Shown piece by piece: positions 1 to 47,559 of a stretch of 47,559 bases of DNA. Positions within the stretch are counted from its first letter, which is position 1. Each line of letters starts with the position of its first letter. The notes under the pieces were generated by a model that saw only the letters and a list, made by a program, of their open reading frames with translations, was not told the DNA's origin and did no database searches. Source of the stretch: a virus. The stretch spans positions 1-47,559 of the IMG/VR virus record IMGVR_UViG_3300042549_004748; one strand, written 5' to 3'. The position numbers were made by a program, and so were the translations under genes.

Positions 1-1
1 G

Positions 2-256
2 GAATTCAGTGACGATATTTCGGAAATGGAACAACAAGAACTTAAAGAACTCTACTACGAAGGTGGTGCAGGTTGGCTCTACGATGGTGAACATGATTGG
101 CAAGAAGAAGATGCCGCAGTACATATCATTGCACCATTCCAAATTGATTTATGCGATGAAATCAGCGGAGACGTTATTGAAAAGAACATTAAACTTAAAC
201 CAAGACCTAATCCTAACACATCTTGGCCGTTCAGTGAATCATTTCCAAAGGAATAA
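2..256 (+). CDS. Unknown acidic protein, 5' end cut by window edge
   Basis: The reading frame is open from base 2 and ends in TAA at 254-256. The first in-frame ATG is at 26, giving 76 residues, but the codons before it also read as plausible acidic protein (EFSDDISE). The gene therefore probably starts outside the window. The visible part is rich in Glu and Asp, with Trp residues and a Pro/Asn/Lys-rich C-terminal segment. I see no recognisable domain, signal peptide or membrane segment. The next gene starts 2 bases after the stop. Function unknown. Confidence 0.6.
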   Translation, partial: EFSDDISEMEQQELKELYYEGGAGWLYDGEHDWQEEDAAVHIIAPFQIDLCDEISGDVIEKNIKLKPRPNPNTSWPFSESFPKE

Positions 257-257
257 T

Positions 258-476
258 ATGGAAACCGCAAAAGATATAATGGATCATTTTATTAGCCGTG
301 CAAAGCACTTACAAGAATTTGATGTTACAACCGAAGTACCAAACGACTTTAGATTTAATGGAGTAGTGCCATTTGATCTTGTTATCAAAGATGGTATTTT
401 ATATGCTAAGGTATGGGCTGTAGACTTTGACGAGGCTGCAAAACGATTGGATGATTTTTTGGAAACATGTAAATGA
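258..476 (+). CDS. Unknown small protein, 72 aa
   Basis: The start is the ATG at 258, preceded by AAAGGA at 247-252. The same frame stays open upstream to an ATG at 9, but that extension overlaps the preceding gene throughout and is discarded. The product is a compact mixed alpha/beta protein, MAETAKD-like helix first (METAKDIMDHF) and a C-terminal helix EAAKRLDDFLE. No known family is recognised. Its stop TGA overlaps the ATG of the cupin-like gene at 473 (ATGA), so the two are probably translationally coupled. Confidence 0.65.
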   Translation: METAKDIMDHFISRAKHLQEFDVTTEVPNDFRFNGVVPFDLVIKDGILYAKVWAVDFDEAAKRLDDFLETCK

Positions 477-934
477 AATGGTTGTTGAATACATTAGAAA
501 AATTTGGTCGCAAACGTATTGTAATGGACAGACAAGCAAATGAACCTTATCTCGAACGTTACTACATTTTTCTTAAAGACAGAAAGTATTTCCCCTTTAA
601 TGTGTTCATTCACAAGTTTCTTAAGTCAGACCCCGATGATGTGCATGATCATCCATGGCCTTACGCTACGCTTATCTTAAAGGGCGGTTACTACGAATGG
701 ACACCTGTCTTTAATACTGATGGTAAGAAGATTGCCGAAATGTGCAAGTGGCGTGGACCGGGACATTTTCGAGTATGTAGTGCCAGTAGCTATCATCGTA
801 TTGAGCTAGATCCCAATGTAACCGCATGGACAATGTTTATGCCAGGTCCGCAAACACGAGAATGGGGATTCCTTGTCAATAACAAGTGGATTCACAATGA
901 CGAATATTTAGAGCAAAGAAAAACCAATGGATAG
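473..934 (+). CDS. Cupin-like protein
   Basis: A 153-residue protein with the ligand pattern of a metal-binding cupin: H58 and H60 in DVHDHPWPY, E75 in GGYYEW, and H108 in SSYHRIEL. The beta-rich spacing LILKGGYYEW then PGHFRV fits the two cupin motifs. Cupins are small beta-barrels that act as dioxygenases, isomerases or binding proteins, so the reaction cannot be named from sequence. Similar short cupin-like proteins occur in aquatic T4-like phages. It overlaps the gene before by 4 bases and the MazG-like gene after by 8 bases, so it is part of a metabolic gene run. Seen: the motif. Inferred: metal binding. Confidence 0.7.
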   Translation: MKWLLNTLEKFGRKRIVMDRQANEPYLERYYIFLKDRKYFPFNVFIHKFLKSDPDDVHDHPWPYATLILKGGYYEWTPVFNTDGKKIAEMCKWRGPGHFRVCSASSYHRIELDPNVTAWTMFMPGPQTREWGFLVNNKWIHNDEYLEQRKTNG

Positions 935-1199
935 TAAATTAAAAGAAGTTATGGATATCCTGCAAGAAGAATGTGCAGAAGTTATCCAAGCAGTTAGTAA
1001 AATTAGTCGGTTTGGAATTGACAATTTCAAACCAGGTAAGCCGAAGACTAATCGAGAACACCTCGAAGAAGAATTGGGCGATATGCTCGCAATGATTGAC
1101 ATCATGCTAGAAAAGAGTGTAATATCGTTAGAACACTTAGAAGCTGCAAAGGCTGCTAAGATCGAAAAACTAAAGAAGTGGTCAAACATATATGAGTAA
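927..1199 (+). CDS. MazG-like nucleotide pyrophosphohydrolase
   Basis: A 90-residue all-alpha protein with the metal-binding acidic pattern of the MazG/dUTPase-like NTP pyrophosphohydrolase superfamily: E14, E15 and E18 in the helix EECAEVIQ, and E47-E49 with D52 in EEELGDML. The length fits single-domain phage MazG-like proteins. Known members hydrolyse (d)NTPs to monophosphates, and phage versions are thought to adjust nucleotide or alarmone pools during infection. The substrate here is not predictable. It overlaps both neighbours by 8 bases and sits next to queE-like and FEN genes, consistent with nucleotide metabolism. Confidence 0.85.
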   Translation: MDSKLKEVMDILQEECAEVIQAVSKISRFGIDNFKPGKPKTNREHLEEELGDMLAMIDIMLEKSVISLEHLEAAKAAKIEKLKKWSNIYE

Positions 1200-2055
1200 A
1201 ATTAAGATAGCAGAACTGTTTTACAGTATCCAGGGTGAAGGACGCTACATGGGCGTCCCGTCTGTGTTTCTACGCACATTTGGGTGCAACTTCACTTGCC
1301 AGGGGTTCGGCATGCCGCGTGGAGAAGTAAGTCACGAAGCAACAGATATTGCGGCTACCCACACAATGATTAAAGCATTTGACAAATATGAAGAACTTCC
1401 GCTTGTTAGTACTGGGTGTGATAGTTATGCTTCTTGGCATCCAGATTTTAAGGACCTTAGTCCTATGCTTACAACAGACGCCATCGCAAATAGAATTTCG
1501 GAGATATTGCCCTTCAATGAATGGAAAGATGAGCACCTAGTTATTACTGGTGGCGAACCGTTGTTAGGTTGGCAACGTGCTTATCCAGACTTACTCAATC
1601 ACGAAAAGATGCGTGGCCTAAAAGAGATTACGTTTGAAACAAATGGTACTATGCGGCTTACACAGGCATTCAAAGATTATCTAATTCAATGGCAAATGCC
1701 TAATGTTGATTTTCAACGTGAGATTACTTTTAGTGTAAGTGCCAAACTTCCGTGCTCAGGCGAACCGTGGGATGATGCAATCAAACCTGCAGTAGTGTGC
1801 GACTATGAAAACTACGGCACAGTTTATTTGAAGTTTGTTATTGCCACTGAGCAAGACTTTGCTGATGCTGAATGTGCTATTGCCGCTTATCGTAAAGCAG
1901 GGTTCACTGGTCACATTTATCTAATGCCCGTAGGCGGAGTAGAAACTGTTTATTCACTAAACAATCGTAAAGTAGCAGACATGGCAATGAAACATGGGTT
2001 AAGATATAGTGATCGACTTCAGGTGCCGTTGTTTAAGAATGAGTGGGGAACATAA
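1192..2055 (+). CDS. queE: QueE-like radical-SAM protein with split cluster motif
   Basis: The N-terminus has the QueE signature YSIQGEG followed by GVPSVFLRTFGC, and GGEP lies at residues 120-123 as in radical-SAM TIM barrels. QueE makes 7-carboxy-7-deazaguanine on the way to preQ0, and phages use such pathways to make deazaguanine DNA bases. The usual cluster motif CX3CX2C followed by D-T/S-x-Y is broken. C32 and C36 are in place, but the third cysteine appears to be C76 in GCDSYASW, after 39 residues instead of 2. No other deazaguanine gene (folE, queD, queC, dpd) is in the window. It may be a related radical-SAM enzyme rather than true QueE. Overlaps the gene before by 8 bases; the stop TAA shares a base with the next ATG. 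Confidence 0.8.
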   Translation: MSKIKIAELFYSIQGEGRYMGVPSVFLRTFGCNFTCQGFGMPRGEVSHEATDIAATHTMIKAFDKYEELPLVSTGCDSYASWHPDFKDLSPMLTTDAIANRISEILPFNEWKDEHLVITGGEPLLGWQRAYPDLLNHEKMRGLKEITFETNGTMRLTQAFKDYLIQWQMPNVDFQREITFSVSAKLPCSGEPWDDAIKPAVVCDYENYGTVYLKFVIATEQDFADAECAIAAYRKAGFTGHIYLMPVGGVETVYSLNNRKVADMAMKHGLRYSDRLQVPLFKNEWGT

Positions 2056-2471
2056 TGAAAAAATTTATTAAACGAGTATTAGGAATAGACAAGATTGAAT
2101 TAGCTGCCGAAGCAGCTCTTCAGGCGAAATTAAAAGAACAACTTGTTGTCGAAGAAACAATTCGACTTGCTAAGTTAACTCCAAAAGAACGTGCAACAGA
2201 AAAAGAAGAATCATATATTGCAGTACTTGACACTAAAGTAAACAAAGATAATGTAAGAAATGGCTTTTTTGAGCTTGACTGGAACGAGTATTTTATAGTA
2301 GAATTAAGACTAGCAGGTTACAATGGCGACAGCGACGAAGAGATTGTCGATAGATGGTTTCAGGATTTGTGCCGTAACATTGGGAACGAAGCAGGAGTTG
2401 ATATGGACGGACGTGGATCTGGCTATGTCAATGTAAACAACTTAGGCAACGGCAAAGCCGAAATTAGCTAA
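2055..2471 (+). CDS. Unknown protein, 138 aa
   Basis: The ATG at 2055 (TAATG overlap with the previous stop, purine-rich GTGGGGA just upstream) is preferred to an in-frame ATG at 2043. The product begins with a short basic segment (MKKFIKRVLG), then an Ala/Glu/Lys helical region that may form a coiled coil (about residues 12-55), then a more globular acidic C-terminal half with ELDWNEYFIVELR and GVDMDGRGSGYVN. No family is recognised with confidence. The stop TAA shares its last A with the ATG of the FEN gene at 2471, so translation is probably coupled to it. Confidence 0.65.
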   Translation: MKKFIKRVLGIDKIELAAEAALQAKLKEQLVVEETIRLAKLTPKERATEKEESYIAVLDTKVNKDNVRNGFFELDWNEYFIVELRLAGYNGDSDEEIVDRWFQDLCRNIGNEAGVDMDGRGSGYVNVNNLGNGKAEIS

Positions 2472-3457
2472 TGGTATATATTTTAGTCGATACAGCAAAC
2501 ACATTCTTTCGTGCAAGACACGTAGTCCGCGGTAACGCAGATGAAAAAGTAGGAATGGCAATGCAAATTATTCTTAACTCTGTTAGGAAGGCGTGGAGAG
2601 ATTTTAACGGAACCCATGTGGTGTTTTTCTTAGAAGGTCGAAGCTGGCGTAAGGATGCGTATGCGCCCTATAAGCGGCAACGTACAGAAGCTCGGGCGGC
2701 ACATAGTCCTCGCGAAGCTGAAGAAGAAAAATTGTTTTGGGAAACATTTGATCAATTCAAAGAGTTTATTATTAATAAGACTAATTGCACAGTACTACAA
2801 CATCCTAGGTTAGAAGCAGATGATTTAATCGCAGGCTTCATCCAAAGCCATCCAAATGATAGTCACATTGTTATTTCAACAGACGGCGACTTCGCACAAT
2901 TAATCGCACCAAATGTTAAACAATATAACGGTGTTACTCAAGTTACAATTACGCACGAGGGATATTTTGATGAGAAGGGCAAGTATGTAATCGATAAGAA
3001 AACTAACTTACCCAAATCTATTCCAGATCCCGAATGGTTGTTATTTGAAAAATGTATGCGTGGCGATACTAGCGATAACATCTTTAGTGCGTATCCGGGT
3101 GTGCGTGAAAAAGGCACAAAGAATAAAGTCGGTCTTCGTGAGGCATTTGCGGATCGTGATTCCAAAGGCTATAATTGGAACAACATGATGCTTCAGCGTT
3201 GGACCGACCACGAAGGAGTAGAACAGAGAGTTAAAGAATGCTATGAACGCAATAAATTGTTATGCGATCTAACTGCACAACCGGAAGATATCCGCGCTAT
3301 CATTACTGAAACAATTAAAGAAGCACTTGGAAAAGAGAAGAATATTTCTCAAGTAGGAATTCGCTTACTCAAATTTTGTGCAGAATACGATCTTCAACGA
3401 ATCAGCGATAACGTGCAGTCGTATGCAGATCCATTAAACGCAAGGTATGTAAAATGA
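2471..3457 (+). CDS. rnh: FEN-type 5'-3' exonuclease / RNase H (T4 rnh-like)
   Basis: A 328-residue flap-endonuclease-family nuclease that in T4 removes RNA primers and 5' flaps during lagging-strand synthesis. The acidic metal sites are visible in order: D7 in ILVDTANTFF, E115/D117/D118 in LEADDLI, D138/D140 in ISTDGDF, and D199/D202 in RGDTSDN followed by a helix-hairpin-helix-like stretch (PGVREKGTKNKVG). The length is close to T4 RNase H (about 305 aa). It overlaps the previous stop by one base (TAATG) and the next gene by ATGA. Family assignment is firm; T4-like role is inferred from the phage type. Confidence 0.9.
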   Translation: MVYILVDTANTFFRARHVVRGNADEKVGMAMQIILNSVRKAWRDFNGTHVVFFLEGRSWRKDAYAPYKRQRTEARAAHSPREAEEEKLFWETFDQFKEFIINKTNCTVLQHPRLEADDLIAGFIQSHPNDSHIVISTDGDFAQLIAPNVKQYNGVTQVTITHEGYFDEKGKYVIDKKTNLPKSIPDPEWLLFEKCMRGDTSDNIFSAYPGVREKGTKNKVGLREAFADRDSKGYNWNNMMLQRWTDHEGVEQRVKECYERNKLLCDLTAQPEDIRAIITETIKEALGKEKNISQVGIRLLKFCAEYDLQRISDNVQSYADPLNARYVK

Positions 3458-3942
3458 ACGCAGTTGCTAAAGTATTAGTTCCGAATAAAATTTGGATAGT
3501 GGAAGACGGTGGGAAAAAACTAGGCACACTGAACAAAGAAAAGAAAGGTTTTAGTTTTTATCGACAGGGGGTAAAAATTGATTTTCCCACTAAAGAAGAA
3601 ATTAAAAATCAGTTTGGTGAGGATGTACGGAAAGAAGTAGAAAAAATTATTAAAGTTTCTACAAAAAAGCCAGAGGTTTTACTAAATGTTTACGAGTATC
3701 CATGTAGCAGTAAACCACACAATCCAGTTTATAATATTAAAAAGAAGCTGCCAATCTACTCTAAGAGTAGTAAAAGTAAAAGTTTGTACTGTGCAGGGTA
3801 TTATATTATTCAATTTCGGAAAGGATGGGTTAAGAGCTTTTGTCCTAAACTAATTACATTGGAACGATATCCATATAAAGGACCTTTTAAGACTGATGAG
3901 GATATGAAGCAATCACTTAGCCAACTAGGAAAAGAAAAATGA
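3454..3942 (+). CDS. Unknown phage protein, 162 aa
   Basis: A basic, Lys-rich protein. The N-terminal part, IWIVEDGGKKLGTLNKEKKGFSF, looks like a small beta sheet that repeats a 'label and display' pattern. The C-terminal part, beginning near KKLPIYSKSSKSKS, has a conserved-looking core: CAGYYIIQF, GWVKSFCPKLITLERYPYKGPF. I recall similar unnamed proteins in marine T4-like phages but cannot give a function. The start ATG overlaps the FEN stop (ATGA) and the stop overlaps the next ATG in the same way, so it is within the same translational unit as the exonuclease. Confidence 0.65.
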   Translation: MNAVAKVLVPNKIWIVEDGGKKLGTLNKEKKGFSFYRQGVKIDFPTKEEIKNQFGEDVRKEVEKIIKVSTKKPEVLLNVYEYPCSSKPHNPVYNIKKKLPIYSKSSKSKSLYCAGYYIIQFRKGWVKSFCPKLITLERYPYKGPFKTDEDMKQSLSQLGKEK

Positions 3943-4163
3943 CCTATCTTAACACTTTACCTATAGAAATGTTCTTGGAAAAGGCCAGAATTGCTGTAAA
4001 AAGTAATCAAAAGAGTCTAAATCTAGACATAAAAGAAGTACAAGCACTATATGATAGTCTAGCTACAACAATGACTAGATTAGCTGGATCGGAAAAGCCA
4101 GTTGTAATAAGTACCCCTGTTCAAGAGTCAATGCAGGTTAAAATGGACGGTGGTAGATTTTAA
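3939..4163 (+). CDS. Unknown small protein, 74 aa
   Basis: Starts by ATGA overlap with the preceding stop. The first about 50 residues are predicted helical (IEMFLEKARIAVKSNQ, DIKEVQALYDSLATTMTRL), followed by a flexible Val/Ser/Pro tail ending MDGGRF. No motif or family is recognised. A late-promoter-like AATAAATA and an inverted repeat lie just after its stop. Confidence 0.6.
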   Translation: MTYLNTLPIEMFLEKARIAVKSNQKSLNLDIKEVQALYDSLATTMTRLAGSEKPVVISTPVQESMQVKMDGGRF

Positions 4164-4172
4164 TAAATTTGG

Positions 4173-4180
4173 AATAAATA
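4173..4180 (+). promoter_or_regulatory. Possible T4-type late promoter element
   Basis: AATAAATA matches 7 of 8 bases of the T4 late -10 element TATAAATA and lies 28 bases before the ATG at 4209. Transcription from it would begin downstream of the ATG at 4182, which supports 4209 as the start. AT-rich surroundings make a chance match possible. Confidence 0.3.
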
Positions 4181-4210
4181 TATGCGTACACAATTCCGGA
4201 GCGCATATAT
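4178..4210. repeat. Perfect 9-bp inverted repeat around a ribosome binding site
   Basis: ATATATGCG at 4178-4186 is the exact reverse complement of CGCATATAT at 4202-4210. The 15-base loop ends with GGAG (4198-4201), the likely Shine-Dalgarno sequence for the ATG at 4209. The right arm contains the first bases of that start codon. It could be an operator or a hairpin affecting initiation. Confidence 0.6.
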
Positions 4211-4520
4211 GTCAAGGCCTAAGCCAAAAGTATTATTAGAAATTACCAATAAAAAGACTTATAAGACTGAACAAGTCTTAGAGGCAGATGCTATTTGGGC
4301 AGTTTTTTACAAGGAACAACCTGTAAACTTAAAAACTACCAGCATCATAGCACAACGACTGGGTCCGAAATATAAAAAAGTTAGTTTTTCTAACAAAGGT
4401 CACGCATTTAATCTTGCAGAAAAGCTCAATAAACTTTTCACTTGCAATGACTTTGCTGTATTCAAGTTAACTACGGGTGAGCAGGTCAACTATGATGGAT
4501 CAGAAGACGTTACTAACTAG
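4209..4520 (+). CDS. Unknown basic protein, 103 aa
   Basis: The start at 4209 (MSRPKPKVLLEI) is chosen because GGAG lies 7 bases upstream. An in-frame ATG at 4182 would add nine residues and also has a weaker GGAA upstream. The product is Lys-rich with a compact alpha/beta pattern: EITNKKTYKTEQV, AIWAVFYKEQPVNL, then a C-terminal helix AFNLAEKLNKLF and a beta hairpin with TTGEQVNYDGS. No family is recognised. Its 3' end overlaps the next gene by about 29 bases. Confidence 0.6.
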   Translation: MSRPKPKVLLEITNKKTYKTEQVLEADAIWAVFYKEQPVNLKTTSIIAQRLGPKYKKVSFSNKGHAFNLAEKLNKLFTCNDFAVFKLTTGEQVNYDGSEDVTN

Positions 4521-4887
4521 GAAGATCTTAGAACAACTAGGAATTCAAATCACGGAAAAAAGTTTCAAAGACTGGTATAGATTGTGGTGGCAAAACCCTA
4601 GAGAAACTGGCAGCATGAGACTTACTGACAGAGGGTTAGAAGATTTTGAACAAAAAGCAGGGTTCAAATCTTACAAGATAGACTTTCCGCAACCACTAGA
4701 CACAGTAACCAATCAATTTATTTTAGATTTAGAGCATTTTATTGGTAGCCCGTACTACCTTAGTCGAAAGCACATTGTAGTTTTTACCGAAAAACTTGCA
4801 GTCCAACTAGTACTTTTTGGGGGAGATCTCCAAAAATATAACAAAGCTAAAACAATGTCGCAAAAATACAACACAAAATCTGCTTGA
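4492..4887 (+). CDS. Unknown protein, 131 aa
   Basis: ATG at 4492 is preferred, with AGG at 4485-4487 as ribosome site; a GTG at 4477 in the same frame is less likely, and an ATG at 4495 is also possible. The product contains SFKDWYRLWWQNPRETGSMRLTDRG, followed by FEQKAGFKSYKIDFP and a helical region with FILDLEHFIGSPYYL and KHIVVFTEKLAVQLVLFGGDL. I recall similar unnamed proteins in T4-like phages; no function can be given. The stop TGA lies inside the -35 box of the next promoter. Confidence 0.65.
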   Translation: MMDQKTLLTRKILEQLGIQITEKSFKDWYRLWWQNPRETGSMRLTDRGLEDFEQKAGFKSYKIDFPQPLDTVTNQFILDLEHFIGSPYYLSRKHIVVFTEKLAVQLVLFGGDLQKYNKAKTMSQKYNTKSA

Positions 4888-4912
4888 CAAATACCTAAAT
4901 TTGCGCTACAAT
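4884..4912 (+). promoter_or_regulatory. Sigma70-type promoter for the MoxR gene
   Basis: TTGACA (4884-4889), 17-base spacer, TACAAT (4907-4912). The -35 box is a perfect consensus and the -10 box matches 5 of 6. It overlaps the stop of the preceding gene and leaves about a 45-base leader before the ATG at 4963. Confidence 0.85.
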
Positions 4913-4962
4913 AGTAACACAGTAACAAATTAACCCACTGTTTTATTTTTTGAAAGACTCAA

Positions 4963-6045
4963 ATGGCAGAGAAACTTAGCGCAAACCGTACCGTTACACC
5001 TAACGAAGCAAAACGTTCTATTCGTAAGTGTGTCAAAATTCAACGTCCCGTGTTTATGTGGGGCCCTCCAGGTATCGGTAAATCCGATATCGTTAAACAA
5101 ATTGGCGACGAACAAGGCCGAGAAGTAGTCGACGTTCGATTGAGCCTTTGGGAACCCACTGACATTAAAGGCATTCCTTATTACAATTCCGATTCAGGTA
5201 CGATGACTTGGGCACCTCCTGCAGAATTGCCCACTGATCCAAATTCCACTGCAATCTTGTTCTTGGACGAATTGAACTCTGCGGCTCCTGCTACACAGGC
5301 AGCGGCTTTTCAATTAGTGTTGAACCGCCGTGTTGGTACTTATGTATTGCCAAAAGGTGTTAGTATTGTTGCCGCAGGTAACCGCGAAACTGACAAGGGT
5401 GTTACTTATCGTATGCCTGCTCCGTTGGCAAACCGTTTCGTTCACTTGGAGTTGCGTACCGATTATGAAGATTGGTTGAACTGGGCTACTTCTAACCGTG
5501 TCCACCAACAAGTCGTAGGTTATGTTGGCTTTGCCAAGCAAGACTTGTATGACTTTGATCCAAAGTCTAGCTCACGTGCCTTTGCTACTCCTCGTTCTTG
5601 GATGTTTGTTAGCGAATTGCTAACTGACGACGACCTGGATGAAGGTACACTAACTGACCTTGTGGCGGGGGCGGTCGGTGAAGGTCTTGCTGTTAAGTTT
5701 ATGGCGCACCGCAAAGTTGCTAACCAAATGCCTAAGCCAGAAGATATTTTGACTGGCAAAGTTAGCAAAGTAGATATCAAAGAAATCTCTGCAATGTACT
5801 CTTTGACTATTAGCCTGTGCTACGAACTTCAAGAGGCTGACCGCAAAAAAGCCAAAGATTGGGATTCGCAGGCTGACTTGTTCTTCAAGTTTATGATGGA
5901 TAATTTTCCAACTGAGCTAGTTGTTATGGGTGCTAAGGTTGCGCTTACAAATTACAATTTGCCATTTGATGCATCTAAACTTCAACACTTTGACAAATTC
6001 CATGACAAGTACGGCAAGTACATTATCCAAGCAATGGAAGGATAA
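4963..6045 (+). CDS. MoxR-family AAA+ ATPase
   Basis: A 360-residue AAA+ ATPase. Walker A is GPPGIGKS at residues 34-41, Walker B ILFLDE at 98-103, a sensor-1 Asn at N140 in VAAGNRE, and a conserved Arg region APLANRF near 158. The arrangement is of the MoxR type, whose members act as chaperones for partner proteins with von Willebrand A domains. The next gene encodes just such a partner. The gene has its own sigma70-type promoter and ends in an intrinsic terminator. Arg is almost always CGT/CGC and Leu often TTG, unlike the AGA/TTA-rich structural genes, suggesting strong expression or a different origin. Target in infection is unknown. Confidence 0.9.
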   Translation: MAEKLSANRTVTPNEAKRSIRKCVKIQRPVFMWGPPGIGKSDIVKQIGDEQGREVVDVRLSLWEPTDIKGIPYYNSDSGTMTWAPPAELPTDPNSTAILFLDELNSAAPATQAAAFQLVLNRRVGTYVLPKGVSIVAAGNRETDKGVTYRMPAPLANRFVHLELRTDYEDWLNWATSNRVHQQVVGYVGFAKQDLYDFDPKSSSRAFATPRSWMFVSELLTDDDLDEGTLTDLVAGAVGEGLAVKFMAHRKVANQMPKPEDILTGKVSKVDIKEISAMYSLTISLCYELQEADRKKAKDWDSQADLFFKFMMDNFPTELVVMGAKVALTNYNLPFDASKLQHFDKFHDKYGKYIIQAMEG

Positions 6046-6070
6046 AAAAGGCCCGCAGGGGCCTTTTTTA
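6044..6070 (+). terminator. Intrinsic terminator after the MoxR gene
   Basis: GGCCC (6050-6054) pairs with GGGCC (6059-6063) around loop GCAG, extended by six A-T pairs, and ends in TTTTTT (6064-6069). It starts within the stop codon of the MoxR gene and separates it from the VWA gene. The A-run on the left arm means it may also terminate transcription on the minus strand. Confidence 0.92.
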
Positions 6071-6071
6071 C

Positions 6072-6100
6072 TTGCTCATTTACGAATTTGACTATATAAT
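6072..6100 (+). promoter_or_regulatory. Sigma70-type promoter for the VWA/metallopeptidase gene
   Basis: TATAAT at 6095-6100 is a perfect -10 box; TTGCTC at 6072-6077 is a weak -35 with 17-base spacing. It begins 2 bases after the terminator and about 20 bases of leader, with AAAGGA at 6115-6120, precede the ATG at 6127. Confidence 0.75.
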
Positions 6101-6126
6101 AGTGTATAGACACAAAAGGATTTACT

Positions 6127-7389
6127 ATGACAGTAATGAAAGCAGAAAAAATTAAGAAGCCTACTAAGAATCGAGAATTCAATTCTGCAGAAAAGGCAAA
6201 GATTCTCGACAAGCTAATTACGGCACGAGTAGGTCTGTTACTCCGTCATCCGTTCTTTGGAAATCTTGCTACACGCATGAAACTTATTGATGCGTCCGAC
6301 TGGTGTGCTACTTTGGCCACAGACGGTCGTAACTTCTATTACAATAATGAATTCGTAGACAAACTTAAACCGAAAGAAGCAGAGTTTGGCTTTGCTCACG
6401 AAGTGTTACACAATGTATTTGATCACATGGGCCGTCGTGATCATCGTGATCCACAGTTGTCAAACATTGCGGCTGACTATGCAACTAACCAAATTCTTAA
6501 AGACGAGAAAATTGGCGAGGTGCCTAGCTTTATTAAAATTTTCCAAGATGACAAATATCGCGGAAAGAGCTACGAAGAAATTTACGACGAGTTATATTCA
6601 AAGGCTCAAAAAATTGACATCAGTAAACTTGGCGAACTTTTAGACGAGCACCTGGACGGAGAAGGCGACGGTGAAAGTGACGGAGAAGGCCAAGACGGTG
6701 ATATAGACGGTAGTGGCAAAGGTCGTCCCCGTTACACAGAAGCTGAGAAAAAAGCAATCCGTGATGAGATTAAAGAAGCAATGGTAGCCGCGGCACAGAG
6801 TGCCGGAGCAGGTCGTGTACCGGCCGGTGTTGCACGAATGATCAATGACTTTACTGAGCCTAAGATGGATTGGCGTCAGATGTTGCGTATGAACATCCAA
6901 AGTATCATTAAAAGCAACTTTAGCTTTAGCCGCCCTAACCGTAAGAGTCAGCATTGTGGTGCTATCTTGCCAGGCATGATGAATGAAGAAACTATTGATG
7001 TGTCCGTAGCAATTGATATGTCAGGTTCTATCTCAGACAAAATGGCAAAAGACTTCTTGAGCGAAGTTAAAGGCATAATGGACGAATACACAGACTTCAA
7101 GCTAGATTTGTGGTGCTTTGACACGCAAGTCTATAACTATGCAAGATTTACCGGTGACACTGCTGACGAGATTATGGAATACGAATGCAAAGGTGGTGGT
7201 GGTACTGACTTTGATGTAAACTACGATTTTATGAAAGAAGAAGGTATTGAGCCAAAACGCTTTATTATGTTCACTGACGGATATCCATGCGGTAGTTGGG
7301 GAGATGAGAATTATTGCGAAAGTTTGTTTATTGTACATGGCAACGACTCTATTATTTCTCCCTTCGGCCAGACCGCGCATTATAAATAA
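6127..7389 (+). CDS. Metallopeptidase-like / von Willebrand A domain protein
   Basis: A 420-residue protein with two parts. The N-terminal half resembles the putative metallopeptidase domain of DUF2201-type proteins: HEVLH at residues 91-95 (zincin HExxH), with H100 or D117 as a possible third ligand. An acidic Gly/Asp/Glu linker follows (about 175-197). The C-terminal half is VWA-like, with MIDAS residues D297-x-S299-x-S301, T360 in GGGGTDFD, and D384 in FTDGYP. MoxR ATPases commonly pair with such VWA proteins. The pair is adjacent but each gene has its own promoter. Codon choice is like the MoxR gene (CGT-rich). Whether it is a real protease is unknown. The stop overlaps a late-promoter-like TATAAATA. 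Confidence 0.88.
   Translation: MTVMKAEKIKKPTKNREFNSAEKAKILDKLITARVGLLLRHPFFGNLATRMKLIDASDWCATLATDGRNFYYNNEFVDKLKPKEAEFGFAHEVLHNVFDHMGRRDHRDPQLSNIAADYATNQILKDEKIGEVPSFIKIFQDDKYRGKSYEEIYDELYSKAQKIDISKLGELLDEHLDGEGDGESDGEGQDGDIDGSGKGRPRYTEAEKKAIRDEIKEAMVAAAQSAGAGRVPAGVARMINDFTEPKMDWRQMLRMNIQSIIKSNFSFSRPNRKSQHCGAILPGMMNEETIDVSVAIDMSGSISDKMAKDFLSEVKGIMDEYTDFKLDLWCFDTQVYNYARFTGDTADEIMEYECKGGGGTDFDVNYDFMKEEGIEPKRFIMFTDGYPCGSWGDENYCESLFIVHGNDSIISPFGQTAHYK
7381..7388 (+). promoter_or_regulatory. T4-type late promoter element TATAAATA
   Basis: An exact match to the T4 late -10 element, overlapping the stop of the VWA gene and lying 24 bases before the ATG at 7413. A gp55-type sigma factor is encoded at 43326. 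The match is in coding sequence (Tyr-Lys-stop), so it may be partly accidental. Confidence 0.55.
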
Positions 7390-7412
7390 ACAGAGAGTAA
7401 AGTAGGTACATA

Positions 7413-7694
7413 ATGGCATTGATTAGAGGAACTGTTAATCCGTTGAATGTATTGGGAGTCAGGAAACTTTCATACATTCCTTTTCATTTTGCTAGAACTT
7501 ACACTGAAAATATAAAGGAATTGGCCAATATCGATAATTGGATTTATGTTAATCTCAATAGTCGATATTGTGTTAAGAAAACTCATAAGTTGGATAAAAA
7601 CAACAAGATCACAGAAATGTGCGAAATTGCTGTAGAGGATCCAAAAGAGTTAAGTATGCTCAGTTTAGGATGCCCTCACTTATATAACAATTGA
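7413..7694 (+). CDS. Unknown protein, 93 aa
   Basis: Start at ATG 7413 with AGTAGG at 7402-7407 upstream. The product has a mixed alpha/beta composition with three cysteines (YCVKK, MCEIA, GCPHL) and conserved-looking aromatic residues (YIPFHFARTY). No family is recognised. The late-type element just upstream suggests it may be made late, but this is inference. A 12-base gap separates it from the next gene. Confidence 0.6.
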   Translation: MALIRGTVNPLNVLGVRKLSYIPFHFARTYTENIKELANIDNWIYVNLNSRYCVKKTHKLDKNNKITEMCEIAVEDPKELSMLSLGCPHLYNN

Positions 7695-7706
7695 TAGGAA
7701 ATAAAA

Positions 7707-7925
7707 ATGGAAAACCAAGAAGAACAAACTACACCACAGGCAGCGCCAGAATTAACTATTACTGATTTGCAAAATATCAGATCAATTATTGATGCGGCAA
7801 GTCGTCGTGGTGCATTTGGCGCCTCTGAGATGGCTGCAATTGGGAGTGTGTTTAATAAATTAGATGCATTTCTAAATGCGGTTGCGCCGGCGCAACAAGC
7901 GGCTGACGGCCAACCAGAAGCATAA
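7707..7925 (+). CDS. Unknown small phage protein, 72 aa
   Basis: Start at ATG 7707 after TAGGAA (7694-7699). An acidic Gln/Glu/Thr/Pro N-terminus precedes a conserved-looking helical core, LTITDLQNIRSIIDAASRRGAFGASEMAAIG, and a Gln/Ala-rich tail. Proteins with this core occur in many aquatic T4-like phages as unnamed conserved proteins. No function is known to me. Followed at 14 bases by the next gene with a strong AGGAG. Confidence 0.7.
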   Translation: MENQEEQTTPQAAPELTITDLQNIRSIIDAASRRGAFGASEMAAIGSVFNKLDAFLNAVAPAQQAADGQPEA

Positions 7926-7939
7926 TAGGAGACTAAAAA

Positions 7940-8530
7940 ATGAAACACGTCGGAAAAATGAAAAACAACTCTGCTAGGGTTGCTGTTGTATATCGAACAA
8001 TTCCAGGAGATCCACATAACTGTTTAGTGGTGGGAACTCAAGGGTTAGGTGATAGCTATCACGACACCCTAATGACTGTACTAGAAAGCGATAACGGGCA
8101 ACAGGCTAACGAGTTAGCAGATATTTTGTCTGCAAGACGCTTTCCAGATGGCAGTAACATGTTAGGTTATCTGCATAACAATGGACATTTGATTAAGGTA
8201 AAAACAACCTTAGTTAACATGACACCTGATTCACAAACTGTAATTGCATTAAATGAACTTAATGAGATCATTGCAACCCAAAAAGGTATTACAATTGATG
8301 AACTAGCAGTAAATGACGGTTCACAGAAAAAAGCAGAAAAGAAAGTTGCACCTAAAAAAGCGGTCGATACATCTGCAGATTCTAAATCAGATTTTGAACT
8401 TTCTCCAGCTGAACTACGCTCAAGAGCAGATGCATTATTCAAACAAGCTCAACAATTACGTAAGCAGGCTGACGAGATGGATCCTCCAAAAAAGAAAACA
8501 GTCAAGGCTGAAAAAATCGTTGCTGAATGA
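7940..8530 (+). CDS. Conserved unknown phage protein with basic helical tail, 196 aa
   Basis: Start at ATG 7940 after TAGGAG (7926-7931). The N-terminal 125 residues are globular: VAVVYRTIPGDPHNCLVVGT, GDSYHDTLMTVLES, then RRFPDGSNMLGYLHNNG and LNELNEIIATQKG. This pattern is familiar from unnamed proteins of marine T4-like phages. The C-terminal part is Lys/Ala-rich (AEKKVAPKKAVDT) followed by a helix with LRSRADALFKQAQQLRKQADEMD, which is probably a coiled coil or nucleic-acid-binding tail. The stop overlaps the frd start (ATGA), so it is coupled to the thymidylate genes. Confidence 0.7.
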   Translation: MKHVGKMKNNSARVAVVYRTIPGDPHNCLVVGTQGLGDSYHDTLMTVLESDNGQQANELADILSARRFPDGSNMLGYLHNNGHLIKVKTTLVNMTPDSQTVIALNELNEIIATQKGITIDELAVNDGSQKKAEKKVAPKKAVDTSADSKSDFELSPAELRSRADALFKQAQQLRKQADEMDPPKKKTVKAEKIVAE

Positions 8531-9021
8531 TTAACGCAGTAGTGGCAGTGGAGAGGGATCAGGGTATTGGCTTCGAAGGAAGCATGCCTTGGCCGCATCT
8601 TAGTAAGGATCTTCAATGGTTCAAAAAATTAACAAGTAATCAAATTGTTATAATGGGATCAACAACTTGGAAAAGTTTAGGATGCAAACCATTACCTAAT
8701 AGAATTAATGTAGTGTTATCTAAGACACATAATTTTTCAGGACAAGGTGCAGCTGATCATACTTTTTCAAATCCAGATACTGCGATAGTTTTCTGTAGTA
8801 ACGAATATCCCGATAACGAAATTTTTATAATCGGCGGTAGTGCCATTTATAAAGAATATGCTGGATTTATAGATAGGTATTATGTAACAGAGATAGATGC
8901 CAACTTTCAATGCGACACATTCTTTAATTTAGACTATGTAAAAACAAACTTTACAAAAGTTAAAGAACATGCTACATTTACTGATCCAGTAAAATATATT
9001 ATAAAAGAGTACAACGTATGA
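8527..9021 (+). CDS. frd: Dihydrofolate reductase
   Basis: A 164-residue DHFR of normal length. Family features are VVAVERDQGIGFEGSMPWPHLSKDLQWFK at the N-terminus (the Asp of KDLQWFK is the usual catalytic acid), VIMGSTTWKSLG, PLPNRINVVLS, and the NADPH-binding IFIIGGSAIYKEY. It reduces dihydrofolate to tetrahydrofolate, needed because thymidylate synthase oxidises the cofactor. It overlaps the previous gene and td (both ATGA), the same frd-td order as in T4. Supports dTMP supply for phage DNA. Confidence 0.95.
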   Translation: MINAVVAVERDQGIGFEGSMPWPHLSKDLQWFKKLTSNQIVIMGSTTWKSLGCKPLPNRINVVLSKTHNFSGQGAADHTFSNPDTAIVFCSNEYPDNEIFIIGGSAIYKEYAGFIDRYYVTEIDANFQCDTFFNLDYVKTNFTKVKEHATFTDPVKYIIKEYNV

Positions 9022-9902
9022 AACATTCAGAACACGCATACCTAAATGCATTAAAAGACATTTTAGAAAACGGCGAATCACGACCGGACAGAACAGGTGT
9101 AGGTACTATTAGTAAATTTGGATTGCAAATGCGATTTGACCTTACCGAAGGATTTCCTGCTGTTACTACTAAAAAGTTAGCGTGGAAAGCAGTGGTAAGC
9201 GAACTACTTTGGTTTATCGAAGGCAGTGGAGATGAAGGTCGTTTACGAGAAATTTTGCACGGTGAACGATATACAGATAAGAAAACAATCTGGACAGAGA
9301 ATGCACAGGCTCCTTATTGGGTAGAAAAAAGACTACAACGACATCCTGCAGATCTTGGCCGTATATACGGTGTACAATGGCGCAAATGGCGTAAACCATT
9401 AGTGCGTATTAACAAAGTTGTCTTGCAAAATCACGATCAACTAATTGAGTTAATTAACAGTATTAAAGAAGATCCGTACAGTCGAAGACATATTATCTCA
9501 GCGTGGAATCCGGGAGAACTAGACATGATGGCTTTGCCGCCGTGCCATATGATGGCACAATTTTACGTCAATAACGGCAAATTAAGTTGTCAAATGTATC
9601 AGCGTAGTGCTGACATGTTTCTGGGAGTGCCGTTCAATATTGCATCTTACGCATTGTTTACTCACATGGTTGCACAGGTGTGTAATTTAGAAGTTGGTGA
9701 ACTAATTATTGCTATCGGCGATGCTCATATCTACGAAAACCATGTAGAGCAAGTTAAAGAACAATTAACAAGAGATCCGTTGCCTTTGCCTAAGTTATCA
9801 CTTAATCCAGAAATTAGTGTGATTACACACTTTGGTATGGAAGATGTTAACTTAGAAGGGTACGAAAGTCATGAAGCTATTAAAGCTCCAATGGCTCGTT
9901 AA
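9018..9902 (+). CDS. td: Thymidylate synthase (ThyA type)
   Basis: A 294-residue ThyA-type synthase converting dUMP to dTMP with methylene-tetrahydrofolate. Visible motifs are SRPDRTGVGT near the N-terminus, the nucleophile Cys in PPCHMM, QRSADMFLGVPFNIASYALF (dUMP-binding Arg/Asp/Asn), and GDAHIYENH near the C-terminus. Length is close to T4 td (286 aa); no intron is seen, unlike T4. Coupled to frd by ATGA. Its TAA (9900-9902) overlaps the TAA of the opposing fibre gene, so this is the convergent border of the plus-strand metabolic block and the minus-strand structural operon. Confidence 0.96.
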   Translation: MKHSEHAYLNALKDILENGESRPDRTGVGTISKFGLQMRFDLTEGFPAVTTKKLAWKAVVSELLWFIEGSGDEGRLREILHGERYTDKKTIWTENAQAPYWVEKRLQRHPADLGRIYGVQWRKWRKPLVRINKVVLQNHDQLIELINSIKEDPYSRRHIISAWNPGELDMMALPPCHMMAQFYVNNGKLSCQMYQRSADMFLGVPFNIASYALFTHMVAQVCNLEVGELIIAIGDAHIYENHVEQVKEQLTRDPLPLPKLSLNPEISVITHFGMEDVNLEGYESHEAIKAPMAR

Positions 9903-11107
9903 ACTTTAATTTCAATCAGGCCGACCTGATTGGAACTATAATCTTCCAATGCCTTGCCAATAATGCAATTAGGATCGTACGGAGTGTCACCAATAGACTG
10001 TGCAACACCAGGAGTGCTAGAGGCAGCTAACAGGTCGCCTTTCTTTATTCCACCGACAACCTTACACGGTACTCTTCCTTTTAGGGCAATGTAAGGATGT
10101 GTATCATTTGTTCCAGCTGCCGAATTTAACATATAAGCAGGTTGTGTGCTAACAACTCCAGCTACAGTCGTTGTAAATTTATGAGTACAAATAGTAACTT
10201 CTTGCTCACCGCCTATCATTAGCACAGTGCCAGCCTCGTATACTGCGTCAGCAGCATAACGTTCTGCCAAGTCAGCAAAAGTGGATTGTAATGTAGAACC
10301 AGATTCTAATGTCCAGGCCCCTTCTATACTGCCCGGGACGGAGGGTCCGCCTGTACTAATTCTAGTAATACTATTCAATTGAGTAATAGCAGTGGCAAAT
10401 ATGTCAACATCACTTGTTTTTAGAAAATCAGTAGACGGCAAACCGTCGAATCTTACTGAGTCAGCTGCGGTTCCCCAAAAATAACTTCCGTTTGTAGAAG
10501 AAATACCAGTAGTTGCATCTGCGCCAGCTAATGTTATACCATTGTATATTTTAGTATATTGACTAACAAATGGATCAGTTGCATCTACATCATACGTAAA
10601 AGGAGAAATAACTGCCGGTGTTGCTTCTCCAATTGTTAGTTTAATTGCTTCGTATTCAACTGTTGTATCAGCAATAATAATACTAGTTCCGACGCCGCCG
10701 GTGCTGCTGCCCCCTATTGTGCCTGCACTTGGACCAATTAGTACAAAACTATCTCTATTTTTAATATATAATTTTAGAGCAGCAGAATCAAACCAAAATT
10801 CTCCATTTGTTAAATCTACTGGTCTATTTGATGAAATTGTAGTAGAAAGATACTGATTCCATTTTGTACCGGTGTAGATTTTTAATCTCTTGGTCAACGA
10901 ATCATACCAAATTTGTCCAGTTAATGGATTTAACGGTGCGATACCATTAGAGAAGTTTTCTAATAGTTTTACAAAGTTCTCATTTACAACCTGACCATAC
11001 CCGGCATAATTTTTACCGACTAGTTGTAAATCAGTAGAAATATTCAACTTGCCGTCTTCGACAATTGTTAGTTTTACACCGTTTGTTTTATATACTGTAT
11101 ATGGCAT
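9899..11107 (-). CDS. Tail fibre protein with shared N-terminal module, 402 aa
   Basis: The last gene of the structural operon. Residues about 1-110 are the module shared with the next three fibres (LVGKNYAGYGQVVNENFVKLLENFSN, then NPLTGQIWYD), likely the attachment part. The middle is Thr/Ser/Gly-rich beta structure. The C-terminus (about 285-402) begins DLAERYAADAVYEAGTVLMIGG and runs through VAGVVSTQPAYMLN, GRVPCKV and KKGDLLAASSTPG to the end. I recall this module at the ends of other aquatic phage fibres; it may be a tip or chaperone-like domain, but I cannot name it. A late-type GGTAAATA lies 21 bases before the ATG. Confidence 0.8.
   Translation of the reverse strand: MPYTVYKTNGVKLTIVEDGKLNISTDLQLVGKNYAGYGQVVNENFVKLLENFSNGIAPLNPLTGQIWYDSLTKRLKIYTGTKWNQYLSTTISSNRPVDLTNGEFWFDSAALKLYIKNRDSFVLIGPSAGTIGGSSTGGVGTSIIIADTTVEYEAIKLTIGEATPAVISPFTYDVDATDPFVSQYTKIYNGITLAGADATTGISSTNGSYFWGTAADSVRFDGLPSTDFLKTSDVDIFATAITQLNSITRISTGGPSVPGSIEGAWTLESGSTLQSTFADLAERYAADAVYEAGTVLMIGGEQEVTICTHKFTTTVAGVVSTQPAYMLNSAAGTNDTHPYIALKGRVPCKVVGGIKKGDLLAASSTPGVAQSIGDTPYDPNCIIGKALEDYSSNQVGLIEIKV
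9913..9932. repeat. 8-bp perfect hairpin at the convergent border
   Basis: CAATCAGG (9913-9920) pairs with CCTGATTG (9925-9932) around CCGA. It lies in the last codons of the fibre gene, just past the td stop. No T-run follows on either strand, so it is not a standard intrinsic terminator, but it could pause or protect transcript ends. Confidence 0.5.
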
Positions 11108-11128
11108 CCTGAAAGCTCCAATTCTAAA

Positions 11129-11136
11129 TATTTACC
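11129..11136 (-). promoter_or_regulatory. T4-type late promoter-like element (GGTAAATA)
   Basis: On the minus strand GGTAAATA matches 6 of 8 bases of TATAAATA. It sits in the gap between two fibre genes, 21 bases from the ATG of the 402-aa fibre. The identical octamer precedes the first gene of the operon at 43234-43241. Confidence 0.45.
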
Positions 11137-11137
11137 G

Positions 11138-12055
11138 TTAAATCACTTTAATGATGAAAGCTAATGCCCAGTAAGGATTTAGAATGTTAACACTAGAAAC
11201 TCCGGTTACCGAAGTATCGCCTTCAATATTATGATTGTGTGAACTAGATTGATTACCTGTTGTAAATGTGTGATTATGTTGTCCGGCAGTAGTTGTTTTC
11301 CAAAGCTGGCCGCCGCCACCAGTAACTGATCTAGCATCATAACCAAAGGATGCAACAGAATCAGCAGTCCAGCCGCCTACCCCGTTAGCAAATGATAACT
11401 GGTCATCTCCAGGGAATACATGATTGTGAATTCCTTGACTTGATGTTATCCCAGAATGAGTATGATTTTCACTGTTTGCATCAGTAGTAGCAGAATAACT
11501 ATGTTGATGTGCAGGTACTTGAGTAATCGTATTATTACCACCAGTATCATCAACTTCTACTGAACCAAATGGTAGGGGACCAGCGCCTAACACAAATCGA
11601 TTACGAAGATCTGGGGTGGATACACCGTTATGCACTGCTCCGTCACATAGAGCCCATCCATTAGGGATAGTTGCAATTGATCCAGACCACATTAGGATAA
11701 TTCCTTTAGGAACAACAGAATGAACAAATGCAGTAGTAGCCAAGTCAGTAGTATCACTATCAACTGGGGCTGTAGTAGTGTCGGCAAATGGACCAATACT
11801 TATAAATCCTGTAGAAGTTTTTACATACATCTGATCAGATGATTTATTAAACCACAACTGTCCTGTTAATGAGTTAGGTGGCTGGCTAACATTAGAGAAA
11901 TTCTCTACTAACTTGACAAAGTTTTCATTTTGATCTTTACCAAAAGATGATACATTTTTTCCTACAAGAGACAGACTTGTCCTTGATCGATCAGTAACAC
12001 CGTCGGCTAGATCGACTAATAACGATCCATCTGATTTTCTAATTTGATACGACAT
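11138..12055 (-). CDS. Tail fibre with collar domain and HxH-rich tip, 305 aa
   Basis: Three parts are visible. Residues 1-110 hold the shared fibre module (SLSLVGKNVSSFGKDQNENFVKLVENFSN, LTGQLWFN). Residues about 117-155 match the phage tail collar domain (GIILMWSGSIATIPNGWALCDG, TPDLRNRFVLGAG). Residues 180-277 carry five His-x-His motifs: HQH, HTH, HNH, HNH and HNH. In T4 the tips of gp37 and the gp12 short fibre use HxH clusters to bind metal in a trimer; the same role is inferred here. It is a candidate host-recognition fibre. SD AAGGAATAG precedes the ATG. Confidence 0.85.
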   Translation of the reverse strand: MSYQIRKSDGSLLVDLADGVTDRSRTSLSLVGKNVSSFGKDQNENFVKLVENFSNVSQPPNSLTGQLWFNKSSDQMYVKTSTGFISIGPFADTTTAPVDSDTTDLATTAFVHSVVPKGIILMWSGSIATIPNGWALCDGAVHNGVSTPDLRNRFVLGAGPLPFGSVEVDDTGGNNTITQVPAHQHSYSATTDANSENHTHSGITSSQGIHNHVFPGDDQLSFANGVGGWTADSVASFGYDARSVTGGGGQLWKTTTAGQHNHTFTTGNQSSSHNHNIEGDTSVTGVSSVNILNPYWALAFIIKVI

Positions 12056-12067
12056 CTCTATTCCTTA

Positions 12068-14281
12068 TTAAGGTATATCTCTATACCATTCCCATATTTT
12101 TGCAGGCCTGCCACTAGAAGGTCCAAAAATTCTAAATTCTCTAATGTTATATGTTAGTGAAGTAGAGGTTGTAAGTTGGCCTGAAGTGATTGAAATGTAT
12201 TGTAGAACATTTACTGGAGCGCCAGAGGGGTCGCTCAATACCGTTGTTGACGTTGACACAACATTAATTGGTAAATTCTTTATAAGAACACTGTTTGTCT
12301 GGCACAATACTCTTGCTCTGTAATCTTCGGGTAAATCATATAGATTATCAGATGGATAATTTGGAGGTGTTATTGAGTTAGCAGGTGGCATTAATTTATT
12401 CAACAACGTGGCGATTTCTATTTTAGGATCTACCATTCGTGTTTCATCAATTGTAATTGCAATACCTTTAGTAGCTTGGGTTCCGGCAACTAGATTAGCG
12501 TATTCAACTGTTGCTGCGTCTGATGGTACTGACGAGAACGGAAGATTTTTAAGTCGTTTTCCAGTAACATCAATACCCCCCGTAGGTACAGTTAATCCGC
12601 TAATATTGTATCCGGGAGCAGCTGACAACATCAGATCGTTAAAATATACCGCAGGAGTTGCACCTAATGCAGCAGTAGTAGTCGACAATGCACCTTGGGC
12701 AATAACAACAAATTGTGTTACAGTAGTAAGAGAAGTTACAGTTGAAATTACATAAATGCTGTTAAATTCAGTAGTTGATAACCCATCAACTACTACTGTT
12801 GAACCAACATTAATAATTGGAACTACCTCAGACAGTGTCACTGTAATTGCAGAACCAGTAGAAGTTCCAGAAGAAATAGCCGATGTTAATGAATAAGACC
12901 CAGTCTTATTCATTAGACCGTTACCTTTAACAATTACATTAGTTACTGTTAACTCATTTAATACACCTACTCGAGTAATAGAAGTTTGAGTAACATTATT
13001 TCCTAAGCCAATTGGAGTAACAACTTCTATATTATTAATCTTATAAGTTCCCGTGCCTGCAATATTAAAATTAATGTTTGACTTCCAAGATGTAGATGAG
13101 TTATCATATACAATAGTCTTATCAGTTGTACCGTGTAAAGTTATGCCGCCGCCGTCAACTAGGCTATCAGTATACCATGTAGAACTAGTAGCTAATTCAA
13201 TGTTTTTATCTCGTATTTGTAAAATTTCTGTAGATACATAGGTAGAAGTACCTTGTACTGTTAAATTGCCAGTAATTGTTGCATTGCCGTTGAAGTAAGA
13301 ATTCCCCTCAACATGAAAATTTTGAATTGGTGTATTTCCGGCACCTAAATTAATTCCAACTGTATTTCTATATGCAGTTAAGACAGTTCGCTCTGAAGGT
13401 GAAGCTATCGTACTCTTTGTTTGAATTTCAACAACAGAATCTGCAACGTTGTTTCTTATTATTGCTCGGCGAGCACTAATATTACCACCAGCCAATAGTG
13501 TTAAATCGGTATACGTTCCGATAGATACCCCTGCATCGCTTGCAATATTTAATGCACCTGTACCCACTAAATCTTGTGGGGTGCCGCCGTTGTCTAATTT
13601 CAAAAAGATGTTAGTTAAAGTAAACTCTTCTCCTACATTAGATGCAGTCGTTGCAATACCAACAAATTTCAAATCAGCAATAGAATAATTCAAATTAAGA
13701 CCAGGCTCAATTGAAAACATTCCTTGATTGTCTTGAGCTATTGAGGACGCGGGTGCTACAATAAATGAACATGTACTTAATACACCTAGCAAAACTCCAT
13801 TACTATACATAGTAGTAACTGACCTAGTATTGCCAACATCGTCTATAAGGTATTCAGATAGAAATCCAGACTTTCCATTCTTAGAAGAATATACTGGGCC
13901 GGCAAGAACAACAGCGTCGCCGTCTTTAGAGAAGTATAATTGATCATCATCTGTGTCAATCCATAAATCGCCCGGCTTTAATAGTAGGGGAACACCATCT
14001 GACATAGATGCAGCAGATACATCTCTAAACACACCGTCAAGTCCGTAAACTTTCATTTTGCCGTCGGCTTTACTAAACCATAATTGACCAACTAGTGGAG
14101 CTCTTGGTTGAGAATTGCTGGCAAAATTTTGCAACATGTTTACTAGGTTAGTATTCCATGCTGTTCCGTAAGCATCTTGATTTTTACCAATTAAAGAAAT
14201 GCTAGTAGTTCTGGTATCTAATGTACCATCTACTAGGTTAACTAAAACTGTCCCATCTGCATTTTTAATTGTGTAAGCCAT
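12068..14281 (-). CDS. Long tail fibre protein with shared N-terminal module, 737 aa
   Basis: Starts with the shared module (SISLIGKNQDAYGTAWNTNLVNMLQNFASN, APLVGQLWFS). The rest is low-complexity beta-rich fibre sequence, Thr/Ser/Gly/Asn-rich, with alternating short strands typical of trimeric phage fibres, such as NFHVEGNSYFNGNATITGNLTVQGT, which resembles the head of bacteriophage fibre/hemagglutinin-like repeats. The C-terminal 130 residues look more globular (KIEIATLLNKLMPPANSITPPNYPSDNLYDLPEDYRARV, EFRIFGPSSGRPAKIWEWYRDIP) and may be the tip. No enzymatic motif is seen. Gaps to neighbours are 12 and 4 bases. Confidence 0.8.
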   Translation of the reverse strand: MAYTIKNADGTVLVNLVDGTLDTRTTSISLIGKNQDAYGTAWNTNLVNMLQNFASNSQPRAPLVGQLWFSKADGKMKVYGLDGVFRDVSAASMSDGVPLLLKPGDLWIDTDDDQLYFSKDGDAVVLAGPVYSSKNGKSGFLSEYLIDDVGNTRSVTTMYSNGVLLGVLSTCSFIVAPASSIAQDNQGMFSIEPGLNLNYSIADLKFVGIATTASNVGEEFTLTNIFLKLDNGGTPQDLVGTGALNIASDAGVSIGTYTDLTLLAGGNISARRAIIRNNVADSVVEIQTKSTIASPSERTVLTAYRNTVGINLGAGNTPIQNFHVEGNSYFNGNATITGNLTVQGTSTYVSTEILQIRDKNIELATSSTWYTDSLVDGGGITLHGTTDKTIVYDNSSTSWKSNINFNIAGTGTYKINNIEVVTPIGLGNNVTQTSITRVGVLNELTVTNVIVKGNGLMNKTGSYSLTSAISSGTSTGSAITVTLSEVVPIINVGSTVVVDGLSTTEFNSIYVISTVTSLTTVTQFVVIAQGALSTTTAALGATPAVYFNDLMLSAAPGYNISGLTVPTGGIDVTGKRLKNLPFSSVPSDAATVEYANLVAGTQATKGIAITIDETRMVDPKIEIATLLNKLMPPANSITPPNYPSDNLYDLPEDYRARVLCQTNSVLIKNLPINVVSTSTTVLSDPSGAPVNVLQYISITSGQLTTSTSLTYNIREFRIFGPSSGRPAKIWEWYRDIP

Positions 14282-14285
14282 ATTT

Positions 14286-15755
14286 TTATAACTTTATTAA
14301 AGGTTTCATGCCAACAGCAAGTATAGCACTTAGGTTATCAAACACAGGAAGTTGAAAATCTGACGGACCGGTGCCGCCGTATGTTGTTCCTATAGAATTG
14401 TATAATCGAGTAAATGTTGTACCGGTTGTGGCATCTAACACTACTGGGGCTAACGGATCTGTACCGCACTCTAGCCAGCCTTCGGGCACACCAATTCCGG
14501 CATGTAGCATAATCATCCCAGTAACTACATACGAATACATAGTGCTAGTATTTGCAAAGCTATTAGCGTAAACAGTCCTAAATGGATAATCTGTCGATCC
14601 TAGATCATATGCACTAGCAGCAGCTGGTTCGATCCCAGTACCAGTTCCCGAAATCTGTCCAACTGTTAATGTTGAGTCAAATTTAACTGCGCCTGTAGCA
14701 GTAAATGTACCACTGACAGACATATTACCTACTACTTCTAACGAATTAGTACCGGTGGTACCAAGTTGAGTTAAGCCAGAAATTTTAGCAGTGCCCGCAA
14801 CATCTAATGTTGCAGTAGGAGATAATCGATTAATACCAACTCGTAAATTGTTGCCGTCGACTGTGACAATTTGATTAACAATATTATCTTTTAATACAGC
14901 CAAACCAATACTTGCTGCATTTGTTCTGTTAGTTAATAATGCAACATTATTTGATGTTCTTTCTAAAAAGACGCTAGGGGTATTTGCACCTACACGCAAT
15001 CCAGATACTGATAAAAATCCTTGTATAATACCAGTTTGATCATTTCTTAAAAAGTTATCAGCTGATACAGGATCTAATTGAGATGAAACTTTCAAATATA
15101 ATGCAGTAGTAGTGAGTCCACTAAGTTTCGCAGATTCTCCATCAAATTCTTGAGCACTTACGTTAAGACCTGGTTTAAGTTCTGTGAATCCATTCCTAAC
15201 TGGATTAGGAGTAAATGTATCTCTAGAAATTACCGTAATAACTTCATCATTAATATATGTTGCAATTACTGCTTTAGCTAACGTACCGTCATTAGGTATC
15301 CACTCTTCAGCAAATACGCCATTCTTAGTACCACTAGCAATAGCAGGACCAATTGGTATCCAGCTATTACCATCCCAAATATGTACTTGGTCAAGCCCTC
15401 TAGGATGGACATAAATGTCACCAGGGCTTACAATTCCAGTAATGCTATCTTTATTTTCTGATCGATGTACACCATTTGTAGGAACCCACGCAGACCCGTT
15501 GTACACCTTAAGAATTTTGTTTGTGGGCGCACTGGTATCATACCACAGCTGGCCTTCTATAGGATTAGACGGCGCATCAGGACTTGCAAAATTTTCTAAA
15601 AGGTGAACAAAATTTTCAGCAATGCTTTGACCGTAGTTAGGATTGCCGCGGCCGACCAAACTTAAACTAGTATCAGTCACATTGGCATAAGGGGCAGTAT
15701 TAGGAACAGTAATAGTACTTTTTGCAGTATCTGACTTATAAATGTTATAGGACAT
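14286..15755 (-). CDS. Tail fibre with shared N-terminal module and C-terminal collar domain, 489 aa
   Basis: The N-terminus carries the shared fibre module (SLSLVGRGNPNYGQSIAENFVHLLENFAS, NPIEGQLWYD). The middle contains a trimeric fibre-like region (GINRLSPTATLDVAGTAKISGLTQLGTTG, LEVVGNMSVSGTFTATGAVKFDSTL). Residues about 408-489 form a tail collar-type domain (GMIMLHAGIGVPEGWLECGTDPLAP ... TYGGTGPSDFQLPVFDN). In other phages such collar domains lie near the fibre tip. The GGAAT before the ATG may serve as the ribosome site. Only 2 bases separate its start from the upstream stop. Confidence 0.83.
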   Translation of the reverse strand: MSYNIYKSDTAKSTITVPNTAPYANVTDTSLSLVGRGNPNYGQSIAENFVHLLENFASPDAPSNPIEGQLWYDTSAPTNKILKVYNGSAWVPTNGVHRSENKDSITGIVSPGDIYVHPRGLDQVHIWDGNSWIPIGPAIASGTKNGVFAEEWIPNDGTLAKAVIATYINDEVITVISRDTFTPNPVRNGFTELKPGLNVSAQEFDGESAKLSGLTTTALYLKVSSQLDPVSADNFLRNDQTGIIQGFLSVSGLRVGANTPSVFLERTSNNVALLTNRTNAASIGLAVLKDNIVNQIVTVDGNNLRVGINRLSPTATLDVAGTAKISGLTQLGTTGTNSLEVVGNMSVSGTFTATGAVKFDSTLTVGQISGTGTGIEPAAASAYDLGSTDYPFRTVYANSFANTSTMYSYVVTGMIMLHAGIGVPEGWLECGTDPLAPVVLDATTGTTFTRLYNSIGTTYGGTGPSDFQLPVFDNLSAILAVGMKPLIKL

Positions 15756-15757
15756 GA

Positions 15758-16423
15758 TTAAATTCCACTAGTTAGGCTCTGAACCCTTATAGTATAGTCA
15801 ACTTGAATCAATCTGTTTAGAGATTTCTGAACAGGGTGAAAAATAACATGAGTTAATAATAATCCAGTATCTGGGCCTGCTGTACTATAACTCTTAAGGC
15901 CTAATTCATCAAAAACAAATGGACTCTCTTGTAATGTAGCAACATCAAATGCTTGTTGACCAGATGGTTCGCCGTAGTCTAACAAACAACTTATTAAAAT
16001 ATCGCTATAATAAGTGCCGTTAATATGCCTAACTTCCATAAAGTTTCTTGTAGGATCTTTAGAATTAGGATTACGAGCATCTACAGTTTTGTAATATGTT
16101 TGATTGTATAAGGATGATGCACTGCCCGAAACGTTAGGAGTTAAGTATGTAATAATTCCAGTAGGATCTATTCTACTCCCGCCATTACCGAATACCATTT
16201 CAGCAATAACTCCAGTTTCTTGATTACTAACACCGCTAGCTAGAGCAATACTAAAGTTTTCGTAATGAATGGCATTACGTTTATCGACATAAACTTCGTT
16301 AGTTTCTGGATTAAAAATCTTAATGTGACCTTGTAATTTAATTTGGCCAGTCTCATTTGGTCTCGGTTCAGGAGCTTTATTATCAGTATTTTCTTGCATT
16401 TTATTGCTTTCGTTATGTTCCAT
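15758..16423 (-). CDS. Unknown virion-associated protein, 221 aa
   Basis: A polar, charged N-terminus (about 28 residues) precedes a beta-rich domain: IKLQGHIKIFNPETNEVYVDKRNAIHYENFSIALASGV, then GNGGSRIDPTG, YYKTVDARNP and a C-terminal RLIQVDYTIRVQSL. I recall similar unnamed structural proteins near the fibres of aquatic T4-like phages. Start may be ATG 16423 or, because GATAAATA lies only 5 bases upstream of it, the in-frame ATG at 16399. Location among fibres suggests attachment or decoration; the function is unknown. Confidence 0.65.
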   Translation of the reverse strand: MEHNESNKMQENTDNKAPEPRPNETGQIKLQGHIKIFNPETNEVYVDKRNAIHYENFSIALASGVSNQETGVIAEMVFGNGGSRIDPTGIITYLTPNVSGSASSLYNQTYYKTVDARNPNSKDPTRNFMEVRHINGTYYSDILISCLLDYGEPSGQQAFDVATLQESPFVFDELGLKSYSTAGPDTGLLLTHVIFHPVQKSLNRLIQVDYTIRVQSLTSGI

Positions 16424-16428
16424 AGTGA

Positions 16429-16436
16429 TATTTATC
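16429..16436 (-). promoter_or_regulatory. Late promoter-like element very close to a start codon
   Basis: On the minus strand GATAAATA (7 of 8 to TATAAATA) lies 5 bases before the ATG at 16423. A real promoter here would give a leaderless message or start translation at 16399. The sequence around it (ATAAATATCA-C-TATGG) nearly repeats the one before the gp25 gene. Confidence 0.3.
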
Positions 16437-16443
16437 CTTACTA

Positions 16444-18114
16444 TCAGACTGGGGTTTGTCTACCGTATGAATAGATTCTAGGTCTTGGGTATATTTGACC
16501 AGTAACCCTTCTAATGCCCACATTTTGTTTTGGAAAGACTTGACCTTCATCTTGGTGTTCTCTTGTGTAGTACAGATATCTATTCACAGAACCCTGCAAA
16601 GAATTAAAATCTGCAGGGCCGCCGTTAGTGTTTGTCATCTGGTTTAATTTTGACGTACTTTCTATATAAGTCACTGCTGCTGTTTGATTCATTGTGGGAT
16701 ATAATTCAAGCGCACACGCAAGCAATCCAGCAACTTGTGGAGATGCCATACTAGTGCCATTATACTTTGTAATAAATTTACTAGCATTTCTATAATCATA
16801 TGTGCCGCCGTTAGTATCACTATTGACTGAACTCATAATGTTAGAGCCTGGCGCATATACATTAATTCTCGATCCGCAGTTGCTAAATTGTGCCTTAGCT
16901 TCATTTGCATACTCTCCTACTGCCCCTACACATATTGAGTTAGCAGTTGCAGAAGGACTAGTGCCTCGCATATATGGCAATGTGCCGTAAATAAATGCAC
17001 TAACAACGTTGTTATAATCTATATCAGTGGAGGATGCAATTTTACTAAAATTATTGCCGGCACCACCAACAAACATAATACCTTCGTTAATTGCATCTTC
17101 AACATCTGCATCCATTGGAGCATATCTTGTAGAAATGTAAAAAACATCGCCGCTGGAGGTGGTGTAAGCAAAAATACCATAACTTAATGCTTGACTTTTT
17201 GTGAAAGGACCAGTATACTCAGTGCCTCTATAGTTAATAGTACCTACTGTACTAAGTGGTCCTGTTAAGAAGTAACCCCAACTATTATTAACAATAGTAG
17301 GATTTTTGCGCCCAGTTTCAGAATTTATAGGTTTATTTCTGTGAAATGCTCTAACATAATCAAACAAGGCAGGCGGCGCTGATGGTATATAACTTATGCT
17401 AGATCCGTAAGGATTAATGTTGTATATATTAGCGTCGCGAGCCCATCCCTGAGTGTTGCCACAAGCGGTGCCTGCTACATGACACCCGTGATCATTATTA
17501 GATGTCCGACTGGGGTTAGTTTGATCAACGTAAGGTGGGTAGATATAGGTGCCGGCCGCTGTTCCTAACACTTCAAAATTATGTTGAAACCAATTGTATT
17601 GATTGACTCGCGATCCTCCAGTACCGTCGTTGTTCACTGCAAACTCTGGATGATCGGGATCAATATGCCCATCACAAATAACTACATCCACATTCTTTCC
17701 GCTAGTAGCAATATCAATGCTACCTATCTGTGTAGTAGTTGCATCCCAACCCCAGTTAGTTATATTTGAATTTAGTGTACAACGATATAGACCCCAATTC
17801 CTGTGATCATTTCTAATCTTTACAGAACTCTTGTCCCATTTTAGAGAACTTTGAGTATATAAAGGAGTTGCTTCTAATCCAAGATCAGCAGGCAATAAAG
17901 ATACTGAGGAGATTCTAGAATCATTTCGTAGTGCTACGGCTTCTTCGTCAGTTAGATAATAATGAGTGTTTCTGCTGATCGGTCTTTTCAATGCTACTTC
18001 AACTGATCGGTCAGGAATATAAAGATTTCCGCCAGGTGTTTCCATATCTTCGTAAAACGAGTTAAGGTCTTCAAAATTCTTTAGCGTAACAATATATTCT
18101 TTAATATTGGACAT
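16444..18114 (-). CDS. Subtilisin-like serine protease (S8 family) in the tail operon, 556 aa
   Basis: The S8 catalytic set is present in order: D148 in VVICDGHIDPDHPEF, H209 in DHGCHVAGTACG, oxyanion N354 in GGAGNNF, and S455 in NGTSMASPQVAG. Around residues 1-78 the sequence YIVTLKNFEDLNSFYEDM to RISSVSLLP resembles an I9-type inhibitory propeptide. There is no signal peptide. A basic, Pro-rich tail (about 520-556) follows the catalytic domain. Its place among fibre genes suggests a virion protein that cleaves host surface proteins, or one that matures fibres; neither is shown. The His motif has Cys in place of the usual Thr (HGCHVAG), and the Asp motif is DGH rather than DTG. Confidence 0.9.
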   Translation of the reverse strand: MSNIKEYIVTLKNFEDLNSFYEDMETPGGNLYIPDRSVEVALKRPISRNTHYYLTDEEAVALRNDSRISSVSLLPADLGLEATPLYTQSSLKWDKSSVKIRNDHRNWGLYRCTLNSNITNWGWDATTTQIGSIDIATSGKNVDVVICDGHIDPDHPEFAVNNDGTGGSRVNQYNWFQHNFEVLGTAAGTYIYPPYVDQTNPSRTSNNDHGCHVAGTACGNTQGWARDANIYNINPYGSSISYIPSAPPALFDYVRAFHRNKPINSETGRKNPTIVNNSWGYFLTGPLSTVGTINYRGTEYTGPFTKSQALSYGIFAYTTSSGDVFYISTRYAPMDADVEDAINEGIMFVGGAGNNFSKIASSTDIDYNNVVSAFIYGTLPYMRGTSPSATANSICVGAVGEYANEAKAQFSNCGSRINVYAPGSNIMSSVNSDTNGGTYDYRNASKFITKYNGTSMASPQVAGLLACALELYPTMNQTAAVTYIESTSKLNQMTNTNGGPADFNSLQGSVNRYLYYTREHQDEGQVFPKQNVGIRRVTGQIYPRPRIYSYGRQTPV

Positions 18115-18115
18115 G

Positions 18116-18622
18116 TTAACCTTCTAGTTGATTAATTGTTAATGTAACTGTAATTGCAGCAGTAGATCCACTTTGGTTTGAAACAGTAACATAGATTGCA
18201 GTAGTAGGAGGAGTGTTATCGTTAAATCCTATAGTTGCAGGACTAATGAGTTGAGAGGTGGCTCCTGTTGTAACAACTTCCGCAATTACACCATTTCCGG
18301 GTATAGGATCTGTACCTAATAATCTAGATGCATCAGATGACTGAGCCGATGCACTGGTATAGATTCTCACCCATGCCGCAGCGGTAGTTACTACTTTGTA
18401 TAGTGCGTATGATTTGAATCCAATAACAGACAACGAACTAAGTGCGCCCGAAGCAATAGACGGAGTAGTAACAGACACTGTAGTTCTAGCACCCAATCCC
18501 GTTCCGCCGCCACCGGAACCAACAGATGATACGTACCAATACGTACCGCTCCAAGTCCATACTCTATCTATGTATTGGTATGTTTGGCCTAATGTTGGGC
18601 CGGAAGGAAAATTTATTGCCAT
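18116..18622 (-). CDS. Small fibre-associated structural protein, 168 aa
   Basis: The N-terminus FPSGPTLGQTYQYIDRVWTWSGTYWYVSS is a short module often seen in phage fibre and tail proteins. A Gly-rich linker (SGGGGTGLG) leads to a beta-sandwich-like domain: VSVTTPSIASGALSSLSVIGFKSYALYKVVTTAAAWVRIYTSASAQ to AIYVTVSNQSGSTAAITVTL. Beta-sandwich domains of this kind are frequent in adhesins and fibre tips; binding is inferred. GAGAAA lies upstream of the ATG. Overlaps nothing; 18 bases separate it from the collagen-like fibre. Confidence 0.7.
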   Translation of the reverse strand: MAINFPSGPTLGQTYQYIDRVWTWSGTYWYVSSVGSGGGGTGLGARTTVSVTTPSIASGALSSLSVIGFKSYALYKVVTTAAAWVRIYTSASAQSSDASRLLGTDPIPGNGVIAEVVTTGATSQLISPATIGFNDNTPPTTAIYVTVSNQSGSTAAITVTLTINQLEG

Positions 18623-18640
18623 TTTAGTTTCTCATATTAA

Positions 18641-21157
18641 TTAAAAAGTTTCCAGTGCGTATCGATACCATCTACCGTCTGCAGCACAAATATACATATA
18701 CGAATTATCGGAAGTAATCATACCAGGAGTTCCTATAGAATTAGTAGTCAACGGAACTGGAACAACGTAGGCATCAGTAGTTGAAGATGCTTTGCAAGAT
18801 ATAGGATTTACTGCAAAGAAATTAGATCCATTAAAAATATTAGGTCTAATCACTGACGCAGTATACCCGTCTAGTCCCCTAAATCCACAACCTACTAAAG
18901 CAATTGGGAATCCAAATGCACTATTAGATGCTTCACAACGAATATGATTAGTTGAATAACTAGTTGTAATTCTATTAAAACTGCAACCAGTGATTGCGCC
19001 AACAACTCCAGTATTAGCTTCAGTTGCTTCGATCCACAAATTAGATCTGCCACCGTTAGCTTCAAAGTAGACACCTTGCAATGAGAACCCTACTGATGAT
19101 TCTGCAACATTGTCACCACCGGGGTCAGTAATTCTTAGACCCCAATTAGCTGCACTTTCAAGTGTGCCACTAGCGTTCGACTCAATAGAACCACCTATGT
19201 AATTAAATGTGCCGGCGCCAACTATCCATCCACCGTAGGTTGTATTATTGCCAATGACACATCCAATCATAGTAATTGCATTTGGATTAGATCTAAATGT
19301 ACCAGCTGTACTTCTTTCAAATCTAAATCCGTTGGTATTAAATCTAATAATAACTTTTTCAAATGTCATACTTAATACGTCAATTCCGTATATGCCAGTT
19401 GCCCAGTTAGTAATATGTACATCAGACACATGTGCAAATGCACTGTCCGCAAATGACAGGCCGGCACCTGATTGGTTACCGACTAGTGTTAAACCTTGAA
19501 TTGTAACATATGTTCCGGGTACCGCGGCGGCTCCGGTAACAGTAATACCGTTTGAAGACCCTGTTTGTATAATTACGCTTCCGCCAGCACCTTCACCTAA
19601 TAAGTGAGGTCTTGCAGCAGGATCTTGATCATTAGTAACAATATTCAACGCTTGGTTAATTCTGTAGACTCCGGCTGGAAAAAACACAGTGCCGCCGTTA
19701 GTTTGAGCAGCAGTGATAGCTGATTGAATAGCAGCGGTTTCGGCAGACGTGGCGGCCTGGCTTGCGTTTGCCGGCAAGTTACCAGTTGCTCCATAATTCT
19801 TAACATTATAAGTCCAAGAAACGCCCGACGGTCCTTGACTGCCAGCAAAGCCAATTCCATTCATACCAGGTGAGCCACTGCTGCCGGTATAACCGAGCGT
19901 ACCAACACTACCAAAATATCCATCAACACCTCGACTACCTATAAATCCTGTTGTACCTCGAGACCCCACAAAGCCAGATAAACCTTGACTACCTACAAAG
20001 CCACCAGGGGATCCCGGAGCACCTTGACTACCTACAAAGCCACCAGGGGATCCCGGAGCACCTTGACTACCTACAAATCCGTTGCCAGCACTACCAACAA
20101 ATCCTATAGATCCGGTTACGCCAATGCTACCTGTAAATCCTGGGCCGCCGCTGCCTACAAACCCTTGGGCGCTGCTGCCTGTAAAGCCGGCACCGGCGCT
20201 GCCGCTAAAGCCTAGATTTCCTGTAGCACCATTTGACCCAGTATATCCAAGAGCGGCAAATGCCCCGGAACTACCAGTAAATCCGCCACCAGCGCTACCG
20301 CTATAGCCAAGACCGCCAAAGCCGGTTGCACCTCTGCTACCAGAGTATCCACCTGGTATTCCAGGTATACCTTGACTACCAATAAATCCATCTCGGCCGG
20401 CTGCAACTTCAATCCACTGTGAGGTATCACCATCATTGAAATAAACTAATTCTCTTCCAGAATTTGAATCTAGCCACCTGTCTCCAACAGCTGGCGTAGT
20501 AGGAGCCGTCGAACTATATGTAAATGAACTTTCACCTTTAGGACCCACGCTGCCCGAAAATCCCCTACTACCTGTAAATCCCGGACCGCCCGATCCAGTA
20601 AATCCAGGACCTGCACTACCTACGAATCCAAGAGGGCCCTGGCCACCACTTCCGGTATACCCACCTGGAGATCCAGGAAGACCTTGACTACCAATAAACC
20701 CACCAATGCCGCCACTTCCAGTATATCCTCCTGGAATTCCCGGAACGCCTTGACTACCTGCAAAACCGGCGCCTATACTACCAGTAAAACCAAATTCTCC
20801 TAAGCTACCTGTATAACCAAGTGAACCTACGTATCCATTGCTTCCTACAAGGCCGATGCTACCAGTAAATCCTGATCCGGCGCTGCCGCTAAAGCCTAAA
20901 CCTCTACTACCAGAGTATCCTCCAGTAGGACCGCGTGGACCAATTGGACCTTGACTACCTGCAAAGCCTGCACCCCTACTACCAACGAATCCTCGCAAGC
21001 CTTGAGCACCAGCAGTGCCCCGGGAACCTACGTATCCAACCGAAGTCGACCTAATATATGCCCAGGTTACGACTTTAGTTACTCCGTTTTCAGTAACTAG
21101 GAATAGCGTCTGATTGCTTAAACTACTAACTCTTGGTAGATTTGATATTGTTGTCAT
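18641..21157 (-). CDS. Collagen-like fibre with right-handed beta-helix (pectate-lyase-like) C-terminus, 838 aa
   Basis: Residues about 41-445 consist of Gly-rich repeats of the type G-[FY]-x-G-S-x-G and Gly-x-y (GFVGSQGAPGSPG, GYTGSNGATG), interrupted near 205-250 by a short globular module with GDRWLDSNSGRELVYF. From about residue 449 the sequence is a right-handed parallel beta-helix of the pectate-lyase-3 type (VKNYGATGN, AAIQSAITAAQTNGGTVFFPAGVYRI, HVSDVHI, FNYIGGSIESNAS, GFSLQGVYFEANGG). Such domains in tailspikes bind or cleave cell-surface polysaccharide. No catalytic residues can be assigned. AAAGAGAA precedes the ATG. It is likely a receptor-binding or depolymerase-type fibre. Confidence 0.85.
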   Translation of the reverse strand: MTTISNLPRVSSLSNQTLFLVTENGVTKVVTWAYIRSTSVGYVGSRGTAGAQGLRGFVGSRGAGFAGSQGPIGPRGPTGGYSGSRGLGFSGSAGSGFTGSIGLVGSNGYVGSLGYTGSLGEFGFTGSIGAGFAGSQGVPGIPGGYTGSGGIGGFIGSQGLPGSPGGYTGSGGQGPLGFVGSAGPGFTGSGGPGFTGSRGFSGSVGPKGESSFTYSSTAPTTPAVGDRWLDSNSGRELVYFNDGDTSQWIEVAAGRDGFIGSQGIPGIPGGYSGSRGATGFGGLGYSGSAGGGFTGSSGAFAALGYTGSNGATGNLGFSGSAGAGFTGSSAQGFVGSGGPGFTGSIGVTGSIGFVGSAGNGFVGSQGAPGSPGGFVGSQGAPGSPGGFVGSQGLSGFVGSRGTTGFIGSRGVDGYFGSVGTLGYTGSSGSPGMNGIGFAGSQGPSGVSWTYNVKNYGATGNLPANASQAATSAETAAIQSAITAAQTNGGTVFFPAGVYRINQALNIVTNDQDPAARPHLLGEGAGGSVIIQTGSSNGITVTGAAAVPGTYVTIQGLTLVGNQSGAGLSFADSAFAHVSDVHITNWATGIYGIDVLSMTFEKVIIRFNTNGFRFERSTAGTFRSNPNAITMIGCVIGNNTTYGGWIVGAGTFNYIGGSIESNASGTLESAANWGLRITDPGGDNVAESSVGFSLQGVYFEANGGRSNLWIEATEANTGVVGAITGCSFNRITTSYSTNHIRCEASNSAFGFPIALVGCGFRGLDGYTASVIRPNIFNGSNFFAVNPISCKASSTTDAYVVPVPLTTNSIGTPGMITSDNSYMYICAADGRWYRYALETF
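19830..21037 (-). repeat. Collagen-like coding repeat region
   Basis: About 400 codons of Gly-Ser-rich repeats inside the fibre gene. The units are degenerate at DNA level except for the exact 39-base tandem at 19982-20077. In-frame unit gain or loss is expected in such regions. Confidence 0.85.
19982..20077. repeat. Exact 39-bp tandem repeat (2.5 copies)
   Basis: Copies at 19982-20020 and 20021-20059 are identical and a third begins at 20060, ending after 18 bases. Each unit encodes 13 residues (GFVGSQGAPGSPG, in phase). Perfect identity next to diverged copies suggests recent duplication. Confidence 0.92.
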
Positions 21158-21171
21158 GTTGCGTATTCTCT

Positions 21172-24100
21172 TTAATAACCCTTAATTTCTCTTCCATCAT
21201 CTAATAGTAGAGCGCTTCCATCACCGAATCTCAATACTGGATCACCACCATAGTATAATTGATCTGGCGAAATTGCTTCCTTCTTTTTAATAAATGCAGC
21301 TTGCGGTGTAAACTGTTCAAACAATGGTTTTCCTGAGAAAGTAGACCATATTTTTCCGGTACGTTGAACAATTTTAATTTCAACGCTTGCAAGGGTTGCA
21401 GTAGTAATAGTAAGTGTCGCAGTTGTAATCGATCCAGTAATAGTGAATTCTGGAGCTTTTACAGTCATATTTATAGGATTATAATACGATGCAGCATCGT
21501 GGACTAACACGTCAACTCCTACCTTTGTAGGTTTTTCTAGTAGTCGGCCGCCATAGTAAACTTCTACTTGATCATGTAAGTTGATGCTATCTCTAAATAC
21601 AAATTTACTAGTATCTAATTCTATAGTGACGGAAGATGTCGATACAGTAGTCACTGTTGACTCAATTACTACACTTTCTTGATAAGGAATAGTCTGCTGC
21701 TTGCCTTGGTCAAATACCCAAGTTCCTATCATGTAATGTTCTTTTGCACCAGTGCCCATTGTAGCTCTCTTAATGCGAGATAAAATATTTCCATTCTTTT
21801 CAAGATATTCAATGCGCTCGCCTGCAATAAAAATAATACCAGGGCTATTAGATTTGCTATCTGCATTGGGCAACACATCACCATTCTCTACATGTATTTC
21901 TGTATCAGTGAGACCCAATGGAACAACTAAGTAGGTAGTATCAGTATTGCTTAATCGCTTAAAGTGTGTACGGCCAATCATATCTCTAAAAATTTTCCAA
22001 CCAACTGTCTTACCAGCAGTGACTTGAGCAAAACTAGTAATAGTAACTTGGTCTTCGGCATTAAACGGAATAGCCTGGTCAACCATAACTGTCATACCAT
22101 CGCCTACCACTTCAAAATCAGTTCCTCCGAGCAATGTTTTATCTCCCACAGTCATCCATACTAAATTATCGTTTAGTACTTTTCTAGATATCTTGTACAT
22201 TCTTGTAGAACTTGCTTTATAAACTTCAGTCCTAATTAGTGCGGCATCGTGATTTGTAAATGTTAAAATTCTTAGATAGTTTTCTGTTGGTAGGAAAATT
22301 CTACTAGCAATCTCTAAATCATTACCTCTAATTAAATAATCATAATCAATCAATGAAGTAATAGCTACCACATCTCCCATTGCAAAAGTATCATCTTCAA
22401 ATACAATATTATTGTTAATATCATCTAGATAATAATCTGTAGGAATAACTTGCTTACCATTAATGAATACTTCAATGCGGGTCTTATCAAAAGAATTTGG
22501 TGGATACACTTCCTTAGAACTTATTAAGAATGTAGTTTGATTTACATTAGTAATTTCATAATAGGTTGTGTTAGGAGGAGTTAATCTCTTTCTATTAAAT
22601 TCTACGATAGAGTTAGCAGACGCTGGACCTAGTGTGCCGGGCGGTTGAGTTAATGTAATAACTCTGTCATCTTCTTTTAGATTAAAGTATTGCTGTTCAA
22701 ATACTTCACTGAATCCCTTAAATGCAGATGTAAAAAATGCTGCGGTGATTGTATTCTTTCCGTCAGTACCCAATCCGTATATAGTAACTTTAGCTCTACT
22801 ATCGATCCCTGGATTAGATTCTCCAAATACATAATAGACTGATTGTCCAAGGAAGGCGCCAGCTGTATATACCCGTTGACCATTTAACGTTACATACACG
22901 CTCTTAGCTTGTGAATATTGACAATCGCCAAGAACTGCGCCAATAGTCGAACCTTCGGTAACATTAGAATTTAGACTAATAAATCCGGTGCCACCAACGT
23001 CCATGCAAACAACTGCAACTGTTCCAGAGACAGATTTTGCATAAACTGTTATCTTCTTAGTTGCAAAGTCAATATCGTAATCAGCATTTCTAATTAATGG
23101 TTCGTTATTATAAGTTACTGAAATAGACCCAACAGATGGAGATAAAATACTTAAATTAATATCAGTGTTAACTCCGGCATATGCATGTTGTAATTGATTA
23201 TAGATAGTTGCACTACCAGAAACACTCCTGTTGAATACACTAATTCCAATTGATTCTCTTAACTCTCCTGGAATCATTTCTTCAGGAGCATAACTTCTTA
23301 TAGGAGAAATAAATGTATCACCATCCAATATAATATCTTCCGGATTAATGCCGGCTGCTGTAGAAAATACTTTAGTTGTACCAGTAGTTGCTACAGAGCC
23401 TCCGTCAATAATTGTATCTAAATCAGTTGTGTCGAAACTTTGTTTATCCCATGGTAATGAACTATACGGGCTAGAATCCCATGTAAAATCATACCATAAA
23501 TTTTGAGAAATAATTTCAGTTCCTGGATATTCCATACCTGACATTAATTGAGCATAATTTTCAGCAGGATTTGCACCAGGAGAATCTAACGGCACATTGT
23601 CGTAATAGTTTGCAATCCTATCATACGCAGAATAAATGTCTATGCTCTTTAGATATGTAATACGAATACTTGCGTCAGCTTCTGGCACATTAGATAAAAT
23701 TAATCTAGTATAATTTTGCGTATAACCATTGGCATTATCTGTGTAGTCTTCAATTTCGTACGACGAAGATGCAGCCGGTACTCCGTTTATTTTTAATACA
23801 ATTTCTGTTTTATCTGGATGAGATGGCCAAGATAAATCAAATTGATTAGTTACTCCGTCTCCTACAAAGTTATCAGTATAGTATTTGTTTGTAATTAATC
23901 TAGATTTAGAAATCCTGTCAAATTTCATTCCTATTAGATTTGATCTAACTTTTCCGTTTACTAAATGTACAGTAGCCCGTGCTACGGTATCTGTAGGTGT
24001 TAGTCCGCCTCCTGTAATTAATACCGTAGGATTTAATGTATATCCTTCACCAGAATCTATAATTTCAAATCTATCAATCTTTCCTGAAGATAGTACGGCT

Positions 24101-27100
24101 TCTGCGGTTGCATGTCTAGTAACATTGTCTCCAGATGCAGGGATAATTTGTACTATTGGATTTTCAATATATCCAGTGCCGGCTTCATCTACAACAATTG
24201 AATCAACTACTAATGTTCTATTATCATACCATCCTTTGTAAGGATATGTTGTTTGTGCCAGTGGTTCGTTTTCCGATAAAGTAATAAAAGAATTAGTGCC
24301 GTTATCGTATACAACTGGTAAATCAAAGTCCGTAGTATAGGTATTAGTAGGTTCAGTTACATCATATGCAAGATAGTAATTTCTAATTTTTGTATGATAA
24401 GGTTTGATTTCATTCAAATAATCTTCGTACCATTGTGCATCTTGAAATTTATAAACTGATCGTTGGGTTAATTCTCCAGCTTTATTATGTACAGAAATAA
24501 AACTAGTCTTGAATGCCCAGTCTAAGAATTTTTGTTCAGTCAATGCATATTTTACCGCTGCAAAGAAAGATTTATTCCAATATACTTTTAAGTTGCCAAT
24601 AAAAATATCATCTCTCAAAGAAAGTATAATATTTTTTAATTCTGTATCAGCCGTTTGGTCCCAGAAATTAGTGTCATACGGTGAAAGTTGATCCCATCCT
24701 AATTGAGAATTTGCTAATTTCCATATAGAATCTTTGATGTATAATGTGCCATTTTCGCTATACAAAATATCAAAATTAACATCATATGTACCCTGTACAC
24801 CTAATGCTGTTTTTCTAAGAATTATATAGCGGGCGGCACCGTTGTTTAATACTTTTACATAGTCTCCGGCTGTTAGATATAACCCATCTAGTTCAGCACG
24901 TTGCCCTACAATAGCAGCCAATCTTTGGTACTGATTAAATTCAGCAGATACCCAATCTGTAAAATCCCAATATAAAGTAGTGTCAAAACTTTGTGTTTGA
25001 ATTTTAGCCCAACCAGTATCACCTAATACATATTTTGCCCAACGTCCTCTAGAAGTAACATCGGAAGAAACAATTACAGTATACGGTCTAACAAAAATTT
25101 CTGGAGTAGTCACATATCCCGAACCACTATTGACAATTTGAACATCAATAATTCTACCTAATTCGTCAATAGTAGATTCCAATTTACTGTTATTTTGATC
25201 GTTAAAAACTGCAACGGATGGGCCTCGCCATGTTAACGCAACCCCAACATCATCAAATGTTAATGGATCTAATTTTCCATATCCAAATCCTGGATCTAGA
25301 ATCTTAACACTAGTAATACGACCGTTTTCAACTGTACAAGATACACTTGCTGATTTAACCTTACTAATGTTTATTTCGTTACGCTGGTCAGTATCTCCTA
25401 CAACTATATCATATTCGGAGACCGCTGGATCAGGAATAGATTCTTTAGAATTAAGTCTATCTAAATTGCAAAAATCTGTAATCAAGTTATTAGCAAACAC
25501 ATCGTTAACATATTCAAAGAAGTTACGTAACGCTGCTAATCTATCCTTAAACATACTTTGTCTAGGACGAATACCAATCCCATATTTTTGTCTATCAGAC
25601 AACATAGGATCGGGAACAATGTTACCCAGTGAGTCTTGTCCTAACAAACTGTCAATTAATTTTTTCTCTAAACTAGGAGTAGGTAAACTATGTTTATTAT
25701 CTTCTTCCAGTAATAACCATTCAGTATGTCGATTTGTCTTGTTGTCAATATCATCAATTTGAATATTCAAGAAAATACGTTCGTTAATTAATGATCCTTT
25801 AACATTCACTACAGCTATACTATTACTAGATAATGGTTCAACATATTTTAAGCCAAATAATTTTGGATTTTCAATTAGTCCAGCGACATCAAATGCTGAT
25901 ATTTGTCGGCCTTGTCTCACTGGAACAACCACAGTATTTCTTACCCAGAAATAATAAACATTTACAAATGTATCCATTATTGAACTGTATATCTGTTCTA
26001 CTACGTATGCAGAATTGTCTACATATCTAGGTGTACCACTTATATTTGCAGCAAGGCCAGCGGTAGTATCTGCATCAATAGCCCATTGATCTGGTAAGAA
26101 ATCAGATTTTACCCATTCGTAAATATCAATTGAGCATCCAGGAAATACTGAACCCCATGTATTTTTTCTAAATTCAATGTCGCCCTGTTCGTACCATGTG
26201 TACTTGACAGAAGATAGATCCCACCACAGTTCACCAACATGTTCCGAACTCCACGAAGTTAACATATCTATTGTGGCTAAAGTATTAGTACCTGTATTAT
26301 AGACAGCAGGATCAAAAAATGTCTTAAATCTAATTTCTTGATCAGCAGCTTGAGGAATTTTTCCTTTAATAGGATCATAAATTTCAAGATAATCAATTAC
26401 AGTATCTGCATAGACATTAATAGTTTTAACTTGTTTAATTTTTTCTACATCAACTAATTCAGTTTGTTGACGGAGCAAATTCCAACTATTAGAAGCCGGA
26501 TCTTTTGCTTGCCATATATGTATTGCACCAGTACGTAGTGTGCCAGTACTAATATGTCTTGGAGAACTAACATAAATTGTTTCTCTACTTACAGAAGTAG
26601 AATATCCGTAAGAACTGTTAGGTAGAACTGAACTATTGTATAATTCGCTAGCAAAAATAAACTTTTCTTCGTATCTGTTATAAACATATGCAGATCCAGA
26701 ATCTTCAACTAAGGTTCCTAGGCGAGTTGATTCAGAATCAAATGTAGTTGAATATTCGTCAAAACTTGCACTAGCAAAATAGTTAGGACCTTGGGAAGTA
26801 ACAGTTAGAATGTTTCCGGAAGAATCACTTTCAATACTAAATCCAAATTTCAAACCATTAGTAGTGCTCGGGTTGTCAATTACTTGCGTTGCAGTATATT
26901 GTGTACCTGTCCATTCATATATAACAACCTTACCACGTTGCAATACACTATCAAATGCATTGAACGCTGATACAAATAGATATTTTCCAGAATCGTCCAT
27001 ATCTATATCATAGCCAAATTGGCCGTCTGTCGAAATAGTGTTGTTTAACGATGTATCATTCCATAGTAGACTTTGCACAAATGTGTAATCAGATGTAGTT

Positions 27101-30100
27101 CCTGTATTTTCGTAAACATATACTGCACCCTTGCCATTGCTATATCCCGGTGCGCTGACTGCAACTCTCTTACCGGTCAAATCTCCCGCAATAACATCAC
27201 CAAATCTAGCACCTACTGATATGCCAGGAGACGGTAACTTAATTTGAGAAGTTGCAGTTGCATTAACATCAATTAATAAATTATCAAATGATCTGACATA
27301 TGCAACATCATAACTAAACACAGCACCTGTCGAATTTGTATGTCCAGGGGCACCAACTAATGCAATCTTTTGAGATGCAGTACTCGCAATGAATGTGCTG
27401 TATCCAAATTCTAAATTATTAGCCGGTTCCTGACAGGCCAACATAACATGTCGTAGTTCTGCATTACCCGTTACATTAAGAGTCGAAATAACAACCATAC
27501 CGTCATTAATATTTCCGATGCCAGAATTAGTAGCTTGAACATACCTAGTACTGCCTGATGCATCGGCGTTAACATTAGATGCATAAGGTGCGCCTGCTAT
27601 TATTACTCCGTCAACTGCGTCAAAATCTAAACCAAATCCAAACTTTGCAGCAGGTTGGCCACCATTTTCATAATATTGATTTAGTCCCCGATTCAATGGA
27701 TAACTGTTGATTAGCTTTAATGTACCGCCAGTATTAGTGTACATAAAGATCTGTCCAGACCCATTATCGTCGGCTAATCGAGGCGCCGATACTACTAGTA
27801 AATTAGAATTTTCTTTAGAAATAATTACTTCACCATAGAACGACCCGTCAGATAAAATCCTGTTGGTTAATATACTAGGTGTATAATTATCAATCTTTTC
27901 ATAAACTTCCCATTGACCAGTTACGTTAGAGTCAACCCAAATTTTTCTACCTGGAAAAATATCAGCAACATATTTTGTATCAATTAAATCATCAAATTTT
28001 TCAAATCTAGATGAAACAAACTTAAACAACACTCCAAAATCATTAGTACTAGTAGGTGCAGTAACAGTAGTCTTAACTACAATTTCATTCAACCTATTAA
28101 TTTCAGAAATAATATAAATTCCATTAACTTCGTCTGCAAATCGAGTTACTGCAATAATATCACCAACAGTTAACCCGTGATATGCATTGGTTGTAAATTT
28201 AATACTTTCGCCTGCAATGTTATCAGCAACTCCGATAATTGCAGTAGACATTCTTGTATAACGATATACTCCCCAATCATTGTTATTGTCAAATGCTACC
28301 CAAAATGTATCTCCTTGATTAACAGTTTTACCTGGAATAAAATTTAGTAAGTCTTGTTTAGACTTAACTGTATAATCAACATCTTCTAATCGAACATATC
28401 CTGCAACCGGTAGTTGAAAAGGTGTTAGATCAAACAGAGCATCTTTTGTAAAAAAAGTAGTGTCAACATTATAATCTAACGGTTTAATTGATAATGATTC
28501 AGAAGTTATATATAGTGTAGAGTCGTACTCGATAACAGGGGGTTCAGATACAAACTTAATTAATTGAGAATTGTCAACAAATTTAGATTCAGATAATGGA
28601 AATTCTAATTCTTGCAACGATGCATACGCACCAAACGTACCGATTCTAAATGCCCACTCTTCGTTAAAATCAATTTGTCCTTGCAAATTATGTACACTTG
28701 CCTTTGCTAATTTGTCAAGAGCATTACGTGTGCCCTTTTCTTTAATAAACCCTTGGAAGAACTTATATTGAGCAATGTGGTTAACAAACATATTATTAAG
28801 ATATAACCTTGAACTATATCCAGTTAAATGTTGTGCTAATTCTTGTTGGCTAATATCAAAATTATCAATTTCTAAACTATAGAAATCTTCAAATTGATTT
28901 AATTTATACTCAAAGTTCGGAATTAATTGAGCTACTGGTTTAGCACCCAACTTATTCCAGTCAGTAAAATCAAAAATTTCCTTGCCCGGTAGATTTCTAT
29001 CAAGAGAGTAATAACTGCCAGTATATTCTACTACATCTCCTGCAACATAATCTTCGTACGATTTCCATGTTTTAACAACAGCAGCATCATAAACAAACCC
29101 TGGACTAAAATAATCACCGTTCCAATTAGCAGTCTTAAATCCTACTAATCTAATTCGACGTTGTCTATACCCAGTATCAATGTCATATATAACATCGTTG
29201 AATCGACTTGTGTTATTCAAGATCAATGCATGTTCTTTTTGAACTAATCTTAGACTTGCAAAGAATATTCCCTCTTGGTCATTCTTTGAGGTAATTGTGC
29301 ATTGCCCATCAGTTCTACTAATACTTAAATCTGCAAATGGAAACGCTAATCCATCTGCTTTCAATAATGAATAGTCGTAAAAACTACCAAATATGTTGTC
29401 AACAACAGAATCTTGAAATGTAAATTTAATAGTATTTGCAAAAGGACTAATTGCAATTACACTATTATCTGCCCAATTTTGACTAGACCAATAAGCAAAT
29501 TCCTTAATTGAAAATTTCCAATTTAATGTTTCGCTGATATTGTTACTGAATTCGTCAAACTCAAAACCTTGAGTTTCTAGCCAGCGGCCGTATCCTGCCA
29601 TTACATCAGCAACTTCTTGAATAGAATTGTAACTAGAAGTATACGGAATATTAATTGCAGTGTTGTCAAACGAGAACGGATATGCAACTACTGTTGCATT
29701 AATTGTAGGCAATTCATTAAGTGCAGAATAATTCAATGAATTAAATGTGGTACCAGAATTATGATTATTAGTTGTTCTGTAAAATGAATTTTCATAAAGA
29801 ATAACTTGACCAATTGGGTAATAAACGTTTGTCGACCATACTGAATAATCTTCTGTTTGTCCGCCAACCGTAATATAAGTATCAGCCTTTTCATGTATTG
29901 CAGGTAGTATTGTAAAATACGGTTTTACTTTATCGTACCCTCGTACAATAAATTTACCTTGTAACTTCTGAATAAGGAATCCAGAAATATTAACAATTTT
30001 TACAGGATTACTAACATTAAAATGAATGTGGTAATCTTCAACTGGTAACAAGATTCCAGGATTAACACTGTTAGGATTAACTGAGTCAATTACAATATCT

Positions 30101-33100
30101 AATTTATCTTTGCTAACAAATCCGCCAACCTTGTGCATCAAATTAAATGTAGAATTTTGCAATTCTTCTTTAATATAAGATAGATAATTAGAGTTTCTAA
30201 TTTGTCCAGCTTCTACTGTAAACACACTGTATCCGGCCGTGAGTACTATAGTGCCGTTAATTTTTTCGTAAGGCAATAACACTCTAGATTGATTCAAGAA
30301 TAAATTATCTTCAGAATAAACATACTGTCCTATTACATTTTTAACAAGTCTGCTAGTATCAAACATCAATGCAGAATAAGCGGCGGGTTTTAATACTGCC
30401 ATAATAATCTGAACAGCAAATGGCCAATAACTGCCCCTTCTCCAGGCAGTTTCGCCCGGACCACTGTCACCAAATTTCCATTGTTGATCAGCAGTTTCTA
30501 AGTAAGGTGCCGAGCCAATTGGACCCCAGGTTCGAATATCTACCAAGTTACCATTTTCATCTACTGGTAGAACATTCAGTAATCCTTGCCTGATGTAGGT
30601 AGGATTAATTCCTGCTCGGGTCCCATGCTTAATTCTGCCGGCTTGAATATCTTCCCATAGTATAGTGTTACCTGAGGTGTACGGTGCTGGACCATATTCA
30701 TCTTCCCACCAAGAAGGAATTAAACTAAATCCTAACATTTCCCAAGGAGTAATATGAGGTCTGTCTGTATCAAAATACATCTTGAATATAGCTCTCCAGT
30801 TACCTGGTAGAGAGATACCACTATCGGTAGTAACTGCACTATAGTTAAACGTTCTTGGTATCGAGATGTCAAAGGTCAAGTTTTCGTCAGTCTCAACACT
30901 ATATGTCGTTTTCCATTTTAATAAATCTTGATGGACGGGATCTAAAATTTCAGAATATGTATATTCCTGATCTCTAAATATTCCAGGCAATATAGAATTA
31001 ACATCAAACAAATCTTGCCTATATTCAACTTTAATATTGTTAAAAATCCTACGTTCAAATTCTAATAAAATATCATCTCGATAGTCGCCAAACAAAATAG
31101 TAATGCTGCCGTCATGACCTTGCAACACTTGTTGAACATCTGATGCATAGGTATCGTCTGTAAATATTATCGGTTCAAACTTAGGATATAATCCTAACTT
31201 AGTAGGAGTTGGTGGAATAAAACTACCAGACGTATCACTGTAATATTTTACAGTAACTACGTCACTACGAACTAACGGAGTTAAAATTTCAATGTTGGTA
31301 TCATAAGAATCAAATATATAATCTTTGTTAACCAACAACTGACGGCCATTTAGATATACCAGTGTACCGATAATGCTTAATTGAGTAAGATTAAACTCTG
31401 CAGGGATTGCATATTTTATATTTCTAGAATCAGTAACAGTATAATTTCTAATAACTGCTCCCGATCCGTGCGGTATCATGTCACTATAATAATAGGGGAA
31501 TGTGGTAGTTTTATTTTGATTTAAGATTTGAAGAGATGCATCAAGTGCATCAATCGGTGACAACGTTTGATCTACTGAAGACATTGTCTTAATCAAATTT
31601 AACTTAAATTGATAATAATTTTCCCCAACAAGTCTAATTGCAGATATAACACTATTTTCTTCATCACTTATAAAGTGCTGAGCAAACGCCAACGAATTTA
31701 AGTTAGAAATTAATTTTGTTCCATATTGAGATACTTCCGGAAGATCTTTAAGATTACTTACTCCTGGAAACACTCCCATAAAATCAGGATCTCGATCGAT
31801 CATAGAACTAACATGGTTAGATAATTCAGTTAGAGTAAAATCAGAGATAGGATCATTTAGCGGGTTGTTGCTAAGATTTAATGGGACATCATATATTCCG
31901 TCAATCAATGAAATATTATAATCAGCAGCTTCCACCCACACGTTTGTTAAGGCGCCGTTGATCTTAAAATAAGTACTGGCAGTAGGTACATACCCAGTTA
32001 CGTTATTTTTTACCAATAAAAATTCTTCTGTTGCAAAATAATTCTTGAATAGATAAGTTCCTTCAACTCCTACATTCCTATATAATAAAGGAAAGCCTAA
32101 AATAGGATCGTTTGCACCTGTACCGATGCCGTAACCAAAAATTTTGTTACCGGCGAAATCAGTTGTATAATTTTTATCAGAATAATTTGCACCTTGATCG
32201 TCAAACAGATCAAATAGTGGGGCCTGATTTCTGTTAGATCGTTGCTGGCCTTTATTCCAGATAGTACCGGTGTACCACCAAGATGTGCCACCGTGTTCTA
32301 ATCCTTTTTTGACTAATGCACAAGAGCCATCGATTACTTGATCATTTTCTAAAATTAAATCAAGTTTGGTATCGGTGCCAACTAAGGAAAAATGTACTCT
32401 GAAGATTTTACCTCGAACTAATGGATCTGTGTCAGCGGTAAAGATTATACGGAATCCTTCTTCTAACAACACGCCATCAATATAAAATCCAAATTGATTT
32501 TCAATCTGCAAGAATGCATTTGTTGTAACAGTGTCAACTAAGTCTACATTAGGGATTGCGGTTGTACCAAAATTAAACAATTGAATATTTGGCAAAAATT
32601 CTACAATAGGGCGAGTTGCTCTATATTCAGCAGGATATACTGCTACTGTGCCATTTGCAGCGGCAGCTGCTCTAATAACATCAGAATGAAACCATCTATT
32701 ATAACGTGTCCATGGATTTAGATCTCTACTGGCTTTGTTAATAGTTACGTATTCTGGCACTAGAGGAATATTTGAAAAGTTATCAAACGGAAATTGATCA
32801 AAGTTTGTGCCATCAAATCTAGTATTATACAAATCGGCAACAACATCCGGAGTTGCTAAATCGTTAAACTTAATAAGATTGATAGATTTACCAACGCCAT
32901 CGACAATAAATTCAGTATCTCTATAAAATTCCGGAAACACTGTACCAATAAATTTAATTTTTAATCCATTGATAAATTCTACACCAGTTGTAGAAGTATA
33001 AGATTTCTTTCCAATAATCTCCGCTTCGACATCAATAGAAGAATTAAATTCGGGATCTTTTACAAAAATAGGACCAGTAGCTAGTTGATCATCACCGGAT

Positions 33101-33819
33101 GTATAGAACAAGTATTCTGGAGTCTGACTAGTTATAGTAACAACAATTTGTCCATTGTTAGTACCATTACCAGTAATTCCCATGTCAAACATGTTATCGG
33201 AGTCAGCCGTGTTTGTGTACTTAATATAAAAATTATGAATAGATTTTATATTAAAAACGTAGGTTGTTCCTCTGTAAAGAATTAATTGTTGAGAAGTAGT
33301 AGAATTATTAAAAAAGAATTGGATGCCATCGCTAGCATCTGTAACAGTATACTCAACTTGTGATGCCTTGCTATCTCCAGAAATACTAATTGCATTTGGC
33401 CCAGTAGGTAACCAAAAATATTCTCGAAAGTTAATAAATTTATCCCAATCAATTTTAGGATCATAAGAATAGAATTGAGGATGCAATAATCTATCTAAAT
33501 TCGACGAATGTCCGTTATGACTGTCAATTTGATTTAACAAATCGTCTAATGCAAATGCTTTTTTAATTTCTTGAGTTAATGTTCTAACAACTAATGCAGG
33601 CTCTAGCTGATATGATTGACGTAAAAGATTTGTTTCTTCTATATACCTGTCATTACTAGAATAGTTAGGAGTATTCTTACTTCCAACAAATGCATCTACC
33701 CTGTTCAATTGAGGAACAGACATAAACTGATCTAGTGTACTAGATAAAAATTTATTGTTTTTTTCTGTTCTAAAATATGCAGGAAGTAAATCAACTGACT
33801 TGCGAGTATTATCAGCCAT
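21172..33819 (-). CDS. Giant virion protein with embedded beta-propeller, 4215 aa
   Basis: This is over a quarter of the window. The N-terminal 120 residues look like a tail-attachment domain (VDLLPAYFRTEKNNKFLSSTLDQF, RLLHPQFYSYDPKIDWDKF). The middle is beta-rich. Residues 1991-2440 form seven FG-GAP (integrin-alpha-like) units. Near 2830-2910 and 3210-3270 are GxGYxxxP-type repeats (NSGSGYVTTPEIFV, DSGEGYTLNPTVLI). Several NGxxLxxxxDY-type beta modules (VFINGKQVIPTDYYLDD) follow. No membrane segment or protease motif is seen. Its place after gp6 corresponds to T4 gp7-gp10, so it may be a baseplate-arm or fibre-like protein. Start shares one base with the gp6 stop (TAATG). Similar giant proteins are known in aquatic T4-like phages. 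Confidence 0.85.
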   Translation of the reverse strand: MADNTRKSVDLLPAYFRTEKNNKFLSSTLDQFMSVPQLNRVDAFVGSKNTPNYSSNDRYIEETNLLRQSYQLEPALVVRTLTQEIKKAFALDDLLNQIDSHNGHSSNLDRLLHPQFYSYDPKIDWDKFINFREYFWLPTGPNAISISGDSKASQVEYTVTDASDGIQFFFNNSTTSQQLILYRGTTYVFNIKSIHNFYIKYTNTADSDNMFDMGITGNGTNNGQIVVTITSQTPEYLFYTSGDDQLATGPIFVKDPEFNSSIDVEAEIIGKKSYTSTTGVEFINGLKIKFIGTVFPEFYRDTEFIVDGVGKSINLIKFNDLATPDVVADLYNTRFDGTNFDQFPFDNFSNIPLVPEYVTINKASRDLNPWTRYNRWFHSDVIRAAAAANGTVAVYPAEYRATRPIVEFLPNIQLFNFGTTAIPNVDLVDTVTTNAFLQIENQFGFYIDGVLLEEGFRIIFTADTDPLVRGKIFRVHFSLVGTDTKLDLILENDQVIDGSCALVKKGLEHGGTSWWYTGTIWNKGQQRSNRNQAPLFDLFDDQGANYSDKNYTTDFAGNKIFGYGIGTGANDPILGFPLLYRNVGVEGTYLFKNYFATEEFLLVKNNVTGYVPTASTYFKINGALTNVWVEAADYNISLIDGIYDVPLNLSNNPLNDPISDFTLTELSNHVSSMIDRDPDFMGVFPGVSNLKDLPEVSQYGTKLISNLNSLAFAQHFISDEENSVISAIRLVGENYYQFKLNLIKTMSSVDQTLSPIDALDASLQILNQNKTTTFPYYYSDMIPHGSGAVIRNYTVTDSRNIKYAIPAEFNLTQLSIIGTLVYLNGRQLLVNKDYIFDSYDTNIEILTPLVRSDVVTVKYYSDTSGSFIPPTPTKLGLYPKFEPIIFTDDTYASDVQQVLQGHDGSITILFGDYRDDILLEFERRIFNNIKVEYRQDLFDVNSILPGIFRDQEYTYSEILDPVHQDLLKWKTTYSVETDENLTFDISIPRTFNYSAVTTDSGISLPGNWRAIFKMYFDTDRPHITPWEMLGFSLIPSWWEDEYGPAPYTSGNTILWEDIQAGRIKHGTRAGINPTYIRQGLLNVLPVDENGNLVDIRTWGPIGSAPYLETADQQWKFGDSGPGETAWRRGSYWPFAVQIIMAVLKPAAYSALMFDTSRLVKNVIGQYVYSEDNLFLNQSRVLLPYEKINGTIVLTAGYSVFTVEAGQIRNSNYLSYIKEELQNSTFNLMHKVGGFVSKDKLDIVIDSVNPNSVNPGILLPVEDYHIHFNVSNPVKIVNISGFLIQKLQGKFIVRGYDKVKPYFTILPAIHEKADTYITVGGQTEDYSVWSTNVYYPIGQVILYENSFYRTTNNHNSGTTFNSLNYSALNELPTINATVVAYPFSFDNTAINIPYTSSYNSIQEVADVMAGYGRWLETQGFEFDEFSNNISETLNWKFSIKEFAYWSSQNWADNSVIAISPFANTIKFTFQDSVVDNIFGSFYDYSLLKADGLAFPFADLSISRTDGQCTITSKNDQEGIFFASLRLVQKEHALILNNTSRFNDVIYDIDTGYRQRRIRLVGFKTANWNGDYFSPGFVYDAAVVKTWKSYEDYVAGDVVEYTGSYYSLDRNLPGKEIFDFTDWNKLGAKPVAQLIPNFEYKLNQFEDFYSLEIDNFDISQQELAQHLTGYSSRLYLNNMFVNHIAQYKFFQGFIKEKGTRNALDKLAKASVHNLQGQIDFNEEWAFRIGTFGAYASLQELEFPLSESKFVDNSQLIKFVSEPPVIEYDSTLYITSESLSIKPLDYNVDTTFFTKDALFDLTPFQLPVAGYVRLEDVDYTVKSKQDLLNFIPGKTVNQGDTFWVAFDNNNDWGVYRYTRMSTAIIGVADNIAGESIKFTTNAYHGLTVGDIIAVTRFADEVNGIYIISEINRLNEIVVKTTVTAPTSTNDFGVLFKFVSSRFEKFDDLIDTKYVADIFPGRKIWVDSNVTGQWEVYEKIDNYTPSILTNRILSDGSFYGEVIISKENSNLLVVSAPRLADDNGSGQIFMYTNTGGTLKLINSYPLNRGLNQYYENGGQPAAKFGFGLDFDAVDGVIIAGAPYASNVNADASGSTRYVQATNSGIGNINDGMVVISTLNVTGNAELRHVMLACQEPANNLEFGYSTFIASTASQKIALVGAPGHTNSTGAVFSYDVAYVRSFDNLLIDVNATATSQIKLPSPGISVGARFGDVIAGDLTGKRVAVSAPGYSNGKGAVYVYENTGTTSDYTFVQSLLWNDTSLNNTISTDGQFGYDIDMDDSGKYLFVSAFNAFDSVLQRGKVVIYEWTGTQYTATQVIDNPSTTNGLKFGFSIESDSSGNILTVTSQGPNYFASASFDEYSTTFDSESTRLGTLVEDSGSAYVYNRYEEKFIFASELYNSSVLPNSSYGYSTSVSRETIYVSSPRHISTGTLRTGAIHIWQAKDPASNSWNLLRQQTELVDVEKIKQVKTINVYADTVIDYLEIYDPIKGKIPQAADQEIRFKTFFDPAVYNTGTNTLATIDMLTSWSSEHVGELWWDLSSVKYTWYEQGDIEFRKNTWGSVFPGCSIDIYEWVKSDFLPDQWAIDADTTAGLAANISGTPRYVDNSAYVVEQIYSSIMDTFVNVYYFWVRNTVVVPVRQGRQISAFDVAGLIENPKLFGLKYVEPLSSNSIAVVNVKGSLINERIFLNIQIDDIDNKTNRHTEWLLLEEDNKHSLPTPSLEKKLIDSLLGQDSLGNIVPDPMLSDRQKYGIGIRPRQSMFKDRLAALRNFFEYVNDVFANNLITDFCNLDRLNSKESIPDPAVSEYDIVVGDTDQRNEINISKVKSASVSCTVENGRITSVKILDPGFGYGKLDPLTFDDVGVALTWRGPSVAVFNDQNNSKLESTIDELGRIIDVQIVNSGSGYVTTPEIFVRPYTVIVSSDVTSRGRWAKYVLGDTGWAKIQTQSFDTTLYWDFTDWVSAEFNQYQRLAAIVGQRAELDGLYLTAGDYVKVLNNGAARYIILRKTALGVQGTYDVNFDILYSENGTLYIKDSIWKLANSQLGWDQLSPYDTNFWDQTADTELKNIILSLRDDIFIGNLKVYWNKSFFAAVKYALTEQKFLDWAFKTSFISVHNKAGELTQRSVYKFQDAQWYEDYLNEIKPYHTKIRNYYLAYDVTEPTNTYTTDFDLPVVYDNGTNSFITLSENEPLAQTTYPYKGWYDNRTLVVDSIVVDEAGTGYIENPIVQIIPASGDNVTRHATAEAVLSSGKIDRFEIIDSGEGYTLNPTVLITGGGLTPTDTVARATVHLVNGKVRSNLIGMKFDRISKSRLITNKYYTDNFVGDGVTNQFDLSWPSHPDKTEIVLKINGVPAASSSYEIEDYTDNANGYTQNYTRLILSNVPEADASIRITYLKSIDIYSAYDRIANYYDNVPLDSPGANPAENYAQLMSGMEYPGTEIISQNLWYDFTWDSSPYSSLPWDKQSFDTTDLDTIIDGGSVATTGTTKVFSTAAGINPEDIILDGDTFISPIRSYAPEEMIPGELRESIGISVFNRSVSGSATIYNQLQHAYAGVNTDINLSILSPSVGSISVTYNNEPLIRNADYDIDFATKKITVYAKSVSGTVAVVCMDVGGTGFISLNSNVTEGSTIGAVLGDCQYSQAKSVYVTLNGQRVYTAGAFLGQSVYYVFGESNPGIDSRAKVTIYGLGTDGKNTITAAFFTSAFKGFSEVFEQQYFNLKEDDRVITLTQPPGTLGPASANSIVEFNRKRLTPPNTTYYEITNVNQTTFLISSKEVYPPNSFDKTRIEVFINGKQVIPTDYYLDDINNNIVFEDDTFAMGDVVAITSLIDYDYLIRGNDLEIASRIFLPTENYLRILTFTNHDAALIRTEVYKASSTRMYKISRKVLNDNLVWMTVGDKTLLGGTDFEVVGDGMTVMVDQAIPFNAEDQVTITSFAQVTAGKTVGWKIFRDMIGRTHFKRLSNTDTTYLVVPLGLTDTEIHVENGDVLPNADSKSNSPGIIFIAGERIEYLEKNGNILSRIKRATMGTGAKEHYMIGTWVFDQGKQQTIPYQESVVIESTVTTVSTSSVTIELDTSKFVFRDSINLHDQVEVYYGGRLLEKPTKVGVDVLVHDAASYYNPINMTVKAPEFTITGSITTATLTITTATLASVEIKIVQRTGKIWSTFSGKPLFEQFTPQAAFIKKKEAISPDQLYYGGDPVLRFGDGSALLLDDGREIKGY
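26500..27849 (-). other. Seven-bladed integrin-alpha-like (FG-GAP) propeller region
   Basis: Codons for residues about 1991-2440 of the giant protein. Seven units each have an [FY]G start and a later VSAP/VGAP-like strand. Examples are AKFGFGLDFDAVDG with IAGAP, LEFGYSTF with LVGAPGH, ARFGDVIAG with VSAPGYSNGKGAVYVYE, and QFGYDIDMDDSG with FVSAF. Several carry DxDxxG-like loops as in calcium-binding FG-GAP repeats. Confidence 0.8.
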
Positions 33820-36800
33820 TACTGTTGACCTCCAACTGTGTTAACAACATTTCCTAATGCCTTAATTTCTGATGTAGTTATAGAATCTATGATTTCTATA
33901 TCTAAGATAGTTGCGCCAGATACAAATATTTCATTACTTTGACATTTAATCTCATATAAGCTACCAAAAGAATTATTTTGTTTAGGAACTATTACAAAAT
34001 TAGTAATGTCAGGAGTCATAATATTCATAACATAAGTAGACAGTTCACTAAAATAAAATGTTTGGCCGAACTCCCAGTTTTCTATTGAAAAGAAACTGTC
34101 AATTGCTGTTAAAATTCTAGTCTTTAGTTCGTTGTCGCTACTAGATCTGTAAGGATTTTTAGATGCCTTAAACACTGCTTGTAACACTGGACTTGCCTTA
34201 TTACCAAATAATATCTTGTAATTAGTAGGATGAAAAATCAATTCATCACTAATACTTTTAACTTTGTTCAAAATTGGAGAATATGATAAACTTAAACTCT
34301 GGCTAGTAGGAGCCAATGGCTCGGCACCAGATGATGCCGTTATCCAATTTCTAAATTCAGTATCATAAGATTTTGTTAACAGGTAAATGTCCATAATGTT
34401 TGTTTTACTAGGATCAATTCGTCTGTTTTCTGCGGCTTTGTGAGTATATTGAAATTTCAAATTTGATCTACCGGGTTTTGCAAAGTATGTTGTGTTTAGA
34501 TCAAACGAAGTTGATCCTGCATTCCATGTCTTAACGACATTTACTGACGGACTGTAAAAATAAAATAGTTGTCCGTTTATTAACATTGACGTCGGTACAT
34601 CATTTTCTGTAGGACATGCATAAAATTTATTAGGAGATGTTAATCTATATCGAAGCCCGTCTGTTAATTTTTCAAAGTAAACAAATTTATTTTTGAATGT
34701 TGTTTGAGCGCTGATTGATTCGGGTTGTACAATATTTGTAAATGAGTCAGGATTGTCAATTTGCCCATCATCATCTTTATCATAGAAACTAATCTTAATT
34801 TTTTTAGGTTCTTGATAGCCGTCAATTTCAATTACAGAACTATCCACTTGCCAATTTTGGTCATCTTTTAAGTATGCACCCGATGTTGCAGTCGGAGAAG
34901 CGTTAATACCAAAGACTACAATTTTGTCTTTAATAACCGAATCGTTAAGATAATCGTAATTGACTTTATAAGGTTCAACAAAGAATGATGTTTCTTTATC
35001 ACTTTCAAATATATATTCCGTAACTCTGTATCGTGCAATATATTTGTTACCGGACCAAACAAATGCTACCATCCAACTAGAATCTCTATTGGTATCTGTA
35101 ATATCTGCTTGATTTAACAAACTAAATGGAGATGCTAAATCAATATTTGTATCAGAAATAATAAACCAAGTAGATGTCAAAGGGTCGAGACTTAGACCAA
35201 AGTTCTTTTTAGCCATCGATAAGTTAATAACAGATGTTGATGTATCAACATCTAACGATGTTACAAATTTTGGAATTACTTCTGCAGGAATTGATTCAGA
35301 CGGTATATTACCAGTTATAACAACCGGACCAACTCCGGTCGATAATGCACCTTTGCCGCCATTATAGCCGTCGCCGACAATAGAAATTATTTTAACCCAT
35401 TTAACCGAAGTAGTTGTACTGTCTTCTGTAAATGTTAATTTTCCGTTGGGCAAGAAATACGTTTGTCGAGCAGGAGATCCGGCTGGTTCTGACGTATTAA
35501 TTTTTATAGGTGCTATAAATTTAATTAGAGATCCTGCAAGGCCGTACTTTAGATTGTTAGAAGAAAATATGCCAGCGGGCACTGGAAATCCGCCGATTGT
35601 AAAATATCCAGTAGTTTGATTAGTCGTGTCAGTAGATTTAACCCAGGAAATGTTGGTGGCGACTAAATTAGGTCTTGAATAATTTTCAAGATAAGCCGAT
35701 CTAAATTCTTTAAGATTAAACACTTTGTTTAGATTTGTTTTTAGATTATAACTAACTTCGTTCTTGTTAGTAACAGGATATTCAAACAAATACTCAGTTG
35801 CATTTTTATATAAAATACCATCTGCACTAAAAATATTCACATCGCTGTATTTTCCAGATACATCTGACATTTCATAATATTTTGAGATGCCACTAGAAAC
35901 TCGGTTAATTGCTTTAACTTTAAGAATGTCAGTGCCAGCAGTTAGCGGAACAATGTTATAGTCTTCGCCTGTAATCATTCTATTTTGAGAATAGTATGCT
36001 TGAGGAGCTTTTATTTTGATAGCTTCATTTGTTTCAGATGCTGAAGAATTTGCAACAGTATATTGTAAAGCCGCATAAACTTTTAACGAATGTGGTTGTC
36101 CCTGTGCATTAGTATAGTTGACAGAGAATGCAACATTACGCATTTGCTCAGGTTTAATAGAATATGTTAGACCATTACTTTGCCTGTAAAAAAGTCTAAA
36201 CAAACCTTTTGGAAGATCACCAAAACTGCCGTCGGCAAAATTTAAGTCAATCTGATCATCTTCTCTAGTAGAGACTGCATATAGTTTTCTATTATTCTGA
36301 GAAACACTATTGTAAATTACATTGTTGCCTGTTACATTACTCACTTTGGTCCATGCTTGATCGGGATAGGTACCGTCTGGATTTAACTGCCAAAGCCAAA
36401 CATCGGACTCGTTAATATTATTAGCATTAATGCCAATTACTTCATTTGGTACAGGATTATCAATATTAAAACTAGAAAGAGATAACGTACCTTGTTTGAA
36501 TTGAACAAAGAATCCAGTGTTAGATGAGCCGTTGCCCCTGTTGTCGTTTTTGTAAACAAAGGAAAATGTGTTTCCGGGTCTAGGTGTTTCTTCAACTATA
36601 GAAGTATCAAAGTCAGAACTAACTATCTCGAAAGACATTTGTACACCGTTGATACTCTTAGAAAAAGAGTACAAAGGAACACCATCTATTACGCTGTTAA
36701 GAGTATATTTTTCAGTTGAAATGCCATCAATTACGCCGGATGCAGTCGGTTTTCCGAACGAAACTGAACCAGGCATTGCTGCATTTAATACTGTGATAAA

Positions 36801-37262
36801 CTGTTCAAACCAATTTGCATTTGTTGAATCGTTCCAGCTGACGATTGAACTGGCTAAGTTAATTCCGTTGTTATCAACTACATTTTCAGTTGTTTGTAGG
36901 GAAATAATCTTAAGCATCCCAGATGCAGGCACAGTTCGTTTTGCATTGTAATTAATTAATCGGGCAAGACGTAGTACACTGTCGCGGCGTTGAGCAGTTT
37001 CTAAAAAGTTTTCACGAGCATTTAAGTCAATACGGAAGCTGACATTTTGTCCAAGATATGCAATTAGATCAATTAGGGCAATGTATTCACTGGAATCAAT
37101 AAAATCATTAAAATCTTCGGGATAATTTTCCCTTAGATAAGTGATCATTGTTCTTCTTAAAGTGTCAAAGTCATAGCTCTTAAAGTCTGCATTTCTATAA
37201 GATTGGTATATTTTTTTCCAGTCTTCTGCAACAAGTAAGCGATTAGTAGTAGATGGTATCAT
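33819..37262 (-). CDS. 6: Baseplate wedge protein gp6-like (oversized), 1147 aa
   Basis: The N-terminal region (WKKIYQSYRNADFKSYDFDTLRRTMITYLRENYPEDFNDFIDSSEYIALIDLIAYLGQNVSFRIDLNARENFLETAQRRDS) is the classic opening of T4 gp6/baseplate-J-like wedge proteins. gp6 forms the inner ring of the wedge and clamps gp7 and gp53. T4 gp6 has about 660 residues; this one is almost double, with the extra sequence mostly in the middle (about 220-900) as beta-rich insertions. The C-terminus has FGQTFYFSELSTYVMNIMTP, also typical. A late-type CATAAATA lies 21 bases before the start. It directly follows gp25 as in T4. Confidence 0.88.
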   Translation of the reverse strand: MIPSTTNRLLVAEDWKKIYQSYRNADFKSYDFDTLRRTMITYLRENYPEDFNDFIDSSEYIALIDLIAYLGQNVSFRIDLNARENFLETAQRRDSVLRLARLINYNAKRTVPASGMLKIISLQTTENVVDNNGINLASSIVSWNDSTNANWFEQFITVLNAAMPGSVSFGKPTASGVIDGISTEKYTLNSVIDGVPLYSFSKSINGVQMSFEIVSSDFDTSIVEETPRPGNTFSFVYKNDNRGNGSSNTGFFVQFKQGTLSLSSFNIDNPVPNEVIGINANNINESDVWLWQLNPDGTYPDQAWTKVSNVTGNNVIYNSVSQNNRKLYAVSTREDDQIDLNFADGSFGDLPKGLFRLFYRQSNGLTYSIKPEQMRNVAFSVNYTNAQGQPHSLKVYAALQYTVANSSASETNEAIKIKAPQAYYSQNRMITGEDYNIVPLTAGTDILKVKAINRVSSGISKYYEMSDVSGKYSDVNIFSADGILYKNATEYLFEYPVTNKNEVSYNLKTNLNKVFNLKEFRSAYLENYSRPNLVATNISWVKSTDTTNQTTGYFTIGGFPVPAGIFSSNNLKYGLAGSLIKFIAPIKINTSEPAGSPARQTYFLPNGKLTFTEDSTTTSVKWVKIISIVGDGYNGGKGALSTGVGPVVITGNIPSESIPAEVIPKFVTSLDVDTSTSVINLSMAKKNFGLSLDPLTSTWFIISDTNIDLASPFSLLNQADITDTNRDSSWMVAFVWSGNKYIARYRVTEYIFESDKETSFFVEPYKVNYDYLNDSVIKDKIVVFGINASPTATSGAYLKDDQNWQVDSSVIEIDGYQEPKKIKISFYDKDDDGQIDNPDSFTNIVQPESISAQTTFKNKFVYFEKLTDGLRYRLTSPNKFYACPTENDVPTSMLINGQLFYFYSPSVNVVKTWNAGSTSFDLNTTYFAKPGRSNLKFQYTHKAAENRRIDPSKTNIMDIYLLTKSYDTEFRNWITASSGAEPLAPTSQSLSLSYSPILNKVKSISDELIFHPTNYKILFGNKASPVLQAVFKASKNPYRSSSDNELKTRILTAIDSFFSIENWEFGQTFYFSELSTYVMNIMTPDITNFVIVPKQNNSFGSLYEIKCQSNEIFVSGATILDIEIIDSITTSEIKALGNVVNTVGGQQ

Positions 37263-37283
37263 AGAATTATTTTTCCGATACCG

Positions 37284-37291
37284 TATTTATG
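37284..37291 (-). promoter_or_regulatory. T4-type late promoter element (CATAAATA)
   Basis: Matches 7 of 8 bases of TATAAATA. It lies in the gap between gp25 and gp6, 21 bases before the gp6 start, the same spacing as the element before the 402-aa fibre. Confidence 0.55.
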
Positions 37292-37311
37292 AATATTAAA
37301 AAGTAGGTATA

Positions 37312-37746
37312 TTATTGAGCAATTAAACCTGCATCTTTATCAAAGGCAAATCTCATAGTATCCGATTCATCGTTAGCTGAATATGTCATTGAAACTTCTA
37401 TTAAAATACCAAAATCTTTTTCGTCAATAGATACTGCAATCGGATTAATCCTAGGATCACTATTAAGAATAGTTCTAACATCTGCTTCAATGTCTTGTTT
37501 TAATGCTTCTGTTAACGGGTCATACAACAGGTCCCATATGATGGTTCCAAATTCTGGATTCATTAATCTCTCACCTTTTTTTGTGTTAAAGTGATTGATC
37601 AAGTCTTGTTTTACTAACAGAGAATCATATATCTTTACATTTGAAAGATTATCAATCGTGCTGAAACCTCGATAAAACTGACTCTCTTTAGCAGTGTCCT
37701 GATTAGGAACTTTTGGTGGAGTAATAACAATATTTTTGTATGCCAT
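37312..37746 (-). CDS. 25: Baseplate wedge protein gp25-like
   Basis: A 144-residue member of the gp25/GPW family. Seen are IYDSLLVKQDLINHFNTKKGERLMNPEFGTIIWDLLYDPL and DVRTILNSDPRI, the conserved core of gp25, ending in MTYSAN. The T4 protein (132 aa) sits at the baseplate-sheath interface and starts sheath assembly. It is followed by gp6 as in T4. An exact TATAAATA lies 5 bases upstream of the ATG, too close for a normal leader; no strong Shine-Dalgarno is seen. Confidence 0.92.
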   Translation of the reverse strand: MAYKNIVITPPKVPNQDTAKESQFYRGFSTIDNLSNVKIYDSLLVKQDLINHFNTKKGERLMNPEFGTIIWDLLYDPLTEALKQDIEADVRTILNSDPRINPIAVSIDEKDFGILIEVSMTYSANDESDTMRFAFDKDAGLIAQ

Positions 37747-37751
37747 AATGA

Positions 37752-37759
37752 TATTTATA
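37752..37759 (-). promoter_or_regulatory. Exact TATAAATA just before the gp25 start
   Basis: A perfect match to the T4 late -10 element on the minus strand, overlapping the stop of the gp5-like gene and ending 5 bases before the gp25 ATG. If active, transcription would begin at about the ATG (leaderless). Chance is possible in AT-rich DNA. Confidence 0.4.
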
Positions 37760-39878
37760 GACCTAATGCTTTAGTAACTTGTGCTCGCTTAATGAGTAGT
37801 AATCTACAGGCTTCTGCCTTAGTAATTGTTCTATCACCACTTTTATCCAATGCAGAATTTTGAGTGTAAGAGAGAGCTTCAATCTCTCGGCGAGACAATT
37901 TGTTTGGTGCAGGTCGTACATCGGAGAATTTTTCCAACCAGGCAGGATTATCAGAATAAAGAACAGTACTATCTGGTTTTCCAAAACCTCTATTTGGCGC
38001 AAAAACTATCATGTATATGTCATTTAGAGAAACTGATGATAAATTTTCAAGGCCAGGTGTGCGGGTTGAAAAATATAAATCTACATAGTGCATCTGTTGT
38101 TCTCGAGTCATTGCTCGAAGCTGTGCAAACGTTGGATTACCTATAGAAGGCAATACTATCGTTGTAAATTGTATCAAGCCCGATGCACCACTGTTAGGGT
38201 TGGGATTCGAAGGGTCCATTCCGGACTCCATTTGCATAATTGCCAACAGATCAATGTAATCCATCTTGTATTTTGCAGCAACTTCTTTAACTTTATTAAT
38301 AAATGCAGTATCTTTTGCCCAATCTGCAGGCATATTAGGATTCGGTGGCGGTCGTGGTGGATTTGCACTAGGAGTAGTAGATGAGGGGGTAGTCGGAGGT
38401 GTACTAGAAGTAGCAGGTGGGTTAGGATTTTTAATATCAGTTGAAGGTGGTAAGTATTTTGTAGGAGCTAAACTTTCGTGTTGACTCCACGGTTCATGCA
38501 TTGGGACTCGTTGTAAAATACTAGAAGTCGGCTCATCTTGATATTTTCTTTTGGGCCAGCCTACTGCTACTTTTACTTTTGGAACAAATCGAGTTTTTAT
38601 TGCAATAGTATCTCTAATAGCATCAGCTGCTGGCGCAGCTATCTCGCCAGGTTTGCCGTGCTTTGTTCCGCCAGTGGCAGCAATTGTAAATTTTCCTTGA
38701 GTAATAACACTTAAATCTTGCTTGCCTGTTAAATTCATTTTTTGATTACTAAGGAAGTTAATTGTGCCGTTAACAGTGGTATTATAGTTTTCTTTAATGT
38801 ATTGGTCATATTGGCCGCTGATATGAATTTTTGCTGCACCATCGGCCCTAAGATTAAAATCTTTAACATTTAAGACCATATTACCTGTATGAGTTTTTAC
38901 GTTAAAATCACGAAGTGCTTCTAAATTAATATCTCTACCAGCTCTAAAATTAAAATCTTCTTCAGAATGTATGCTTACACTATCCTTAGCATATATATCA
39001 ATCTTTCCATTGGCAGTGAATTCCATCCATGCAGTACCTTCTGCATTGGCAATGTAAATGATGTTCTGAGAATCGTTTAATAATATTTGGTGGCCACCAC
39101 CTGATCGTAATCGTATTAGTTTGTTTTCGCCGGACTTGTCGCCATCGTCCATTACAAACTGATGACCAGGAAGTCTACTAGTAGGAACTTGGAGTTGCCC
39201 AGGATCCATATAACCAATAAACTTTTTAGGACTTTTAGGGTCAGGGGCGCCTGCGGTACTTATACCAAAAACTCTACTAGGGAATTCTCGGCGAGCACTA
39301 CTAGAAGTAACTCCTCGAGCAGCATCTGCAAGGAGACCCTGTGTAAGCAATCTATCTGCAAAAGGATGAACAGGTTTTAGCTGACTGTTTGGCTCATACG
39401 CACCTTTGATTTTTTTGCGGTGAAACTCAGCAACTGGTACAGCAGCTACATCATACTTTTCTTTTTGACCAGGAGCCCATGCAACGTTAGAACTTGCAGC
39501 TATACCGGGTATCATGTGGTTTTGATTTCTATCAGCAATGCAGCCAATCCAAAATCCTTGATTAGTATCTCCGTCAACAAATATACAAAGAACTCTAGTG
39601 CCTACATCTGGCGGAACCGTCCACATTCCGTAACTTTTTTGTACATCGTAAAAGTTTTTTTCATCAGGACCTTCGAAATCTGACGAGGTAACTCCGTAAA
39701 ATGGACTTAAATATTGCAATGGAAATACATAATCTTGGTATTCAGGATTGTTAAGTGTACCTTGTTCTAGTACCGCTTCCACTCCTCCCATAAATGTAGG
39801 ATCTAGATGGCTTGTTATCCTAGCAATATACGGGCCAGGGTGCGGTAACTTTGTAATGGTGCGTTTTGATTGTGACAT
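37755..39878 (-). CDS. 5: gp5-like baseplate spike with C-terminal transglycosylase domain, 707 aa
   Basis: The N-terminus (PHPGPYIARITSHLDPTFMGGVEAVLEQG) is the OB-fold of gp5/VgrG-type hubs. Residues about 250-400 are a beta-helix-like needle (IDIYAKDSVSIHSEEDFNFRAGRDINLEALRDFNVKT). A Pro/Thr/Ser-rich linker (about 465-515) follows, then a lysozyme-like SLT domain with the likely catalytic E551 in MQMESGMDPSN, and ASGLIQF. In T4 the lysozyme lies between OB-fold and helix; here it sits at the end and is of the transglycosylase type. It should puncture the outer membrane and digest peptidoglycan. The stop is 8 bases from the gp25 start. Confidence 0.88.
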   Translation of the reverse strand: MSQSKRTITKLPHPGPYIARITSHLDPTFMGGVEAVLEQGTLNNPEYQDYVFPLQYLSPFYGVTSSDFEGPDEKNFYDVQKSYGMWTVPPDVGTRVLCIFVDGDTNQGFWIGCIADRNQNHMIPGIAASSNVAWAPGQKEKYDVAAVPVAEFHRKKIKGAYEPNSQLKPVHPFADRLLTQGLLADAARGVTSSSARREFPSRVFGISTAGAPDPKSPKKFIGYMDPGQLQVPTSRLPGHQFVMDDGDKSGENKLIRLRSGGGHQILLNDSQNIIYIANAEGTAWMEFTANGKIDIYAKDSVSIHSEEDFNFRAGRDINLEALRDFNVKTHTGNMVLNVKDFNLRADGAAKIHISGQYDQYIKENYNTTVNGTINFLSNQKMNLTGKQDLSVITQGKFTIAATGGTKHGKPGEIAAPAADAIRDTIAIKTRFVPKVKVAVGWPKRKYQDEPTSSILQRVPMHEPWSQHESLAPTKYLPPSTDIKNPNPPATSSTPPTTPSSTTPSANPPRPPPNPNMPADWAKDTAFINKVKEVAAKYKMDYIDLLAIMQMESGMDPSNPNPNSGASGLIQFTTIVLPSIGNPTFAQLRAMTREQQMHYVDLYFSTRTPGLENLSSVSLNDIYMIVFAPNRGFGKPDSTVLYSDNPAWLEKFSDVRPAPNKLSRREIEALSYTQNSALDKSGDRTITKAEACRLLLIKRAQVTKALGL

Positions 39879-39881
39879 AGT

Positions 39882-42113
39882 TTATGCTTCGGCCGAAGAA
39901 ACAAAGTTAGTGGTAATGGTTTGATTGGCAAAGATTGGTGTAGAGCTAACTGGGCCACCGCTGCCGTTAGCAAGGACGGGTTGACCTGGAATTCTTACCA
40001 AGTTTAATCTCTGTGTAAACAAACCGTCTTGAAATTTAGATGCGACTTTAGTAACCTGATAGCAACCGTTATACGGAATACGATTACTATCAAAAATAAC
40101 CATTCCAGTATTAGGATCAATGTCTTCGGGATTTCGAAATTCTACAACAACCATAACATTATGAACTTGATACGGAGCTTCTCCGTTGTCGGTAATTGTT
40201 GGATCAATAATCTTAGGTCTAAAATTACCGACGCCGCCTGTACATAAGAAATAAGGATCACCTAAAATTTCTAAATCACACTTAATCATACTCATATTAT
40301 CTAAGATTGCTTGATGCATATTTTTAACCAACGCATCGTACGAATCATATTCAGGTCGAGTTGCATTGCCGCCTGGGCCTACGATATCAGCTCGTCTAGG
40401 ATCAGATACTCTAGGACTACTTGGAACTGTTGGTGAGGATTTTTCGTTAGATCCCGAAATTGCAGTAAGTGCTACTCCGGTCTTAGCTTTTTCATCATCT
40501 CCGCCAAGTGGGCCAAACGTTGCGTTATTCATACTTCTAGGAAATGCCTGAAAATATAAATGATTAAATGTTAAATTAAATGATCGAACATCAAGGTTCT
40601 TTCCTGTGTATAGATATTCATATTTTCTTCTAACGTAGTTTTTAATCAAAGTATTTTGTTCCGATGTACTTAATTCTTTTTGGTATAAAGCTAATCGTGA
40701 AATATGCATCTTATAAGGCAATACAATATATCGATAAATGTAAGTAGGTCGTAACAGCACCGGATTCCATTTGTCCTTTACTTCCATTTCTACAGAAATG
40801 TGGAAGTATTCTATAAATTGATCGTCTGATATTTTTTTAGCGTTGTCAATAATATCTCTACCAAATTTGCTATCTCTAATAACACTTGTAATAATGTCAG
40901 GAATCTTAGCTCCTTTAGCAAACATTACACTAGATATATTAGGATCGTACGAGTTAGATTCATTGCCTGGTTGCTTTTTAGCGTCTGTTCCGTCATTATT
41001 AACAGTAACTACTAGTGGCGGATTTACAAATCCGCGACCGCCACCTGCTGCGCCGCCGGCGTAATCAGGTCCGCTGGGATTCTGGTCATATGCAGATTTA
41101 ACTGAGCCAGGTGCAGGAAATGTAAAGATGGAGGGATTATTAGTAAGCTCTTGAATTCTAGCTTTCTTAAATTTTTCATAAGGAGTGTCATAGTCAAAGT
41201 TACCGCTTGCCCAATCAGGGGTAGGAAACTTAATTTCATAAGAATCAAATAATTTATCTTGAGAGGCTGATTCGGCCTTGGCTGCTTGCTCAGAGGCAAG
41301 ATTTAGGGATTTTATCAACGATTCGCATACTTCAACAACGTTTGCACCTTTCATTTGAATAGATTCTTTAATAACGTTATCATCAGAAAACGCTACTTCG
41401 TTTCTTGCAATTGCCTTGACTTGATAACGAGTACCGTTTTCGTCCATTTTAGCTTCGACTTTTGTTATTAATATAACAAAATGACGAGTACCTTCCTCTT
41501 TAAGTGTTGTAATTCGAGTAGACGGACCAGTTTCGTCATCTTTGTATCCTGTAAATTCCATTTTTAATACAAATGCAGCAGACATATAATTTTTATTGCC
41601 GGCTGCTTCGGCCGCTATTTGTAATGCTTCCATAAAACCGTTTATGCTCATAGGTTCATATACTTCAAATGACAGTTTTGTTGCCATTGACATGTTAGTA
41701 ACATTATTAGCCGTCATTATAGTTTCTATTTCAACATTGTTAATAAACATGTCAAATCGGCCAGGACTCCTCTCATTAAATTGTTGTGTCTTTCCACTGC
41801 CGCTTATACCTTTAAGATTTTTACCAGCAGATTTAAGAATAACATAATTTTCTGTTGCAGCTTTAATTTGTGAATTATTTGTAAGTCCTGTAGGAGGTAA
41901 TGCTGCTAAAGTAAAATTGTAAGTAAATGTTCTAAACTCGTGTAAGATATTTTTTTCAATTTTTTCCGACTTGTTGGCCGCGGCAGCTGGAGTAGGTGCG
42001 TCTCCAGTAATATCAACATTAGCAACCCACTGTGGTGCTGTACCAGGAGTTATCCTTGCACGTGGATTTGGATCTGTTGTTTTTCTTTCTACATTAGGAG
42101 ATTGTTCTGCCAT
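39882..42113 (-). CDS. Baseplate protein, putative hub component, 743 aa
   Basis: Located between gp53-like and gp5-like genes, 3 bases from gp5. The N-terminal half is beta-rich: LHEFRTFTYNFTLAAL, RFDMFINNVEIETIMTANNVTNMSMATKLSFEVYEPMSINGFMEALQIAAEAAG, then KMEFTGYKD and HFVILITKVEAKMDENGTRYQVKAIARNEVAF. Gly-rich stretches near residues 350-370 look like a flexible linker. The C-terminus has GCYQVTKVASKFQDGLFTQRLNLVR, which resembles phage late-control/hub proteins. In T4 the hub is gp27, about half as long, so homology is only suggested. No enzymatic motif is seen. Confidence 0.6.
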   Translation of the reverse strand: MAEQSPNVERKTTDPNPRARITPGTAPQWVANVDITGDAPTPAAAANKSEKIEKNILHEFRTFTYNFTLAALPPTGLTNNSQIKAATENYVILKSAGKNLKGISGSGKTQQFNERSPGRFDMFINNVEIETIMTANNVTNMSMATKLSFEVYEPMSINGFMEALQIAAEAAGNKNYMSAAFVLKMEFTGYKDDETGPSTRITTLKEEGTRHFVILITKVEAKMDENGTRYQVKAIARNEVAFSDDNVIKESIQMKGANVVEVCESLIKSLNLASEQAAKAESASQDKLFDSYEIKFPTPDWASGNFDYDTPYEKFKKARIQELTNNPSIFTFPAPGSVKSAYDQNPSGPDYAGGAAGGGRGFVNPPLVVTVNNDGTDAKKQPGNESNSYDPNISSVMFAKGAKIPDIITSVIRDSKFGRDIIDNAKKISDDQFIEYFHISVEMEVKDKWNPVLLRPTYIYRYIVLPYKMHISRLALYQKELSTSEQNTLIKNYVRRKYEYLYTGKNLDVRSFNLTFNHLYFQAFPRSMNNATFGPLGGDDEKAKTGVALTAISGSNEKSSPTVPSSPRVSDPRRADIVGPGGNATRPEYDSYDALVKNMHQAILDNMSMIKCDLEILGDPYFLCTGGVGNFRPKIIDPTITDNGEAPYQVHNVMVVVEFRNPEDIDPNTGMVIFDSNRIPYNGCYQVTKVASKFQDGLFTQRLNLVRIPGQPVLANGSGGPVSSTPIFANQTITTNFVSSAEA

Positions 42114-42114
42114 G

Positions 42115-42411
42115 TTATAAACCGAGTGCTCTTAAATTATCAAGTTGAGGTATTCTTATTTTTTGGCCGGCAACAAGATCATACACAGGATCTTTAAGAA
42201 TATCTTTATTTCTAACGGCAAATACCCACCATAATTTTACATCACCGTAAAAATCATATGCTAACAGATCAGGACGATATTGATGTTGCACTAATATTTC
42301 GTAAAGTATATCGGTGGGCTCATTAGGAATATCTCTAAATGCTGCAATATCTAAATATCCGTCTGTTATAGGAGTACTAAAATAAGGACTAGTAGTTTTG
42401 TAAGTTGCCAT
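42115..42411 (-). CDS. 53: Baseplate wedge gp53-like protein, 98 aa
   Basis: The core YRPDLLAYDFYGDVKLWWVFAVRN followed by DPVYDLVAGQKIRIP is the pattern shared by gp53-type wedge proteins and LysM-like phage tail proteins. T4 gp53 is about 196 residues and carries a LysM-like domain; here the protein is reduced to that domain. It would join wedges around the hub. AAAGGA precedes the ATG and one base separates its stop from the next start. Confidence 0.75.
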   Translation of the reverse strand: MATYKTTSPYFSTPITDGYLDIAAFRDIPNEPTDILYEILVQHQYRPDLLAYDFYGDVKLWWVFAVRNKDILKDPVYDLVAGQKIRIPQLDNLRALGL

Positions 42412-43215
42412 TTATAGAAATCCTTTTCTTCTTAAGTTAGGACTGCCTCCGATATAATCATCGACTTGTTTTAGACCCAATAACTCTTTTCTACTGTACA
42501 TCGGCAATAGTGTAACTGTAATTTGTGATACTGTTGGTACCATAGTACCGGTTGGTTTGTTTCCGGAGCCGAACCGATCATCCATCTTAGTTGCATAATA
42601 ATCTACACTGTCTGGTAGATCAACTCTAAAGCTAGATATTACAACTGGTACATTTTTATACTGCTGTTCACCGTAGGCATCAAATCTGCAAACTGGTGGT
42701 GGGGATCCTGCATTAGCATCTTCACCAAATTTCATTTTAGTAAGTGCTCTTAATATGTGGGTTGTCTGCAACCACAAGTATGCTTCATCGTTATTTTGAA
42801 CAGTAAACTTTCCAGTAATAGAAATTGGACCAGCTTGACTGCTTTTATAAAAATGTAATGCATAGTTAGAATGAGTGGGATTTACTGATGCGTAGCTAGC
42901 AGTGTAATCTTGTGAGATGGTTGGTGTAAAAGGAAATACAATACCCTGTATATCAAATAAATGATCAGTGTAGGCAATACCCGGTGTGTAAAGATATTCA
43001 CTAGGTACTCTAATCTTTACTCTAAAATCTTTAGTGCCAATAAACCTAACATCAAAATTTGGAGGAGATGGAGCTGCACCAGTCTTTCGACCAAGACGTC
43101 TTTCCCTAAGTGTACCAACAAGTCTAGTTAATCCGGATTGATCTGCAATTCCTCTTCCAACACTCATGGTGGCGTCACCAATTGTGCTTAAAAATCCCGG
43201 CTTGTTATCTGCCAT
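42412..43215 (-). CDS. Baseplate/tail-tube junction protein, gp48/gp54-like, 267 aa
   Basis: First gene of the structural operon. The ATG at 43215 is preferred (AAGGAAAA just upstream) to a GTG at 43233. A flexible N-terminus precedes FDVRFIGTKDFRVKIRVPSEYL, GIVFPFTPTISQDYTASYASVNPTHSNYALHFYKSSQAGPISITGKFTVQN, and FGEDANAGSPPPVCRFDAYGEQ with VPVVISSFRVDLPDSVDYY. I recall such sequences in the gp48/gp54 position of aquatic T4-like phages, joining tube to baseplate. The exact T4 counterpart is uncertain. Confidence 0.65.
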   Translation of the reverse strand: MADNKPGFLSTIGDATMSVGRGIADQSGLTRLVGTLRERRLGRKTGAAPSPPNFDVRFIGTKDFRVKIRVPSEYLYTPGIAYTDHLFDIQGIVFPFTPTISQDYTASYASVNPTHSNYALHFYKSSQAGPISITGKFTVQNNDEAYLWLQTTHILRALTKMKFGEDANAGSPPPVCRFDAYGEQQYKNVPVVISSFRVDLPDSVDYYATKMDDRFGSGNKPTGTMVPTVSQITVTLLPMYSRKELLGLKQVDDYIGGSPNLRRKGFL

Positions 43216-43226
43216 AATATTTTCCT

Positions 43227-43259
43227 TATACACTATTTACCCAATAAATAATGTGTATA
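43227..43259. repeat. Imperfect inverted repeat in the divergent promoter region
   Basis: TATACAC (43227-43233) pairs with GTGTATA (43253-43259) and ATTTA (43235-43239) with TAAAT (43245-43249), with a 1:3 internal mismatch and loop CCCAA. It covers the late-type element of the structural operon and lies before the gp55 promoter, so it could be an operator. Confidence 0.5.
43234..43241 (-). promoter_or_regulatory. T4-type late promoter-like element for the structural operon
   Basis: On the minus strand GGTAAATA matches 6 of 8 bases of TATAAATA and lies 18 bases before the ATG at 43215, with AAGGAA between. It is the only candidate before the first gene of the operon and is identical to the element at 11129-11136. 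Confidence 0.45.
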
Positions 43260-43272
43260 GTTAACTAATAGG

Positions 43273-43302
43273 TTGACTTTATCAATCTGTATACTTTATA
43301 AT
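43273..43302 (+). promoter_or_regulatory. Sigma70-type promoter for the gp55 gene
   Basis: TTGACT (43273-43278), 18-base spacer, TATAAT (43297-43302, perfect). AAGGAGG at 43309-43315 is a strong Shine-Dalgarno, 10 bases before the ATG at 43326. Confidence 0.85.
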
Positions 43303-43325
43303 AACTGTAAGGAGGTCGCGAATAG

Positions 43326-44240
43326 ATGACCGTTGTAACCACATCACTGTCCACAGGACGTAAAGTAAAATACTTAAACAATAGAGACTTACTGGCAGAA
43401 ATTCATAAAAGTAAATGCTCATATAGTAGTTTTACTAAACCAGAATATCATCAGCATGATTTAATTTTACCAAGTTTAGATAAACTTAATATTAGAACCA
43501 TTGCCGATGCTAAAAGAATTAAAGCAAAACGATTAGGTCTAGAAGCCTTTGTAGCAGCTAGGCTAGGCGGAGACAAGAAGATAAAACTTCTCGAAGTAAC
43601 TCCGGACTATAAAACTATTGCCAAAACAGATGTTGTTATTAGAATAATGACATTTGATCATATTCCGATGGCGCCGGGACGCAAGAAGACTGTCAAAAGT
43701 GTAGCTGACGGCCACGAAAAAGTTAATTTTCCACCTTTCCAACATTGGAAGTTTGACGAAAATGATGAGCTTATTTGCGTTGGAAAAAGCCACTGGAAGG
43801 GCACCATTGACGGGGGAAGTTTCAACAAAGATCACGGTAGAATTACCGAAAACTTGGGTAAGATGTATATCAAACTAAGCGAGCGATATGCACAGCGCAG
43901 TAATTGGCGGGGCTATACTTATGTTGAAGAAATGCGGGGACAGGCAGTCTTACAACTATCGCAAATCGGCCTTCAATTTGATGAATCAAAATCAGAAAAT
44001 CCATTTGCTTACTACACAGCCGCGGTAACAAATAGTTTCACTCGGGTGTTGAACTTAGAAAAGAAGAGTCAAAACATTCGAGACGACCTACTAGAAATTG
44101 CAGGACTAACACCTAGTTTGACTAGACAAACGCAAGCCGAGTTTGCCGAAGAAACAGCACGTCAAGCAGAACTATACAAAAATATACGTATGCCAAAATC
44201 TGAAGAAACTAGTATCGAGGATGAAGAAGAAAACACTTGA
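43326..44240 (+). CDS. 55: gp55-like sigma factor for late transcription
   Basis: The C-terminal half matches the gp55 family: KLSERYAQRSNWRGYTYVEEMRGQAVLQLSQIGLQFDESKSENPFAYYTAAVTNSFTRVLNLEKKSQNIRDDLLE. This corresponds to sigma region 2, which binds the late -10 element and the polymerase. At 304 residues it is longer than T4 gp55 (185 aa). The extra N-terminal part (about residues 1-135) includes VNFPPFQHWKFDENDELICVGKSHW, which occurs in other aquatic versions. It is followed by gp47 and gp46 as in T4. It has its own host-type promoter and strong Shine-Dalgarno, fitting middle expression. Confidence 0.85.
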   Translation: MTVVTTSLSTGRKVKYLNNRDLLAEIHKSKCSYSSFTKPEYHQHDLILPSLDKLNIRTIADAKRIKAKRLGLEAFVAARLGGDKKIKLLEVTPDYKTIAKTDVVIRIMTFDHIPMAPGRKKTVKSVADGHEKVNFPPFQHWKFDENDELICVGKSHWKGTIDGGSFNKDHGRITENLGKMYIKLSERYAQRSNWRGYTYVEEMRGQAVLQLSQIGLQFDESKSENPFAYYTAAVTNSFTRVLNLEKKSQNIRDDLLEIAGLTPSLTRQTQAEFAEETARQAELYKNIRMPKSEETSIEDEEENT

Positions 44241-44266
44241 TTTACCTTTACAAGATCTGTTACACT
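44237..44266 (+). promoter_or_regulatory. Possible sigma70-type promoter for gp47
   Basis: TTGATT (44237-44242), 18-base spacer, TACACT (44261-44266). It overlaps the gp55 stop. GGAGAG (44274-44279) precedes the ATG at 44286. Confidence 0.5.
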
Positions 44267-44285
44267 AGACATAGGAGAGAATCTA

Positions 44286-45299
44286 ATGTCATTTTTTAAG
44301 AAAGTAGCATGTTTTACAGATATACATTTTGGTCTAAAATCAAATTCTGCAACTCATAACCAAGATTGCGAAGATTTTGTAGATTGGTTTATTCAAGAAT
44401 CCAAGGAGGCTGGTTGCGAAACAGCAATCTTCCTTGGAGACTGGCACCACAATCGTAATTCAATTAACTTAATTACTTTGGATACATCAATGCGATGTCT
44501 AGAGAAATTAGGACACGCATTTGAGAATTTTTATTGGTTTCCGGGTAATCACGATTTGTTTTACAAAGATAAACGAGATATTCACAGCTCGGCATTCGGT
44601 AAACACATACCCGGGGTGACTGTAGTCGATAAAGTCATGACTGAAGGAGATGTTACCCTAGTGCCTTGGCTAGTAGGTGACGAATGGAAAAACATCAGCA
44701 AGATTAAAAGCAAGTATATGTTTGGGCATTTTGAACTGCCTTTGTTCTATATGAATGCAATGGTACAAATGCCGGATCATGGTGAATTGCAGGCTAAACA
44801 TTTTACTCATCAAGACTATGTGTTTAGCGGCCACTTTCATAAACGACAAAATCAAGGCAAGGTTTGGTATATTGGTAACGCATTTCCCCATAACTTTGCA
44901 GATACTTGGGACGATGATCGAGGTATGATGATGTTAGAATGGGGCGGTGTTCCCACGTTTAAGTCGTGGGCCGATGCTCCGAAGTATAGAACATTGTCAT
45001 TAAGCAAATTAATTGACGATAAAGATAACATCATGAAATCTAAGATGTACCTAAAAGTTAACTTAGACATTGATATTAGCTACGAAGAAGCTAACTTTAT
45101 AAAAGAAACGTATGTCGAAGAACACGATATACGTGAAATTAGTCTAATTCAAGAAAAAAATAATATCGAAACCGGTACTGATGATAACCCGGATGCTAGT
45201 TTTGAAAGCGTTGATCAGATTGTAACAGAGCAACTACTCAACATTGACTCAGACAATATTGATGCAAAAACTCTACTAGCAATTTACAACAGTCTATAA
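44286..45299 (+). CDS. 47: Recombination endonuclease subunit gp47 (SbcD/Mre11-like)
   Basis: A 337-residue calcineurin-like phosphoesterase with the family motifs in order: FTDIHFGLKS (D-x-H), FLGDWHH (GD), FPGNHD (GNHD), MFGHFELP (GH), and VFSGHFHKRQ (GHxH). T4 gp47 partners gp46 to degrade DNA ends and prepare 3' tails for UvsX-driven recombination and recombination-dependent replication. Length equals T4 gp47 (339 aa). gp46 starts at the very next base after its stop, so the two subunits are probably translationally coupled. Confidence 0.96.
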   Translation: MSFFKKVACFTDIHFGLKSNSATHNQDCEDFVDWFIQESKEAGCETAIFLGDWHHNRNSINLITLDTSMRCLEKLGHAFENFYWFPGNHDLFYKDKRDIHSSAFGKHIPGVTVVDKVMTEGDVTLVPWLVGDEWKNISKIKSKYMFGHFELPLFYMNAMVQMPDHGELQAKHFTHQDYVFSGHFHKRQNQGKVWYIGNAFPHNFADTWDDDRGMMMLEWGGVPTFKSWADAPKYRTLSLSKLIDDKDNIMKSKMYLKVNLDIDISYEEANFIKETYVEEHDIREISLIQEKNNIETGTDDNPDASFESVDQIVTEQLLNIDSDNIDAKTLLAIYNSL

Positions 45300-47081
45300 A
45301 TGTTAAAACTTAAAAATATTACAGTTAAAAACTTCCTATCAGTAGGTAATCAAACACAAGCAGTAGATTTTGACAAAGAGCAACTAACATTGGTGTTAGG
45401 TGCTAACTTAGATCTAGGCGGAGATGACAGCGGTAGTCGAAATGGTACTGGCAAAACAACTATTGTTAACGCACTAAGTTATGCACTGTACGGACAGGCA
45501 TTAACAAACATTAAAAAAGAAAACTTAATTAATAAGACTAACGGCAAAGGCATGCTAGTCACGGTTGAGTTTGAAAAGAATAATATGTTGTATCGCATTG
45601 AGCGAGGCCGCAAACCTAATATTATGCGCCTGTTTGTCAACGATGCTCAGCAAAAATCAGCTAATGATGATGATGACAGCCAAGGTGACAGCAGAGAAAC
45701 GCAACGATATATTGACACTATGTTGGAAATGTCGCACACAATGTTTAAGCATTTAGTTGCGCTGAATACCTACACAGAACCTTTCTTATCAATGCGGGCT
45801 GCTGAACAGCGAGAAGTTATTGAGCAGCTACTTGGCATTACAATCCTAAGTGAAAAATCAGAAAAACTAAAATTAGAAGTTAAGTCAATTAAAGATACTA
45901 TTCAGGCAGAAACTTTTAAGATTGAAAGTATAAAGAGTGCAAACGATAATGTACAAAAAAGCATTGACAGTCTTGTAATCAAAAGCAAAGCATGGGAAAC
46001 TAAGAAAGATAAAGATCTTGAAAGTTTTGGCAAAGCAATACTGCAATTAGAAAGTGTAGATATTGAAATTGAGCTACAGTCTCACATTGCATTAAAAACT
46101 TGGGACGAAAACAATACCAAGATACGTAACTTAAACAAGCAGAGAGCAACATTAGATTCTGCAATCGGGCAAGCTGAAAAAACTGTTAAGAAATACGAAA
46201 AAGAATTAGAAAGTCTAGCAAATAAAACTTGTCACGCATGTGAACAAGAACTGCACGACCATAAACACGAAGAAATGACCACTACCGCTGTGCATCATCT
46301 AGGCGATGCGATGAAATACTTTGATAAAGTTTCGCAGGACCTTAAGAAGATCGTAGAGGAATTGGGTACGGGAGAAATGCCGCCTAAACCTAATACGTTT
46401 TACGAAACTGAAGCAGAGGCATTAGGACATAAAAACAACTTAGACAATTTAGAAAGAGAACTAACCAATAAGTGTGATGAACACAACCCGTACGACGAAC
46501 AGATTGAAGAGTTAAAGAAAACTGCCATACAAGAAATCAAATGGGATGTAATCAACGAGCTTGTTAAATTACGAGATCATCAAGAATTTTTGTTAAAATT
46601 GTTAACAAACAAAGATAGTTTTATCCGTAAAAAGATCATTGATCAAAACTTGACATACTTAAACAAGCGACTGGGATATTATGTCGACAAACTAGGATTG
46701 CCGCATAAGGTAATATTCTTAAACGATCTAAATGTAGAAATTACTCAGTTAGGTCAAGACTTAGATTTTGATAATTTAAGTCGAGGTGAGCGAAATCGAT
46801 TGATTCTATCACTAAGTTTTGCATTCCGTGATGTATGGGAAAACTTATATCAGAATATAAATCTATTGTTCATTGACGAATTGATTGATGCCGGTATGGA
46901 TGCAGCGGGTGTAGAAGCCGGATTAGCTGTTCTAAAGAAGATGGCCAGGGAACGAAATAAGAATATATACTTAATATCACACAAGGATGAATTAATTGGT
47001 CGAGTAAACAACGTTCTTAGAGTTATCAAAGAGAACGGTTTTACCAGTTACTCAAATGACGTCGACTACATTGAGGCATAA
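45300..47081 (+). CDS. 46: Recombination endonuclease subunit gp46 (SbcC/Rad50-like ATPase)
   Basis: A 593-residue SMC-like ATPase. Walker A is in SRNGTGKTTIVNALSYALYG near residue 50. Coiled-coil arms (about 190-290 and 350-430) flank a zinc hook CHAC in NKTCHACEQE. The ABC signature is LSRGERNRLILSLSFAF and Walker B is LLFIDELIDAGMD. With gp47 it forms the Mre11/Rad50-type nuclease. Length is close to T4 gp46 (560 aa). The ATG directly abuts the gp47 stop with no separate ribosome site. Confidence 0.96.
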   Translation: MLKLKNITVKNFLSVGNQTQAVDFDKEQLTLVLGANLDLGGDDSGSRNGTGKTTIVNALSYALYGQALTNIKKENLINKTNGKGMLVTVEFEKNNMLYRIERGRKPNIMRLFVNDAQQKSANDDDDSQGDSRETQRYIDTMLEMSHTMFKHLVALNTYTEPFLSMRAAEQREVIEQLLGITILSEKSEKLKLEVKSIKDTIQAETFKIESIKSANDNVQKSIDSLVIKSKAWETKKDKDLESFGKAILQLESVDIEIELQSHIALKTWDENNTKIRNLNKQRATLDSAIGQAEKTVKKYEKELESLANKTCHACEQELHDHKHEEMTTTAVHHLGDAMKYFDKVSQDLKKIVEELGTGEMPPKPNTFYETEAEALGHKNNLDNLERELTNKCDEHNPYDEQIEELKKTAIQEIKWDVINELVKLRDHQEFLLKLLTNKDSFIRKKIIDQNLTYLNKRLGYYVDKLGLPHKVIFLNDLNVEITQLGQDLDFDNLSRGERNRLILSLSFAFRDVWENLYQNINLLFIDELIDAGMDAAGVEAGLAVLKKMARERNKNIYLISHKDELIGRVNNVLRVIKENGFTSYSNDVDYIEA

Positions 47082-47087
47082 GGATAA

Positions 47088-47324
47088 ATGTCTGCACTAG
47101 AGGAATATAAAGAAACGTATAATAAGTTTGTAACTATGTTGATAGATTTACATAATACCAACGTGCTTTATACCAGACAACAAAGTTTCAGAAACGCAGC
47201 AGATTTAAGAAGAATATTAAGACAACTCAAAGTTGTAGAAAAAGCTCTTTGGTCAGCTTCATTACAAGCATCTAAAGAAGCTGCACACATTGAGAAACGA
47301 GGAAGACCAAAAAAGGAAAGATGA
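47088..47324 (+). CDS. Small helical protein with AT-hook-like tail, 78 aa
   Basis: Start after AAGGAT (47081-47086). Residues 1-65 are predicted mostly helical, with LIDLHNTNVLYTRQQSFRNAADLRRILRQLKVVEKALW as a likely amphipathic core. The last residues, KRGRPKKER, contain the GRP core of an AT-hook, a minor-groove-binding motif. I recall unnamed proteins of this type next to gp46 in aquatic T4-like phages. DNA binding is inferred from the tail only. Its stop (TGA) lies 1 base before the next ATG. Confidence 0.65.
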   Translation: MSALEEYKETYNKFVTMLIDLHNTNVLYTRQQSFRNAADLRRILRQLKVVEKALWSASLQASKEAAHIEKRGRPKKER

Positions 47325-47325
47325 T

Positions 47326-47523
47326 ATGACAACAACAAACGCACAACTACAAACAACATTTGCAGAATTCTTAGCAGAAGACGCAAAATTTACAGGTGGT
47401 AATTCGGCCGCAGGTACACGTTCACGCAAGGCTCTTGCAGAAGTTTCTAAACTAGTTAAGCTTCGCCGTAACGAAATTACTGCTGAAAAGAACGCACGTA
47501 AAGAAGCTAAGGCTGCAAAGTAA
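47326..47523 (+). CDS. Small histone H1-like (Hc1-type) protein, 65 aa
   Basis: ATG 47326 is chosen because AAAGGAAAG (47312-47320) lies upstream and the longer frame from 47290 overlaps the previous gene. The sequence AEFLAEDAKFTGGNSAAGTRSRKALAEVSKLVKLRRNEI follows the pattern of Hc1-like histone H1-like proteins (F..F..E..KF...GN.AAGTR.RKAL.E..KL...R.EI), ending in an Ala/Lys tail. Such proteins in bacteria and some phages bind and compact DNA. Codons are CGT/CGC/GCA-rich, unlike the AGA-rich structural genes, fitting high expression. Assignment by pattern only. Confidence 0.6.
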   Translation: MTTTNAQLQTTFAEFLAEDAKFTGGNSAAGTRSRKALAEVSKLVKLRRNEITAEKNARKEAKAAK

Positions 47524-47552
47524 TTGACTTGGGTCTACAAAGACTCTATAGT
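47524..47552 (+). promoter_or_regulatory. Sigma70-type promoter at the right edge
   Basis: TTGACT (47524-47529), 17-base spacer, TATAGT (47547-47552). It starts immediately after the stop of the Hc1-like gene; the gene it drives is outside the window. Confidence 0.65.
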
Positions 47553-47559
47553 TAATGAA

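Follow-up and report, generated by a model that had tools for sequence, protein, structure and literature searches.

The gene at positions 1192 to 2055 of a 47,559-nucleotide viral DNA (IMG/VR record IMGVR_UViG_3300042549_004748, positions 1 to 47,559; this whole stretch is called the window) most likely, with a probability of roughly 0.85, encodes a working 7-carboxy-7-deazaguanine (CDG) synthase, QueE, of a subclass with a split cluster motif, acting in a phage 7-deazaguanine pathway and probably for DNA. We infer cluster binding, catalysis and use from sequence, conservation, the fold match of a predicted model, family distribution and gene neighbourhoods. Judged from the sequences, the split motif is not an oddity of the window phage; it marks a widespread subclass of QueE, little described so far, which is in use in many bacteria as well.

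Results

A QueE-like protein with a divided cluster motif

The open reading frame carries YSIQGEG (residues 11-17), GC32NFTC36, GC76DSYASW, GGEP and ETNG. Its Cys spacing is CX3CX39C, so that compared with CX3CX2C there are 37 extra residues (38-74). The preliminary description had proposed a QueE-like protein whose cluster motif is split by a large insert and had remarked that the usual third Cys position lacks a Cys. Both points held: residue 39 is Phe, and the protein matches the profile PHROG_2076 ("QueE-like radical SAM domain") over its full length (E 1.9e-52, residues 2-286, profile positions 11-246 of 247). The features are as follows.

1192..2055, plus strand: split-motif QueE-like radical SAM protein, 287 aa, ATG start
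1231..1242, plus strand: QGEG motif, residues 14-17; Q14, G15 and E16 invariant and G17 at least 90% conserved in the 88-row alignment
1285..1287, plus strand: codon of C32, proposed cluster ligand 1; invariant in 88 rows
1297..1299, plus strand: codon of C36, proposed cluster ligand 2; invariant in 88 rows
1303..1413, plus strand: 37-residue insert, residues 38-74; placed by the break in hmmsearch and hhalign and by the secondary structure of the model
1417..1419, plus strand: codon of C76, proposed cluster ligand 3, in GCDSYASW; invariant and aligned with the third Cys of 6nhl and 5tgs
1549..1560, plus strand: GGEP motif, residues 120-123; invariant in 88 rows
1636..1647, plus strand: ETNG, residues 149-152; E149 and N151 invariant, T150 at least 90% conserved

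The protein has neither the contiguous CX3CX2C spacing nor CX14CX2C. We take its split spacing as the probable mark of a subclass and not as exclusion from QueE, because accepted QueE proteins already vary in spacing. Pfam Radical_SAM and Fer4_12 matched solely below their cut-offs, and the five NCBIfam QueE equivalogs scanned (TIGR03365, TIGR04349, TIGR03963, TIGR04508 and TIGR04322) each matched in two separate parts, and the highest score, 54.1 bits, lay far below its cut-off of 206.1. All nine split-type proteins scanned, the window protein and eight others, fell below every NCBIfam QueE cut-off, while E. coli QueE, the control, passed its own.

The AlphaFold2 model of the protein had a mean pLDDT of 95.5 and a pTM of 0.93, with every residue at 70 or above. 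When the model was compared with known structures by VIA-align, the four best matches were all QueE (Z 17.3-23.1), led by B. subtilis QueE 5th5 (Z 23.1, rmsd 2.4, 224 residues aligned) and followed by E. coli QueE (Z 18.2) and the QueE 4njg (Z 17.3); the best non-QueE structure was the PFL activating enzyme 3cb8 (Z 15.0). The predicted fold is thus that of a radical SAM QueE. In the model the insert forms a loop, a predicted helix (residues 49-60) and a second loop, made up of a GFG turn, the helix and then LPLVST leading to GC76.

Three cysteines as candidate cluster ligands

We aligned the window protein with 87 relatives from viral contigs and bacterial genomes (88 rows, identities 30-82%). 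C32, C36, C76 and D77 were invariant in all 88 rows, and the other invariant positions included N33, F39, T119-P123 (TGGEP), E149, N151, S183, K185, K214, M245 and R275. The profile of this alignment, searched against all PDB sequences, found three distinct sequences at E ≤ 0.001, all of them QueE. By hmmsearch, both 5tgs (B. subtilis) and 6nhl (E. coli) aligned in two segments, of which the first stopped one to two residues past C36 and the second had the third Cys (in CDSAFTW or CDTKHTW) as its very first residue. An hhalign comparison with four canonical QueE (100%, E 2.1e-39) broke at the same place. The third PDB match, 4njg from B. multivorans, which we take to carry a CX14CX2C motif, aligned only to residue 34 and then from profile position 91, so that C36 and C76 were not covered.

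These results agree with the earlier proposals that C32, C36 and C76 are the likely cluster ligands and that GCDSYASW (C76-D77-S78) is the displaced end of the canonical motif: C76 aligns with the third Cys of the E. coli and B. subtilis enzymes, and the window protein would have, like other QueE, three conserved cluster Cys with D-S/T after the last. A third Cys was not visible in just two of the 240 homologues extracted, L137 and L138 (173 aa), which are fragments that start past the motif. A Cys at position 76 by chance was rejected because of its invariance in the 88 rows. We also considered a dead or degraded QueE, and found the core motifs intact.

The split motif in phages

A tblastn search of 50,697 phage records found relatives in 139 of them at E ≤ 1e-5; at the looser limit of E ≤ 0.01 the number was 260. 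We aligned 18 phage-record proteins with seven loci of the window clade and the window protein. The long insert was present in eleven records (KVP40, nt-1, BUCT-ZZ01, GR11A, Aura, Ahp1, Mendera, 2.275.O, PA5oct, D479 and Ep032), with spacers of 27-42 between the second and third Cys (Mendera, counted by eye, 37); KVP40, nt-1 and BUCT-ZZ01 share the split with spacers of 40, 40 and 38. Shorter spacers occurred in CP220 (17), HCTV-5 (22) and phiSM (6), and canonical spacing in Lephleur, BRET and Yong-L2-223. In Motura the extra residues separate the first Cys from the second (CX10CX2C). A KVP40-centred scan of viral contigs returned KVP40 and one relative only.

For a wider survey of spacers, 239 of the 240 extracted proteins were counted by regular expression (L138 was too short) and 229 were parsed, some contigs being present under two locus ids. 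The ten that were not parsed comprised seven with a visible third Cys, two copies of the Motura protein and the truncated L137. Spacers ranged from 34 to 41 in the 91 rows of the window clade, from 34 to 45 in 76 viral rows from a profile-guided search, from 7 to 38 in the 41 bacterial-genome rows and from 2 to 42 in the 17 phage-record rows, the remaining four rows being the window and re-fetched phage records. Among homologues the insert (7-45 residues) usually opens with a GF(G/S) turn and closes with G-C-D-S/T. Of the 224 parsed rows whose spacer was 7 or longer, 223 had Phe three residues past the second Cys, a conservation that is partly built in, as the pattern CN[FL][TEQ]Cx[GF]F[GS] was required in the scan that gave the 41 bacterial loci and was one of two patterns for the viral set.

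Split QueE on bacterial chromosomes

The profile-guided scan of genome contigs found 41 loci with CxxxC-xGF-insert-CD(S/T), 34 of them labelled Campylobacterota, including Sulfuricurvum, Sulfurovum, Nautiliaceae and a complete Helicobacter chromosome. We then drew 61 Campylobacterota genomes evenly and searched them by profile, without the CxGF pattern. Exactly one QueE match at E ≤ 1e-20 was present in 51 and none in 10; this limit matched 10 of 14 control genomes, versus 13 of 14 at 1e-3, and a diverged second QueE could escape it. Thirty of the 51 loci were read, and all 30 were split, with spacers of 7, 12 or 16-18 (L286, by eye, 16) and CxGF throughout.

Partners were checked at a limit of 1e-3 in 17 bacterial genomes (twelve Campylobacterota, three alphaproteobacterial and two others). 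The top QueE match was the split locus in all 17 (E ≤ 5.3e-45), and the runner-up had an E of 9.2e-15 or weaker. By eye, the three strongest of these second matches (L305, L306 and L307) were NrdG-like (GCNxRCxYCYN), and L309 was another radical SAM protein. Full-length QueC was found in 15 of the 17 (not in G029 or G032) and TGT in 16 (not in G034). In the complete Helicobacter genome the split queE lies directly after queD.

Long-insert QueE in Alphaproteobacteria

A phage-type split QueE is present in two alphaproteobacterial MAGs, with a spacer of 30 in G030 (on a 240-kb contig) and of 25 in G031 (on a 159-kb contig). It is the only strong QueE match in each, with QueC and TGT elsewhere; in G030 queE lies directly after queD, beside genes of the Memo/AMMECR1 and inositol-phosphatase families. 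In a sample of 58 alphaproteobacterial genomes, 17 matched QueE at E ≤ 1e-12, in 18 places, of which the profile extracted 15 proteins and missed three. Fourteen of the 15 were CX14CX2C, and the fifteenth was G030's own (L222).

In a tree of 60 rows, built with the insert columns omitted, the long type formed one group of 31 rows (support 100/94), and three alphaproteobacterial rows (100/97) sat among the phage rows within it. The simplest reading of these sequences is a transfer of the long-type QueE from phage to bacterium, subject to error in MAG binning, above all for L221 (on a 7-kb contig) and L224, in the MAG of neither of which a full-length QueC was found. This suggests that some bacteria took over a phage-type QueE as their own. 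We do not claim a single origin of the split motif, because L095, a phage protein with the canonical motif, lies on the side of the tree where the split proteins are, with a very long branch.

Pathway partners of the phage genes

That no other preQ0 gene is in view, as the preliminary description stated, holds for the 47.6-kb window and is an effect of the window's edge, as FolE lies upstream in L002-L004. In the window, local searches found no FolE (with a profile from two FolE proteins), QueC or QueD, the QueD BLAST giving one 25-residue chance match (E 0.007), and no QueC-like PHROG_1550. The window holds just 1.19 kb of DNA upstream of queE. L002-L004 (about 90% identical), which probably represent one phage in nearly identical copies, have a FolE that ends 2.1 kb upstream of queE; the closest locus, L001 (93%), has 1.29 kb upstream only, too short to show FolE.

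Among window-clade loci with at least 4 kb upstream, FolE was found upstream on the same strand, 0.6-5.2 kb away, in 29 of 42, and was not found in 13, for each of which 4-6 kb was covered and which may be fragments. This count was made in L001-L080, where 38 of the 80 had less than 4 kb upstream and were omitted, as were L125-L138; it takes near-identical contigs separately and uses a profile built from two proteins only. With Pfam, FolE was found in 35 of 42 records, namely 21 of 28 IMG/VR contigs (including those of 228.8, 122 and 166 kb) and 14 of 14 phage records, and there was no match anywhere on the other seven IMG/VR contigs, which may be fragments. QueD was found in 17 of the 42 records: five of the 28 IMG/VR contigs (G001, G002, G003, G007 and G018), the others of which may be fragments too, and 12 of the 14 phage records. 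In L014 a gene of the sugar-nucleotide dehydrogenase family adjoins FolE.

The 228.8-kb relative, G001, carries FolE, QueD and two QueC-like proteins, which scored 43.1 and 27.3 bits (Pfam cut-off 22) and matched PHROG_1550 at E 8.2e-13 and 4.8e-20. QueC-like genes were found in one of eleven window-clade contigs (G001) and in none of the window, G002-G009 and G163, many of these contigs being fragments; G165 and G166 gave only weak PHROG_1550 matches. DpdA was sought with Pfam TGT, PHROG_10773 and BLAST of the BUCT-ZZ01 and Mendera DpdA2. PHROG_10773 is DpdA2, because it matches KVP40.0122 and nt-1 YP_008125322, which are named DpdA2 in PMC8056088 and PMC6884629. DpdA2 was found in BUCT-ZZ01, KVP40, nt-1 and Mendera; searches of the window, G001-G009 and G018 gave neither TGT nor DpdA2, but these contigs may be incomplete and their DpdA may have diverged. 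GR11A and Aura gave weak TGT and PHROG_10773 matches in frames of 534 and 557 residues. In BUCT-ZZ01, the nearest isolate, queE is followed in turn by a phosphoribosyltransferase gene, a small uncharacterised gene, queD, folE, a gene resembling glycosyltransferases (scoring below the Pfam cut-off) and DpdA2, with no QueC match in this phage.

The search for homologues that share the insert and have folE, queD, queC or dpdA as neighbours, proposed earlier as a check, thus turned up FolE, QueD and QueC-like genes in relatives and DpdA2 in BUCT-ZZ01. The idea that the host must supply all the partners is not supported, given the FolE upstream in L002-L004 and the QueD and two QueC-like genes of the 228.8-kb relative. 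We rejected the argument from absent partners to a different reaction, since in L002-L004 FolE is located past the point where the window ends, and it precedes queE in the 29 of 42 window-clade loci.

Discussion

Proposed function

In the order FolE, QueD, QueE given for the pathway in PMC6884629 and PMC13329287, FolE would make dihydroneopterin triphosphate and QueD would make CPH4. C32, C36 and C76 would hold one [4Fe-4S] cluster, at which SAM would be cleaved, and CPH4 would be rearranged to CDG, as by other QueE. The 37 residues between C36 and C76 would fold out as loop-helix-loop and leave the ligand set unchanged. Phage-encoded FolE, QueD and QueE would probably together supply a 7-deazaguanine base for DNA; later, phage or host QueC could yield ADG or preQ0, and DpdA or another route could bring the base into DNA.

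In PMC8056088, KVP40 is listed with FolE, QueD, QueC and DpdA2, its gene already as QueE. PMC6884629 lists nt-1 likewise and reports dPreQ0, dADG and dG+ at low level in nt-1 DNA, and dPreQ1 at about 30% of G in the DNA of halovirus HVTV-1. The split motif was read in nt-1 itself and, for HVTV-1, in its relative HCTV-5 only. We assume that the hosts of nt-1 and HVTV-1 very probably make preQ0 themselves, and that the nt-1 host very probably has its own QueE. Because the hosts likely make preQ0, the bases in these DNAs are compatible with a working split QueE and are not proof of one. Bacterial chromosomes provide the stronger argument: in organisms that have QueC and TGT, the split locus is the sole strong QueE match. 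That finding, with the FolE, QueD and QueC-like genes of the relatives, also weighs against the preliminary suggestion that the reaction may be different.

An unlikely explanation, although it keeps more weight than the others, is that the protein has no role in phage DNA and raises host queuosine (or host folate or pterin flow) during infection, its CDG passing to host QueC. It would fit the failure to find DpdA or TGT in the longest contigs of the window clade and the confinement of QueC-like genes to G001 among its eleven contigs, and, in PMC6884629, Hutinet et al. propose that DpdA-less phages boost host tRNA-Q. However, the same text notes DpdA-independent insertion into DNA in such phages, a diverged DpdA may escape detection, and the relative BUCT-ZZ01 has DpdA2 in one cluster with split QueE, QueD and FolE. 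We keep DNA as the probable destination of the pathway.

A QueE paralogue of altered reaction, with the insert as a new site for a substrate or partner and with a different pterin or deazapurine as its substrate, seems to us improbable. The low scores against every NCBIfam QueE equivalog, an insert longer in the phage clade than in Campylobacterota, and the glycosyltransferase-like gene (BUCT-ZZ01) and sugar-nucleotide dehydrogenase-family gene (L014) beside FolE could be read in this way. But the insert varies widely in length and sequence while the core motifs are invariant, the neighbours are FolE, QueD and DpdA2, and the same architecture is the sole strong QueE match in bacteria with QueC and TGT. 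An ordinary QueE reaction remains our reading.

Role of the insert

Because the length and sequence of the insert vary while the catalytic motifs stay constant, a specific substrate site appears disfavoured; this variation does not argue against a role in partner binding or structure. In radical SAM motifs an aromatic residue often precedes the third Cys. We guess that Phe39 (in CxGF), which is near-invariant in the split class, may stand in for that aromatic residue, because of its conservation and this feature of radical SAM motifs.

The E. coli enzyme has a variable region, E45-W67, just past its third Cys; according to PMC11142719, deletion of E45-E51 leaves it fully active in Q synthesis, and deletions in E45-W67 abolish filamentation. 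The E45-E51 deletion shows that length changes near the cluster loop are tolerated, though that deletion is at another position. The same E. coli region, near the cluster motif and needed for filamentation, is what favours an action of the insert on the host cell, for example on division. This we regard as very improbable: the E. coli region lies after the third Cys and not within the motif, filamentation is specific to enterobacterial QueE (PMC11142719), and split inserts also occur in chromosomal bacterial QueE. Least credible of all is that C76 is no ligand, with the cluster on C32, C36 and another residue or the enzyme dead: neither C76 nor D77 varies among the 88 rows, they line up with the place of the third ligand in solved QueE, and only two post-motif fragments among 240 homologues (L137 and L138) have no visible third Cys.

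As a tentative joint reading, to which we give distinctly less than even odds, split QueE would be an unrecognised major subclass with a folded module of 7-45 residues between ligands 2 and 3 and the CxGF Phe replacing the aromatic residue. This module would either dock a partner, namely the electron donor, QueD or QueC, or cover the cluster like a lid; large phages would have elaborated it, and some Alphaproteobacteria would have swapped a CX14CX2C QueE for the phage version.

What is new

No description of a CX3CXnC split QueE was found in the open-licence literature on QueE, phage, Campylobacter and deazaguanine DNA, as far as the text of these sources was available. The CX14CX2C QueE and the KVP40 gene as QueE were already known (PMC4389238 and PMC8056088). 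The novelty lies mainly in the subclass, a QueE split between ligands 2 and 3, and in the motif plasticity that it exemplifies; its chemistry is likely ordinary. A tight CX3CX2C is the usual mark of radical SAM enzymes, and split QueE breaks it by up to 45 residues. Because the nine scanned split proteins miss all NCBIfam QueE cut-offs, such enzymes may be under-annotated in phages and Campylobacterota. They offer a test case for how much a cluster loop tolerates, and more phages to check for 7-deazaguanine DNA.

Comparison with known systems

KVP40 (KVP40.0284), nt-1 (VPFG_00333) and PHROG_2076 are full-length homologues of the window protein, the two phage proteins at 34% and 33% identity. 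Both phages have, like the window protein, CX3C, a long insert and CDS, with FolE elsewhere in their genomes. Unlike the window clade, they have full-length QueC and DpdA2, whereas the clade's long contigs show no detectable DpdA and a QueC-like gene in G001 alone. The QueE of Synechococcus phage BUCT-ZZ01 is closer (47% identity, spacer 38) and has QueD, FolE and DpdA2 as neighbours, with the phosphoribosyltransferase and glycosyltransferase-like genes also in the cluster.

The chromosomal QueE of Campylobacterota resembles the window protein in its CX3C-xGF-insert-CD(S/T) and in having the insert between the same two ligands. It differs in the length of the insert, 7-18 residues, and in its place outside the long-insert group of the tree.

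The QueE of B. subtilis (5tgs/5th5) and E. coli (6nhl), both CX3CX2C, share with the window protein the fold and, by alignment, the three ligands, along with CDS or CDT at the third Cys, QGEG, GGEP or GGNP and an ETNG-like motif, but have no insert between the second and third Cys. A broken motif in QueE is itself on record: PMC4389238 describes QueE with CX14CX2C, in which an extended loop interrupts the motif. In that type, which is also NCBIfam TIGR04508 and the form of the alphaproteobacterial proteins, the extra residues lie between the first and second Cys, whereas in the window protein they lie between the second and third.

Genes adjoining queE

Two small plus-strand genes lie just ahead of the split-motif queE in the window, and by eye the same gene order (“cysteine dioxygenase”, MazG-like, queE) is found in L014, a window-clade contig. 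In BUCT-ZZ01, the nearest isolate, a phosphoribosyltransferase gene follows queE directly.

473-934 and 927-1199 (+), window: PHROG “cysteine dioxygenase” for one gene, MazG-like pyrophosphohydrolase for the other
8861-9322, BUCT-ZZ01 locus: phosphoribosyltransferase, directly 3′ of queE

The phosphoribosyltransferase could form a deazaguanine nucleotide ahead of DNA synthesis. Elsewhere in the window, on visual inspection, a gene resembling dihydrofolate reductase precedes one resembling thymidylate synthase (8527-9902, +), and an ORF has the look of a subtilisin-type protease (16444-18114, −; HGCHVAG, GTSMASP), its neighbors being likely tail genes. One ORF contains many collagen-like repeats and adjoins another of 4215 residues; the pair occupies 18641-21157 (−) and 21172-33819 (−).

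QueC-like and radical SAM genes in other phages

The 228.8-kb relative G001, a viral contig of the window clade, encodes two diverged QueC-like proteins, both with SGGLDS and a C-rich end; none like them was found in the 10 other window-clade contigs searched, the window included.

3955-4605 (−), G001, locus L262: diverged QueC-like protein
100637-101266 (−), G001, locus L267: diverged QueC-like protein

In Campylobacter phage CP220, another gene with a radical SAM annotation, CPT_0023 (6325-6735 of the CP220 locus), lies ∼2.6 kb downstream of the short-split QueE.

Putative sugar-related genes near FolE

Putative sugar-related genes were located close to FolE in both L014 and BUCT-ZZ01.

3284-4096, L014: UDP-glucose/GDP-mannose dehydrogenase family, immediately upstream of FolE
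within 2007-4096, L014: glycosyltransferase-like by eye, with no Pfam match, preceding the dehydrogenase-family gene
10778-12121, BUCT-ZZ01 locus: glycosyltransferase-like, between FolE and DpdA2

In these two phages, sugar decoration is possibly tied to the deazaguanine genes.

What the first reader, a model, noticed from the sequence alone, without database searches (positions are those of the whole stretch)
4884..7389. Phage MoxR ATPase plus VWA/metallopeptidase module with private promoters
A MoxR AAA+ ATPase is followed by a protein joining a HExxH metallopeptidase-like domain, an acidic linker and a VWA domain with an intact MIDAS (D297, S299, S301, T360, D384). Both genes have sigma70-type promoters and a strong terminator separates them, which is rare in this packed genome. 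Codon use differs from the structural genes. The pair looks like a complete chaperone-adaptor system of unknown target, possibly acting on host complexes or late virion assembly.
Basis: partly seen in the sequence, partly recalled or inferred. Interest (0 to 1): 0.7.

Follow-up and report, generated by a model that had tools for sequence, protein, structure and literature searches.

The report
Phage MoxR–VWA metallopeptidase chaperone pair
A large phage carries a known pair of genes for a ring-shaped ATP-driven protein remodeller and its grip-and-cut partner; the pair is shared by hundreds of large phages, and here it proves to be strongly expressed with each gene on its own transcript.

Summary
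A MoxR AAA+ ATPase (4963-6045) is followed by a DUF2201 protein (6127-7389): HExxH metallopeptidase-like domain, acidic linker, VWA with intact MIDAS. The pair is not new. Iyer et al. 2021 described it in jumbo phages, and it is homologous to phage N4 gp24/gp25, core genes of N4-like phages and middle transcripts in N4.

What I add. (1) The promoters and terminator are real: across 89 non-redundant relatives a terminator follows moxR in 85 (other ORFs 15/715), and a strong sigma70 promoter precedes moxR in 82. A moxR terminator with unrelated stem sequence recurs in all 10 diverged large phages tested, including Bacillus phage G (other ORFs ~10%). (2) Both genes carry high-expression codon bias. 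(3) MIDAS is always intact, while the catalytic Glu is lost in 10 of 29 bacterial homologues and in Agrobacterium phage Atu_ph07, the published type example. (4) RefSeq's 'HNH endonuclease' label for the family is wrong.

Best reading: an early, abundant MoxR ring with a scarcer MIDAS adaptor/peptidase that remodels an unknown target. Early-type expression and presence in short-tailed phages weaken, but do not exclude, virion assembly. New member of a known kind; modest interest.

The parts
4884..4912 (+). sigma70-type promoter of moxR (TTGACA-17-TACAAT)
   Evidence: 11/12 match; >=11/12 match upstream of moxR in 82 of 89 non-redundant relatives against 36 of 672 other ORFs
4919..4962 (+). moxR 5' leader; in many relatives it begins with a hairpin whose arms change together (weak in the window itself)
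   Evidence: 54 leaders folded, mean z -1.5; stems ATACTG/CAGTAT, ATATTGA/TCAATAT, GTATTGC/GCAATAC, ATGCGTT/AACGCAT and others
4963..6045 (+). MoxR-type AAA+ ATPase, 360 aa: Walker A G34-S41, Walker B D102/E103, sensor-1 N140, conserved R158 and R211
   Evidence: Pfam, phrog_1297 2e-102, residues kept in 23 diverse relatives, model pLDDT 84.6 matching CbbQ/NorQ at Z about 14
6044..6069 (+). intrinsic terminator between the two genes
   Evidence: sequence; 85/89 relatives against 15/715 other ORFs; 10/10 diverged large phages against 31/316 other ORFs
6072..6100 (+). promoter of vwa (TTGCTC-17-TATAAT)
   Evidence: exact TATAAT in 72/89 relatives, score >=9/12 in 86/89 against 136/672 controls; stays next to vwa in loci where a small gene is inserted (L005, L059, L065)
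6127..7389 (+). DUF2201 protein, 420 aa: metallopeptidase-like domain + acidic linker + VWA (N4 gp25 homologue)
   Evidence: PF13203 + PF09967, phrog_1314 7e-108, model pLDDT 77
6397..6411 (+). HExxH (residues 91-95); with H100, R103, D117, N121 the conserved zincin-type motif
   Evidence: H91, H95, R103, D117, N121 invariant in 16 diverse phage proteins; E92 lost in Atu_ph07 and in 10 of 29 bacterial homologues
6604..6738 (+). acidic linker (residues 160-204)
   Evidence: 13 acidic, 5 basic of 45; low-confidence stretches in the model
7000..7377 (+). VWA domain with intact MIDAS (D297, S299, S301, T360, D384)
   Evidence: PF09967; VWA fold Z up to 12.9; MIDAS intact in 165/167 loci, the other two truncated, and in every bacterial DUF2201 homologue

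Best explanation
The two genes encode a MoxR/VWA remodelling machine with a built-in metallopeptidase-like domain, the same system as N4 gp24/gp25. MoxR probably forms an ATP-driven hexamer. The VWA of the second protein docks on the ring, and its MIDAS metal grips an acidic residue of a target protein. ATP-driven movement strains or partly unfolds the target, and the HExxH domain cuts it or acts as a second, zinc-stabilised grip. The host sigma70 RNA polymerase makes the genes early or mid infection from two separate units. moxR has the near-consensus promoter and the stronger codon bias and is closed by a terminator; vwa has a weaker promoter. This would give more ATPase than adaptor, as a ring with one adaptor needs. 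The target is more likely a host protein or a phage replication/transcription protein than a virion part. Shown: homology, domain make-up, motif conservation, co-inheritance, conserved promoters and terminator, codon bias. Inferred: hexamer, docking, target gripping, cleavage, timing, stoichiometry, target class.
For: Domains and motifs. MoxR model closest among partnered AAA+ proteins to CbbQ and NorQ, the latter solved with its VWA partner NorD. Co-inheritance: pair found in every diverse record large enough to judge, adjacent in most, Mantel r 0.86. Early-type expression: conserved sigma70 promoters; the only two intergenic >=11/12 promoters in the window precede moxR and the late-sigma gene; no late-type TATAAATA upstream; N4 homologues are middle transcripts (PMC4193335). 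Separate units: terminator 85/89 and 10/10 diverged large phages. High expression: Arg CGT+CGC 0.89 (moxR) and 0.78 (vwa) against 0.42 elsewhere, higher than neighbours in 106/106 and 105/106 loci. NorD MIDAS mutants still bind NorQ but inactivate the target, and one NorD binds a NorQ hexamer (PMC9976466).
Against: No experiment on any phage pair was found. Peptidase activity is unproven, and the catalytic Glu is lost in Atu_ph07 and in 10 of 29 bacterial homologues. MoxR was seen by mass spectrometry in virions of phAPEC6 and PA5oct, and one VWA-protein peptide in a Vi01-like phage, which may point to the virion or to carry-over. The VWA domain (about 130 aa) is much smaller than NorD's (33 kDa), so docking could differ; the NorD-type finger was not looked for. 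N4-like, rV5-like and cyanophage versions mostly lack the terminator (8 of 9 tested). Early timing is read from promoters, not measured.
Confidence: 0.55

Rival explanations
1. Virion assembly machine (Iyer et al. 2021): MoxR and the VWA-peptidase chaperone and cleave structural proteins during head or tail maturation, as proposed by analogy with the MoxR-VWA system of Acidianus two-tailed virus.
For: Published proposal (PMC7824862). MoxR peptides in phAPEC6 virions (6 peptides, 19%) and PA5oct virion MS note. In 121Q, RaK2 and S-TIM66 the pair sits beside structural genes. High expression would suit it.
Against: Host-type promoters and no late promoter, although a late sigma is encoded. N4 homologues are middle genes. 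The pair is shared by short-tailed N4-like phages and contractile-tailed phages, so a tail-specific role is unlikely. Thymidylate synthase was also found in phAPEC6 virions, so carry-over is possible. In N4-like phages and the window it lies beside replication and nucleotide genes.
Confidence: 0.3
2. The HExxH domain is not a protease in vivo but a zinc-stabilised binding platform; only the MoxR/MIDAS remodelling activity matters.
For: MIDAS is intact in every copy checked, while the catalytic Glu is replaced by H, Q, I, T, L or M in several bacterial lineages and by Gln in Atu_ph07, with the His ligands mostly kept.
Against: Phages of very different lineages keep HExxH...D...N almost without exception (21/23 diverse records; 161 of 167 loci with the full motif), which suggests catalysis is selected in phages.
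Confidence: 0.25
3. Metal or cofactor insertion chaperone for a phage or host metalloenzyme, as NorQD does for nitric oxide reductase.
For: Many characterised MoxR-VWA pairs mature metalloenzymes (PMC9976466, PMC13036017). Nucleotide-metabolism genes lie nearby.
Against: No metalloenzyme gene is consistently next to the pair in the records read. A peptidase site is not needed for this role.
Confidence: 0.08
4. The second gene is an HNH endonuclease, as RefSeq and PHROGs label it.
For: phrog_1314 and many RefSeq entries, including N4 gp25, carry this name.
Against: No HNH match in Pfam for the window protein or nine relatives; N4 gp25 matches DUF2201_N at 3e-87 and DUF2201 at 1e-46.
Confidence: 0.01

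Closest known systems
Jumbo-phage MoxR / metallopeptidase-vWA pair (Iyer et al. 2021; type example ASV44729.1/ASV44728.2)
   Same: Same two proteins and domain order. The type example is the Atu_ph07 pair read here, 42.9% (VWA protein) and 35.1% (MoxR) identical to the window's.
   Different: The Atu_ph07 protein has HQxxH, so the published example lacks the catalytic Glu that the window protein has. The passages of the paper read here describe no promoters, terminator or codon bias.
Phage N4 gp24/gp25 (core genes of N4-like phages)
   Same: Homologous; gp25 is PF13203 + PF09967; both motif sets intact; adjacent, same order.
   Different: No terminator between the genes in N4, LIT1 or IME11; middle transcription in N4 uses a phage RNA polymerase (PMC4193335) instead of host-type promoters.
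NorQ/NorD of Paracoccus denitrificans
   Same: MoxR fold (Z 14.0, 3.8 A rmsd over 219 residues) with a MIDAS-bearing VWA partner.
   Different: NorD has no peptidase domain; its VWA is larger and carries a finger; the target is nitric oxide reductase.
CbbQ/CbbO rubisco activase and RavA/ViaA
   Same: MoxR ATPase plus VWA partner; AfCbbQ2 Z 13.8 and cso-CbbQ Z 14.1.
   Different: No HExxH domain in the partner (established knowledge); host enzymes as targets.
Bacterial MoxR-DUF2201 pairs
   Same: Same domains, MoxR beside DUF2201 in most loci; Pfam family also rings in Thermotoga maritima and Deinobacterium chartae.
   Different: Patchy (11 of 299 and 19 of 299 genomes in two phyla over the family cut-off) and often without the catalytic Glu.

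Membership tests
DUF2201 (PF13203 + PF09967) | both Pfam models above their curated cut-offs, N-terminal then C-terminal | tested here: met
   147.2 bits (cut-off 23.2) and 54.1 bits (26.4)
MoxR-clade AAA+ ATPase | Walker A, Walker B, sensor 1, arginine finger | tested here: met
   G37, K40, E103, N140, R158, R211 invariant in 17 diverse relatives; R158 assigned as Arg finger by position only
MoxR-clade AAA+ ATPase | helix-2 insert hairpin | tested here: inconclusive
   model has strands 71-75 and 80-84 between helix 65-69 and the Walker B strand; not superposed residue by residue
MoxR-clade AAA+ ATPase | hexameric ring | not testable with these tools
   single-chain model only
MIDAS VWA domain | DxSxS...T...D on a VWA fold | tested here: met
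Zincin metallopeptidase | HExxH plus a conserved third ligand candidate | tested here: met
   H91/E92/H95 with D117 (or H100) conserved; the third ligand is not assigned by geometry
Zincin metallopeptidase | zinc binding and proteolysis | not testable with these tools
   needs purified protein
N4 gp24/gp25 family | homology of both genes, same order | tested here: met
Jumbo-phage MoxR/metallopeptidase-vWA pair (Iyer 2021) | MoxR gene with a vWA partner fused to an N-terminal metallopeptidase | tested here: met
CoxD/CoxE | partner matches PF05762 VWA_CoxE above its cut-off | tested here: not met
   13.5 bits against a cut-off of 26.4
Known anti-phage defence systems (PADLOC) | match to a defence-protein model | tested here: inconclusive
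   no convincing match in PADLOC 2.0 (best 0.0032 for the ATPase, none for the partner); the library covers only described systems
HNH endonuclease | HNH domain | tested here: not met
   no HNH Pfam match in the window protein or nine relatives

The most novel reading that the evidence does not exclude
Large phages carry an AAA+-driven, MIDAS-aimed metalloprotease made early and in quantity to take apart a specific host (or early phage) complex, with a transcription layout of separate units that sets the ATPase-to-adaptor ratio.
Probability: 0.2. Interest if true: 0.7.

Novelty: new member of a known kind. Interest (0 to 1): 0.37.

Why it matters
The family is a core gene pair of N4-like phages and occurs in jumbo, rV5-like and cyanophages (727 and 803 phage records have matches), yet its function is unknown and its public label ('HNH endonuclease') is wrong. 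The analysis turns a vague proposal into testable claims: the genes are early-type and highly expressed, the MIDAS is indispensable while the peptidase Glu is not universal, and the published type example is a natural Glu-to-Gln variant. N4 in E. coli K-12 is a ready test system.

Tried and rejected
PDB sequence search found no relative of the DUF2201 protein. The structure search of the full-length model was filled by VWA hits, so nothing is claimed on the fold of the peptidase domain. An exact TATAAATA late promoter is not enriched in the window (3 found, 7.2 expected) and only a related 8-mer is enriched upstream of ORFs in half of a relative's genome, so the late-promoter argument is weak on its own. 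The 5' leader hairpin is strong in many relatives but weak in the window and is not used as evidence for the window. No Rfam family and no tRNA in the window. The CRISPRi-ART genome-scale screens covered T4, T5, SUSP1 and PTXU04, not N4 as a whole. The 2020 integrative-omics paper on PA5oct, sought by DOI, is not held.
Full report
What is in the sequence. The window is a 47,559-base IMG/VR virus record. ORFs at 4963-6045 and 6127-7389 encode a MoxR-type AAA+ ATPase and a DUF2201 protein made of a putative metallopeptidase domain, an acidic linker and a VWA domain. A near-consensus promoter precedes moxR, and a terminator plus a second promoter fill the 81-base gap. The terminator was missed by the automatic scan. 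Promoter-like matches in the first 20 kb are as common as in shuffled DNA, so the match alone proves nothing.

Are the signals real? Yes, by conservation. In the first 80 IMG/VR relatives fetched (plus the window itself) moxR is directly upstream of vwa, usually 83-113 bases away, and the gap holds a terminator and a TATAAT promoter although most of the surrounding sequence has changed. Among 89 non-redundant relatives a terminator follows moxR in 85, against 15 of 715 other ORFs; the moxR promoter scores at least 11/12 in 82, against 36 of 672; TATAAT before vwa is exact in 72. Stem arms change together (GGGCCC/GGGCCC, GGACCC/GGGTCC, GGGCTC/GAGCCC and others). Where a small gene has entered the gap (L005, L059, L065), the promoter stays with vwa. 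In ten highly diverged large phages (Phosso, PA5oct, Atu_ph07, 121Q, SCTP-2, RaK2, Bacillus G, phiR1-37, phiA019, Vibrio 2.275.O) and one MAG contig (L188), moxR is again followed by a strong terminator with unrelated stem sequence; the rate for other ORFs in the same stretches is 31 of 316. N4-like, rV5-like, cyanophage and Thermus phage versions mostly lack it: only Presley of nine. These records share ancestry, so the counts are not independent trials.

Expression. Codon use of both genes differs from the structural genes (z 14.9 and 13.9) and, for moxR, from neighbouring genes too (z 11.6; vwa 3.6). The bias is of the high-expression type: Arg CGT+CGC is 0.89 in moxR, 0.78 in vwa and 0.42 in other ORFs, and higher than in the neighbours in 106 and 105 of 106 loci. 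The moxR leader begins with a hairpin in many relatives, with different stems that still pair. The phage encodes a gp55-like late sigma factor (43326-44240). The only two intergenic promoters scoring at least 11/12 in the window precede moxR and that sigma gene. No exact TATAAATA occurs upstream of moxR (0/74) or vwa (0/81). I infer early or middle expression by the host sigma70 polymerase. A near-consensus promoter, stronger bias and a terminator on moxR, with a weaker promoter on vwa, suggest that MoxR is made in excess. That fits the one-NorD-per-NorQ-hexamer complex of the best-studied relative (PMC9976466), but the ratio here is inference.

What it is. The pair is known. Iyer et al. 2021 reported a MoxR (ASV44729.1) and vWA (ASV44728.2) pair with an N-terminal metallopeptidase in group 2.2 jumbo phages and proposed virion assembly with peptidolytic processing (PMC7824862). 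These accessions are the Atu_ph07 genes. The pair is also N4 gp24/gp25, two of 14 core genes of 25 N4-like phages and middle transcripts in N4 (PMC4193335; PMC2784036). The window proteins match 803 (MoxR) and 727 (VWA protein) phage records, including N4-like, rV5-like and jumbo phages; cyanophages also encode both. Every diverse record large enough to judge encodes both. They are adjacent in most, separated in PA5oct, SCTP-2 and G, and on opposite strands in FV3 and 4MG. Divergence of the two proteins is correlated (r 0.86, 0 of 5000 permutations, 23 pairs).

Which parts matter. The MIDAS is intact in all 23 diverse pairs, in 165 of 167 loci (two truncated) and in every bacterial DUF2201 homologue examined. 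The peptidase motif HExxH...H...R...D...N is kept in 21 of 23 diverse pairs; Atu_ph07 has HQxxH, and a gammaproteobacterial MAG copy (L192) has lost the site. Of 29 bacterial homologues drawn from two phyla (2 x 299 genomes), 10 lack the catalytic Glu (HHxxH, HIxxH, HTxxH, HMxxH, QQxxH or a lost site). So the VWA/MIDAS function is the invariant one, and catalysis is kept mainly by phages. This is a caution for the 'peptidolytic processing' part of the published proposal, whose type example lacks the Glu.

Structure. The MoxR model (pLDDT 84.6) aligns with CbbQ and NorQ at Z about 14, along with other AAA+ proteins of similar Z. The DUF2201 model (pLDDT 77.3) shows a VWA fold (Z up to 12.9). 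The peptidase domain fold was not tested alone.

How it probably works. MoxR ring, VWA docked on it, MIDAS gripping an acidic residue of the target, ATP-driven strain, then cleavage or clamping by the zincin-like domain. NorD supplies the model: MIDAS mutants still bind NorQ but the target enzyme is inactive. Target class is open. Early-type expression, presence in short-tailed and contractile-tailed phages and neighbours in replication and nucleotide metabolism favour a host or replication/transcription target. Virion mass spectrometry hits for MoxR in phAPEC6 and PA5oct and structural neighbours in some phages keep virion assembly alive.

Verdict. Observation confirmed; interpretation partly supported; new member of a known kind. 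The additions are the conserved transcriptional separation, the codon bias, the asymmetric conservation of MIDAS and peptidase, the link between the jumbo-phage pair and N4 gp24/gp25 (already hinted at in the RaK2 annotation), and the correction of the HNH label.

Noticed in passing
window 43326-44240 (+): gp55-like sigma factor for late transcription (phrog_12791, 6e-82), behind a TTGACT-18-TATAAT promoter.
   Followed up: partly
window 21172-33819 (-): A 4215-aa ORF in the tail/baseplate region, with codon use significantly different from the other structural genes (z 13.6).
   Followed up: no
window 44286-47081 (+): SbcD- and SbcC-like nuclease subunit genes.
   Followed up: no
phrog_1314; N4 gp25, RaK2, PA5oct, LIT1, phiR1-37 records: The family is labelled 'HNH endonuclease' in PHROGs and RefSeq, but Pfam shows DUF2201 metallopeptidase-VWA and no HNH domain.
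   Followed up: yes
L101 (Vibrio phage VCO139) 5465-7254: The MoxR homology is split into two ORFs with an annotated HNH homing endonuclease gene between them; an intron or an interrupted gene.
   Followed up: no
L005, L059, L065 between moxR and vwa: A related small ORF (MAVKSWYLS...ENY, about 55 aa) has entered the gap between terminator and vwa promoter.
   Followed up: no
window 7381-7412 and relatives: An exact TATAAATA overlaps the vwa stop codon, followed in relatives by a conserved AAGTAGGTATATAATG start region of the next gene; possibly a late promoter for the next gene.
   Followed up: no
L214-L216, L218 (bacterial): A Pseudomonadota DUF2201 group with HHxxH in place of HExxH beside MoxR genes.
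   Followed up: partly
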